From contig CM038470.1 of assembly GCA_021464415.1 (NCBI GenBank), positions 31,610,122 to 31,674,121 on the forward strand: a stretch of 64,000 nucleotides of DNA, in the 5' to 3' direction. Shown piece by piece: positions 1 through 64,000 of the stretch; position 1 is the first letter of the stretch; each line of letters begins with the position of its first letter. Source of the DNA: Lonicera japonica. Its lineage: Eukaryota > Streptophyta > Magnoliopsida > Dipsacales > Caprifoliaceae. A program made the position numbers and the translations under genes. The notes under the pieces are model-generated. The model did not search any database. It was not told the DNA's origin and saw nothing but the letters and a program-made list of their open reading frames with translations.

Positions 1-49
1 CATACCTCAACCAGTTGCCGAGGACGTCAACAGCTCTAGTGGGGGAGGA

Positions 50-659
50 TGTCACGGGGTGCCTTCCAACACAACCCGTGACCGACTTCTACACTTCATC
101 AGCACCGTGCATGCGCCCGAGCGCAGCACGGCCCGACAGGCAATGATCGATTGCCCCGCTTCATCAGCACCGTGCACGCGCCCGAGCGCAGCACGGCACC
201 TAGTTTTATTATTCTGTTTAGGTTTCCCTTATGTAAATATTGTTGTTTCCATGTAATTAGATCTAGGAATTTCCTTTGTAATTGTATTCCATTTCCTTTG
301 TAATTGTTTTCTTGTAACTTGTAAGACCCAACGTGCACTGCTACCACTCTGGTATTTTCATTAAGTGGTTATATGTGGGGATAAGACTATCTGCCTCACA
401 CCCGAGTTGCCTACCAGTGCACGTTGTTTAGCACTTGCTTTCAAGCTCTTACTTTCTTTCGAACTGTAATAGCTTTCCATGTAATCTAATTTTCTTGCAA
501 TGAAGTAATCTCAATTTGTGCTCACGCTCTCTTTCAAATTACTGTTGTTGCATGTTGCTCGTCGATTGTTAACAAAATTCGATCACACTCAACCGTGCTA
601 TCGGTTAGCCCGGTCGTTCACGCGGCCTCCTTTGTGCCATCAAAGGACGCCCCGTGACA
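50..659 (+). mobile_element. LTR of an LTR retrotransposon (right-hand LTR of an element extending off the left edge)
   Basis: The segment starts TGTCACGGGG and ends CCCCGTGACA, a canonical TG...CA LTR with short inverted ends, about 610 bp. A purine run (39-49, GTGGGGGAGGA) lies directly before it, as a polypurine tract does before a 3' LTR, so the element body lies left of position 1. The last ~220 bp match, in reverse complement, 63723-64000. The bases after the LTR (TTGGCGCC, 662-669) look like the start of a primer-binding site, but no gag follows and a MITE begins shortly after, so I take them as coincidence or remnant. Superfamily is not determined; no reverse transcriptase is in the window. 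Confidence 0.8.
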
Positions 660-679
660 CATTGGCGCCATGGCTTGAA

Positions 680-1110
680 AGAAGTTATTTACATACAAGG
701 CAGTGGGTTGAAGGGCTCTTTCCACAATGATATGTAAGGGAATGACACTTTACTCTTCTATTTCAAAATAAGGACACTTCTTTATTTACCTAAAATACCC
801 CTTCTTCACTTTGGTCGGCCGCCACCCATTGCATATTTGCATGTCAGTGGGTGGCCAATGGCGATTCTGGACGAAATTGGTGGCGGTGGTTGGTGAAGCC
901 TAGTGAGAACGTACGAGAAATAAAGTTCAATAAAGGTATGATTGACCATTAGAAAAAAGGGTGTGTCCTTGTAATGGACAAACATTGAAAAGCATCTTTA
1001 TGCCCAAAACAAATTATGGAGGAAACACTGTGTTATGCAAAAGCTAGGTGTCATTTCCTTGGATATAATTGTGGAAGGGGCCCTTCCAACCCATTTTTTG
1101 CGTAAATATT
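680..1110. mobile_element. Non-autonomous TIR transposon (MITE), family A
   Basis: About 65 bp at 683-747 is repeated as an imperfect reverse complement at 1045-1107; both arms contain a GGGTTG(A)AGGG core and an AATGACAC block. The interior holds a GC-richer GGTGGCGG stretch. A second diverged copy in the opposite orientation lies at about 21086-21410. I could not find a clean TSD, so ends are approximate and the superfamily (MULE or hAT) is open. Confidence 0.65.
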
Positions 1111-3158
1111 TATTCCGCTATATGGTGTTCATTGCTCAGTGATTTTTTTTGGCCTTTGGCCGGATCATAGTTTTGTCACTTTCGTCGGGAACAGAGGCAG
1201 AGATGTCAAAATTGTATGAAGCGGAAAAGATGCGAGTTGCAACTGTTGTATCTATAACAAGCGTTTGTCTCTTATTATGTGACTATCTCATTAGGTGACA
1301 CAGAATAAGACTTCTAAATACAATTGTTACAGTGAATATTTCCTCCTCTAAAGTTGCATATGTTGATCTTGCCCTCTGATAATCTCCATATTCATTTAGG
1401 AGCAAAAAGGAAATCTACTGAAACCTAGATGAGTGATATGTGAGAGATATGTGCTTGTGCAGCTTTACAAAAATGTTTTTTAAGGCCGTAGGTTCCTTCT
1501 TCATTCTAATGAGGCATAAAATGTGACTGCCTATGTGATCTAATGGTAAAATGAAGTTATGTTAGCTGTTCTTGTTTCTGATGGGATTGGCATGGCTGTA
1601 TTTGCGGTGGACCTAGAATTTGACAGAAAAGTGGGTTAAAGTAGGCCGGAGTAAAAGTTTTTTGTTGATGTACGATTAGTAGAACACTCATTTTTGCTCG
1701 ACCAGGTACGAGCCTACAATGCCAGGTCCCAGTTTTGCCCCTGGTTGTATAGAAGACTTGAAGTTACCCTTTTTGATTTCTTTCTTTCTGAGTCGTATTT
1801 TATTGGCGATTTTTTTTTTCTAAGAAACAAATTCCATAAGATGGCTATGCAATCCATCCAATTCCGCAGAAGTAAGGAAATCAAGTTTTAGGGAAAGTAA
1901 GGTTCCGTGGAAAAGAAAGGGGTGGCGTGGATATAGTTACAGCAACGGTTAACCAATATCTGTTTAATTCTAGATTCTTGGTTTAAAGTTTTTGTAAAAA
2001 ATAATTATGAAACGCATTCTGTTTGTCATCTTTACGTAAATTTTTTCTTTTGGCGCAAGTGGTTTTTTTTTTTTAAAATATTGTGTTTGATTCAGCCTTT
2101 TAAAAAAAATCATTCTAGTAAAAAGAATATTTTTTTGTATTTTAGAAAAACTTTAAGAAATGAATAAAAAACAACGATTACATTTTTTTGTAAAATTAGT
2201 GTACCATATACAATTCGAATTGAAAAACAATTTTAAAAAATTATACTTAAAAGTAAATATTTAAAAACTCCTACCAAACAAACTCTAAAAATTGAGAAAT
2301 TGTGTTTCAAAAATTGTCCTGTTACATGATTTTAAAGTATTTCACTTGCAGCTAATAAATGTTTAAAGATGACAAACATCATCTAATTGATTGATAATCG
2401 AGGTGTGTGAAAGTTGGTTCGGACATCCTATGACAAAGATCAAAATTAAATAAATTATTTTCACTACTACGTGCATGTATTGTGAGAGTTGTATATAATG
2501 TTCACTGTGAAGTACATGTGATAGTGATGATAAAAAATTGTAGTGCCTTTATCAAACCCATAATTGAAATTGAACGTTCAAGATACATGCACTGCATGGC
2601 TAGACCTAATATTCCATTTTGGAGGACCAAAATGGGATTTGCACTATAAGTTAGGAGGTGAGAACGAAATCAACCATTTTGCCAAAAAATATGCACATGG
2701 AGTATACTGTAATTCGATTTCTCGCTTTGTCAAGATTCTTGGAGCCACTGGGCTGTCTCCCAGCCGATAAGAACCAGGGTCTCGTGGAATTAGTTAGGGT
2801 GGAGGCCAAATACCCATGATTATCAAAGAGAAAAAACAACATTGTTATTCAATACAAGTTTTTTCACAATGTTGTAAGAAGATAGTTAGTACTTAGTAGT
2901 ATAAATAAGACAAATCACTGTGGCATTGTATAAGAAAAGGATAAATAAATTCATTAGCATATGGATAAAAAGAAAGTATTTGGATGCTCACGGTAAATTT
3001 GGTATACAATTAGCAACAACCTTGTTTTCTACTTTGAGTACTTACCTTCAACCGGGCTTTGTGATTTGTTTGGCTCATAAGAAGGTCCAAATTCTTTTCG
3101 TCTAAATAATTTTAACCATTGAATAGTTTATCAAGCAAGTAGCATTATTTATATTATT
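1111..3158. other. Intergenic, AT-rich, no gene seen
   Basis: No open frame here resembles a known family. Short frames at 1694-1891, 2564-2770 and 2920-3105 lack splice or codon support. 2020-2330 is strongly A/T rich. Confidence 0.6.
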
Positions 3159-3600
3159 GGTTGTGTTTGACGTATATGATAAAAGAATAGGATGGTATAA
3201 AATTATCATATCCTATGTTGGATGTTGGTATGGATATGGAGGTGGATTATTTATCCTCCAAAGTCCTTTTATCTCACCAAGAGAGGGATTAAACAATCCC
3301 ACCTCAAATGTGGGATTATTTTATTTGGTTCGGATGGGATTAAATAATTATCTCTGATGCGTAAACCAACCCTCACTGTGGATAATTTAAGGTTGCATCT
3401 GACCTGTGAGATAAGAGAGCGGTATTTGGTTGTTGTATCTCATGTTTGGTATTGGTCAAAATTGGATTACGAGATGAATTGTTTATCTTACAAAGCCCTT
3501 TTATTCAATTGAAAGAAGGATTAAACAATCCCACCTAAGAAGTGGCTTATATTATCCGGTTAAGATATAATTAAATAATTTCATCCAAATTTTTTACCCT
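3159..3600. repeat. Diverged direct repeat, probably two adjacent MITE copies
   Basis: The stretch from about 3238 to 3346 recurs diverged at 3478-3580; both contain GGATTAAACAATCCCACCT. The first unit is bounded by GGTTGTGTTTGACG (about 3159) and GCGTAAACCAACC (to about 3371), imperfect inverted ends of a Tourist-like MITE. Beyond this, 3600-4500 is AT-rich, with degenerate GGATTTTAAAA-type repeats at 3990-4170 and no gene. Confidence 0.45.
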
Positions 3601-4500
3601 ACACATTAAAAGCACGCAGCATAACACATTAAAAAAGTAATTGAGAATATTTGGGTTTCGCTCACTAATTGTTTGATCCACTAGGCACCATTATACAAAT
3701 GGGCAAATGGAAACGAGCAATAAATGACAAAAATTTGTTGTACATAAGCAACATACTATTTTATTTTTTTCAAATTAGGAGTTTCTTTACCTTTTTGTAA
3801 TGGCTTAAACTAAATGTTGTCTAAATATCAAGTCTAATCCACCTTTTCTTAATACAAGTAATGATCCTACTATTTTTATAAAAGAGGTGGACATGGAGGG
3901 GCTTCAAACAATTCAAAAAAAATTCATATGAAATCTTCCACTTGAAGAGAAGATTTGTTGACGAATTTGTTATTTATAAAAATATTTTTAAATCCATCAA
4001 AATCTATCAATTTATAAAATTCTTTAAAATTTATTGTGTTTTAAATATCATAAGATTTTAAAAGATTATTTTTAATCCTAATTGAATACCACAAAATTTT
4101 TAAGGATTTTAAAAAATCCTAATTCATTACTATAGGATTTTAGAAGACTTTTTAAAATTTCAATTGAATACCCATGAATTTTTGAAATAAAAAAAAATAC
4201 TATAAAATCTACCCAAAAATTAAAGGGAACCAATCCCTCCCCGACGACCCCCCCGAAAGACAAGGAGTGTGCCGGAAACCCTTATTATTATTATTATTTA
4301 TTTTTTGGCATGTAACATAACGACTTTCTTTGTGACGTTAATATTGTTATTAAATCTTATTCAATAAAGACACTTCATATCAGTCATGACTTTTATTTTA
4401 TTTTCAAAATAATCAATTATAACAGATACTCTTAAATTCAGTAACAGTCTATATGGGTTTAATTGTTTTGCATTTAACCTTCCACCTCCTTATTAATCAC

Positions 4501-4516
4501 TTATATATATATATAC
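4501..4516 (+). promoter_or_regulatory. Candidate TATA box of the pectinesterase gene
   Basis: A TATATATATATATA run lies about 85-100 bp upstream of the pectinesterase ATG at 4600, a suitable distance for a plant core promoter with a short leader. AT runs are common here, so this rests on position. Confidence 0.35.
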
Positions 4517-4599
4517 ATAAATACATATATGTCCTTGAAAAAGAGAATGAAGAATCATAAGAAACATCCAAACAAAGAAAATTTGAACTTGGCCTCAAC

Positions 4600-7553
4600 A
4601 TGGCCAAGATTATTTTCTTAGTTTCTTTAACTCTTCAATTCCTATATCTCTTCACATCTTTTAGGTTAACCCATGGTGCCACAATAACTTGTAGCCAAAC
4701 CCCTTACCCCGAATTATGCGAACCATTCGGTACCAACGAAACTCTAAAAACCCTGCACCAAACCTTAAGGCTTGCCAAGGCTCACAGCGAACAAGCCCTA
4801 CGGCTTATATTGGCTATGGACTTGAGTCTGTTCGAGGAGAGAGCCAGGTTAGCCCATGCCGATTGTCTAGAACTTTACAAAGATACGGTACACCACATCC
4901 ACCGGTGCATCGGTTATACAAGCCCAAACGATGTCCAGACGTTGCTAAGTGCCGCAGTCACTAATTTGCAGACATGCGAGGATGGGTTTGTCGGCTTTAA
5001 GCTATCAAACTATCTAAAATCTTTCCCGTTAATGTTAAGTAACTTTTCCAATTTGCTTAGCAATTCTCTTGCATTAAATAAGGCCATAATTTCGCAGAAA
5101 ACTTTCGATACTCCTGAAGAATCACGTGGCAATACTCTAGACCCAATAGGTGAGAGTCAAATAAGCACACAAAATTACATATTTCATAACAAATCACGTT
5201 AATGACAAGATTTTGACGTGGTCACTAACGCATCAGTAAATACGTACAGTGACAAAAAAATTGATTTTTGTTGCAAAAGGTTTCTATCACTAAAGGCTCC
5301 TACATCACTAAAATTTTTAGGCCACGTTAAGGAGGCGCCTTTTAGTGACAAAACTCAAGTTTTGTCAGCAATCTCGAGCCTTCACTATACAAATTCCAAG
5401 TTTCACGACTAAAGGATTAGGTGACGAAAAACAAATTTTCATTAGTAAAATGAGTACCATTTGTGACGAAAATGTGTTCGACACAAATATTTCGCAAAAG
5501 GTGCACATTTGTTACTAATTGAACAGTTTGCTGTACTGTCGTACTCTATATATTTCTAACCTCACCACACACCCATATGCATGGTGAATCCTACTTGGAG
5601 CATCACCATTGTATGTAGTACAACCATGTCGTACTTTGAGGCTCCATTTGATAATAAGATGAAAAATGTTAGAAAAAACAATTGTTTATGTGAGAAGTTG
5701 AAAAATAAGTTGAGGGTGTTGGTGAGATGTCCTCTTAATTTTAGCCTTTTTTGAGGAAAAAAATTCCTTGGGTTTCAAGGAAGTAAAATTTCCCACAAAA
5801 AAATAAAATAAAAGATGGAAGACGTCCATTTATAAAAAATGGAGAGCATCCTACTACAACTCAACTTATTTTTCAACTTCTCACATAAATTACTTGTTTT
5901 TCTTATTATCAAATGGAGCCTAAGAGTATGAATTATATCTTCTCATAATTTCATACTCACCTACAGCGTCGAGTGGAGCTGGCGGCTATCCAGAGTGGGT
6001 CTCAGTGGCTGACCGGAGGCTTCTTCAGTATTTTAACAATGGATTTGCACCCAGCCTGGTAGTGGCACAAGATGGCCTCGGTGATTACAGGACAATTACC
6101 GAGGCGTTGGTCGCGTTATCTGAGCAAAGAAGTGGGACAGAGAGATTTATTGTATATGTGAAAGCAGGTGTTTACACAGAAAATGTAGAGATTGAGAGTA
6201 ATATGCTGAATCTAACATTTATTGGAGATGGAGTTGATGCTACCGTTATTACAGGCAGCAAAAATATGATAGACGGTACCACAACTTTCAAAACTGCAAC
6301 TTTTGGTGAGTTTTATCATAATTTGTCTCATCATAGCTTTCTTTTTTGTATGTATTTAATTATTTTTCTCAGCTAACTTGTACTGTATTTGATATTAATA
6401 TAAGCCTTTGTTCTTCTTAATGCAAAGTTTACATAAAGGGGGAGTCCACCGCGTCGGACTATTTGTGAAGAAAATATTCAATACAATAGTTATAAAGATA
6501 ACAAGTTATCATTAACTATAATAACCAAATAGAAGGGAATTCAAGCAGCACAAAAGTTTACACCACAAACTAACATGGTAATATCTCGAGCCTGCCTGGC
6601 CCTACGGTCAATGTGCTGAAATTGAAACCTGAGGACCCTTTTCTCATATACAACATTCTTGGGCTCTTCTTTCAGAGCAGTGCTTAAAATCTTTTATTGT
6701 AACAAAAGGCATTTTGCAGTCACAAATCTTGCACACCCTCAGGACCGACTTTGTCTCACTGTTTAGAAATAATCCATAGAGATTATGTGTTTTACCAATT
6801 TATTGACTCCTACTAAAAATGATACAAAAATTCATTTTTTCTTTCTTTTTTGATATAATAGCGGTATCAGCAGATGGGTTCATAGCACGTGGCATAACGT
6901 TCGAAAACACCGCTGGACCGGAAAAAGAATCAGCAGTGGCCCTACGGTCAAGCTCCGACACCTCAGTTTTCTTTGATTGCAGCTTTAAAGGCTACCAAGA
7001 CACCCTCTATGTCCATATAGGACGCCAGTTCTACCGCAATTGCGACATATACGGCACCGTCGACATCATTTTTGGTGATGCCGCCGCGGTCCTACAGAAC
7101 TGCAACATATACTTACGTAAACCCATTGCCCAACAACAAAACATCATCACGGCTCAAGGAAGAACCAACCCGGATTCAAACACCGGGATCGTGGTCCACA
7201 ATTCTAGGGTCACGGCAGGCCCGGATTTGGCACCGGTGGTACAATCTGTCAAGACTTATTTGGGGAGGCCTTGGAAGGAGTATTCGAGGACGGTGTACAT
7301 TAAGTGTTTGTTGGGTCCGCTGATTGACCCAGAGGGTTGGTTACCGTGGAACGGAGATTTTGCTTTGAGCACACTGTATTATGGGGAGTATATGAATGTG
7401 GGGCCCGGTGCCAATACTGGAGGTAGGGTCAATTGGCCGGGGTACCACCCGGTGATGAGCACGGAGGAGGCAGAAATGTTTTCGGTTCAAAGCATTTTAG
7501 AAGGGGATTCCTGGTTACCGGCCACTGGAGTGCCTTTTACGTCTGTTATATGA
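4600..7553 (+). CDS. Pectin methylesterase with PMEI pro-region (type I PME), 3 exons
   Basis: Exons 4600-5149, 5967-6305 and 6862-7553, joined by GT-AG introns in phase 1, give 526 residues. Residues 1 to ~26 are a signal peptide. Residues ~28-180 are the invertase/PME-inhibitor domain with the usual cysteines (TCSQTPYPELC, HADCLELY, LQTCEDGF). The RRLL motif just before the catalytic domain is the classical subtilase processing site. The catalytic part shows GVYTENVEI, GYQDTLYVH, GTVDIIFGDAA with the nucleophilic Asp, and YLGRPWKEYSRTV with the substrate-binding Arg. The family removes methyl esters from homogalacturonan in the wall. Oddity: the oxyanion-hole Gln of the HQAVAL motif is replaced by Ser (KESAVAL). 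Intron 1 carries a MITE and CACTA-like sequence. The frames are open, so the gene looks intact, but activity is uncertain. Confidence 0.93.
5160..5520. repeat. CACTA-like subterminal repeat fragment in PME intron 1
   Basis: Short motifs of the type TAGTGACAAAA, CACTAAAGGC, TTTGTGACGAAAA and TCACTAAAA recur in both orientations, the texture of subterminal regions of CACTA (En/Spm) elements. I cannot see both CACTA termini or a 3-bp TSD, so this is probably a decayed fragment. Confidence 0.4.
5640..5920. mobile_element. Tourist-like MITE (family H1) in PME intron 1
   Basis: Inverted ends GGCTCCATTTGATAATAAG and CTTATTATCAAATGGAGCC bound a 281-bp element, with a second inverted block inside (GAGAAGTTGAAAAATAAG / CTTATTTTTCAACTTCTC). 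Flanks are TGA and TAA, compatible with a decayed 3-bp TWA TSD of PIF/Harbinger type. Related copies sit in CYCLOPS introns 3 and 4. Confidence 0.75.
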
Positions 7554-8312
7554 CTTGGTTATTATTATCCCAAATTATTGGAATGAATTAATTAGGAGGT
7601 CAAAGTATATCTCAACTGATCAACTCTCAAGTCATTCGAGTAAAAGAGTTCTGAGGCTTGGTGATGAGAGAGATGTTGAATTTATGAATCAATGGCTCAC
7701 TACCAAAACTCTTAACCTTCACCCTTTTCTTTCCTTTTGTCCAAAGTGCGCTCTCGAAGAAAATGAGAAGAAAGGACATATAACAAAACAAACAAATCTC
7801 TACAACAAAAAAGATTTATAGCTTTACTGACTGTTCATAAGAACCCTTAACTAAACACTTCCACCTTCTTCATCCTTTGGTCACCTTCTCATAGTTGTAC
7901 ATACAAACTCAACTTGTATACGTCCCCAAGAATTGATAAACTAATGACACTTTGAAAGGATTCAAGCAATAACCCGATGTTTTTAGTTTTATTTTATACT
8001 ATATAATTATGCATAATTATGTATATATCGCCAAGTAATGATTTTTATGCATTTTTCTATTTCCATTTATTCATTTTTTATTTTTATGCATTTACGCATT
8101 CAAGCTTATGAGTTATGAGAACAATAACACGAAGTTTTTACTTTTCTTTTGGATAGGAGGTCATTTTTAGTAATGTACTCAAATTCATGGGAGGTCACAT
8201 ACTTTTCCCTAAACACAGGAGAGTGTGTGCAATAAACTTAAGACTCCCCAATAAATTGTATATACAAAGTAGTATCCATGTGATTTGTTGGAAAGAAAGA
8301 AAAGGAAGATAC
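7554..8312. other. PME 3' flank and intergenic sequence
   Basis: The frame after the PME stop (7555-7821) has no family resemblance and is probably 3' UTR. I see no gene or clear repeat through 8312. Confidence 0.5.
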
Positions 8313-8589
8313 CTAAGATATCCTCAATTGTAGCTACATATATAACTCCAAAAACTTCAAGTCCAGAATCAGCAAGCTTGTCGTAGAGGTCTTGTTTATT
8401 GCATCCATCTGAGAGTTATACATATAATAAAGCTCCATCACATAGTGAACAGTCAATTACCATTATATAAGCTATATAGTTCAATATAGAATCCAATCTA
8501 ATTCGCAGGTTTTAAGGCTCTGATCTGTTCAGCAAGATCTTTCACAAAAAGAGCACCAGTCATGAGAAGTACCTGAGAGGAAGAAACTC
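8313..8589 (-). other. Two unidentified exon-like segments
   Basis: On the minus strand, 8589-~8503 reads after a CTCAG acceptor as VLLMTGALFVKDLAEQ...LKPAN and a stop. 8408-8313 lies between a CTCAG acceptor and a TTAG|GT donor and reads KQDLYDKLADSGLEVFGVIY followed by VATIEDILG. Both have protein-like composition, but I cannot name a family. The stop at the end of the first segment means they are either from two genes or relics of a broken one. A further exon-like bit (DVITNAYIGAK) may lie near 8815-8850. Confidence 0.3.
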
Positions 8590-9952
8590 AAATCCAGTGA
8601 AAGTAGAATAATGCTAGTCACGAAAAGTTGCACAGAGATTGAGGTATCACCTTACGGACGGGTGAAGAGTGGGGCCCACATGTACATAATTGGACCCGTC
8701 TATACGCTTTACCCAATCAAAAAGTGACACGTCATTTTCGACCCAACCTTTTTTTTTTTGGCACATTTCTTGGTTTCTCTAGCATTACTCCTAAGACATT
8801 CAATCTTTGGCTCCAATATAGGCATTTGTGATCACATCTGCAATGAATTGTTAGTAGTAGATACTGAAAGGAGACAAAAAAAAATAAGGAAATCAGACAT
8901 AAGCTCTGGTTTTCATGGAAGACTTCAACGCTAGAAATGGAGATATTGATTCCTCCGAACAAACAACCATCTAAAATTTGTCTAAATAGTACTCTCATTC
9001 TGATCAAAATTCATAATGAACTGTTAAAATAACATTTCACATAGATTTATTTGCCCCACAAATTTGTAAAAGCTCTTCACAAACCGTTGGGCCATCTGCC
9101 TCACACTTATATGCAGAGTTTATTTCGGAGTCGGCATCCATTATGGGGGAGTCGAGTCGTGTCTTCAATGTAACCGACAGGATTTTGATGACCTCAAAGT
9201 ATGTCACCATCAAAATATGACTTCTATTCCCCACAAAATTAGGTGCACAGAAAGAGGTAATTAGTCTGCTATTAATATACACACAACGGACAAATCATTG
9301 TTCTTCTCGAGATGTTCCGAATCAAAAGTCCACAGTTGTAAAATAAATGTTCTCGTGATCTACAATAGTTAAAGAGTAATGGTGGAAATACAAAGAATCT
9401 ATAAAAAGTCCACAAAATATATTTTAATAGTCAGAAACTAAGACCATTTGCAAACAAGCAGTGAAATCTCTTAGTTATTGAGCAATCTATCAACTAACAA
9501 ATCATTTCTGGACTAAGATTTAAGTGCTGTTTGTTACTACATTTATTGCTAGTTAAGTACATTGTTTTTTTGACTAATTCATTACAATGAAATTAGCCAT
9601 TCTTGAAAAGTGCAAAATCAAATACAAACTCTTAATGCCACAAACTGACTTTTCTAAAATAACCTGTCCATCCAAAATAAATCAGAATAACAGCAATGCC
9701 ATGAACAGGTGTGCTAAAGATAATTTCATTTAACTCATCCTTACTATTACAATCTTACCTCATCCTAAAACAACAATAACTGCAAATTTGCTACCCTCCA
9801 GTCAGTAAAACCATCATATAAAACAAACCCTACACCTATTGTGAAAGCAATTATAGTTTTGCAAAATGTAAAGTTGTACCATAGCTTTCTTAGTTATACA
9901 TTGCTCCGGCAATAAGACTCCAAATGTTTCAACATACTCAAGCCCACATTGC
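8590..9952. other. Intergenic, possible decayed coding bits
   Basis: Minus-strand frames at 8732-9007 and 9037-9282 contain short protein-like runs (for example PTVCEELLQICGANK) without recognisable domains or a consistent exon chain. 9300-9950 is AT-rich with no gene seen. Confidence 0.35.
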
Positions 9953-10044
9953 TTACACATTTTCTTCCTCTTCTTGACCATCATCTGAAGCTAAAAGATG
10001 ACTAAGAGCAACTTTTGCCCTCTTTGGTTCTGGTAAGTTTTCTT

Positions 10045-12004
10045 TTACATAACCTTCATTGCCCTTCCTTTGGCCGATTCTTCCTCATGCTCGCCTTCTT
10101 CAACCCTGGCCGTATTAGCTTCATCCTCAAAACCCTCTCCTTTTTCATCATTCAATAATTTTGGTTCACCATCTTCACCTTTCTCTTTACTACTTGCGTC
10201 TCCTTTACTCAGTTCCTTTTCGCATTCGGCTAAGACCGAGCGAACTTCATCACTTTTTGCAAGATCAAGCGGGGTTTTGCCAGCTTTGGTCTTGGCAGTT
10301 AGGTTTGCACCTTTCTTGACCAAGTACTTGATGAGGTCCAAGTAGGAGCCTTGAACGGCATAGTGTAGAGCGGTCATGCCCTTGCGGTTCGAAGATTTGA
10401 CAGAGACCCCAGATGAAATGAGGGTCCTTACAACCTCCAGGTGGCCTTTTTGAGCAGCGAAGTGGATTGCGCCCATGTCATCCATGGCAGCGGCACCTAC
10501 ATCAGCCTTGTTCTTGCAGAGATAACTTACTACCTGTGCCTGCCCAGACCATGCAGCTAAATGTAGTCTATGGTTCAAAGTTGGTTAAATCAAGGAAAAA
10601 AAAAACTCAAAAGAAAGATACAGTGGACCAGTAATAACCAACCACCTCCCACCCCTGACCGTTTCGGGCTCAGAGATTTGAAGAAATTTGGACTGCTTGT
10701 TTAAAATTAGAGGATTCAGATTTTGACAGCTAGTTTATGTCTAGATGAGTACTCGCTAGAGGCAAAAAATATATGTCATAACTCAAAAATCTAGGCCATC
10801 AAATTCTAAACAACTGGTCCAGATTTACTACTCTACTCTAGAGAAACTGAAATCAGTCAAGAGGAGCCGGATCCCCACACCCACCAACCATCCCACTCGA
10901 AAATAAGAAAGTTTGATAAATTCCCAATCATAGAATCATGCTTAGGTGTTGCCCAGATTTTTTAGTTTCTGCAATCAAACACGCATAAAGATGAAAAACA
11001 TGAAATTTTGATTATATTCATTCTTCCATGAGAAAGAAGTGCTATCAAAACACACCCTCAAAAGATATTGAAAAATACAACAGAACAATTTGTTTTTCTA
11101 TATGGTAATTCTGTAACTGTCTTCATGAGCTCGCCCCCAAAATAACTAAATACAAACCAAAGAGCATCTCGTACTCTCATTGAATGGCTTATTTGCAGTA
11201 AAATTCAATTCACTCAATTTCCAAAACTATCTAGCAAGAAAGCACATAACTTGGTTATTTGAGGCGAGGGGGTTGGCCTAGTGGCTCGTTCCGTAACATT
11301 AATGTGTATGGTTTGGTATGTATAGGAAATCATCCCTATATCTTCTATATAATATAATAAGCAGCTGTGGTTTTTAAATCTTAAAAATATATAAGGAGAT
11401 AAAGAATTGTGTGACTAATATTAAATATACTTTTTGAATGGTTTCGTGGTGCCTTTGCCACAGTTACGACCTAGTATAGATATATATATATATATATATA
11501 TTAGTATAATACTTTCCTCGTTAAGTGTAAACCAGTTTTAGGGGAACAAGTTTTAATCATAACTGATTTTCAAGGACAAGTTGTACCGTGAATTATCATT
11601 ATTATTCATTAGTAAGCACCAACCATTAACAAGCATAGATTTCTTTGACTAATTGTGCAACTCTCACCTCCCAAGAGCTCCCATCCCAAAAAATTAAATA
11701 TTAAAATCCCATAATGCAAATAAATTCCTATGAGAAATGAGAAGATCAAGAAAAACCCTAATCTTCTAATAACATTGATTGATAGTCAAGATAGAAAAGA
11801 AAAGAAAATAGACTTAAAATTAAATAGAAATAATGTGTGGAGTGCAGTAAAAGGATACGGGGTTCTAGAGTGCTTATCTCTAGAGTTGACGGCCAAAGGA
11901 TTTGAGCTGCATATCAACTGTACTGCGTTCAGGTCCCCTGATCGAGCAGCTGTGTGTAGATCTTGTTGCCCTCCCGAATTTGATATTTCCTTCTGATTCC
12001 CCAT
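10045..12004 (-). CDS. Ankyrin-repeat protein, 2 exons, C-terminal tail displaced by a frameshift
   Basis: Exon 1 is 12004-11859 and exon 2 is 10567-10045. The GT-AG intron (10568-11858) joins ...SRTP to LHLAAWSG, exactly where an ankyrin repeat must continue. The spliced 222 residues hold about four ankyrin repeats (residues ~15-150: LHTAARSGDLNAV, LHLAAWSGQAQVV, IHFAAQKGHLEVV, LHYAVQGSYLDLI) and an acidic, low-complexity tail. Ankyrin repeats bind proteins; the partner is unknown and no catalytic domain is present. The reading frame ends in ...GRAMKVM. A different frame running to a stop at 9953 reads KENLPEPKRAKVALSHLL then ASDDGQEEEENV, which looks like the natural C terminus of this family as I remember it. 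A one-base loss near 10065-10080 would explain this, either a real mutation or an assembly error. Confidence 0.85.
10665..10860. repeat. MITE-like dispersed repeat (family D), copy 1
   Basis: AAATTTGGACTGCTTGTTTAAAATT at the left pairs with an inverted CTGGTCCAGATTT near the right, and the whole block resembles 37425-37670 and 60586-60770. It lies in the ankyrin gene intron. Confidence 0.5.
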
Positions 12005-12556
12005 TCTCTCTCACTCGTTCTCGATAGTAGAAAGCGGATATCAGAGCCCAAGAGATTGCCTATAATTGCCGGGGACGGAGGAGGGAAGACGGAAGAGTTA
12101 ACGAACGGGCGCAAACAATTGCTCACCTTTATTTCGGGCGGTCATATTTGTCACAAAAATCAACTAAATTTATTGTTATTTTTTTTCTTTGATTCGTGCG
12201 CGTAATTTGGGCTAACTTTTGCGCACTTCAACTAATTCTCACTTGAAATTTGTAGTTGTTAGTTAAACATTATTTTAACAATGTCAAAATTCGGCTTTGA
12301 GAGTTCCAAGTTAACCCAAAATTATCTCAGGTGAAATCTTATATTATTGGGCCAAGAGACTTGGTTAAATTTATTATTATAACTAATAATTTTTAAAACA
12401 TACACTCTTCATATTTGTCACAAATATTAACTAAATTTATTATCACTAAGACCGTTCACTTAACACTTAAAATACTACTTAAATTGTAAACTTAAATTTT
12501 TCAGATTTAAATAGTTTAAAATGTTGTTTGGTAACCTAAAAAATTAAGTGGCTACT
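12005..12556. other. Upstream region of the ankyrin gene (minus strand) with a local direct repeat
   Basis: CATATTTGTCACAAA...AACTAAATTTATT occurs near 12135 and again near 12412. A run similar to the TIRs of the element at 13977 (TTTGTCACAAA) suggests MITE debris. No gene is visible. Confidence 0.4.
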
Positions 12557-12565
12557 TAGTTTTTA

Positions 12566-13580
12566 GAGTAAATACCATCAATGACCACTGAACTATTGGC
12601 AAATTCTACCAGTAGTCACTGAACTTAATTTTGTTACACTTTGACCATTGAACTTTTAAAACATACTACCATTGGCAATTCCGTTAAATCTCACCGTTAA
12701 TTTTTGACGAAACCGTTAACACGTGAAAATTTAAGGGCATTTTAGTCAAATTCCATTTTTTTTCTATTTTCTATTTTCTCTTTTCTTTTCTTTTATTTCC
12801 TTTCTTCCATCCTTCCACCATTCTTCTTCTTCCTTCCTTCCGCTTTCTTCTTCCTTCCGCTTTCTTCTTCTTCCTCCTCCTTCTTTCGCCCTTCTTCTTC
12901 TTCTTCTTCTTCCACCATCACCGAATCCAAGATATTCAGTGAGTTTGTTAGCCAAATTAAAGCTCCGATCAAATTCGCCGAGGATCGACAGAGGGATTTT
13001 GGATGGTTTAATTTTGGTTTAATGGGCGTAAGGTGAGAATTTAATTAAGGGGTTAATTGGGGTTAATTTTAGTTTTGGATGGTTTAAATTGGGGTTAATT
13101 GGTACCTTATGAGAATTGGGGTTAAATTTTTGCAGTAGCTTGGTAGAAAGAGAAGAAGCAGGTCGGAAGAGGAAGAATAAGGAGAAGAAAAAAAGGGAGA
13201 AAGGGAGAAGAAAGCAAGAAAAAAAAAAGGGAAAAGAAAGAAAGAATCAAAATGATTTGGTGTATTTTGTTGTTCTTTGATTTTGTTAAAGAGGGAAAGG
13301 CAAAGAAGAAGAAGAAGAATGGCGAAGAAGGAGAAGAACGGCAGAAGGATGAAGGAAGAAGAAAGAAAAGAAAAGAAAAGAGAAAAAAAAAGAAAAAGAC
13401 CAAAATACCCCTAATATTTCAAGTAATAATGATTCCCGCCAAAAATTAACAGTGAGATTTAACGGAGTGGCCATTGATAGTACGTTTTAAAAGTTCAATG
13501 GTCAAAGTGTAACAAAATTAAGTTCAGTGACTACTGGTATAATTTGACAATAGTTTAGTGGCCATTGATGGTATTTACTC
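12566..13580. mobile_element. MULE-type non-autonomous element with ~150-bp TIRs
   Basis: The element begins GAGTAAATACCATCAATG and ends with its inverse. The arms stay alignable for about 150 bp (12566-12718 against 13435-13580). It is flanked by perfect 9-bp TSDs, TAGTTTTTA at 12557-12565 and 13581-13589, diagnostic of Mutator-like transposition. The interior is a long pyrimidine tract (12760-12910), a GC-richer unique stretch (12910-13040) that could be captured host DNA, and a long purine tract (13140-13400). The open frames inside are low-complexity and not genes. Confidence 0.9.
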
Positions 13581-13589
13581 TAGTTTTTA

Positions 13590-13976
13590 TCACTTAAAAT
13601 TTTCATCTAAAATTTTAAATGGCAACTTTGCTATTTAAATCTGACACTTAATATTAAATGGTGTAAAATATTTATTTTATCCTCTTTCTTTTAACAAAAT
13701 TACATAGCAACAGCTCCTACAACCACAGCTGCCACCACCACCGGCTCTGCCATGACCACTGCCTACACCACCACAACCACCTCCACAACCACTCATCCTC
13801 TACCACCTCCTCCTCTTCCTCTTCCTCCTCCACCATCATCACATTCACAATTCCATCCCTCGCCCAAAAACACGAATAGTTAAGTTTTTCAGTGTCTGCA
13901 CCATCTATAAACTCTCTGTTTCTGATTTTATACGCACATCTACATACACACACGTATATACATACATATATTAGAT
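13590..13976. other. Low-complexity intergenic sequence
   Basis: 13710-13850 is a CCACCA/CCTCCT-rich stretch whose reading frames are low-complexity. I see no gene. Confidence 0.5.
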
Positions 13977-14812
13977 AGTGTTATTTACACCCCTCAAATC
14001 TGTCACAAATACTCCACTCCAAAATTTAACTAAAACACATTTTAACACCACCTTATTTGTCACAAATACCCTATTCCATTGCCTGATGTTAGGTGAGTGC
14101 TTAGCAACACACTCTCCTCACGTAAAATGAGTTTATGTGAATGCCCTCACCTCTCATTAGGTGAGCCTTATTTGAAAAACACTTCACTAATCCATTATTT
14201 GATATTATGCGAATAATTATAAACAAACCCTTTTCAAATAGGGTGAGTGCCTATATCTGCACTCACCTCTCATTAGGCGAGTCTTAGGGGTTGTTAGTAA
14301 TTAGGATTTTACCTTTGGGGGCTATTTGTGACAAGGGGGTGTCAACGAAACCTCGTATATTATATATATTCATGAAACTTTATAAAATAGGGAAAATTGT
14401 CATAGTAAAAAAAATTTAGTTTTCAAATGTATTATATTAAAATAAACAACATTTTTTCAGATACAATTTTCAAAACTAAATAAACAGTGTTTTCATTTTT
14501 CAGTTTTTTTACTAAACGCCACCTAATACTTTCTAAAACATTCACTTGAGATCTACTTAGAAAAAGTTTATTAACAAGAATTCACATAACATTACGCAAT
14601 AGAATATTTTAGTATTTTTTTAATAAAGTTCATTTAATGAGAAAGGGTTGCACTTACGTAAACTTGGCTCAAATAAAGAGAGTATGTTACTAAACAATTG
14701 TCTTACATCATGTAATAAAATAGGTATTTGTAATAAATAAGGAAATATTAAAATGTGTTTTTATTTAAATTATAGAATGGAGTTCTTGTGACAAATTTGG
14801 GAGTATTACCCT
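13977..14812. mobile_element. TIR element, probably MULE-like MITE
   Basis: The left arm (13977-14050: TCACAAATACTCCACTCC, then AACACATTTTAA) is matched by a reverse-complement arm at about 14745-14812. The interior has repeated CTCACCTCTCATTAGG(T/C)GAG blocks (14150 and 14260). No clean TSD was found, so ends are approximate. Confidence 0.6.
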
Positions 14813-15269
14813 TTTTTATACTTAACATTAACTTGACCCGACCCATATATACTAAGTATGTGTCCATTTGCTCAATACACAAACACTAAGTATAGATATA
14901 ACGTTAAAAAGAATGTTTTAGTGTGTGTGTGATTATTGCTGCTTTAGAAGTAACTTTTTGTTTTAATTCTAAAAGTAAAAATCATGTTCAGTTAAGTGGT
15001 TTTAAGACTTAGGACATTATAATTAAGAGCTCATGGTTTCAAGTTCTAGCACTCCTTTATTCTCTCCTATTCTCCCTACGGCGTCATGCGAACACTAGGT
15101 TTATTCATTAGTTCCTAAATTTTGCTAATACTAATTGAGTGGGTTTATTTCTTATATTAAACCCATTGAAAAAATAAATTTCATGGCCCTAGAAGAAGTA
15201 ATTACTCCAAAACTATGTAAGGCCATTTGTACGTAATTGTCGAAAGGATAGCGTAAAAGTGGGTAATTT
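14813..15269. other. Intergenic, AT-rich
   Basis: No gene or clear repeat boundary seen. Confidence 0.5.
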
Positions 15270-15545
15270 AACATATCAATTTAAAAAAAAATCACACTGC
15301 AAAATTGTAAATTATGCATTAGGCAATACAATGTGTGTCGTTTAAAACATCAATGCCACTGGACGACACACATTATGTCGCCTCAATGTTTATTATTAGA
15401 AAAAACAAAACAAATATGCCAGGAGACGACATACTCAATGTCGTCCCACATACTTTTTTGAAAAAATAGATGGGAGGATACAGTGTGTGTTGCTCAAGAG
15501 ATGTCAGAGTGAGGCGATACACATTATGTCGCCTAAGTTAAATAA
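15270..15545. repeat. CACTA-like subterminal repeat fragment
   Basis: GACGACA(C)AC and CATTATGTCGCC motifs occur several times in both orientations (15330, 15358, 15425, 15515), resembling clustered subterminal motifs of CACTA elements. No intact TIR pair or TSD is seen. Confidence 0.4.
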
Positions 15546-15647
15546 TTGTCAAAAAGTATCTTTAACTTATCTTTAGCATATTCTTTTACATTTTTTCAAA
15601 TTGTAACGTAGTTAAACATAAGCCAAATTTACAATTTAGGTTTTTTA

Positions 15648-16165
15648 GAGCATCTCTAATAATTTTCTATATTTATATTTTGTGTAAAATTTACAAAATT
15701 TGTAATTTTTTTGTCCCCAACGTCTTTTTAAAAATGAGTTTTGTGTAAATTAAATGTGTAAAATACACTCTCACTTTATACTGCCACGTCAGTTTTCTCT
15801 TTTTCCATTTTTTTACTAAAATTTTAAAATGTAATAGCTTTTAATATAAAATATATATTTTAATAAAAATTATATATTTAAAATCTACTTATCAAGAGTT
15901 ATAAATTAAGATCCATTATTACTATAAGATTATATATAAAAATACAGAAGAAAATGAAAGATAAAATTGCAAAAAATTACATATTGCATGCGTCAATATA
16001 TATTTTTTTTAGACAAAATGTTGACATCTTATTGGTTCTTTCACAACGTACACATAAACTTAGGAAAATACTGTTAGAGCATAATTTTTTTCAAGATTTA
16101 TATAAAAAATAATTAACATATAAAATTTATAATTTAACTTTTACACAACTGTTAGAAATGTTTTT
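15648..16165. repeat. Probable MITE upstream of the PPR gene
   Basis: GAGCATCTCTAATA near 15650 has an imperfect inverted counterpart near 16150 (TGTTAGAAATGTTT), with inverted TGTGTAAAA(T/G)TT blocks further in. The GAGCATCTC-type end is common in plant MITEs. Boundaries are approximate. The remaining sequence to 16522 is the PPR leader region. Confidence 0.4.
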
Positions 16166-16522
16166 CGAAAATATCTTAATAACGACCTAAAGTTAGCATG
16201 AACCGAACCCAAGAGATGGTTTTTGAGCAAGCCGAACCCAAGAATTGAGTAATGAGATTTTTTTTATTTTTTTTTTACCATTATCATGAAAATTAGCCAC
16301 AGTTCCATTAACCTCGAACAGTAGAACGCTAAACCCAGGACATAAACCCTTTTGTCTCCAACGTTTTAATTTGAGGCCAAACTATAACCTAACACATTAA
16401 AATCCATCTCAACGGAAAAACCCAGAAAGCTCATCACTTTCTCACCCATCTCAACTTCCCCTCCCTCCTTCCTCAAATCAAATCCATGCTTAAATAAATG
16501 AGAAACCCACAAACCTCCATCA

Positions 16523-19042
16523 ATGTCAATCTCTTCTGCTTCTTTTTCTACATCATCAAAGGTAATCTCATCTTTCTCACTCTTCTTCAAACCCTTTTTA
16601 ACCTCTCACTTATTTACACCCTCTTACTGTACATTGTCAAAATCCCTAGTTGAAAGAATTACCAAAGCATTTCACCAAGAAGAGCTTGACCTCAAGCTCT
16701 TAAACCCTAATTCTTTCTCTAAATTAGAAACCCACCAAGTAGAATCAGTTATTTACAGCCTCAGGTCAAAACCCAATTCAGCTATTAGGTTCTTTGACTG
16801 GTCTGAGAATTATCTAGGGTTTAATCACTCACTCGAATCGTTTTCGGGTCTTTCACATTTGTTGCTTAGTAAGCGTATGTTCGATCCGGCTCGACGGGTT
16901 TTCAATAAAATGGCCGGGAAGTTTGGGGAATTTGATTGTTTTGGTGTGTTCTTAGGGGGTTTTGAGAGGTATAATTCTAACCCGTGTACTGTTTATAGCT
17001 TCTTGATTGATAATTATTGTCGAATTGGGATGATTAATCGGGCCATTGAGATCTTTTTTCGAATGTCTGCGATGGGGTTTTCGCTCTCCCAGTATGCGAT
17101 GTCGAAGCTCTTGAGTAGTTTGGTTGATTATAAGCGAATTGATGTTATTTTGGATGTGTATAAAGTTGTGGGTAATGGGTTAGAAGAAGAAGGGGAGATT
17201 TGGTCCATTAATTTATATGGTTTTGTGATGGGGGGTTTTTTCAAGAAGGGTGAGGCTGAAATGGGTTTAAAATTTCACAGACAAATGATTGAAAGAGGTT
17301 TCGTTCCCGATGTTATTACTTGTAATAAGATCATAAAAGGTCTTTGCAATAGTAAGTGTATCGAATTTGCTTATGGTTATTTCTCATTGATGATAGAGAT
17401 AGGTCCAAACCCGAGTTTGGTGACCTTTAGCACTTTGATCAATGCATATTGTAAGGAGGTGAGATTAAAAGATGCATTTGATCTTTATGACTTGATGTTA
17501 GCGAGGGGTATCACTGCTGACCTAGTTATTTACAGTATTCTAATTGATGCACTTTTAAAAGTAGGGAAGTTTGAGGGTGCACATAAGCTACTCTCGGTGG
17601 CATTAGATAGAGGTATTAAGTTGGATGTGGTGATTTTCAGTTCCATGATCGACGCCTATGTGAGAAATGGAGACATCGGGAAGGGATTTGATGTTTATAA
17701 TCAAATGTTAAAAGGAGGGATATTGCCGAGTGAAGTTACATACACTATCCTTGTAAATGGATTGTGTATGAACGGTAGGGTTCTCGAAGCTCTTGGCATT
17801 TATAGCCAGACTCTGAAAAATGGTGTCGAGCTTTCTATTTTAACTTATAGTAGTCTTATCGATGGATTATTAAAATCTGGAAATTTGAGAGACGGGCTTG
17901 GTTTATACGAGGATATGGTAAAGAAGGGGCATAAACCCGATTCTATGGTTTATAGTGTGCTTATAAATGGTCTTAGTAAACAAGGGCGAATGCTTGATGC
18001 TTGTAGGTTCTTTTACCAGGGTTTAAGCAAGGGTTTAAGGCCTAGTGTTTATACTTATAATACCTTAATTGATGGTTGGTGTAGATTGAAACGAATAAAA
18101 GATGCTCTGAAGTTGTACATTGGAATGGGTTTGTATGGTACAACCCCAGATGTAGTCACTTATACAGTGCTTATAAAAGGGTTAATAGAGAAAGGGAGAC
18201 TTTGTGAAGCATTAACTTTTTTCTTTCAAGTTCTGAAGAGGGGTTTATCACCGGATGTTGTAACGTATTGTACCCTCATTGACGGGTTTTGTGAAAAGAA
18301 GAATCTAAATGTTGGATTAGGGCTTTTCGATTTAATGATCACGAACGGAATAAATCCCGATATCGCTATTTACAATGTTCTAATCACCACGCTTTTCAAG
18401 GAAGGTCGGTCCGAAAAGTCATTAGAAATGTTCAGGTGGCTTCTTGAGTGCGGACCCGAACCCGATATCATCACCTACAACACAGTGATCTGTGGCTACT
18501 GCTCTTTGAATATGTTGAGCGAGGCAATTCGAGTTTACGAAGAGATTAAATTTGGACCGACCATACCCAATGCAGTTACTTTTACTATTCTAATTGATGC
18601 ATTTTGTAAAGAAGGTAGAATCGAAGATGCAATGTTGTTATTCTCCAATATGTTGGGAAAAGGTTCAGAACCCAATGTTGTCACTTATAGTTGCCTTATA
18701 GACGGGTATTTTAAGAGTGGTAATATGGGGAATGCGCTTGAGCTTCACGAGGAGATGCTTGGGAACAATATCTCTCCGAATATTGTTAGCTATAGTATCT
18801 TGATCGATGGTCTTTGTAAAAGGGGACTAATGGAGGAAGCTTTGATAGTTTTTCATTTGGCTTTAGAGAGAAAATTATTGCCGGATTTAATAATGTACGG
18901 GATTTTGATTCACGGTTACTGCAAAGTCGGTAGATTGGAAGAGGCTGTTGTGTTGTATAACCGTATGTTGGGAGAGGGCATCAAGCCAGATGATTTTTTA
19001 CGAAGAATACTAGCTAAGTATCATCTTCAAAATGATGAATGA
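16523..19042 (+). CDS. P-class pentatricopeptide repeat (PPR) protein, intronless
   Basis: A single uninterrupted frame encodes 839 residues. Residues 1 to ~45 are rich in Ser, Phe and Lys with few acidic residues, a likely mitochondrial targeting peptide. From about residue 150 to the end, roughly 18 tandem 35-residue motifs follow the pattern VTY(S/T)xLIDG(F/Y)CKxGR...A...M...G(xx)PD (for example PDVVTYTVLIKGL, PNAVTFTILIDAF, PNVVTYSCLIDGY). No E, DYW or SMR domain follows, so this is a plain P-class protein. The family binds organellar RNA and affects its stability, splicing or translation; the target is not predictable here. Absence of introns is typical. The frame is intact, unlike several neighbours, so it is likely functional. 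Confidence 0.93.
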   Translation: MSISSASFSTSSKVISSFSLFFKPFLTSHLFTPSYCTLSKSLVERITKAFHQEELDLKLLNPNSFSKLETHQVESVIYSLRSKPNSAIRFFDWSENYLGFNHSLESFSGLSHLLLSKRMFDPARRVFNKMAGKFGEFDCFGVFLGGFERYNSNPCTVYSFLIDNYCRIGMINRAIEIFFRMSAMGFSLSQYAMSKLLSSLVDYKRIDVILDVYKVVGNGLEEEGEIWSINLYGFVMGGFFKKGEAEMGLKFHRQMIERGFVPDVITCNKIIKGLCNSKCIEFAYGYFSLMIEIGPNPSLVTFSTLINAYCKEVRLKDAFDLYDLMLARGITADLVIYSILIDALLKVGKFEGAHKLLSVALDRGIKLDVVIFSSMIDAYVRNGDIGKGFDVYNQMLKGGILPSEVTYTILVNGLCMNGRVLEALGIYSQTLKNGVELSILTYSSLIDGLLKSGNLRDGLGLYEDMVKKGHKPDSMVYSVLINGLSKQGRMLDACRFFYQGLSKGLRPSVYTYNTLIDGWCRLKRIKDALKLYIGMGLYGTTPDVVTYTVLIKGLIEKGRLCEALTFFFQVLKRGLSPDVVTYCTLIDGFCEKKNLNVGLGLFDLMITNGINPDIAIYNVLITTLFKEGRSEKSLEMFRWLLECGPEPDIITYNTVICGYCSLNMLSEAIRVYEEIKFGPTIPNAVTFTILIDAFCKEGRIEDAMLLFSNMLGKGSEPNVVTYSCLIDGYFKSGNMGNALELHEEMLGNNISPNIVSYSILIDGLCKRGLMEEALIVFHLALERKLLPDLIMYGILIHGYCKVGRLEEAVVLYNRMLGEGIKPDDFLRRILAKYHLQNDE

Positions 19043-19256
19043 TTTTCTTGTCTGCACTTCCTGTAAAGTTTTTGTATGCATATGGACCGTTTCTTACCAT
19101 GCTGCTATATATATATATATGTTATATTAATTTGTATAGATTGAATGAGGACATTCTTTTTTGTAAAAAGATACTTGTAATGTAGCAAGCGGAATGATAG
19201 AATTACCTTTTATGATCAATTGCAAACAATTACTATCCCAATCAATATATTTACAG

Positions 19257-19405
19257 GGTTCATGGATGAGACGAGTATGTTCTTGAAAAGTGCGCTCTCA
19301 AATGTTAAATCTATAATTGCACTTTTCGAGGCTGCACATTCAGCCGTAGAGGGTGAAAATATATCCTATGAGGCTTCTAGATTTAATCATCTAACTTTCA
19401 AATGA
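19257..19405 (+). pseudogene. Terpene synthase exon relic
   Basis: After a TTTACAG acceptor the sequence reads FMDETSMFLKSALSNVKS, then IIALFEAAHSAVEGENISYE. This aligns without gaps to the terpene-synthase segment whose consensus is F.DE.G.FKESL..DVKG.LSLYEAAHLRVHGE.IL.EA, an alpha-helical part of the N-terminal domain. No other terpene-synthase exon, no RR(X)8W and no DDXXD motif is seen nearby, so it is an isolated fragment about 200 bp after the PPR stop. It could be part of the PPR 3' UTR transcript. Identity rests on a single ~45-residue match from memory. Confidence 0.55.
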
Positions 19406-21085
19406 TTTTTTCACCTCTATGTTCTTCTTTGCTGTATATAGGGCCACATCAATTGAAGGAATATTGAAAAGATGTTATTTTTAAATGGTTGTCAAAGCTT
19501 TTGCCGTCCCTGCTTCCTTCTCACTACTCTTGTCCCTTTCTTCAGGTATAATATTATCAGTCACATATTTATTTGATTCTATATATATATATAGTTATAT
19601 ACTTCAAATAATTATGATAATTTATAGATTCCTGGTGTGTCTTACATCTATTTATCTACACTTGTGTATGTATAAAGTGTGAGTAGCACTTTTGGCATGT
19701 CTGTGAAATTATGAAAGTATCCTTTATGAATTTGAAAATTACAATAAAATTAATGTTTTAAAAAGGACTCGAACCCATGGTCATAGGCATGAAAACACAT
19801 GTTATTACACTTAACCAAACACCATCACGTGTGTTTAGTTTATTTTAACAACCAATACATAATATGAGGAATTACGAGGGATCATATTGCTATCACATTG
19901 CGTGAGCCGCCGATTCTAGTACCAATAATTATCTTGTGCGCATTAGCTTTTGGTTGCTTGAAAGGACTGTTTCTAATTTTCCATTTCCTAGCTAGCTTAT
20001 GTGCATTAACAGGGGTGAGTTGAAATTATCTTCATTACCAATGATTTTTTGTAGAACTATCAACAATCCCTTCGGAGGGTCCCTTTATTTTATGTTTTCA
20101 AATTAATAGTCGCTGTTTGCTTAATTTCATGCCAAAATAGGCACCATTTGATGTGCAAACTTCTCTATTCTCTGTACTGGAATAGAACAATAATAACTTT
20201 CTGTCAATCAATGAAGTTTTTGGCTTGAAAAATTTGTTAGGTGTCTACCTCCATTTCATTACTGAAATTATTTATGCTTCTATCTCATTGTTATTCTGAT
20301 GTATGTATATGAAGATTTCTATTTTTTAAGAAAAGGTTTGAAGGACAATTTTACTGTATATTTGGCTGCCAGAAACAATTCATATAGGGGCAAAATTTAC
20401 CTTTTCTGCACTTCTTTACAATTATTAGTAAATCTGGATGTTTGATTCTGATAAAAAAAAAAATTAGTAAATCTGGATGATTTCTTCCTTTAGAAGTACG
20501 TGTGTAGGATTGATGCAGGCTAAAATAAATAAATTTGTGACTCACATGGATTTCATCGAGGCAAGTTCTTTTGTATTTTGGTAACGCTAAGGATTTGTGA
20601 ATGTGAAAACAGATTGTAAGGGCTCCTCTCAAAATCTTTTCCATTGTAAGGAACGTTACTTCTACCCAATACTTGGAGGCCTTCCTTTACAACTTCTTTT
20701 AGTTAAATTTTTTTTTTTTTACAATGTTTGTGCACCAAAAGTAGGGCGGCAAGTTTGGAAACAGTGCGATAACACATGACAAAACGAAATTGGCACGCAA
20801 TTGATGCAAGAAGTCATGTTCATGTTGTTTTCATTTCTACCGTTTCTTGACACAATGTCATGTCGTGTTTGTGTCCATCTTATGGCACGAAACTAGGGTT
20901 ATGTCCTGTTAATCATGTCTACTTGAAAAGAAATTTGTTTCTACTCGGGTTGAGACGTTTATGTTAGGATACAAAAGTTAAAATTGCATCTATCGGCTCG
21001 TGCCATGTTTGTGTCCTGGTGTTTTTTGTCATGTTGGGTCCTTTCAGGCAAAACATACTACCCTAAAGCCACTGGTAGTCGAAAG
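19406..21085. other. Intergenic, AT-rich, no gene seen
   Basis: Open frames at 19485-19682, 20351-20644 and 20597-20779 show no family resemblance. A short duplicated block TTAGTAAATCTGGATG lies at 20426 and 20464. Confidence 0.5.
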
Positions 21086-21410
21086 GACACTCCCATTTCT
21101 TGTAATCTATCTTACTCTTGTCAGACATTTTATAGTTCCTTCTCACCCATGGTGGTCGCTAGGCCTCACCAACTGCCGCCCACCACTGCAAGAGCTCTGT
21201 CCACCGCCAGAGCTCCAGTGCCTGCCGGGTGGTGGTCTGGGTCTGGCAGTGGCCGACAGTGGCTAAATTTTTCTTTTGAAAGAGAGAAGATAAGGGAAGA
21301 GTACTTTAGGTATAGAAAAATGAGTGTCTTTATTTTGAAATGGGAATGTGAAGTGTCCATGCCTTGGATATAATTACAAAGGAAGCTCTTTTAAATACAC
21401 AAAGATGTGT
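21086..21410. mobile_element. MITE family A, second copy, inverted
   Basis: GGTCGCTAGGCCTCACCAACTG and ATTTTGAAATGGGAATG...TTGGATATAATTAC match, in reverse complement, the interior and left TIR of the element at 680-1110. Open frames at 20984-21373 and 21166-21360 are element sequence, not genes. Confidence 0.5.
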
Positions 21411-22013
21411 CCTTCTGTTGGCTATGAAATTATTCATTTGGTCAGTTTCTTCCACTCAAAATCTCTGTGTGTGTGTATACTTGTAGATCTATTATAACCA
21501 TTAGATTTTTTTTTAAATATATTTTCTAAGCTGCAGCCTATTGTGAAAATGCAGGGAAATTAGCACCGAGGAAAAGCTACATTTGAAACAAAAACTGTCA
21601 TCACACTTGATAGAAGGAAATTTTCAGGTTTGACATTTACTTTCAGTCAATGGTTTGCATTTTTTTTTTTGTTTATATCGGTGGAGCCAAGAATTTTTCT
21701 AAAGAGGGGCAACCTGATACTAATATTTTTATCAAAATTAAAGTGGCAAACTTAGTGTTAATGGTATTTTTTTTCCAAGATCAAAGGGGCATAGTTGTGG
21801 GCTGCTCAAGCTCTTAGGTATTTCGCAAAAAACAAACTTGTGAGAAATGTCTGATATTTAATTTGGAACACTTGATTATCACACATTATTTCCATCTCAA
21901 TGAGTTCAAAAGTTTATAATGTCTTATATTGGCCTCCAAATGTACAAAGTGACCCTTGAATTTTAGGTTTGGAATTACAAATTAACTTCCAAATGTTTTC
22001 CATCTATCCCATG

Positions 22014-22611
22014 CAATGTTTAAAATTGCGGTAGCGTACCACGTTGTGTTTTGGTTCCAGAATTGCATAGCGCTCATAAATTGCGTAATAGCGTGAGCAA
22101 TTTGGAAAATGAATAGCGTAATAATAAAAAAAATTAAAAATAAAATTATACTAAGAACATTAATAAAAATCCATTAAAAGACTTCAAATAACCAAAATAT
22201 AAAAATCCAAGTAACATAACTTCAAGTCTTCAACACATTGAAAGTTTCAAACACATCACCCCTCTGTCCAGCCTCGTTTCAACTCTCAATGGAGAGTAGC
22301 TTTGCTCCAAATTTCCAGTGGAGAAGAGAGTTCATCAGAGAAGAGAGAAGAACGGAGAAGGAGTTCAACTGAGAAGAACGGCTGCTGGAGGAGAGAAAAG
22401 AAGGCTAGGGTTCCTTTTTCCCCTTTTATTTTTTTAAGTGGTGGTTCCAAATAGCTTGAGTAATTTAGCAATAGTGTAAAATAGCGTGAGTTTAGCGTAA
22501 AATAGTGTGCCATTTCATCAAATTGGATAAAAAGTAACTGAAGCAACGCTATGTAGCGTTTTAGGGCTAAAAAACACAATTGCCCGCTATTGTGCGCTTT
22601 TCAAAACACTG
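22014..22611. mobile_element. hAT-type non-autonomous element with perfect 8-bp TSD
   Basis: Starts CAATGTTTAAAATTGCGG and ends CGCTTTTCAAAACACTG (inverse CAGTGTTTTGAAAAGCG), giving imperfect hAT-like TIRs. Both sides carry the 8-bp TSD ATCCCATG (22006-22013 and 22612-22619). TAGCG-type motifs recur inside in both orientations. Length 598 bp. Confidence 0.88.
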
Positions 22612-22619
22612 ATCCCATG

Positions 22620-23039
22620 GCATATCCTGTCATACCCCAACCATATCCTCATGTATCCAAAATTCAAAAGATTTTACAAAAAATTCAGGATACTCTTAAA
22701 TGCATATCCTGTATCAGATACAGTTTTGTAGTCCTTTGAGAAGTATTCATAAGGTTTTGGTTACTTGTCAATACCTAAGACTTGTTTGAGGATTTTGGTA
22801 GTTGTATCAAGTTCTGTTAATATCCCCATTTGAGAATAGATTGACCAATATGATGTGAGTAGGCAAATCATTTTCCTTATCAAGCATCTATTTTCTGTTG
22901 AAGCACCCCGCATTTTTCATGGTCATTGAGGCATTCTCACACCCCTCATGGCCTTCACAAAATTATAAATTACCTTGTTAAAGTTAGTGGTGCATTGGGT
23001 TTGTATTTTCTATTGTACACAATATTTTTTCATTTTATC
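22620..23039. other. Intergenic
   Basis: No gene seen. A sequence-divergent tract separates the two parts of family R copy 1. Confidence 0.4.
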
Positions 23040-23935
23040 GATTGTGCTATGCACACGAGAAACAAAAATTTAGTGCTAAAGTGGTGTGTCAGTTACTAAA
23101 TTGGACAACAGGTTTGTGGTTTCAACTGCTTTTTCATAGGTCTTGGTTCTTCACCAATCAAATGCATTTGGTATACTATTTTCGTGTCTTTTCTTATTTG
23201 GCATCATTTGATTGTATTGATTGTTTATGTTTATTTATCTTCACTGTTTGATTTTTGTTGTCTTAAAGTACTGAACTGATTTAGGTTCTGGTTCTATTGT
23301 AATGGCCCACTTTCCTCATCTAGTATAATGTTATGGTCGTTGGCTTATATGTGGGTTCAACAAGTTTAAATAAAAAATTTGGACTAATCATTTGGTCGAG
23401 ATTTGGTTGTGTCACGTATGGTATAAGAGCTGACCTAGGTCCACTACCGTGTAGATGTACCACAATAGTGTGTTGTATGTGAGGTATTTTTTTTTGGGTT
23501 CAACTTTACAACAAAAAACCCAAAAAAACACATCCATGTACAACAAAATTTTAACCAATGCCGGCAATATCAAAATAGCGTGTGAGTTTAACTTGGGCCA
23601 GTGGCAGATCTACTTGATAGTGGCAGTGAAATAAATTTATTTTGAAGAAATATTTACGTGAAAGTGATAAAGGCTCTTTCTATAGGCCATCTATCAGTAA
23701 CATATACTAAACAAACCCATTTATTTATCATCAAGCCTAGAACACCTATCTCCATCGTCCCTAACAACTATTCCAAGCTCTAATTGGGTTGACAATTCGT
23801 GATTTTGCCTATCACGACTTGGCAAAACAAAAAACACAAGGTCTCATGACCCACTTAAATATGAGATGTTTGTAATCGTGTCATCCTAGCTAATAGACAC
23901 AAAAACGTGCTTATAGGAATGGAAATAAACTTTTG

Positions 23936-25576
23936 GGAAAAAATATGTTAAACCCCCTTGGCCCTTGTGGTTTGTCGGGTAAACGGGTCGTCCCATAAAT
24001 TATTTTACCCGACACTAAATCCCCCTATACTATTGCCACATTTCATTTTACCCTAACCTAGTTAGAAAACGTTAGTTTTCAAATAGAGGGTTCCACGTGA
24101 CATTAAATAATGGAGTAAATTGTCATAAATACCGCTTCCATCTGTTTAAAAACAAATGCCAAAAATAACCCCCCCTCTTTCTAAATATGTATTCTTCTAA
24201 TTTCTCTCTCAAAATATTTCTTCTCACTTCCATTTATCTCTTATCTCTCATTTACTTTACTCATCAACCTTGGCTTCAATTCTCAACATTTAAGATAAGA
24301 TTATCCTCCCCATTTTTTAGAAAAAAAGTTTCAATGTTCTAAATGGGTGGATGAACTACAGTTCAACAAAATAAGAAATTGGGAGGATAATCTTACTTTA
24401 AATGTTGAGAATGAAAGTCAAGGATATGAAGAAAGAGATGTGTGAGAATTTAGAAGCAAAGAGAGGTAAGAGAAAGAGAGAATACATATTTATAAATATA
24501 TATATATAGGGGAAGGATCTAAAGAGGACCATTTGTTTGGTCTTTAAGGACTCGTTTGGTTCGAGTTTTGGGAATGGAATGGGCATACTTGATTCCTGGA
24601 AAGTTTTTTCCTGGCATCTAGAATGCCATGCCGATGTTTGGTTCAACCAGGAATGGGAATGGAATAAAGTATCAATTACAAAAATACTCTTCTTTTTATA
24701 AGATGAGAAGATATCTCCTACTAATTTTTCAAAAGAGACAATTACTATAATAAATTACAAAAATTACACATGCCTAGCTAATAACTATCTTACAAAAATT
24801 ACAATTTTTGTAATTAAAAAAAAATTAAAACAGGAAAAAAGAAAAGAAAAAAGTTCCAAATATTTTTTTTTTTCATTTTTGTGCAGCAGTGTAACTAGAA
24901 AAAAAGGTCCAAACAATATTTTCATACACGGATGGAAAAAGAATTATTTATTCGTAAGGAAGAGAGTTATTTTAGTCCTAAAATAAAAAATTAAAAAAGA
25001 TGCCTACTGGTAATGGTTTATTCCTTCTGATTTAAATGGGAGAACTTGGGGGGCAAGGTTTGTTCCTGAAATCATTTATTACGAACTTAAAACTTGATCC
25101 AAACGCGGGAATCGTTTCGGAATGGAATTTAGCATTCTGGAAATGGTTTAAATATTGAACCAAATGAGCCATAAATGCGTACTAATCATTTTGAGCAAGT
25201 AAAAGGATGATTATTTTTTTATGAAACTTGGCGGAGATGATCTCCGTGATTAGTAATCATCTCCACCAAATTTCATCAAAAAATTCAACTGGGAAGTGGG
25301 TTAGCTAAACATCTTAAATTTTAACGGCAAAAAACGCTCATATATATATACACGTGACATTTGTGTTTTGAATTGATGGTTGAGGCTTCTGTGATAATTT
25401 ACTCAGTTATTTAATGTCACGTGGGCTCCCCTTTGATTGAAAATCTGACAGTTTCTAACCAAATCGGGGTAAAATGAAAGGTGGCAATAGCACTTGGAGT
25501 TTAATGTCGGGTAAAATAGTTTCGTAGGGCGGCCCGTTAACCCAACAAAGCACAAAGAAGTTTAATTTATTTTCTC
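23936..25576. mobile_element. TIR element with ~200-bp inverted arms, host of a nested MITE
   Basis: Arms at 23936-24145 and 25365-25576 are imperfect reverse complements, sharing ATTTTACCCGACA(C/T)TAAA, ATTGCCAC(A/C)TTTCATTTTACCC and CACGTGACATTAAATAA. The long arms suggest a MULE-like element. The outermost bases and TSD are not clear. The Harbinger-type element 24548-25171 sits inside. Confidence 0.75.
24548..25171. mobile_element. PIF/Harbinger-type MITE nested in the 23936-25576 element
   Basis: Left end GGACTCGTTTGGTTC and right end GAACCAAATGAGCCA are inverted, flanked by TAA on both sides (24545-24547, 25172-25174). GGAATGG-rich ends recur on both sides. The terminal sequence is shared with the element at 31345-32587. 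Confidence 0.75.
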
Positions 25577-25845
25577 CTTGACTTTTTTATTGAAGTGATT
25601 AAAATAAGATATTTTACGAAGAAAAATAATAAAATATTGTAATGTGGACCCATCCACTTGGTTTATTCATCCCCCTCATAAATCCAAGGCAACAGCTCCA
25701 CGAACAAAGAAAGAAATTTTACAAATAAACAAAGATATTCAATTATACACAGAGAGAGATTAAGGAATCAATAATGATGATGGTAATTATAATAAAATTG
25801 TGATGGTTTCGATCATCATCATCATCATAAGAAGAAAATTCAGAA
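25577..25845 (+). other. 5' flank of the maspardin pseudogene
   Basis: Holds the presumed former promoter and leader, including an ATCATC run at 25812-25828 just before the ATG. No other gene seen. Confidence 0.4.
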
Positions 25846-27017
25846 ATGAAAGGCATCTTCTCGGTTTCCGGTGATTACATCTACTTCAAGTCTCAAGTCC
25901 CCCTTCACAAGATCCCTGTATGTATCTTTTCTTCATTTAATTTTTTTTATTCAGCTTCATTTTGCAACTGATGATGCTCGCTTTTTATTGATCTTTTTGT
26001 TAATTATTGATGTATTGGGTCAATTTCTCGTTATAATTAGGGGAATTCTGAACTGGGCCATGTTTAAATTTAAGAAGTTTTATAATTTTTGTGGATTATC
26101 TGGGTTTATCTGTGATTTGGTACCCTCTTGTTTAGATTGAACTTGTTATTGTTAGGTTGTGATTGAATTAGTCCTTGCAATTTGAAGTGGGTTTCTTTTA
26201 GTCAGTGAAAAATTAAACAAATTTCATGATGGGTAAATCCTAATTTTTGTATAAACTGAATTATAGTATGAATTAATTAATTCATTTTCCCATGCTTATG
26301 AATTTACTTGCATATCATATAAGCTATGTATGAAGCTCTTAAAATCTCTGGGTGTCCGTAACTGCTAATTTTTGAAGCATTGGACAAATTGAATAAGAGA
26401 TTTGACTATCCCATTCCCATATTAATTTTCTAAGTCTGAACAATTTTTTTGCCCCGTATTAGTATCCTTCAGTGCCCGATTTTTCTGCAAGATTCTTTGT
26501 TTCTGTCATAGGCAGTATTGCTTTTTTCGTCTAATCGATTGTACTTTCTAGACTTCTAATTGTCTTTCATTTTCTTTCTAATGGAAGTCTGCAAAATTTG
26601 AGATAGATGCTTCTAAGTCGGATAGTGGAATTGAGGTGGGTTTGAGCATGATATTGATTCCTCATGGCCCTCTAGCTAGTTGAAAATTTAGTGATGGGTG
26701 AAAGACTCAAAGGATTCTAAGTTATGGGTTATTTTTTAGCTTAAGTAGTTACACCATCCTACAGTTTATGATGTTTTTGGATTAGAAGGTTTGACTTGGT
26801 ACAATTCATTTTCTTATAAGTATCTAATAAAAGGTTTTGTTTGCTAGATCCGACCAAAGCAATAGAGATATTACGATAATATGACTTTGGTCCAAAAGCG
26901 GTGCCTCCACTCATTTGTCTTCCTGGAACAGCAGGAGCAGCGGATGTATACTGCAAACAGATCATGTTGTTGTCCATGAAGGTTAAAATCTTTCTCTCTC
27001 CTCCCTGAAAAATCATA

Positions 27018-27215
27018 CTCCCTCTATCCCTAATTAAAAGCCCATGTTTGACTTTCTCGTTTTGTAAGAATGCGCTAATTCCATCACAATCAATAGTTTA
27101 GCGTAGAACCCAAGAATTGAGTAATGAGAAAAATAGTTTATTGTAAAATTTGGTTCATTAATTATTAACTGAGAAGGAAAATGGACTCTTAATTTGGGAT
27201 GGAGGGACTAGGGAG
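27018..27215. mobile_element. Stowaway-like MITE in maspardin intron 2
   Basis: CTCCCTCTATCCCTAATTAA and its inverse ending GGAGGGACTAGGGAG bound 198 bp, with TA on both sides (27016-27017, 27216-27217). This is the standard Stowaway signature (CTCCCTC... with TA TSD). Confidence 0.85.
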
Positions 27216-28822
27216 TAATAAAAAAGAGTGCAAGTGTTTCCATTATTCCATATATTAATTTTTTGTCGCATAAAAGTTGCATCTGGCAAATTATGATTTT
27301 GTTTTCCTTTCGAACTTTTTCCTTCTTGTGGTTTTGGTTGTTTTCTACCGAGAATGACCTTAACTATGAAATGATAACGGAGGGTCAGTTTGTCTTATTT
27401 TTTCTTTTCTTTTGCAGGATTATCGAGTGATTTCTGACTTTCTGTTGATATTCCACCCATATGGAACCACCATGAGTGGGTTCAATCATTTGAGAAGTTT
27501 TTGGATGCTATTGACGTTCATTATGTAAGATTTCCATTTCCATTTGCTTTGTTTGTTTGTTTTTGTGTGCTCGCGCGCGCTTCTTTTGTGCCCTTTCTCG
27601 CTAAAAGTGAACCAAAGTACTCGAGCACTGCGCCTGGATAGCCGATACCCAAGCTTATTACCTGACCTAGCAAAACTTAATTTCTTGGTCATCTGGAAAT
27701 TGCATTTTTTCTTGTATGTGGATATTCAATAATTCTGCAAAAGTTTTGGCTGCATTAGTTGTCATGAAACAGATTATACATGGAATTTTTGTTTTTCAAA
27801 TTTAAGTTTCTCATAACTATGATAATTTCCAGTTTTTCAAAGCTTATGTCTATACATGTATCTATTTCTATACATTAAGTGAGAGGAGCACTTAGCAATT
27901 ATATTGTGGCACATACTTAATCAAATTACAAAATTACCCTTCCTTAATTGAGAAAATAAAAAAAACAATTCTAAGGGGAATTGTTGATTTGAACCAGTGA
28001 CCTTAAACAACAGCAACTTAATGGCTAGATCAAACATGACATTGCTATGAAGATACTAGATACAATATTAATGTATGCACATCGAGTACGTCACATGTTC
28101 TAATATATTCGTGTATATATACTGGTCTTTTCCTCTTTTCTACGTGTTTTTTTAGTATTGCAATTGCCCCCTTCAATAACTTGGAAACCATAATAATAGC
28201 AGGATAAATTTTCACAAAGAAGAGAGTTTTGTTCTTACCTTCTTGCATTTTAGAAGAGTTTATGTGTTCTCATGATGAAACAACTAACTACTCGTTAGGG
28301 CTCATATTGAACAGATACATCTTTATGGTACATCCCTTGGAGGGTTCTTAGCACAACTTTTTGCTCAGCATCGTCCACGGCGGGTACGATCTTTGAAACT
28401 CTACAATACGTTCTTGGAGATGCGGCATTTCTCAGCTTCCTTGCCTTGGGCTCCTGTGTATGTGTTCATGCTTAATTAGCATATATGTAGTCTAATTTAT
28501 CTATTTTTGTGTTCATTGATTCTTAATTTTGTTCAACTTCTTTTTTTTTTCCTTCCCCAATTATCGACAACATTGTTTAATTTTGGGCTTTTTGCTGTTG
28601 GTTAAATCTATCCCATCTACTTTCATAATCATTAGAGTTTGCCCATTGCTTGCCGGGGAATCTCAAAGTATTATGTAAAAATGGGGGCAATGTCTAATTC
28701 TTTTTTGACGTTATTCTTTAACTTAACACCTAGTTTAATGTAATTATTTGAGATTTCCTCACATACGGTCCGAAGTCTAACAATTATGAAAACAAAGATT
28801 AATTATAGTTTCACATATAAAA

Positions 28823-28844
28823 GGGGGGGGGGGGGGGGGGGGGG
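28823..28844. repeat. 22-base poly(G) run
   Basis: An uninterrupted G tract within the maspardin pseudogene region. Such runs are prone to sequencing-length error. Around it, 28460-29700 replaces the missing family exon with AT-rich repeat-like sequence. Confidence 0.9.
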
Positions 28845-29869
28845 TGGTATAGTCAAAAAAGCCCTTTAATTTTTGGCACAACGTTAATCAAGGGGGATCT
28901 AGGATTTCTATGAGGGGTGAGTTGTGTAAAAGGGATGCATCAAAATTCAATTGAACGGGTGAATTATCAAATTTTATTGTTGCAAATTATGAAAATAAAA
29001 AAAAAATTATTTCCTTACTAATCACAAAGATAACTTCAACTAGTATTTAAAATTAATAAGAAATACTTAAAAAAAGAAAGGGCTAGAGGTTAGAAAAAAA
29101 AAGGAGAAAAGAAAGAGAAACAAAGAGGGAGAGAGATGGAGGTTAGGAAAAAAAAATAATGTTAGGTAAGATATTCGAACTCAAAACCTCTCGCTTAAAA
29201 TAAAAACCATTCCCCCCTTGAACTTATTTAAGTTTGGCATTTTCACGAGTAATGAATTAATAATTTGTACTAGGGCTGGGCTAAACTTATATCAATATTC
29301 TAATATTGTGATTCCCTTTTGGGTGCAAACTCAAAATTAATGGCGATGAATGGAATATGTAAACAGTGGGGTTCAAATTCCAATGATCTAAAATGTGGGT
29401 GGAAAGTCAAAATACGGATTATAATGTTAGGTGCAAACTCAAAATTTCTCTTTGAAAAAAAGTAGTATAACAATACTTTCTGATTCATTAAATATATCTT
29501 TTATATGTAACAAAAATTACAAACGTTTCAAAAGTTCAACCAAATGAAACTAGGAATTCAAATTCCACATGTCCGAAGGGTACATTTAGACTCTACAATT
29601 TGCATGCACCGGGACCATCTCATTTCTCACATGCATTCTTTGTTGCTTTAAGAAGAAAACAAAAGGTTAAAAAAGTTTCTCTAATACTACAAATTTTGAA
29701 GCTACCAGGTTGAAACACTCTCAAGAGATGATTCGGCCTCGAGTTTGACTTTAACGGTTGATGCTGCAGCAGTTGGATCTCTTCTGCTTTCGGATTCTTT
29801 TCACTCTAATAGATGTTTGTTTGCAAAACTTGTGCTAATTTATGTTTATACATGCTTAGAGCATCAACA

Positions 29870-30220
29870 TCAATCTAATTTGTGTATGGCAAGTGTAGTG
29901 TATACTGTATAGAGACAAATAGTGAAGGGATGTCCGGATAATAGTTGAGCATCAAAACGGACATCTCTTGCCATTTGAATTTAAACGACAAGGGATGTTT
30001 GTATAATGGATCCCAACAACTTCCAAATGGACAAAAGATATCCGTTTGGGACTCAAAACGGACAACTATTATTTGTTTCCCAAACGGATGTCTGTTGTCC
30101 TTTTGGAACCTAACGGACATCAGTCTCAAACGGATATTAATTGTCTTTTTGAGTCCTAACGGATAACTGTTGACCTTTTGGCACCTACCGGACATCATTA
30201 TCCATATGATAAGGAATTCA
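29870..30220. repeat. Degenerate ~45-50-bp tandem repeat
   Basis: Units of the form CAAACGGAT..(10-14)..GTCCTTTTGG(A/C)(A/C)CCTAACGGA recur at about 30020, 30080, 30128 and 30160, with inverted AAAACGGAC variants on the left. It begins near an AGAGCATCAACATC sequence typical of MITE ends, so it may be a MITE interior. Confidence 0.5.
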
Positions 30221-30336
30221 ACCAAACTTAAGTTTTGTTTCTTGGTAAACCAAACTTAACTTTATCTTGCCTAATTTACAACCTAGTATTATATGACAAT
30301 CTTCTCCTACAAATCTAGACTGTCGTGGATGCTCAC

Positions 30337-31333
30337 TAGGGGTGTAAACGGACCGGATACTACTCTATCCATTATCCGTATCACTTTTTAAATTTACTAT
30401 CTAAATCCTTATCCGTATTCATTCAAATAGTTTATTAAATTATTCTTATCCTTATCCTATTGGATATCTTGGATTCGGATAATATCCTTATTTATTTTTT
30501 TATATATAGCTCAATTTTAAAAATATATTTGACTATATAACCTTTTAATTAAAATGACACAAGTTGTAACTCAAGAAGTATAATGAAAGTATTCTAAAGC
30601 ATGTGTATTTTATTAATAAATGAGTTTTAAATATGTAATTTGTTGAAAGTATTATAAAGTATTGCCAATTAAAACACTTATTTATAATGATATGCTAAAA
30701 AAAAATGTAATGCAAACTTAATTCTGCACTGTATAAAAAGTACAATTTAAAAATTTATTGCAAAGTTAACTTTGCACTCATTTTCGAGTTTGATCAAATA
30801 TAGGCCTTTGATTTACAAAAATATTATTCGTTGATTTTTTTGCAAAAAAGCTCTTTAAAATAAGTCAAAATTTTCAATCTCCCATTACAATTTGAAATTT
30901 GTTATGATCTCGAACCTTTCATGCTAACAAATAATATATGTTGTAAATAATATTTCTTTCTTTTCCTTTTTTATAGGCTTTTTCTTTTCTTTTTTGGTTT
31001 AGTTAATTTTTGTTTTGGTAAATTGGACTAACTTGTGTACACTAGATTAAATTTTGACTTATTTTTTTTTTAAATGGGGAGAGAAATATATACTAAATTA
31101 TAGCGGATATGAATATCTGCCAAATCGGATATCCGCAAATATGGATAATCCACCTCAAATACAGATTATCAAGGTCGAATACTATCATTATCCATATCCA
31201 TATCCATTTTCTCGGATATTTATAAAAACTATCCAAATCATCTTTTTCGAATATGGATTTAGATAAATATCCTCAAAATACGGATTCAAATTCAGAAAGG
31301 ATTCAGATTTTTAAATATCCATTTACACCCCTA
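30337..31333. mobile_element. hAT-type element with perfect 8-bp TSD
   Basis: TIRs TAGGGGTGTAAACGG and CCATTTACACCCCTA (inverse TAGGGGTGTAAATGG) enclose 997 bp. The TSD ATGCTCAC is at 30329-30336 and 31334-31341. GGATA(T)-rich subterminal repeats occur in both ends. Located in a maspardin pseudogene intron. Confidence 0.9.
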
Positions 31334-31411
31334 ATGCTCACTTAGGGCTCGTTTGGTTCGAGCTTTTGAAGATTCCTAGAATCCTAAATTCCATTCCATG
31401 AGGATTATTTT

Positions 31412-31979
31412 TAGGGGTGTTCAAAATCCAATCCAATCCATTTTTTCTGGATTTTATGGATGATTGGATTAGATCGGATGGACATTTTGAAAACCGAAAA
31501 AATTGGATCGATTTCGGATTTATGTGCTCTAGAAACCGATCCAATCCAATCCAATCCATTATTAAAGTTGTAACTTTGTAATATTCATAAGATAAGGGTC
31601 ACTTTGTAATATTTATAAGATAAGGGTTTTAATTAAAATAACAAAAACTTAAACAAATAGCATCATTTCATTTATTGATATTTGTAACAAGACTCGTTCC
31701 TATCATTTATTTAAAATAAGAAAACCAAAAAAGAATGTGAAAATAAAAAAGAGAAATTTTTTATTTTTCTCATTTAATGCATCACATTGTATAGGATTCT
31801 TTCATATGCATCAAACGAAGAATCAGATCGGATCGAAACCGATCCAATCCAACATTTAATTGGATTGGATTGGTAAAGTATGTTGGATTGGATTGGATGC
31901 TAAAACCTAAAACCGACATCGGATTGGATCGGATGCGGATGGTTTAAAATGACCGGATCGGATCGGATAGACACTCCTA
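31412..31979. mobile_element. hAT-type MITE nested inside the Harbinger element
   Basis: Starts TAGGGGTGTTCAAAATCC, ends GACACTCCTA. Perfect 8-bp TSD ATTATTTT at 31404-31411 and 31980-31987. Many GGATTGGATTGG / CCAATCCAATCC repeats lie near both ends. The frame at 31338-31559 is element sequence. Confidence 0.9.
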
Positions 31980-32104
31980 ATTATTTTGTTTGGTTGGAGT
32001 TTTATGTAGGAACTAGGAATCCTAAATTCCCCCATTTTGCCAAAATCCATTCCCTTATAAATTAGGAGGAATCTTGGACTCCCAATTTGAGGAATTCTTT
32101 TTTT

Positions 32105-32460
32105 TTTTTTTCCAAAAACTGTTTTTTTTTCCAGAAAATAAAAAAAATTTATTTTTTCCTAGAAAATGAAAAAAAATCCCCAGAAAATTAAAAATATATT
32201 TTTACCCCAGAAAGTGAAAAAAATTAATTTTTTCCAGAAAATGAAAAAATATTTTTTTCCCAGAAAATGAAAAAAAAAATTCCCAGAAAACTAAAAATAT
32301 TATTTTTTTTCCAGAAAATGAAAAAAAATAAATTCCTAGAAAATTACAAATATTATTTTTTTCCCCAGAAAGTGAAAAAATTTATTTTTTTCCAGAAAAT
32401 GAAAAAAAAATAATTTCCAAGTAAATGAAAAAAAAATCCAAAAAATTAAAAATAAAATTT
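32105..32460. repeat. Tandem array of ~20-40-bp units
   Basis: About ten or more CCCAGAAAATGAAAAAAAT-type units separated by A/T runs, inside the 31345-32587 element. Confidence 0.8.
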
Positions 32461-32896
32461 TCCAAGTTCATTCCTAAAACTCCAACCAAACGATCATTAA
32501 TGGAATCCAATAAAGGGTGACAGGAATAAATGTTTCCTGGCATTTAGAATGCCAATTCCATTCCTAAAGCTCGAAACAAACGAGCCCTTAAGGTGTATGT
32601 TTAGGCTTTAATATATGAAAATAGAAGTAAAATAGCAATATCTTTTTGGGAAAGTTATCATTTCTGAAGTTCCATCTATGGTTCATAATTTTCTTTCGTT
32701 GAAACCAAATCTGATAACTGTGAATTTTAGTTAACTTTGGTACTTTATAAGAGAACATAATTTTGACTTTGACCTAGTCAGTGGTCAAAAATACAAATGA
32801 CTGTTGTATAATCCCTTAACAACTCAAAGATCAAGGGAAGGAAAGGTACCCTAGTGCAAGGCAAGCATACTTGAAGAGTGGTCGTGATTTTCCTTT

Positions 32897-33514
32897 CTAG
32901 AAATTAGGTAGAAGGTCTTACTACACATTGATTTTTACCAAAACTCCAATGAATAATATTTTTTTGAATGAAGGGCTTATTTTTAATTGGTAATTAGTGT
33001 AAGAGGCCTATTTTATTTTATATTTTAAATGAAGGTATTTGAATAAATTTAAATATCATTTAATTAATAAAAACATGTTATATATTACCTAAATTACCCC
33101 CTCTTTATGAAATTTGCACAAAAAATATGAATATTGCAGTGAAATATGGACTGCAATATGAACTTTGCACTAGAAATATGGACTGCAAAGTTCACATTGC
33201 AGTAAAATATGGACTGCAAAGTTCATATTGTAGTAAAATATGGACTGCAAAGTTCATATTACAGTAAAATATGGACTGCAAAGTTCATATTGCAGTGAAA
33301 TATAGACTGTAAAGTTTATATTGCAATCCATATTTTAATGCATATTGGTATTTTTTAGTTTATTTTAAGGGTTGAGATGTCATTTTATAATGAAAAAAAA
33401 AACACATGTCATATTATTAATAAAATAAAAAATAGGCCCTTTATTTACAAAAAAATTATTCATTGGCTTTAGTGTGAAAATCTTTCTCTAATAAGACTTT
33501 TTTTTAATTGTCCC
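32897..33514. mobile_element. MULE-type MITE (family M) inserted in a maspardin exon
   Basis: Starts CTAGAAATTAGGTAGAAGG, ends CTTTTTTTTAATTGTCCC. Perfect 9-bp TSD TTTTCCTTT at 32888-32896 and 33515-33523. The TSD splits the codons for DFPF, and the exon frame resumes directly after it. The ends form imperfect TIRs sharing GTCTTA...CCAATGAATAAT. Inside, about six ~30-bp units of the form AAATATGGACTGCAAAGTTC occupy 33140-33330. A second copy in the other orientation is at 48588-49188. Confidence 0.93.
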
Positions 33515-33641
33515 TTTTCCTTTTCTTTCATGCCCTAATGAGGTTAATCTCCATTTCCAGGTATTATTCTCTCTCTATATATATATACACATATATGTAG
33601 TAGTTCTGACTTCTGACTTTTGAGTAGCAAATTTTCACTAA

Positions 33642-34177
33642 GGGTGTGTTTGATTGGCAATATTTTCCATGGAAAATGAGCATTTTTCACTTGATTTGAC
33701 AACTTAAGGTGTTTGATTGGTTTTTTTTCTAGGCAATTCAATTTCCACTTTTGCCTCACACATGTGCATTTTCAAGGCAATTGAGGAAAATGTTTTCTTT
33801 GGGGGGGGGGGGGGAGGTGGTTTTTGTTTTCCATACTTTGGCACGGTTCACGAGACAAGATTTTTATCATTTTCTACATTAAAATGCTATAACTTAAAAT
33901 ATAAAATTCAAAATAATATAAAATTTTAATATTTAAAATCTACTAATCAAGATCAATTAAACAAGATCTATCATGATTATATAATTATGTAAAAAAAATA
34001 ACAATAATTTTTTCTACATTAAAAATGCCATAATACAACCAATATTTTCCGGGTAGAAAATTAAGGCAATCAAACACACTGCACTACATTTTCCATGCAA
34101 CTCAATTCTAGGCAATTCAATTGCCTGTAACTTATTTTCTTTCCATGCAAGTTCCATGCTTGCAATCAAACGCACCC
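33642..34177. mobile_element. Tourist-like MITE with TAA TSD
   Basis: GGGTGTGTTTGATTGGCAAT and the inverse ending GCAATCAAACGCACCC bound 536 bp. TAA flanks both sides (33639-33641, 34178-34180). A 14-base G run lies at 33801-33814. Frames at 33544-34247 are element-derived. Confidence 0.85.
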
Positions 34178-34180
34178 TAA

Positions 34181-35404
34181 GAAAAAATGAGAAATGTAGG
34201 AAAAGAGAACCTATTGTGAGCCAAAAATCTCTTAATCCTAGGCCCAATAATCATGAAATCCACCCTTCTTTGCATAGTAAGCCCACTGTTTCTTTGGATA
34301 GTGGACGTCTTTCTGTTGAGCCTTCCATTTTAATATCAATCCAACCCTTTGATGAACCTCCCTTGGAACCCTCACTTCCACCTTTGGACTACGGGCCTTC
34401 TCCCCTTAACTCGAACCTTTCTTTGGCATCACAGGCCAACAGCCTAGCCTCAAAAAAAAAATCCCACCATTTACAATTGTTCTCTTAATTTATCTGATGA
34501 TAAATTAAAAGAAATAATCTTCTCTGATGATTTTTCTCCGGAAGCTTTGGCTCTCCATCATGAGTAATTCAAAGATCATTTCTACACTTGAGGAAGATTG
34601 CATAGAAGAAGAAGATGAGGGTCCTACTTTTAACCCTCACTCCTCGCATTCATGGCAACAAAAAGGAAAACTTGCCCGAGACAAGGACAAATCTCTTAAA
34701 AAGTACATAAAGTCTTAAGGATTTTAGTTGCTTCAGCTTGAATGCATTCAGATTTTGGTTGTTGAATTTCTTTCCTGCCTTGTATTTCGGCCTTTTTACT
34801 TTTTTTGGTTTCTAGATGCTTCTCGATTTAAAGTTATCTTAGTTTGTATTTCACTTTTCGGCCTTGTATTTCGGCCTTTTTGCTCTTCTTGGCTAGTGGA
34901 CTTAAGTACAGGCATAGTTCATTTTTCAAGTTTAGTTTTATTTGTTTCCAAAGTCCTCTTGAAGGACCCTCATGTAAGTCTTTAAGGTGGGCCTTTGTAA
35001 CCTCCACCTATCTTTTTTATCTTTATTTATGCCACTCTAATGCCCTAGCTTGAGCTTAGAGGACTTATTAAAAAAAAAACTAGTTAAATACTTAAATTTC
35101 TTGTAACACTTTCCTCCTTTGTACAAATGTTCTATATTGCTTAAATAATGTGTGTGTATATATATATATCATGAGATACTGCTAAAAATTACTTTCTTTC
35201 TCAAGTTAATAGTCTCATTTTGACTTTAGTACTTAAACTTCTTAAGAAACCACTAATCCCAACTTAATCAACGGCTACAAATATATGTTATTTTCAAGTA
35301 AGGGATTTTGTATATCAGCACGACAACGTGTATAATTTATTGTATCAAATAGTTTCGTGTTTATATTGTGTCGAATGTGTAGCTAGACACTAACAACCAT
35401 GCAG
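34181..35404 (+). other. Region before the last maspardin exon; possible retrotransposon remnant
   Basis: 34156-34488 and 34527-34718 hold two adjacent frames with Pro/Ser-rich and Lys-rich composition, followed by an untranslated-looking stretch with a repeated CTTGTATTTCGGCCTTTTT block (34773 and 34862) and an A10 run at 35070-35079. That resembles the 3' end of a decayed non-LTR element, but no reverse transcriptase or zinc knuckle is visible. 35090-35400 shows nothing else. Confidence 0.3.
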
Positions 35405-35620
35405 GTAATTGCCATGCGGCAGCTAAATCTGAGACGAGCAAGTCTCAAAGCTCGGCCAGACTTGGTCTCCGGAATCTCAAAGGATAGTGGCGGAGGTGGT
35501 GGCGGAAGTTCTACCAGCCAAAACAACGGAAGAGAAGGCCATGATGATACCAGTGGTGGTGGGAGTTCCCAGAATGACCGGAGAGAAGATACTGACGACG
35601 TACCAGTCGAACATGGCGAA

Positions 35621-35940
35621 AACTCCGAGAGCCCTTCAACTGAAAGTCAACCGCCCTTGGCTCCTGAAAATATTGACTCAAACTCCGAGAGCCCTTTGTC
35701 CGAAAGTCAACTACCCCTAGCACCCCAAAGTATTGACTCAAAACTCCGAAAGCCCTCTTACCAGAAGTCGACCACCCCTAGCTCCCCAAATTACTGAATC
35801 AAACCCCGAGTCATTTGTCCGAAAGTCAACCACGGCCTCTTGAAAAATCACTCAAAACTTCAAGAGCCCTACGACCCAAGGTCAACCATCTTGATTCCTG
35901 ACATATTGAACTTGAAAAGTCAACTACCGGTGGCTCTACC
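35621..35940 (+). repeat. 60-bp minisatellite in the maspardin C-terminal exon
   Basis: Five units start at about 35621, 35681, 35741, 35802 and 35856, with the core AACTCCGAGAGCCC...GAAAGTCAAC. Units 1 and 2 encode NSES P(S/L)(T/S)ESQ(P/L)PLAP..IDS. Unit 3 is 61 bp long, which breaks the frame and leads to the stop at 35797, so units 4-5 are out of frame. Confidence 0.85.
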
Positions 35941-35942
35941 GA

Positions 35943-36930
35943 AAGCACGTACTGATTGTCTAATACTTTGTGATGCCCCTTGTAATTACGTTTGAGCTTT
36001 TAAGATTGTACATTAGTAAAAATTATTTTTGGAATTTTAGACATGATTAGTGTAAATGGTACCGTTGTATGTTTGTTGTTTCGTTCACAGTTTGAATAGA
36101 GTAGGAAATGATGCATTTTTTTTTTTGGTCTTTGTCACAGAATTATCCTCACACTACATTGGGATATGACTAATTCTCTGCTTGCTATGGCTGGCCACTG
36201 CGTACCACATCAGTAGAAACCCCACCGGCGGACACTCAGTCCCTATGGTACAATGATGCAATTAAGAATTGAATATGTCAAAAGAAAAATTTGTTTGATG
36301 ATTTTTTTTCTAGATCCGAGTTTCCATTGAAATGGTTGTTTTTGATGCATTCTTTTTGGTCAATTGATTTTGTGCACTTGAGGTTCTATTGAAATTATCT
36401 TTGTATACATTTATTTAATTTTGACTTTAGCTTTACTGAAGGACAAATTTTAGTCATTATATTTTATTCTTACTCAAATCTATTCTCAGTTTGTAAATAG
36501 TTTGCTATTTTTCACATGTAACTTCAATTTGTTTTGTCATTTCACTTTTCACCTCACTCCAAGTGTTATTGAAAAAGCCAACTTCATATTTTTAACTAGC
36601 TAAACGAAAGTCACTTAGACTCTCGTCTGCGGATTTGGTTTGAAAATCTTCTAGAACCCTATTCCATTCCATGCAAAGAACACAAACACCACCCCGAGCA
36701 AAGTATTATGACCAAAAGCGAAGCGGAGAGAGATTGATATTAAACCAAATCTTGCCGAAAGAGATAGACATCAAACCAAACCTTTTAGAACCCAATTCCA
36801 TGCAAAGAACACAAGCAACACCACAAGCAATACTAAAGTATTGCGACCAAAAGCGACAACATTAAGGAGAAGAACAATAAGAATTATTTGTTATCAGCAG
36901 AAATAACAGAATAAATGAAGAAAAAGTAAA
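35943..36930. other. Intergenic with a ~130-bp direct duplication
   Basis: CATGCAAAGAACACAA(A/G)CA...TATT(A/G)(T/C)GACCAAAAGCGA occurs at about 36650-36722 and again at 36785-36857. No gene seen. Confidence 0.6.
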
Positions 36931-37004
36931 TGTCTGAGCCCAGGTTCGAACTGGGGACCTTTAGTGTGTGAGACTAACGTGATAACCAACTACACCACCC
37001 AGAC
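36931..37004 (-). tRNA. tRNA-Val(CAC): tRNA-Val (anticodon CAC)
   Basis: The reverse complement starts GTCTGGGTGGTGTAG and ends CTCAGACA. The acceptor stem pairs GTCTGGG with CTCAGAC (one G-T wobble). The anticodon loop CTCACAC gives CAC, and the T-loop is TTCGAAC between CCCAG and CTGGG. It has 74 nt including the discriminator A, with no intron. A T5 run a few bases 3' on the minus strand fits a Pol III terminator. CCA is not encoded, as expected for a nuclear gene. Confidence 0.95.
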
Positions 37005-38284
37005 ATTATTGTTTGCTTGTGGTGCATTATATCTATCGATGGCTTTATTACTCCTCGTCTGTTTGGTTTCTTTCCTTGTCTTCTGTCAAAATTAAACAAA
37101 AATTGCCCCAAGATACACTATAATCAAACTCCCTGCCAGTATATCTATATGGAGCAAACTTGATGTTCTCATGATACGTTTTTTGTGCGTCGAGTTTCTA
37201 CATTGATTGTACTTCCAAAACTAGAACCCCGTCAAGATCTAAAGGTTTTACAACATTTCTTTGTTTAGCTCAAATGGAGAAGTGCAAAGACACTGAGAAC
37301 TGGACAGAATTTAGGGAAGAAGCAGAGCAAGTTTAGAGTGAACTTCAGAGTGAGAACATACTTTAATCATCTTTTTCATGAACATTTCGTTACAGTATTA
37401 GACTCTCCATCTCTAGAGAGTACTTGAAAAAATTTGATCCATTAGTTTAAAATTAGACAGTTTAAATTTTATAGATAATTTATGTGTAATGAGTCCTCGC
37501 CAAAACAAACACTACATAGCAACCCATTCAAATTTGGAGCAACAATCTAGTTTTATTACTCTACGTCTACGATAGATTGATTGAGGAGCAGCCGCCTCCT
37601 CCAAATTTGGAGGACAACCTAGATTTACTACTCTAGAATAAAGTGAATGAGGAGCCGCCTTGTTCAAAATTTGATCTTCACGGTTTTTTATTTTCTTTTA
37701 CCTTTAGGATTTAAATGTAAAACCAAACTGTTCTTCTCCATCACATTATTATACTTGGATAAAACCCTTATTGGCTGTATGCGCCTTTTTTTTTCCTGAA
37801 AAAAAAAGAAAAACAACACACTCTAGCGGAGTAGAACCAAATGTTTATTAAGAAATGGTAACACTAGTCGACTGAAATTATCAACTCCTGTAAAATTGTC
37901 AGGACAATGCAAGTTTGCAAATGGTTTCGATGCATCATTTCAACACGATGATACATACCAAAAATAAAGCCAAATTCAACGAACCAAGACAACGCAACAA
38001 ATGTAACACAAATGTGCCTACCTTAAGTGTCCTTCTGCCAACAATCTTTATAAATTGTTAATGAGCAGATGATATTATTCAATCTATTGACACCATACAT
38101 TAATATCTAAACCTCAAGAAACAGTCGTACCCCCTCTAGCGCGTTGTACGAGTGTCGTAAAATTTTATGTACAACAAAACTGAAAATGTCCATTATTCTG
38201 AGAAACACCCACTTGTATTCTTCTATTCATGCAAGCATTAAAGTCTGAGAGATGGCTCTGTCTTTCATAAATTAAGCATTCATT
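37005..38284. other. Intergenic with family D repeat copy 2 (about 37425-37670)
   Basis: 37425-37670 contains TTAAAATTAGACAGTTTAAATTTT and repeated CTAG(A/T)TTTA(C/T)TACTCTA blocks, related to 10665-10860 and 60586-60770. No gene is seen in the rest. Confidence 0.45.
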
Positions 38285-38980
38285 CTAAGTAGCTGCAGTG
38301 TGCTGTTGATGCTCCAAGTCCCACTGACTGGGCCAACATTTGGGCCTGATGGCCTCAACCTTCACATCTTCATGCCCTTTTATGCTCAAGTTGCCTGTCC
38401 CTTTGAAGGCTTCCTCTAACCGCCCTAGACCACAGGATCCAAGTGCCGTATTGACAGTTCCAGCCTTCTTTCCTGTTGATCTGACCATTACTTCAGAAGA
38501 ACCCGGACCAACTCTCTGTTCCACCTCTGAAAGGACAAAGAAGGAACATTTAAGGGGGGAAGTAGGGAACATATGTGAAACACCTAGCATGCCACGCAGC
38601 AGTAATCTCGAGCACATGGTGATGTCAATATTGACTCTACTACGTGACAGTATGCCAAACATACCATGGGCTCGGGGTTTAATAAGGGAGTGAATATTGA
38701 ATAAAATACACATGGAATACCATGTGGCAGTGATCTCGAGCCAATGGTGATGCACCACATAGGCGGCTATCAAGACTACGCATCTAACTGAGCTAATGAA
38801 TGTTATGTGAATGTAATTTACCTTTACCGCTAACATCGAGAAACTTGAGTGGAAACAAACGCTTTCGAATGACACCGCGGTGATGTGCTCAAGCGATTAG
38901 TTCTTGACCCACGTAGCACTCCATGTCAAAGCTTATGGTGTTTAGACCAGCAAGATTGTATTCTAGAGGAACTGCCTCCC
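38285..38980 (-). pseudogene. IBA57: IBA57-like (GcvT/YgfZ family) iron-sulphur assembly factor, C-terminal relic
   Basis: Two minus-strand exons remain. 38980-38822 follows a TTTTTAG acceptor and reads [18 protein letters not shown], then [19 protein letters not shown] and KRLFPLKFLDVSGK. 38526-38285 reads EVEQRVGPGSSEVMVR... GTVNTALGSCGLGRLEEAFKG...VKVEAIRPKCWP and ends in TAG. Phases join (AAA G|AG GTG). The family signature KGCYVGQE is present as MECYVGQE, with Lys and Gly lost. An in-frame TGA (38889-38891) replaces the residue before A/THHRG, consistent with CGA-to-TGA. I find no N-terminal exons upstream. IBA57 supports mitochondrial [4Fe-4S] assembly in a folate-fold protein. The stop, degraded signature and missing N terminus indicate a pseudogene, lying ~2.5 kb from the maspardin relic. 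Confidence 0.82.
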
Positions 38981-41459
38981 CTAAAAATGTCACACGTCAA
39001 TTCAGATTTGAAACTAGAAAACTTAAAATTGGTGCATATTGGAAAATAGATAAGCCCTGTCCAATGGATCTAGGCACCACATGTTCAAACATGTCCTTTT
39101 ATCTCTTTCTCGACTAGCGGTCGGTTTGAGACATCCAAATTTGACGCAAACATGTTTATAGTAAGTACGTGTCAAGTTCATGTGAGGCTCTAAGATAGGG
39201 TAACACACTGCAAGCCCTGCTAAGAAACGAAATAAGGGAAAATACACACAATTTTAAATAAGGAACCAACCCAACAGCAATGCACCAAGCACCTGCACCT
39301 GCACCTACACTACCTGTCACATCTAGCACCAATACCTTACCATTACCCAACACAATACGAAATTGTAATAAACACAATTATTGAGGCAAAGTTGTATTTA
39401 GCACCACAACTATAATTTATTGAGCCAAACTATTTCTTTTAATTAGCATGTAGAGCAGTACTTCAATTATTCATAGTTCCAAATCTTGCCACTTAAAGAA
39501 TTCGACAATCTACATCTAAATGAGCATTCTAGAGTTCTTTCGCTAAAGATTAAAGTCAGAAAATGAGATATGTTCAACTTATAAAGTAAAACTTTCATTA
39601 ATGCATACAAGTAAGAATGAAATAAGATTTTTTATTAATAAAAACACTATATTTGTATCTATTAAGATGGGTTGTTTAGTAGCCAGATCACTAATCAAAA
39701 AATTAGAGGAAGGCACTAACAAAAAAAAAATCACCTCGTGAAATGTATTATCAGCTTTATTAATGTACTCCTATACTTGGCAACATCATGTTAATGGTTA
39801 CTATTAAAGGAACTTTCTTGAAGACCACTATGATTTTCAAGCGAGTCTTTAAAAGCAAACTCAAAAGGGCAAAAATGCTCTCTTTAAACTGATTTTTTTT
39901 CCCTTGTGGAGATACCTTCAGACAATGTCAATTATAGAGAAAACAGAAAAAGAAATTTCAAATCAAACAGAGCATAATCCCGCCAATCCAAATAAGTAGT
40001 ATAGTTTAAGAATCGGCTGTCTACAAATTCAGAATATATAGCGACCTTAAATAATTATCAAACTAATGGAAAATATAGAGTGACCTGATCTAAATATTCA
40101 GAACAGACCATCTAAAAGTTTCATTGATTAATGATCAAAACCCTCTCCTAATAGTGACGAAAGCTTTAGCTTTATATTAAAAGACAAATAAATTAGAATT
40201 CCTAACAACAATGGAAGTATAAATATGAAAATTTCTATATGTTGAAGAAATTAGATTACACCAAATTAGACAATGGTAGTTTAAATCCTAAAGGAGTGAT
40301 AATTGGAACAAAAATACTAAGCTTAAAATCCCTCCCTAATTAATTGTGAAAATTGAAATTCTAAAAACCCAAACACTTCAAATTGAAAACCCTATTTTAG
40401 AGAGAGAAAATTGATGGGACTGTGGCGGCTTTGTGAGACTCAGTAGAGAATACATACAGATAGATTGTCGAGCAACAGGCACCGGATAATAGAGAACGGA
40501 TACACAGAAATGATAAGCTAAGTAAGAATCCAAACACCTCTATTAAGTATCTATATCTAGTTTACAAACCCTAATTTAGAAAAAAGAACAAATGGAGAAG
40601 AATGTAGACACAGAGAGAGAGAGAGTACCAGAGAGAGAAGCAAGTTGAATGATGTTGTACGTGATAAGGTGGTGCATGCTGGTCGATCGATCAGTCGACG
40701 GAGTACAGTGTGCGCGCACACAAAATATTTAGTAAGAAATTGATTTTTTGGATTATTATGAATATTGAAGGTATATTATAATTATAAAAATTAATATTTT
40801 TTTCAATTTAAAATAAGAATTTTAAAAAAATAAATAAATATTTTTTTATAATTTATTTAGATTTAAAAAAATATGTGAAAAACCGAAATAAACATAATCG
40901 AAAAGTTTGGTTTGAATTTAAATTTGGAAGATTTAGAAACCGAAATCGAACCAAATGGAAACCGAACTTTTAAACTTAGTTTAGATTTAGGTCTCCTAAT
41001 TTTTATCCCGACCAAAACCAAAAACACCCCTAAATTGTTTCTCATCAACATTTAGATAAAAATGTATTACTAAGATTATAAATACAAAATTTTGATTATG
41101 AACTTGTTTCGGAGGTTGGCAAATAATATATACTAAACTCTATATTATTCTTCGTATATATATATTATCCATTTTTATTTTCTTTTGATTCGCACAACCA
41201 CCCTTATCACAAATTGCAAGACTTGTATGAAAAATAATATATATTAACTAGACAACTCTGCTACTATAAACTTTTTACTTTATATTAAATGGGGGGTAAA
41301 ATAAATTTCTAATTTCGCCACCAGAAAAGATCGTATGCGTGAAGGGAGAGAAAGAGAGTTTTATAGAGGGTAAGAGATATATTCTGTGTGCGGAGGATTA
41401 AACTTATACTAAAAAAAAATTGATTCAGTTCGGTTTGGTTGGATTTGATATTAACAGCA
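38981..41459. other. Intergenic; possible old 5' region of the minus-strand gene
   Basis: Minus-strand frames 39023-39247 and 39156-39377 show no family. 40600-40680 read on the minus strand is CTCTCTCT-rich with a possible CTCTCTG|GT donor, similar to a 5' UTR exon, but no coding exon can be attached. 40740-41460 is AT-rich. Confidence 0.35.
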
Positions 41460-42360
41460 TTTTTTTTCAAGATTAAAGGGCAAAAAACTTAGCTAAAGTA
41501 TACATGCTTTCAATTTGTATCAAAAGCTAAAACATTTTCCACTTGCAACTCCAATCAATATCAAAAAACTTTTTTACCCTAAACTGTTTCGATCCATATT
41601 GCTCTTACTTTGGCTGTGATCGTCTGAAAAATGGCGCAAATTGACTATCCCAAAAAAACTATGCTTCTCCCCTTATTTTTCCAGAAAAAAAAAAATAGGA
41701 TCGGGTATGACTTAAAACACTTTTTAAATGCGATTCACAATACTTTTTTTGAAAGGATGTGCGGTCCATGTAAATGTCCTTTCTTTTTTAAGAGATGTAA
41801 TCCCTATAGATATTGTTTCACATTATTTACCTCTTATATATAACGTATGATCTAAGACAAATACTGTGTAACAAGAGATAGATACCATGTAACGAGGCAA
41901 ATATTGTGATAAATATTGGGTGAGAGAGAGATACCTCGAAGTCAGATAAAGTGTAACAAGACAAATATTGTGACATATACTAGGATAGATACTGTGTTAG
42001 AGACAGATACTATGAGAAACATTATCTACCTCTTATATATACCGTATGACCTAAGACAAATACTGTGTAACATGAGATAAATACCATGTAACGAGGCAAA
42101 TATTGTGATAGATACTGGGTGAGAGAGAGATACCTCTGAGTCAGATAAAGTGTAACGAGACAAATATTGTGACATATACTAGGATAGATACTGTGTGAGA
42201 GAGATATTCTGAGACAGATACTATGAGAAACATTATCTACATAGAGAACATCTTTAAAAAAAAAACCATTGTGGATGGCATCCAACTTTTCATCTCAGGG
42301 GCCGGAACTTAACAGCCTTTTTTTAATACAAAAAGTAAAATTTAGATCTCTTTCTTTGAT
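41460..42360. repeat. Inverted-end element carrying a ~199-bp tandem duplication
   Basis: Two units, 41821-42019 and 42020-42240, share CTCTTATATATA(A/C)CGTATGA, ACCATGTAACGAGGCAAATA and GATACTATGAGAAACATT. Each is itself built from short GATA-rich motifs (AGATACTGTG). Flanks at 41735-41800 and 42245-42290 are imperfect inverted copies (ATTCACAATACTTTTTTTGA / inverse), suggesting a MITE-like carrier. Confidence 0.65.
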
Positions 42361-42540
42361 ACAATAAAAACTTGCATATATCAAATACCATTAGTTTATT
42401 TGAATGCGAACACTGAGAAGGTATTGTCACTTTTAGGAGTTCAGTACGCTTGTCTTATTTGAATAGAAACGATTTTAGTCTTCCAGGATAATATAATGTG
42501 TTAAATTTGTATAAAGTTATGCATTTTCAATTCTCATTTA

Positions 42541-42718
42541 TTCCTTCTGTCTTATATTAAAAGTCTCACTTTCCTTTCGGGATGTCTCAACTTGATAGTT
42601 ATATTTTGTGGTTAGTGTACCAAATTTCACCAAATTAGTTGTATAAATTGACCATTTATCAAGTTGAAACTAGTGCTTCATTGGTTAAAGTAAGACTGTC
42701 GATTTAAGATCGAGGGAG
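42541..42718. mobile_element. Stowaway-like MITE
   Basis: TTCCTTCTGTCTTATATTAA at the left and the inverse ending GATCGAGGGAG at the right, with TA on both sides (42539-42540, 42719-42720). Length 178 bp, decayed ends. Confidence 0.65.
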
Positions 42719-42720
42719 TA

Positions 42721-43309
42721 CATAAATTTGAACTTTATATTTTGGAACTCATGCCTTATCGAGCATGTAATCCCATTTTGAAATGAGTTTATTCTGCAGC
42801 AGCAAATGCTAGTTACATTATGGGTTCCAACGATGCTAATTTAATCATTAGTAAATCTGAAGTCAACGAGAGTACTCCTGTGAAGAAATTAAAACCTCGA
42901 CCTTAATGCTGAGAGTTTCTTATTGATAAAGAAATGCTTAACTTTCAACGAATTTTTCTTTTATCTCTGGAACTGCAGCATAAGGGAAGCGAGGTAGCAT
43001 AAAGAGTTCAAATATATATAGTTGAATTGAACGCAATAAAAGTAGCAAATTTCAAGGAATTAGTTTCTATCTTCTTTGGAACGGAAATGAACGTATAAGG
43101 TACGTTTTTTTGTGTCTCTACTAAAATATAAAGTCCTTTCTACCATATTCATTACCTAATAAGTATGGAACGGATATGATACAATATGGACACATTGATA
43201 CGGATTTTTTGAAAAAAGTAAGACCATGGATACATTTGTGGATTCGTTGAATATTTCATGTGTATGTATAGTAGTACAATATAAACAATAACAAAAATAT
43301 TATTGTTAT
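42721..43309. other. Intergenic
   Basis: No gene or bounded repeat seen. Confidence 0.4.
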
Positions 43310-43860
43310 AAGTTTGTAGGCCGCACAAGTTCTTTTAGGTATTTTGCAAAAAACAAACTTATGAGAAATAGTTTGATATCCGGAACACTTGATGATCCCA
43401 CGTTATTATTTCCGTCTTTATTTATTTTAATAAATATTATTTTTTAAACTATACTTTTCACATGAATAAAGAAGTTGGTGTTAAAATGGTCCATCAGTTA
43501 TTGAATTGGTGAACAAGTATATGGGTCTTATTACTTTCTCATAGGTCTCGATTTTTGACTAATCAAATACATTTTGAATACTATCTATGTGTTTAGTGTT
43601 TCTCTTTTTTTTTATTTGGCATCATATATTAGATTGTATTGCTTTCTTATGTTTTATTTATCTTCACTAATTTTATTTTGGTGTCTTGAAGTATCTAATT
43701 AATTTAGGTTCTTGTTCTATTGTAACGACCCACTTTCCTCATCTAGTATAATCTGGTCCTTGACTTTATACGTGGGTTCAACAAGTTCAAATAAAAATTT
43801 TGAATTACATTTTGGTCGAGATTTTGTTGTGTTATATATGGTATAAGAACTGGCCTAGAC
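43310..43860. repeat. Dispersed repeat (family R), copy 2
   Basis: Contains GTAGGCCGCACAAGTTC, GCAAAAAACAAACTTATGAG and ACCCACTTTCCTCATCTAG in the same order as 21785-23470, without the hAT insertion. It gives the shorter arrangement of this repeat. Confidence 0.65.
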
Positions 43861-46393
43861 ATCTTAACAAATTACATGACACGACTCGTTATCACTCATT
43901 AAGTACAAATATAAAAAATATATGTTTTATATATGATATTATATGTATATACTGTAAGCTCGCGCATAATTAACAAATACATATGTGTATTATTTTACAA
44001 ATTATATACATATATATTAAAAAATTACATGTGTACGCGTATATGTATAATGTTATATAATTATATACATTAATAACGGGTTCAAACGGTTATTATCGTG
44101 TTAACAAATATTAACTGATCCGATCCGTTAACTTATCTTGTTTTATTGGGTTAGTACCAATCAACTCAAAACTGTTAAAATATCATCCATTAAACTATAA
44201 AATCATGTCGATTTATGTCGTGTTACCGTGTCATGTGCTATTTTACAAGTTATACTCCTTACTCCATGGCCTGTTTTATAGAGGGTATTCATTTGAGTAG
44301 TTGCGTTTATCTATCTATGTAATGTGAAAGCTTGATGTAGGTCCAACATGAAAATAATTTTCCCCACAACTAGCAAATGTCACTTTCAAATGTTGCGTTA
44401 GAGATAGAGAGTTTCACTTTCAAATGTTGAGATATTTGTTTTTTCGAACGTATTTTTGGGTGTACCGGGTAAATTACGCACACTGGACTAAGTCTTCCAT
44501 TAGACTAGATTGGTGGTAAAAAATGATATTTTACCTTAATCACCTTTTATTATTATCTTCATACACTCGATATAGCTTCTCCTCGACACGAACAAACTAA
44601 AAGTTTATGATAGACCATGCATGGGTATATTTCTCAATCCTTCACGAATCGTGCATTTTCCGCGAAAATTAGGGATTCGCACATTTAACATTTGTACGTT
44701 TATATTAACGTTCATACCTACCAATACAAATATAAACTTTTCTCTTCATAAAGCTCCACCATTGTGGATGCTTTCAAGGGTCTAAGCGGGCAAATTAAAC
44801 TATTTCTAGGCTACAAGAGTTTGATTATCTCGATCTGGAAATACCGGTGGTTAAGGACATTCAATTTTTTGAACAGTAATTAATTTCATTATAATACGAA
44901 TATGAAAATACGTCATGACAAAAATTAATAAAAAATAAAATTCCACTATCGTAAAATCTTAACAAGTCACCAATTTAATGCCATAAACAATAGACGAACA
45001 ACCGTTTTGGCTAACTTTTGTACTTGTTAACTTGATTTATATATGGACCAAAAAAATAACTTGATTTATTGGAAAGTCAAAAAAATTAGAGATGTCACAA
45101 TTAACTTGACTTTCAAATGCCGGCGTTCCAAACGCATAGAAAAAGTAAACAAATGTGAATCCATTTTGCCGGTTCATCTCTTCAAATAGTCACTGTAGTT
45201 TCAGTTAATATTTGAATCGACTCTTGAAAGTGTGGTTTAATAATAAAAATTGCTTAATTTATTTACTTTTTTTGGTTTATTAAATGAGACTCAAATTCAG
45301 ATATTCCCGAACTCGCATATCTTTTAAATTGCAAAGATATGCTCGAGTCAAATCGCCATCCACTCTTTACATGTAAATAAAAGATAAGTTAATTGAGGGT
45401 ATTTTAGACTTTTTCCAAAACCGCTTAATAGATAACTACGAGAAAACGTTCTTAAGCACTATATTGTCGAGAAAAAAGTTTTTTCTGGCACTTTTTAACA
45501 AAATGAGAATTAAGATTTTGTACAAAATACCGAAAAATGCATTTCATAACAAATGCTGCATTTGTTGCACAAAAAAGTACTTAGGTGACACTTTATCTTG
45601 TACATTTTTTAACAACAATGTTAATTTAATTTTTTTTTTTTTGCAAAAAATGCATAGTTTTAGTGTATATATATATAGGAGATCTTAATATTTACAAGAG
45701 ATTTATTATATTATTTTTTCATAGTTTTTTATTTTATGATTAGAATATTGATATAATTATGTGAAACATTTGTAATTAAATTTATTTAATGAATTTTAAT
45801 CTTTGCAAAATAAAATTTTATTATATATATGTGTGTGTGTGTGTATATCTTTTAAATTGCAAAAAGAAAACGTTCAACATATTAATATCTTGTTTGTTAA
45901 ATCAAATTTTCAATTATATGTATATGAATTAAATTGATGTATAAATAATAAAAAAATAAATAGTCATCAAGAAATAAATAAAAAAATCTCAAATCTTTAT
46001 GTAAGTTTTGCCATCCACTCTTTACATTAAAATAAAAGATAAGTTAATTGAGGGTATTTTAGATTTGCGGCATTAAAAATCAAAAATACAGTACAATGAG
46101 AAAAACGTTAAAATACATTCGTTCATGCATTATGTTAATCGAGAAAACCCACTTTTTTGAGAGTACTAATATGCACAATGACAATAGTGATATTTGGTTT
46201 TACCCCAGCTAAATGATGAATATAAGCAAATCTTCACCTACATTTTAATGTGAAAACAACCTTATGTAATTCATTTCATTTAACCAAAGAACATAATACA
46301 TTTTCTAATTTCAATTTTACAAAAATTAACTTGATTTAAATGGAAGTAACTAATAAGGAAATTGTAGTTTCAAAACCTTACATGCTTATTTTT
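43861..46393. other. AT-rich intergenic sequence with a local direct repeat
   Basis: CCATCCACTCTTTACAT then AAAAGATAAGTTAATTGAGG occurs at 45355-45410 and 46010-46062, with ATATCTTTTAAATTGCAAA also doubled (45317, 45845) and GAGAAAA(C/A)GTT following each. These could be ends of one decayed element. No gene seen. Confidence 0.45.
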
Positions 46394-47233
46394 GGGTGTT
46401 TTTAAATGCACCCACATAATCCGTCTTCTTACCCCACCAAAAGTCAAAGTTACATTAATCTTAACCTAAAAAATAGCGTAAACCCCATTCTTCTCACCAC
46501 ACTTTCTATAATTTGATAAAATTGCCACTAATTTGTCTTCTCACCCACTTAAAATTTTAAAAATTAATTAAAAAACTTCATTTTTTTCCAACAAACAATC
46601 ATCTACTATTTTCACTTAATTACATATATTTCATAAATGTAAGTTTATAATAAATATTCTTTAATTTTTATATTAAGTGCTAGATTTTTATTTTTATTTG
46701 CCCTGGCACGATAACGTCTTTAATGATATTTTTCTTAATTTATTCAATCTTTTTATTTGTACATATATGTAGAGCTCAATAAACTCACGTTAAGTTATAT
46801 AATATCAAAGCTAAAAAATGTTTGTCTTAACGTGTGCCTAATATGTCATAAATAATATATATATTTATATATATGTATTGCATGTTGTGCTTTTATTATT
46901 TCAATATTTAAATTTTAAAAATTACTCGTAAAAAAATATTAAAAAATGAAATAGTCTAGCGAGAAAATCTCTATCCTTTTAATCTTTTGCAAGGATATCG
47001 TTTTCTTTAGTCTCAAAAAATTAAATATCTTAGAAATCGAAAGTAACAAAATATTTTAATAAATGATTTATTATTATAAAAACTATTTTATTTTTCCAAT
47101 TCATTTTTTCCATTTTCACGAAAGAAAACATTTTTTAAAAAGAAAGAAGAAAATATTTTTAAGTCATTAAAAAATCATTTAAGAACACCCGGGGTGAAAA
47201 GACGGATTTTGTAGATGCATTTAAGAACACTTG
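46394..47233. mobile_element. TIR element with ~45-bp inverted ends
   Basis: GTGTTTTTAAATGCACCCAC...AATCCGTCTTCTTACCCC (46397-46435) is matched in reverse complement by 47193-47230 (GGGGTGAAAAGACGGATT...GATGCATTTAAGAACAC). No convincing TSD. The interior is AT-rich with no coding sequence. Confidence 0.7.
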
Positions 47234-48578
47234 GAAAAATTTATCACTATTCACTTTTTTTCCTACGAGTTTTTTTTTCTTCTATCATCTTTTTTCTAGT
47301 ATTTTTGATAAAAATAAAATTGATCTTCTAATATCTTTGATGCAGTGAATTAAGACATATTTATATAGTATATGACTTATTTATTATTTTGTTAATTAAT
47401 TAGTTAACTTCAACGGCTCCTCTGAGCCTTTGCAATCTAACCTAACTTATTACTCCATATCGCTCACATGTACGTTTTAGAGAAAGAGAGAGAGAGAGAG
47501 AGAGAGAGTTTACGTATGTATAAAAAAAAGTTAATAAAGAAAAAATAGCATAAGGGCTTTTTTGGTCTTTTCTTTAATTATAATTAATGTTTAAATTTTC
47601 ATATATATTATAAAAGAATTAATTTAATTTTTGTTTTATTTATAAATGTGCTGAAAATAACTAATAAATTTTTCAAAATGCTTAAAAAATAAAGGATGAT
47701 CTAAATTTAATTGGAAACAGAGCAAATATTTCAAATTTTTTTTGTATATCAAACATACTACTATATATATATGGATCAACTTTCGATCTTTTAATATTTT
47801 TGATGTAGTAAATCTACAACTAATATTTACTTATTTGGTAAAAATAAAATTTGTAGACAAATTTAAAATATGAATAATAACTATTTAAGAGTAATCAATA
47901 ATAAAAGATTATATGAAATACCATATAATTGTTAAAACTATATTTATTATAATTAATATTCTGTGTCTTCAGATGTACTATTTAGACGAAATTTTTAATG
48001 AAATTTATGAAGAACAATGTAATTTTTGTTTAATATGTCTTATATTAATGAAAAAATTAATATTATTTAATATTTTTACTTTTAACAACAAAACTTTATC
48101 TTTTGATGTGGTAAAAAAAAAGTATTATGTGAACTTGAGACCTCCCCTTTATAAGGAGACTTTACCACCAAACTAATCCACTAGGTGGAACCCTACAGGC
48201 TTATTAAAGATCTCAATTCTTTATTTGTTTATTTGGACCCACGATTAATAACTTCTTTGTAATTATTGTAATTATTGAATAAAATTCTTGCATACGCCTT
48301 CGACAAGCTCTCACCCATTTTAAATATTCTATTAGGTTTGGTATGATAGTCAAACATCTTGCTGACAAATCCTTCCTTGCTGACAAAATGCTAGTCAAAC
48401 ATGGAAAATTGTATGATTAATGAGTAATGAATTTGTTAATACAAATAATTAAATGATTAGGTAATTATTTAGGGATGTCACAATCTTCGAATCCTTAATT
48501 AATCACTAAGAAACACTCACAAAGTAATATTCCTAAAAAATATTCCCCAAGTTGAACAACGACTCCCTGGTATGCTAA
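47234..48578. other. AT-rich intergenic sequence with a (GA)n microsatellite
   Basis: A (GA)n tract lies at about 47482-47507. The frame at 47913-48176 is A/T-driven. No gene seen. Confidence 0.5.
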
Positions 48579-48587
48579 TATTATTTA

Positions 48588-49188
48588 GGGACAATTAAAA
48601 AAAAAAGTCTTATTAGAGAAAGATTTTCACACTAAAGTCAAGAAATAATTTTTTTTGTAAATAAAGGGCCTATTTTTTTATTTTATTGATAATATGACAT
48701 GTGCCTTTTTTTTATTGTAAAATGATATCTCAACTCTTAAAATAAACTAAAAAATACCAATATGCATTAAAATATGGACTGCAATATGAACTTTGCAGTC
48801 TATATTTCACTGCAATATGAACTTTGCACTCCATATTTCACTACAATGTGAACTTTGCAGTCGATATTTTTTGTGCAAAGTTCATATTGCAGTCCATATT
48901 TTACTGCAATGTGAACTTTGTAGTCCATTACTTTAGTGCAAAGTTCATATTGCAGTTCATATTTTTGTGCAAATTTCATAAAGAGGGGTAATTTAGGTAA
49001 TACATAACATGTTTTTATTAATTAAATGATATTTAAATTTATTTAAATACATTCATTTAAAATATAAAACAAAATAGGCCTCTTACACTAATTAACAATT
49101 AAAAATAGGCCCTTCATTCAAAAAAATATTATTCATTGGATTTTTTGGAAAAATTAATGTGTAATAAGCCCTTCTACCTAATTTCTAG
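48588..49188. mobile_element. MULE-type MITE (family M), second copy, inverted
   Basis: Starts GGGACAATTAAAAAA, ends CCTAATTTCTAG. Perfect 9-bp TSD TATTATTTA at 48579-48587 and 49189-49197. It is the reverse complement of 32897-33514, including the internal GCAAAGTTCATATTGCAGTC-type ~30-bp units (48770-48970). Confidence 0.93.
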
Positions 49189-49405
49189 TATTATTTATTT
49201 ATTTAATATATATTGAGTGGGAAATAATTTTAAGATTTTTTATTGTAATTTTTTTTTTGGAAATGAAAATGATAAACATCTCGAATCAATGTGCATTATA
49301 GATTTATTCAATATATTGCCTCCATGTATGCTATTGAACCGTATAAAATATTTGATAACTAATTAATAAGGGAGTAACAGATCAAAAAGTAATAGACATC
49401 TCTAA

Positions 49406-49798
49406 GGCCTCGTTTGGTTCACGGAAAGGAAATTAGTTCCCCTATCTTTCCCATGGAGGTGAGAAAGTAAATTTCCTGTCAAATTTCCTTTCTTGTGTTT
49501 GGTAAACCATAGAAAGTATTTAGGTAAGAGTATTATTGTCTAAAACTTGTGTAATAAATGCTTGGAAATCACATGGGAAAATCAATCCCATGTGTTTTGG
49601 GAGGAATGGTTTTACCCCCTACTTTCCCCTCTTTTAAATTTAAATTTAATTATTTTCTCGGGAAAGCCCTATTTGCAATTTTTCCGGTTCATCAATTTGT
49701 GCTTATTCTCTTTCCAAACATTCCTTCAAGAAAATGTCTTTCTTTCTTTTAATGACTTTCCTTTCCCGAGTACTAAAATCCGTGAACCAAACGAGGCC
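49406..49798. mobile_element. PIF/Harbinger-type MITE
   Basis: Near-perfect inverted ends GGCCTCGTTTGGTTCACGGA and TCCGTGAACCAAACGAGGCC bound 393 bp. Flanks are TAA (left) and AAA (right), a slightly decayed 3-bp target. Frames at 49547-49807 are element sequence. Confidence 0.8.
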
Positions 49799-51234
49799 AA
49801 AAAGTAACACAAGATGTTTTATTATCACAAACTACTTAGGGTTTGATTTTGCCCTATATAGAATCTATTCATTCATCCACACGCGTAGAAGAGCTAGTAC
49901 CATAGTAGCTAGTAAAATTGAAAATATTTGGAACTAACAATTTGTACTAAAATTATTTAAACACCGTTTCCTGCTAGAATATTGTTTAGAACGTTCTAGT
50001 TGTGAATACAATGCGATGCGTTCGGCTTCGTTAGAGTGAAGTGATGAAAAACACTCTAGAAAATAAATCTAGACAATTGCCTTAGATTTCTCTTATTTGT
50101 TTTTTTTTCCTTCGAGAGACTCATTCGACTAAAAATTAACTATGAAAATCCAATTTTAATCAATGTTTCAAATTTAATACTCTACCACTTTACAAGAGTC
50201 CGATATACAAAAGTGTAATACTCGCCACCCCAAACTTTTAAAAATAGATTAGATATAGTAGTAATTTTGTATTTATAAAAAAAATATAAAAGCTCGTCCC
50301 TCAAATTATTTTGAAAAGATTAAGTAGTCAAATTGTTTTGAAAAGATTAAATAAGTCAATGTGTTTAATGTAAAAAAAATCATATGTATATATATATGTG
50401 TGTGTATTTTTGTAATTGTATATATATTCATAATTTTGCGTTAACTTGTTTTATTATTTGATGGTAATTTAAAATTTTTGTAATAATTATTTCTTACTTT
50501 CATTCTCGTCCCCCCAAACCAACTCCGTCCCTCACCATGATTTATCAATTTCTCTATTCTTTTTTCATTTTCGCTTTCTATTTGTACTAGCATAAATGTA
50601 TGATTCAATTTCATTTTGACTCCAACTTTTAATACAATTTTTGTTACACTATTAGGGCAGCAAACTCAACCCAATATTTTCATCCGCCATTAGTGGTTGG
50701 TCGGTCGCTATACTTTAGAATAAATGGTGTTACTACGTGACATCAAGCGGTCGATTGAGCTGAATGAATGAAGCCTCCCTTTTCAACTACTATTATGATT
50801 ATTTTTATATTATATATATATATATATATAATTTATATTATTTATATTTGGTATGAACGGTCTGTTTATGAATCGACCCTTAACTTTGAGAATAAATTTC
50901 GGTTGTCAAAATATTAAAAATTATTTACTTTTTAACGATGAAAATTTATCACTAAATTAAGATGCAAGCCCTATACAAAAGATCTCGCTGTATATATACA
51001 CAAATACATATTTATGCGCCCAATTTAAAAAAATAAAAATAAATAAATAAATAAATTAGATCTTTATACTTTTAACTAAAAAACCGACTTTCCTTTCAAA
51101 AAAATAATGATTAAAGTTTTTGATGAAATTTTGTGAAAAGAATGAACTTCCTTCTTTACCCCATCAAAAGGGAAAATACGAAACAAGTCTTTCTAGAAAC
51201 CATCTTATATGTTGTGTACTAGAAAAGTTTAAGT
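49799..51234. other. AT-rich intergenic sequence
   Basis: A TA microsatellite lies at about 50810-50830. No gene seen. Confidence 0.5.
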
Positions 51235-51575
51235 TTTGTTTTTGTGTCCTCCAAGTACCAATTGTATTAATATGGTCTCTAAACTGTTTTTTTTAGTCCA
51301 TTTAAACCTTAAAACTTGCATTTGAGCTGAATGGTGTTACTTTGCGCATCTTATGACTTAAAGCAGTCGACTGATACAACGGCAGTCACACATCGCAAGT
51401 GAGAATTAGTCGAGGTGTGCAAAAACTGGTCCAGATACTCCATGGGTAACCCTCAAACCAAAAAAAATATAAAAATAAATTGAGGATTAAATTAGCTCAA
51501 AGGAAACAGTTTAAGGGTATGAAATTGGCGCAACTGATACTTGAAGGTTCAATTGACAAAGAAGCAATAATGTAG
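51235..51575. mobile_element. Probable small MULE-like TIR element
   Basis: TGTCCTCCAAGTACCAATTG ... CTAAACTGTTT on the left is mirrored by AAACAGTTTAAGGGT ... CTTGAAGGTTCAATTGACAAA on the right. Ends and TSD are not precise. Confidence 0.5.
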
Positions 51576-52915
51576 GGACGAATGAAGTAATTATTAACTC
51601 ATAAATATGGAAGTTGCAGGAAGTCGTTATCACTTATCAGGTTCCATCATCCACCTAAACCCAAAAAGTTCTCTATATGTTATTCCATTTTCTATTCTAA
51701 AATCTTTCGTGTGACCTCAGCCTACTAATGGGTGTTATATATATATATATATATGTATATTATTTATATATATTATTTGAAGTTTAAATTGTTATATACA
51801 TGTCTAGTAGGACCCTCTATGCAGCAGTAAATAAATGAAATTTTTGACAAAATTTAGTGGAGATCAAATGTTCATTTTCCATTTTAGAAATCTTTATTGT
51901 CACATCACCAATGCATAAATTAAATTTTTTGATGAAATTTCGTAGATAATCAATGTACAAACGAAAGTTATTCTTTTTCTTAAAGTGAAGCCGGTTTTTT
52001 ATTAGAAAGGCCTATGTATGTAGGATATGTTTTTAGTATATCAGGCAAGAATGGAATCAGCAATTATCATTTTGCATTAATTTTCGGCCATTGATGATGC
52101 AGTATACAGTATACTGCCGGTAAATTTTGGTTACTTGTGTCAGAATAGGCCAAACATATTACAAGTAGAATCTTAAACAACATTGGCAATAGATTCCATT
52201 AGGTTATGTTATTTTTTAATATGCTGACAACTGTTTGATAAAATGTCAGACTGAAAAGAAATACGCGTATCTAGCCGTATAATCTTAGTACATGAGATCT
52301 ATTCTTCTTTATCATATACTGTCAGGCTTGAACTTTGAATGGTTAAGCACTACTTAAGCTTCTTGCCTTGCTGGTCTTAGTAATCTTCATGCTTCAGACC
52401 TTTTCGCCCTGTGTATTTTTTGTTAGTGAAATAAAGCAAAACTCACCATATTTAGTTGATTGAGCTGAAAAAAATTACGGAATGAGAAGAACTTTCTCTT
52501 CATAGTGTAGATTATGTTTGAAACTATGTACAATTCGAGTTTGTGATTACTAACTATACAAGCAATTGTCTTTTGTTTGCAAATTGAGTTTGGTTCATAA
52601 TTGAGGTTTTCAGATTCTTTGATCAAGAGTTTGTGGATTGTTTTTTGGGTTACCTTTGTGTTCTTATTGGCTTATAGTAGTGGTGAGTTTGATAATTTGG
52701 TCAATTACATAAAGGGTCCTATTTGTTGTGGGTGAGTTTCTTTCTCTCCCTTGTTTTCTTTCTCATTTCCTCTATTGATTATTATGGTCAATGATGGAAA
52801 CAAGGGGAAATGCGTTGATAATCCATTTCTAAAACCGGGTACTAGTCAGCAGAATTTCAGTTCGTCTCAGTCTCAAGGAGCTCAGAGGGGTGAAAAAGGA
52901 AAGAATTTCATGGAA
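51576..52915 (+). other. Upstream region and possible leader of CYCLOPS
   Basis: An open frame runs in phase from ATG 52784 into the CYCLOPS frame, so a 44-residue N-terminal extension (MVNDGNKGK...) is possible. A TA run lies at 51739-51755. No other gene seen. Confidence 0.4.
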
Positions 52916-55900
52916 ATGGAGGGAAGAGGCTACTCGGACTTTTTCAGAAACACAAGCGAGGAGTTGTTTATGAAAACCTTGATGGAGGGCTCGATTGGAA
53001 TGCCGATGCAAAACATGGAGATGTTGGGTTTCAAGAATCTTTCTCAAAATTTCCGTGCAGATAGCGAAGAACTCTTTAAGAGCTGGCTCACAAATGGAGA
53101 GGCAAGCACTTGTACTCTCTATCCTCTTTATTGGATTTTACATTTAATCTATGATCGAGTCTCATACTATAAGGTGTTAAAAGTGTGAATTAAACAAGCT
53201 GGTCTTTTATCAGATTACAGTGTGGAAACTGGAGACTAATTTTATTTTACTTAATGCATTTATTGCGTTTCTTTTGTTGACTTCTAGAGTTCTAGTTTCT
53301 TGATGGCAATTAAACTGCATCAACCCTAATGCATCCTGGTATTAATGAGGTTCTCAAGTAAATAATGAGGTTCTTAAGCACATATGATAACCAGCTTTGT
53401 GTTTTCTTTCTCGAAGGTGTTTAGAGGCATGGTTTATGATGTTCTTTTGCTTGTTTATTTTCTAGATTTTCTTATTTTATTCTAAATCAAAGACATATAA
53501 AGCTTCAAAAGAATACTCGTTGAATATTGGAATTTCTCTGTAGTACTAGTCCAATTTTATCACTGAGAACAAGTGGGCAATGCATTACCAGTCAATCTTA
53601 TAACTCACTGATACGTTAGTGACTCGTTGAAATAAAGTTGAGTAATTGGCCTAGTGCATAATCAAACATTTCAAACAAAATTTCATAATCAGTAAAAGTG
53701 ACAAAAAAAACCTGTCTTTGGTGTTACTTAGTTGGTGATTTTTTTTTCCTCAGAAAACATTTATTTTATTATCTTTTGACATTCATGTATGTATCTAATA
53801 CATGTTTCCACTTTTACCCTTCCTTAATTTTTGCTTATCTGAATTGATTCATTTTTCTTCACAGAATCAAGGCTGCAATTCAACAGCCATAGCTCATCAT
53901 CGTACTCGACAAACATCACAAAGGTTAGTTGGATCGAAATGTAGTTCATACTAACTGATATAAGACCTTTCTTTCTTTCCTTTTTCCCTGTAATTTCGAC
54001 AAGAACAGCTTAAGGATAGGCCATTGTGTTTGCCAGTGGATTCTTTTTATTTTCATCTTCATCTTCAGAGTTTACAGTTTGTTTGAAGGAAGAACCACTA
54101 AAATATGAAGCTCTTTGTGGTTTTAATTTACTAAAATAAATAGGGTCAATGACTCAAATACTCAATAATAATAAATAATGATGTTTCTTGATTGTAACAA
54201 AATTATATTTTTAACTATTTTCTAGATATTGTCCAAGTTATGAGTCTTGCTCGACAAATTTTGATTAGTTTAAATAAGGTTCAAATTTTCTGTCCTGTAA
54301 TCTTTCCACGTAGAACTCTTCATAAATGTACAAGTTCGTAGATATCATAACAGACCCGTTGAGTAGGCTACCCCTATGCTTTGCCGGAGCATGGCATTGT
54401 TTTGAAAAGTGTACCATTTGCTTTTGTAGTTGTACATTGCTTTGGTAGTAAGCCATTTACTCAGACAATAAAGCCACCCTTTGATTATTCAAATATAAAT
54501 AATATTTTCTGGATCACATATATGGTTGTAAAATATAAATACTGTCCCAAAAAAAGCACGCTTGCTTTTAAAAGTAAGTGAAGCATGCCCAGCCCAATAA
54601 ATTTGGCTTGTAAATCTAGATTTTCTGATGATAGCATGTTTTCTTTTCACATGCCTGTGTGAACTGGATGTAAGACCTCTTGTTTTATCAAAAATATGTT
54701 AATCTAATTATACTTTGTACATATATAAATTTCTATGTTAAATGCAGGATATCCACTGAACTAGCTACTATGTCTAACCAGCAACAGGGGAGTTTACTAA
54801 ACAGAAAAAGAAGCAACGAGAATTTATTCCAACAAAATACTCCTGTGGCCGATGAATCCTTAAGGGACCATACTCAACATTCAACCAGGTAATCCTTTTT
54901 ACTCATTGATATATATATATATACCTACCTTGAATGACGGCAATTTAGACAACATGGTCGTTAGAGGTTTCAATTAATGTTTTAGGTCATGTTTGATAAA
55001 AAAGTTGGAAAATGATTGAAAACAATACTAGTTTTTGTGATAAGTTAGAGCGAGTGATTTAATGAAATGTTCTATTAGTGTTTGCATTTCCATGGAAAAA
55101 TATTTTTTTGGTCGTGGGTAAGGATAATTTTCCATGGAAAATAAGGAAAAGAAGAACATCTCACCAAATCGCTCATGTTTTCTTCCAACTTCTCAGAAAA
55201 TGTGGTATTGTTTTCAATCATTTTCCAACTTTTTGTCAAACTAACCCTAAGTGCATGAACTATTTCTTTCCTTATTTGCTCTCCTCGAGTCCTTTAAAGA
55301 ATCAAACTTTAACTCCACAAATCCTCACTAAAACTTTGTGGGTATGGGCCCATCTTATTGCACAATTGTTCCTTATTACATGTTATTTTAATTCTAACAT
55401 ATTCAATGCTGGATTATAATGTGGATAATGATTCTTGGTGGATTTTTTATTTCCATCAGGAATGTGGCTGAAAGAGGGTTGCAGGCTAGTAACTTGTACT
55501 TGGCTAAGGTTTGTTCATATTGAGATCATGAAGAGCTAGACAACGGTTCAATTAGACAATTTAGGTTCCGTTTGATAAATAGTTGGAAAATGGTTGAACA
55601 CACTTACAAGTTTTATGAGAAGTTGAAAAAAGAGATGAACTGATTTGGTAAGATGTTCTCCCTCTTTTTCCTCTTTTTTCGTGGAAAATTTTTCTTATCC
55701 ATTCCCCAAATAATTGGATTCCACAGAAAAAATGAAAAACTAATAAAACATCTCACCAAATCACTCGTTTCTTTTCTAACTTCTCATAAATATTAGCAAT
55801 GTTTTTAGTCATTTTCTCCAGTTTTTATTTTATTAATCATTTCACACCCTTAGTTTATTCTCATTCCTCCTGTTGTATACAGGCATGGTTCAATAGTTCT

Positions 55901-58900
55901 CAACCCATGACGAGAAGTCGTTCCTCTGAGTTAAGGTATCCACATTTTTCAAAACTGTTGAAATAATATCAGAACATTTGTTACTTTTCGACTTTTAAAC
56001 AACATCACATAGGGACAGAGCTAGGATTTGGCCTTTGGTGAGGGTAAGGGGTGTGAAAATATATGCAGTCTTGTAGTAGAAGAAAAAAGTGGATTTCTGT
56101 GTGTGAAATTTGTTTCTGCTCCCAAATCTCCATTGAAGATTCATATTTCACACTGATACTTTCAGTACACATAATTGCATTCTTTTTGACAAATTTATTT
56201 GGTCTTAAAACATTTCGCCATTGAATGTGACTTAGACCGGCGAATATCAGTTTTGCTCCCAACATTTGCCACTGAAAGACACTTTTCCTTTGGTAATGAA
56301 TTTTAATATTAGATATTTGGCTACTGATAGTATAACTTTTATCATCACCGGATCTATCACATATTGCCCCTCCTAATCAACTTAGTTTTAGGAACCATCT
56401 CACCCAAAAGCTTAAGTTGTTAGGTAATGAGCCAACAATGTATATTGTGCTCTTCAACACTCCCCTTTGCGTGCGACACAAACCAAACCAAAGGTGCACA
56501 AACACAAAGGGGAAACAATTGCAACGGGAGGATTCAAACTCAAGACCTTGCGGACTCTGAGCTCTGATACCATGTTAGGAACCTTCTCACCCAAAAGCTT
56601 AAGCTGTTAGTTAGTGTGCCAACAATGTATATTGTGCTCTTCAACACTTAGTGATATGATCCGGTCTAGCTTCAATTTCTATTCAACCATGGTGGTTTGT
56701 GGCGTTCTAAATGATGATCCGCACATGATGAATCACAAGGATAGAGCATGGAAATTCAAATGGAATTTTATAGAATTTCACATGCTTGAAGCAAGGAGCT
56801 TAAATGATAATCATACATTTAATGGAGTTCCTAAGGACTGGGCGTGGAAGTTCAAGAGGATAAAACGGCAAGGAGTCCCATTGGAATAATCTAGAAGATA
56901 TTAATTTAAATTGTTTTTAAATTAATAGGGCTTCTTGAGTCTCATTATTCAATTAGGAATTAGAATTAGTAGTTTCCTTTTTGAATATTTTCCTTATTGT
57001 CTTATTATTAATTTCCTTATTGTGTTAGGATTATTCTAGAAGTTATTTTCCTTTTCTAAGTAGGAATTAGTTTCCTTTTTGAATTAGGATTCTAGTTTTG
57101 TTTCTCCTATTTAAAGGAGGCACATTATTGTTTTATTAATTAAGTTTTGATGATTAATTAAATTGAGAGCTTTCTCTTTGTGTTCTTTAAGAGCATGTTG
57201 AACATGTTGAATTGAGTAAATTCAATTGTTCTTGACTTATCAATCTAGCAATCACACTAGATTGTGGCGTCATTCATTATACCGAGGTTCGCGCTTCTTT
57301 AAGCGTTGGGTTGAGGTTTCCGCCTTCCATCTTTCGACGTATTCCAAGGTTCTTGCTACGTTTGTAGTTCAAGGGTTGAGGATCCATTAGCCTGGCTAGG
57401 AAAGTGACGCGATCCCGGATCGTCTTTTCTAGCCAGGCTAATGGATCCTCAACCCTTGATACAAACGTAGCAAGAACCTTGGAATACGTCGAAAGATGGA
57501 AGGCGGAAACCTCAACCCAACGCTTAAAGAAGCGCGAACCTCGGTATAATGAATGACGCCACAATCTAGTGTGATTGCTAGATTGATAAGTCAAGAACAA
57601 TTGAATTTACTCAATTCAACATGTTCAACATGCTCTTAAAGAACACAAAGAGAAAGCTCTCAATTTAATTAATCATCAAAACTTAATTAATAAAACAATA
57701 ATGTGCCTCCTTTAAATAAGAGTAAACAAAGCCTTAATCCTAATTCAAAAAGGAAACTATTTCCTACATAGCAAAGGAAAATAATAACTCCTAGAATATT
57801 CCTAATGCAATAAGGAAATTAATAATAAATAACAAGGAAACTTATTCAAAAAGGAAACTACTAATCTAATTCCTAATTGAATAATAAAACAAGACGACTA
57901 AAATAAACTCCTAAATAATTAAGGAAATAATATAGAAGTCTTGAATTTCTATGGAATTCTTTTTGAATTTCCATGCTCTATCCTTGTAATTCATCAGGTA
58001 TGGATCATCATTTAGAATGCCACAAACCACCATGGTTGAATAGAAATTGAAGCTAGACCGGATCATATCAGAAAGACGATCCGGGTTCGCGTCACTTAGA
58101 AGATGATTTTTTCCCCCCTTAATTTTCTGTTTTAAGTCACATATTAATGCATTTTTGTATTAAGTATTATTTCCTCAGAAAATTGGATATATGTATACCT
58201 TGTTTACAGGAGGAGATACACAGCAATGCAAAACTCTCAGTCGTCACTGGGTCCCACGCACATCGCACCCGAACCCGCTGTCAGCAATTTGAAACATGAA
58301 TTTACAAACCCGGATGGATCAATCTATGATATCCCTAACCAATTCAATACATTTATGTCTCCATCCAATTCATCTTCTTCTACTTTCAACAACCCTCAAG
58401 TGGGTCCCATAGATAAAGTTTCTTCTGTAGTAAGCATGCTTAAGGGTACCCTAGAACGCAAGAAATTGAATAGCCACATTGAAAAAGAAGGCAGTTGAAG
58501 ATAGTTCATTGGGATATTATAATGCTCAAGAAGTCATTGGTAATTCTATTATGAACCAAGGACAAGGTAACCATATCTATGAATCACAAGGAACTTTTCA
58601 AGATTTATTGACTGTTCAAGTTAAAGATCATGGTGTTATACAAGTAGTTGATGGATCCGTAAATATTGACTTAGAAGGTTTTATGGCTACTACAAATGTG
58701 ATCCAAATGAATAATAATTTCTCAAGAGAGCCCTCTCAAAGTGAATCTTCGGCTGCTGCACATGTTGTCTCCACGGGTTTCGATGTGTGTGATGGGCCCA
58801 GCAACTCAGGTCAGACTCTGAGCATTTGTGAGAGCTCGAGGAAACAAGTTGGAAATGAAAAGAGTTCAGAAAATGGATCCAGAGCCAAAGGTATGTGTAA

Positions 58901-61900
58901 TTTGCATAAGCTATAAGCTACATTCATTTGCGTAAATTCAAATTATGCAATCACGAGTTGGGCTTCTACTGATCTTTAGGTCCGGTCTGGAGATATATAG
59001 GGTTCTGTGCAAAAATTAAAACAGGGGATCCTTTTCACATGTATAACTTACTTTTGAGCCCGTATTAGAATGTTTTGTTTAAAATATTGGTCCCCTTGCT
59101 TAAGTTATAAAAACTTTTGTTGTGATAAGTCCCTTGTGAGGTTGCCCACTGCACACAATGAGGGCCAGTCCGGAGATATATAGGGATCTTTGCAAAAATT
59201 GAAACAGGAGTCTCTTTTCAAATATACTTTTTGGGCCCTTATTCGGTTATAAAAATTTATGTTGTAACAAGTGCCCAATGCAGTTGCCCACCATGCACAT
59301 CTTCAAGGCTGACCCTGCCTTTAAGCATATCTTGAGTTATTTGATGGCTCTTAAAATTTTATTTTATTTGATTGGATTGCTTCATGCTATCCTACTTATA
59401 TCTAAATCCTTAGTTGGAAGAACGGTGTTTAATATTCTCTTTAGGGGCTGTTTGAAAACGGTTGAAATAATTTTCACCTAGGTGAATATAAAAATGGTCA
59501 GATTGTAGTTTCACATTTTCACCCATTTGGGATGAAATCTTTGTTGTTTAAAACTATGCATACACGCACATGCTATAATTATGCAATTTTAAACCAAAAA
59601 TAGTGAAGAAAGTTCAATGCCAAATATGTGAAAATATAGTTAACCATTTAAGTTTTCACCTAGGTGAAATTATCTTAGGCTGAACCAATGGGCCCTTAAT
59701 TGCCTTACATCTCATAAAAACTACTAAATTCTTTCTTTCATCAGCATGAAAAAGATTTGGTAAGAACTTACTGTAATTTTTATTTTTTTTGGAAGTTATT
59801 GGGGATGTCATCGGGAACTTCTTTTTAAATAATTTTACTTCTGACATGTGGCATTGTATTAGCTTTTCAGATTATATATTAAGATTACAAGTGCCCAAGC
59901 AAAAAGGGACTATAAACAGTTATTCTTCCTATACATTTGATTAGTTTACATGGGAAAGAATTGCATCCATTGGAATTGTTCCCACAGAAAGAAAAAAACA
60001 TACAGGGAGTTGGCTTATGGAAACCTAAAAATACCAACAATGGAATAGTTTCCTTTTGTTGGAATTTCCATGCATCACATTCCTTCCTTTTTTTTCCCTT
60101 CCCAGAAATGAATTTCCACTAGTATAAGTATATAACTATTTTCTTTTTGAACTACAGATATCAAAGAACGAATGTACGACCGAAAAGAAGATAGTAAGGT
60201 ATATTTATTGGTCAAACTTCCTGTTTCCTTTTCAAAGCAATAACAGTGTTGTTAAAAGAGGTATTGGTAGGCCTAAAAGTTCACTCTTGTTTCAATTTTT
60301 TCCTTCCACTTTTTGTGCATATCCAGCAGAAAGGAAGTTTAGTTCGATACGGATCTGTTACATCTGCTGGTTCAGGTGATTAAATTTGTTTAAAGGCTCA
60401 CATGTATAAACTCCTGCAAAATTTATTAAAAGTCTTCTAATTTCCTCTAACCAACTTAAGTTGTGTGCAGTGGACAAAGGAGATCCCACAAAGAAGCGTA
60501 GGGTGGAGCGGTCTCGCAAGTATGTAAACACTCAATTAGCTCCTTTGGTAGATCTTGTTTATAAAAAGTCCGATCTTTTTAGTGATGAAAATTACTCTAG
60601 AAGATGGTTGAATAAATCTGGACCACGACTTTAAACTTGGATAGTTCAGATTTTGACTAGTAGTTTTTGTCTAAATAAGTCATTGTCAAAGGCAAGCACT
60701 ACTTGTCAAAATTTAAGCCATCTAATTTTAAACGAACGGTCCAGATTTGCTACTCTACTCTGAGAGGAGAGCCATATCCATATTTATGGGTTTCTTTTTA
60801 AGTTAGCATAGATCTATGTATTTTATTTGGTATGCTAGTGAGAATACATGAAATGAATTTCCTCAAATGCAAAGTTAGATAAGGATAAATGCTAAAAGAT
60901 GCGAAATGGATTTTTATTTTATTTTTAATACAAGAGATGTACGGAACCAGGTGGTTAGAGGAGGGGTGGGGTAGGGTGGGGCTTGAACTTGAGCGACTTG
61001 TGTGAATACTCATACGCTCAACCACTTGAGCTTAAACCCGGATCTGATGCTAAATGGAATCTTTGTAGATGAGATTAAGAATAGGATGTTGAATGTAATG
61101 TACCAATAAAAGTATGTCAAGGTTTTTTCGGATAATCAAAAGAGAGAGGGGGCTATTATCTAAAGAAAACTGTGGTGAGATCTAGTAAACAAAACTGTAG
61201 TGTGTGTGTGTGTGTGAGAGAGAGAGAGAAATGATTAAACATTATGAGAAGCTATTTTAAACCATATGATGATCTCGTATGATGGTATCTATATTGACTT
61301 GCTAGATAAATAGGTCCCAATATTCACCAGAGCACTTTTTGACTTTGACAAAGCGTATTAAAACCAGAATCTGTTATATATCACATACTCTAGTTCACTT
61401 GCTCAAAACGCATCACAAACTAGTAATTCCATTGTTGTCTTTCACCGTTTTGGCTCTTTTAGTCTTCCTCTTGAAATCAAAACTTTGAGATATAGATGAG
61501 TTGTGCCGATTTTTATGTTTCTTGTGATGCAGAATGGCAGAAGCAAAGGAAAGAACTTTGACTCCATCAATTCCTTCTGATACGCAATCGATTCTCAAGC
61601 GATGTGAAAATCTTGAGAAGGAAGTGCGGTCGCTCAAACTTAACTTGGCTTTCATGAATAGGTAATCTATACACATTTTAATCTACATACTACATCACAG
61701 AAAATGAATTGAAAGGTGAAATAAAATCCTCAAACTTAACTTGGCTTTCATGAATAGGTAATCTATACACATTTTAATTTTATTTAATCTACATATTACA
61801 TCATAGAACATGAATTGAAAGGTGAAAGTTGATTTTATTGAGCTAGCACTTAATTGCTTTGTTTTAATCATTGCCTGCTGTGTAGTTTATATTGTTAATT

Positions 61901-62614
61901 GCTTGCAAATACTCCGTCTCAAAAAGAGGGGTCCACTTTGACTAGTGTATTTTTTAAGAAAACACCAATTTCAACTTTACTCATGGTCAATGATACAACT
62001 CATTTTCTGTTATGAGATTTGGTACATTGATTTTGCTCCGACAAAGAAACATGATTATTGATTTGAGACACCCAAAAAGGAAGTGGGACTATTTTTTGAG
62101 ATGGAGGAAGTACCATCATACTCTTCTTCTTCCTTAAATATAAAGAACAAGCCTACTTCGTGAACCAACAAGCTGTGGATCTTTGTCACATTTTACTATC
62201 TCCTATCATCTTTCAGTTAAAAGATATTCCATCTATCCCAAATTAAGAGTCCACTATTACTTTCTAGGATGTCCCAAATTAAGAGCCACTTTCCTTTTCG
62301 AAACATAATCAATGCACCAAATATCATGATAGTATCCAAGTTTTGTGTCTTAACCATTGGCTATGTTGAAACTAGTGTATCGTTAAAAATGTATGAAAGT
62401 CAAACTAAACTGTTAATTTGGGACGGAGGGAGTATTTGGCTATTGTTCCAAGTCTTCTGACACTTTGATTAATCGCGTTATAAATTGCAGGAAGGACTCA
62501 GAACAAACTACGCAAATAGAAGAGCTTCAAAAGCAGAACGAGGAGTTGACCGATGAAAAGGAGCGTCTTTTAGAAGAGATCGAGAGGATTATCTCAGAAA
62601 CAGGCAAAATGTGA
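52916..62614 (+). CDS. CYCLOPS: CYCLOPS/IPD3 symbiosis transcription factor, 11 exons, with a 1-base frameshift in exon 6
   Basis: Exons: 52916-53101, 53865-53923, 54748-54888, 55460-55508, 55883-55935, 58210-58890, 60158-60198, 60330-60375, 60471-60519, 61533-61661, 62491-62614. Start at MEGRGYSDFF puts DSEELF serine at residue 50, the position of the CCaMK phosphosite I remember in Lotus CYCLOPS; the second region, MTRSRSSELRRRY, is also kept. Then FMSPSNSSSS, KVSSVVSMLKGTLERKK, the basic KKRRVERSRKMAEAKER and a C-terminal coiled coil (LKRCENLEKEVRSLKLNL, IEELQKQNEELTDEKERLLE) for DNA binding and dimerisation. CCaMK activates CYCLOPS in root-nodule and arbuscular mycorrhiza signalling. In exon 6 the frame IEKE|GS stops at 58496-58498, while AVEDSSLGYYN continues one frame over. 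One extra G near 58490 explains this. As written the product is 258 residues without the DNA-binding half; without the extra base it would be 518. Intron 1 has a GC donor. Confidence 0.95.
54985..55247. mobile_element. Tourist-like MITE (family H1) in CYCLOPS intron 3
   Basis: GGTCATGTTTGATAAAAAAG and the inverse ...CTTTTTGTCAAACTAACCC, with a GAAAATGATTGAAAACAA / inverse block inside. Flanks are TTA and TAA, compatible with a TWA target. Confidence 0.75.
55564..55849. mobile_element. Tourist-like MITE (family H1) in CYCLOPS intron 4
   Basis: GGTTCCGTTTGATAAATAG at the left and an imperfect inverse ending TTTCACACCC at the right, TTA on both sides (55561-55563, 55850-55852). The inner block GAGAAGTTGAAAAAAGAG resembles the copies at 5640 and 54985. 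Confidence 0.75.
56386..56646 (-). mobile_element. Miniature LTR retrotransposon (TRIM/SMART type), 261 bp, complete
   Basis: Two 74-bp LTRs, 56386-56459 and 56573-56646, differ at few positions. Read on the minus strand each starts TGTTGAAGAGC and the intact one ends TTCCTAACA. Directly inside the minus-strand 5' LTR is TGGTATCAGAGC (56572-56561), the initiator-Met tRNA primer-binding site. Directly before the other LTR is the polypurine tract CAAAGGGGAG (56469-56460). Only 113 bp lie between the LTRs, with no coding capacity. The 5-bp TSD CTTAG is at 56381-56385 and 56647-56651. It must have been mobilised in trans. Confidence 0.92.
56652..58094. mobile_element. 1.44-kb palindromic (foldback) insertion in CYCLOPS intron 5
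   Basis: Left arm from TGATATGATCCGG (56652) to CTAGG (~57400) is inversely repeated at 57425-~58070. The 20-bp centre TGACGCGATCCCGGATCGTC (57405-57424) recurs inverted at the far right end (GACGATCCGGGTTCGCGTCA, 58075-58094). So the right half (57405-58094) has its own ~25-bp TIRs, while the left half lacks the outer one. The whole starts TG, ends CA and is followed by CTTAG (58095-58099), the same 5 bp that precedes it. The left arm is longer because the right has deletions. Frames 56614-56889 and 57277-57600 are arm sequence. Origin may be an inverted solo-LTR pair; this is inference. Confidence 0.8.
58979..59295. repeat. ~182-bp tandem duplication in CYCLOPS intron 6
   Basis: GGAGATATATAGGG(T/A)TCT...GCAAAAATT(A/G)AAACAGG occurs at 58988 and 59170, followed in both by GTTATAAAAA...TTGTTG/ATAAGT and GTTGCCCAC. 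Diverged copies. Confidence 0.7.
59444..59695. mobile_element. PIF/Harbinger-type MITE in CYCLOPS intron 6
   Basis: GGGGCTGTTTGAAAACGG and the inverse ending ACCAATGGGCCC, inner blocks TTTTCACCTAGGTGAA on both sides, TTA on both flanks (59441-59443, 59696-59698). Length 252 bp. Confidence 0.75.
60586..60770. repeat. MITE-like dispersed repeat (family D), copy 3, in CYCLOPS intron 9
   Basis: AAATCTGGACCACGACTTTAAA at the left, inverted CGGTCCAGATTTGCTAC at the right, and ATTACTCTAGAAG / TACTCTACTCTGAG at the edges. Related to 10665-10860 and 37425-37670. Confidence 0.6.
61633..61830 (+). repeat. 96-bp tandem duplication copying the exon 10 3' end and its splice donor
   Basis: CTCAAACTTAACTTGGCTTTCATGAATAGGTAATC occurs at 61633 and again at 61729, with downstream ACATTTTAAT...ACATCA.AGAA.ATGAATTGAAAGGTGAAA also doubled. 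The second copy places a second, identical donor 96 bp into intron 10; using it would add an in-frame TAA. Confidence 0.88.
61912..62110. mobile_element. Stowaway-like MITE in CYCLOPS intron 10
   Basis: CTCCGTCTCAAAAAGAGG and the inverse ending TTTTGAGATGGAGGAAG bound 199 bp, TA on both sides (61910-61911, 62111-62112). Confidence 0.85.
62227..62432. mobile_element. Stowaway-like MITE in CYCLOPS intron 10
   Basis: TTCCATCTATCCCAAATTAA and the inverse ending TTTGGGACGGAGGGAG bound ~206 bp, TA on both sides (62225-62226, 62433-62434). A second CCCAAATTAAGAG block at 62273 suggests a small internal duplication. Confidence 0.8.
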
Positions 62615-63722
62615 GACTAAAGTGTTCCATTTTTTCGCCATTTTCACACTCAAACAAGCAAAGGTTCTTGCTCTTGCCATCGCTAAAGAAAAATTTGGCA
62701 GGCGCACCTTTAGGCAATTTCATTCAAATCGTACAAACATTCAGTTCAAGAGTTTGAATTACAACGCGAAATGTGAGAAGAATCCCCTTCTTATATCCCA
62801 TCACAAGTGGGTTTTTCCTGTTTGTTAAAAGTGTAACATTGTGTAATTCTACTAGTATATTAAGTGGAATGTTCACAATTTACTAAAGTGGTTCTCATTT
62901 TAATGGAAAGCTTGGGAACAAGCTAAGGGAGATTATAACTGAATGTAAACCTTGTTAAGAATGCATTGTAAGCTATTTGGATGCTTATTTTTTCTTTTCT
63001 TTTCTTTTCTTTTTAATAAATGGAAACTATCTAGCTTGATTATTATTTTTCTTTTTCAGTTTTCTAATAAATCAAAACTATATGCATGCTTAATATTAAC
63101 ACCACGCTGTGTATGAACCAGTACCCCCACCCCCCACCCCAAGAAAAGGGAAAGAAGAAGGAATCATAACAATAAAGTAAATTATTATTGCCCAGTGATT
63201 TAACATAACTGACAAGAAAACATTTAATACAACAATTATAACAACGATGTGTTATCACAAATTAAATAAAAATGCCATAAACAAATGACATAGACAAGTC
63301 CCATACAATTAAAAAGAGAAAAATGATAAATGCACACTTTGAGGGAAAAAAAATGCAAAGTTATGTAATAACAATTTTTTTTTGTGTGTGTCATTTGGGT
63401 TTTGCCCGATTTATTTTTCATAACACAGTTTGGTTCTCACTTTTATTTTTTTTGGACTTTTGACCTCCACTTTAAACGGATCAGTCAACCATTGGACAAC
63501 ATAGTTAAATGTCAAATATACGCCTTCTTGAAAATAAATAGAACTTGTTTATTAGACAACAATAAAAAATTCAATATTACTTTGAAATGTTAATTATATT
63601 AATGTTTTAAAAGGTATGTATAAATATAAAAGTTTTTAGTGTCCAAAAAACTTTATTAAATATTTCAACAAAAAAATTTATATAGTTTAACATAAACTAG
63701 TAATTAAAGAGAAGCGGTTCCT
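62615..63722. other. CYCLOPS 3' flank and intergenic sequence
   Basis: The first few hundred bases are probably 3' UTR; an AATAAA lies at about 63016. TTTTCTTTTC repeats at 62992-63012 and a C-rich run at 63125-63140 are low-complexity. No gene seen. Confidence 0.45.
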
Positions 63723-64000
63723 TGTCAGGGCGGCACCTTTTGATGGCACAAAGGAGGTCATGTAAGTCACGGCTCGACCTTAGTCTAACCAAGTTCACTT
63801 GAATTGAATTATATTAACAACTGACTGAACATGCAACAATAGTAATTTAATTCATTGCAAGAAAATTCAATTAGAACTTAAAAGAAAGTAAAAGTTAGAA
63901 ACAAAGTCACAAACACGTACACTTGAAAGAAACTCAGTTATGGACTATAATTTTTACGCAACCAAAATGATAGTTATACAAGTTAGCCTACAAAACTTAC
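63723..64000 (-). mobile_element. LTR, same family as 50-659, opposite orientation, cut by the window edge
   Basis: The reverse complement ends CCTCCTTTGTGCCATCAAAAGG...CCCTGACA, matching the LTR at 50-659 (GCCTCCTTTGTGCCATCAAA...CCGTGACA) and also sharing AATTTTCTTGCAATGAA and TTGTTGCATGTT. The 3' boundary of the LTR is 63723. The start lies beyond 64000. Confidence 0.75.

Follow-up and report, generated by a model that had tools for sequence, protein, structure and literature searches.

A one-base insertion splits the CYCLOPS/IPD3 gene in a Lonicera japonica genome assembly and is most likely a residual assembly error

The window, a 64,000 nt stretch of the Lonicera japonica assembly, carries a CYCLOPS/IPD3 gene on the plus strand at 52916-62614, for which translation and splice junctions define 11 exons. 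Exon 1 (52916-53101), also delimited by alignment to the Lonicera macranthoides protein P0001 (LguiB_028387), ends at a GC donor (53102), and an in-frame ATG further upstream at 52784 is likewise open; the remaining nine introns are of the GT-AG type. It is followed by exon 2 (53865-53923), exon 3 (54748-54888), exon 4 (55460-55508), exon 5 (55883-55935), exon 6 (58210-58890), exon 7 (60158-60198), exon 8 (60327-60375), exon 9 (60471-60519), in which the basic stretch KKRRVERSRK begins, exon 10 (61533-61661) and exon 11 (62491-62614), which encodes the C-terminus ...ETGKM and a normal stop codon ending at 62614. The exons total 1561 nt, or 3n+1. Minus one base, they encode 519 residues counted from the ATG at 52916, and the 518 residues given in the original prediction were corrected accordingly. 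Intron 5 also harbors a fold-back (inverted-repeat) element of approximately 1.4 kb (56647-58075), whose inner arms (57096-57366 and 57460-57730) are 99% complementary and whose outer arms (56647-56780 and 57942-58075) are 91% complementary.

Similarity to CYCLOPS over the full length was evident when the complete translation, with X placed at the lesion in exon 6, was used as the query. Among 7990 scored candidates, 441 proteins matched at E≤0.001, and the best 120 of these showed 59-94% identity, many of them being named CYCLOPS. We hand-picked 16 relatives from the best 120 of the 441 and compared these predicted proteins with the window's copy at the protein level. The closest match among those listed was P0001 of L. 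macranthoides, with 514 of the 519 residues compared being identical. Across all 17 aligned rows, the CCaMK phosphosite S50 within RADSEELF is invariant. The TRSRSSEL motif, which we take to be the holder of Lotus S154, is also present, and its serines 157, 159 and 160 are invariant. S50 and S154 are described as the CCaMK phosphosites of Lotus CYCLOPS (PMC5865340). P0001 had no sequence match to solved structures at E≤0.01, a Pfam search gave two matches, both under the cut-off, and a literature search joining CYCLOPS with Lonicera listed three papers, none related to judge by their titles. The homologue search and the alignment bear out the earlier assignment of this locus to CYCLOPS/IPD3.

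In exon 6, the in-frame reading ...KKLNSHIEKEGS ends at a TGA at 58496-58498 after 258 codons. From AVEDSSLGYYN onward, the exon is stop-free one frame over up to its splice donor; exon 7 carries on the shifted frame, and the five exons past exon 6 extend it to ...ETGKM and the normal stop. This reopened frame is no chance reading because it shares 260 of 263 compared residues with the protein of L. macranthoides. Alignment to that species and 15 other relatives places the extra base at 58485-58495, where it yields a GG dinucleotide close to five consecutive A and there is no long homopolymer. The C-terminal DNA-binding/coiled-coil half is encoded but, as assembled, is not joined in frame to the part that stops after residue 258. 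The premature stop is followed by 392 nt of exon 6 and by five exon junctions, the last of which is 660 nt of mRNA away. If the lesion were real, a transcript with its stop so far ahead of these junctions would be expected to undergo nonsense-mediated decay. No other lesion was seen across the 11-exon gene. The original prediction had described a one-base insertion that removes the DNA-binding half of an otherwise undamaged gene: the insertion is confirmed by the exon sum, the stop after 258 codons and the reopening one frame over, the loss of that half from the assembled frame by exon translation, and the sound state of the rest by exon translation together with the alignment of relatives.

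The CYCLOPS protein of L. macranthoides runs unbroken across the lesion site and has no extra residue there; it shows no frameshift, whereas the window's copy has one. All 16 aligned relatives are gapped at the lesion column. The predicted L. macranthoides protein differs from the window's copy by 24 extra residues at the GC donor of intron 1, probably because the annotation passed over this donor. Of the columns that do not vary among the 15 relatives outside Lonicera, 63 of 66 before the lesion and 78 of 80 after it are preserved in the window, and all five exceptions are common to the window and L. macranthoides. The pairwise comparison with L. macranthoides gave 2 differences in 256 residues before the lesion and 3 in 263 after it, so that relaxed constraint is not visible in CYCLOPS. 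Thus, neither of the two marks of a pseudogene that were sought in this gene, further lesions and relaxed constraint, was found. In a gene undergoing decay, more change would be expected behind the lesion, but a very young allele would show no such excess, and the result counts only against an old loss. We also searched with the N-terminal half for a half-length CYCLOPS product in Lonicera; the best 120 of 146 proteins included none named Lonicera, the top match being from Ilex (68%), and unnamed matches such as P0163 (84% over 34% of the query) could not be placed.

The window has a second single-base shift approximately 48 kb from CYCLOPS, in an unrelated ankyrin-repeat gene (9953-12004, minus strand). 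The conserved tail of this gene (...KRAKVALSHLLASDD...) sits in a different frame from the upstream part; the shift amounts to one missing base beside a run of A at 10069-10071, and an early stop follows directly after the codon ending at 10048. The site is read through in all 11 aligned relatives, which were hand-picked from the best 120 of 509 and comprise P0241, the orthologue in L. macranthoides (99% in the alignment), and 10 others. As controls, we inspected a PPR gene on the plus strand (16523-19039), a single exon that is open throughout when its first ATG is counted from the translation, and a pectinesterase gene on the plus strand (4600-7550), which apparently has three exons with partly modelled splice sites and in which no frame break was seen; both were checked for open frames and domain cover rather than against a Lonicera orthologue. 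Single-base shifts accordingly occur in two of four genes, or twice in approximately 6.4 kb of coding DNA. This rate of 0.31 per kb (95% interval 0.04-1.13) describes four genes of one window and an approximate sum of their lengths. Errors are not everywhere, since both control genes are unbroken. Two further gene-like stretches were excluded from this count because they appear decayed or partial. At 26878-33600 lie exons of what is presumably a Maspardin gene, with in-frame stops and long insertions, which is probably decayed; at 38288-38896 on the minus strand, a frame matches the CAF17 C-terminal domain slightly over the Pfam cut-off. Open frames were also listed for two genome flanks, L002 and L003; in L002, the locus directly upstream of the window, a 1564-codon open frame at 5308-9999 reaches the locus end and is probably a retrotransposon.

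The assembly is most likely that of L. japonica 'Sijihua', which is described as a PacBio assembly made with Canu and SMARTdenovo and put through three rounds of Pilon with 61x Illumina data, and for which heterozygosity was estimated at 0.74% (PMC9130202). The same source gives 5,502 pseudogenes predicted in 'Sijihua' with GeneWise from stops and frameshifts, versus 18 for the other assembly (PMC9130202); this disparity bears on the reality of the lesion but is only a hint, as the methods may differ. When 401 bases of exon 6 were compared at the DNA level with the whole assembly (886,079,548 bases in 967 sequences), their sole match was themselves, and reads should therefore map uniquely at the lesion; a diverged paralogue could escape a search of this kind. 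Indel errors of long-read assemblies have been described as a source of frameshifts in small genomes (PMC12007338). The CYCLOPS lesion resembles such consensus errors in being a single-base shift in an orderly gene with a second one nearby beside an A run, but it differs from them in that the assembly was polished with short reads and the extra base lies outside a long homopolymer.

Taken together, these observations favor a residual assembly error, to which we assign a probability of roughly 0.75; CYCLOPS would then be intact in the plant, which by inference lacks the extra base. Under this reading, the locus would be the honeysuckle CYCLOPS/IPD3 gene, whole in the living plant, and the extra base at about 58485-58495 would be an insertion error of the PacBio long-read assembly that Pilon missed. 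The true product would be an ordinary CYCLOPS transcription factor, predicted to comprise about 519 residues and to be phosphorylated by CCaMK in symbiosis signalling. Two independent shifts hit conserved genes and both are absent from the close sister species, so consensus errors account for them more easily than two null alleles. The splice sites and phases of the remaining CYCLOPS gene, all in order, speak for the same conclusion, as does its unrelaxed sequence on both sides of the lesion. Against it, three Pilon rounds with 61x Illumina coverage should have mended a homozygous error in unique sequence, the extra base forms its GG pair outside a long homopolymer, the two control genes are unbroken, and the ankyrin shift could itself be genuine.

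A genuine recent null allele would explain why the extra base outlasted polishing, which should have corrected a simple error in unique sequence. Such an allele would most likely be heterozygous, with the insertion haplotype captured by the assembly, and the 0.74% heterozygosity estimated for 'Sijihua' (PMC9130202) makes a heterozygous real insertion possible. Any protein made from it would comprise 258 residues, with the N-terminal regulatory part retained and the DNA-binding half lost. A young allele is expected to be free of further lesions, as this gene is, and the stop lies well upstream (660 nt) of the last junction. We nevertheless consider a real null unlikely, given the second single-base shift, in the unrelated ankyrin gene, and the absence of the CYCLOPS shift from the sister species L. 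macranthoides. A homozygous null would also fit badly with the heavy arbuscular mycorrhizal (AM) colonisation of the species: for L. japonica roots, possibly of another cultivar, colonisation by two AM fungi is reported at 91-96% and 89-96% (PMC4759589). As a counterweight, Medicago is described as having a redundant copy, IPD3L, and its ipd3 mutants as still able to form arbuscules (PMC5865340), so that symbiosis may survive a single null in a plant with a second copy. The same colonisation record weighs on the proposal, raised in the original prediction, of early pseudogenisation in a lineage that is abandoning symbiosis. The non-host Arabidopsis is reported to have lost CYCLOPS/IPD3 (PMC10874911), but in honeysuckle the post-lesion sequence has scarcely diverged more than the part before it and the shift is absent from L. 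macranthoides. Loss of symbiosis across the lineage is thus unsupported by the reported colonisation and the unrelaxed sequence, and we regard it as very improbable.

Two further readings take the insertion as real without silencing the gene. The shift might be bypassed in the plant by splicing within exon 6 or by ribosomal frameshifting, and on paper 105 GT-AG pairs of at least 60 nt within the exon could restore the frame. None of the 105 joins a donor score of at least 7 with 60% pyrimidines before the acceptor, in a crude and therefore weak screen that would pass no more than 5 of the 10 real introns of the gene; splicing bypass was set aside on this result. A bypass device is moreover not expected when all 16 relatives are gapped at the lesion, and this reading seems hardly credible. 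By analogy with Medicago, a real insertion followed by internal re-initiation could instead yield a free C-terminal half that acts as an always-on regulator rather than a null. The source for this analogy describes IPD3Min, the DNA-binding half of Medicago IPD3 (aa 254-513), as constitutively active and the ipd3 knockout as nearly eliminating mycorrhization (PMC10874911). The lesion lies close to the border between the inhibitory N-terminal half and the DNA-binding half, and the first in-frame Met past it is about 20 residues on. Judged by residue number, the half cut off roughly matches IPD3Min, but unlike IPD3Min it has no start codon placed for it; such a product appears highly improbable.

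The choice between an assembly error and a recent null allele, which the original prediction had left open, now leans toward the error through the second frameshift of the window and the reported AM colonisation, short of proof. The split of CYCLOPS in this assembly is most likely not a real feature, and honeysuckle most likely has an ordinary intact gene. Were the lesion real, a medicinal crop that forms mycorrhiza would harbor a loss-of-function copy of a master symbiosis gene and would be useful for asking how far plants other than legumes depend on CYCLOPS. If it is an error, which is more likely, surveys of the presence and absence of symbiosis genes that draw on this assembly can score false losses.
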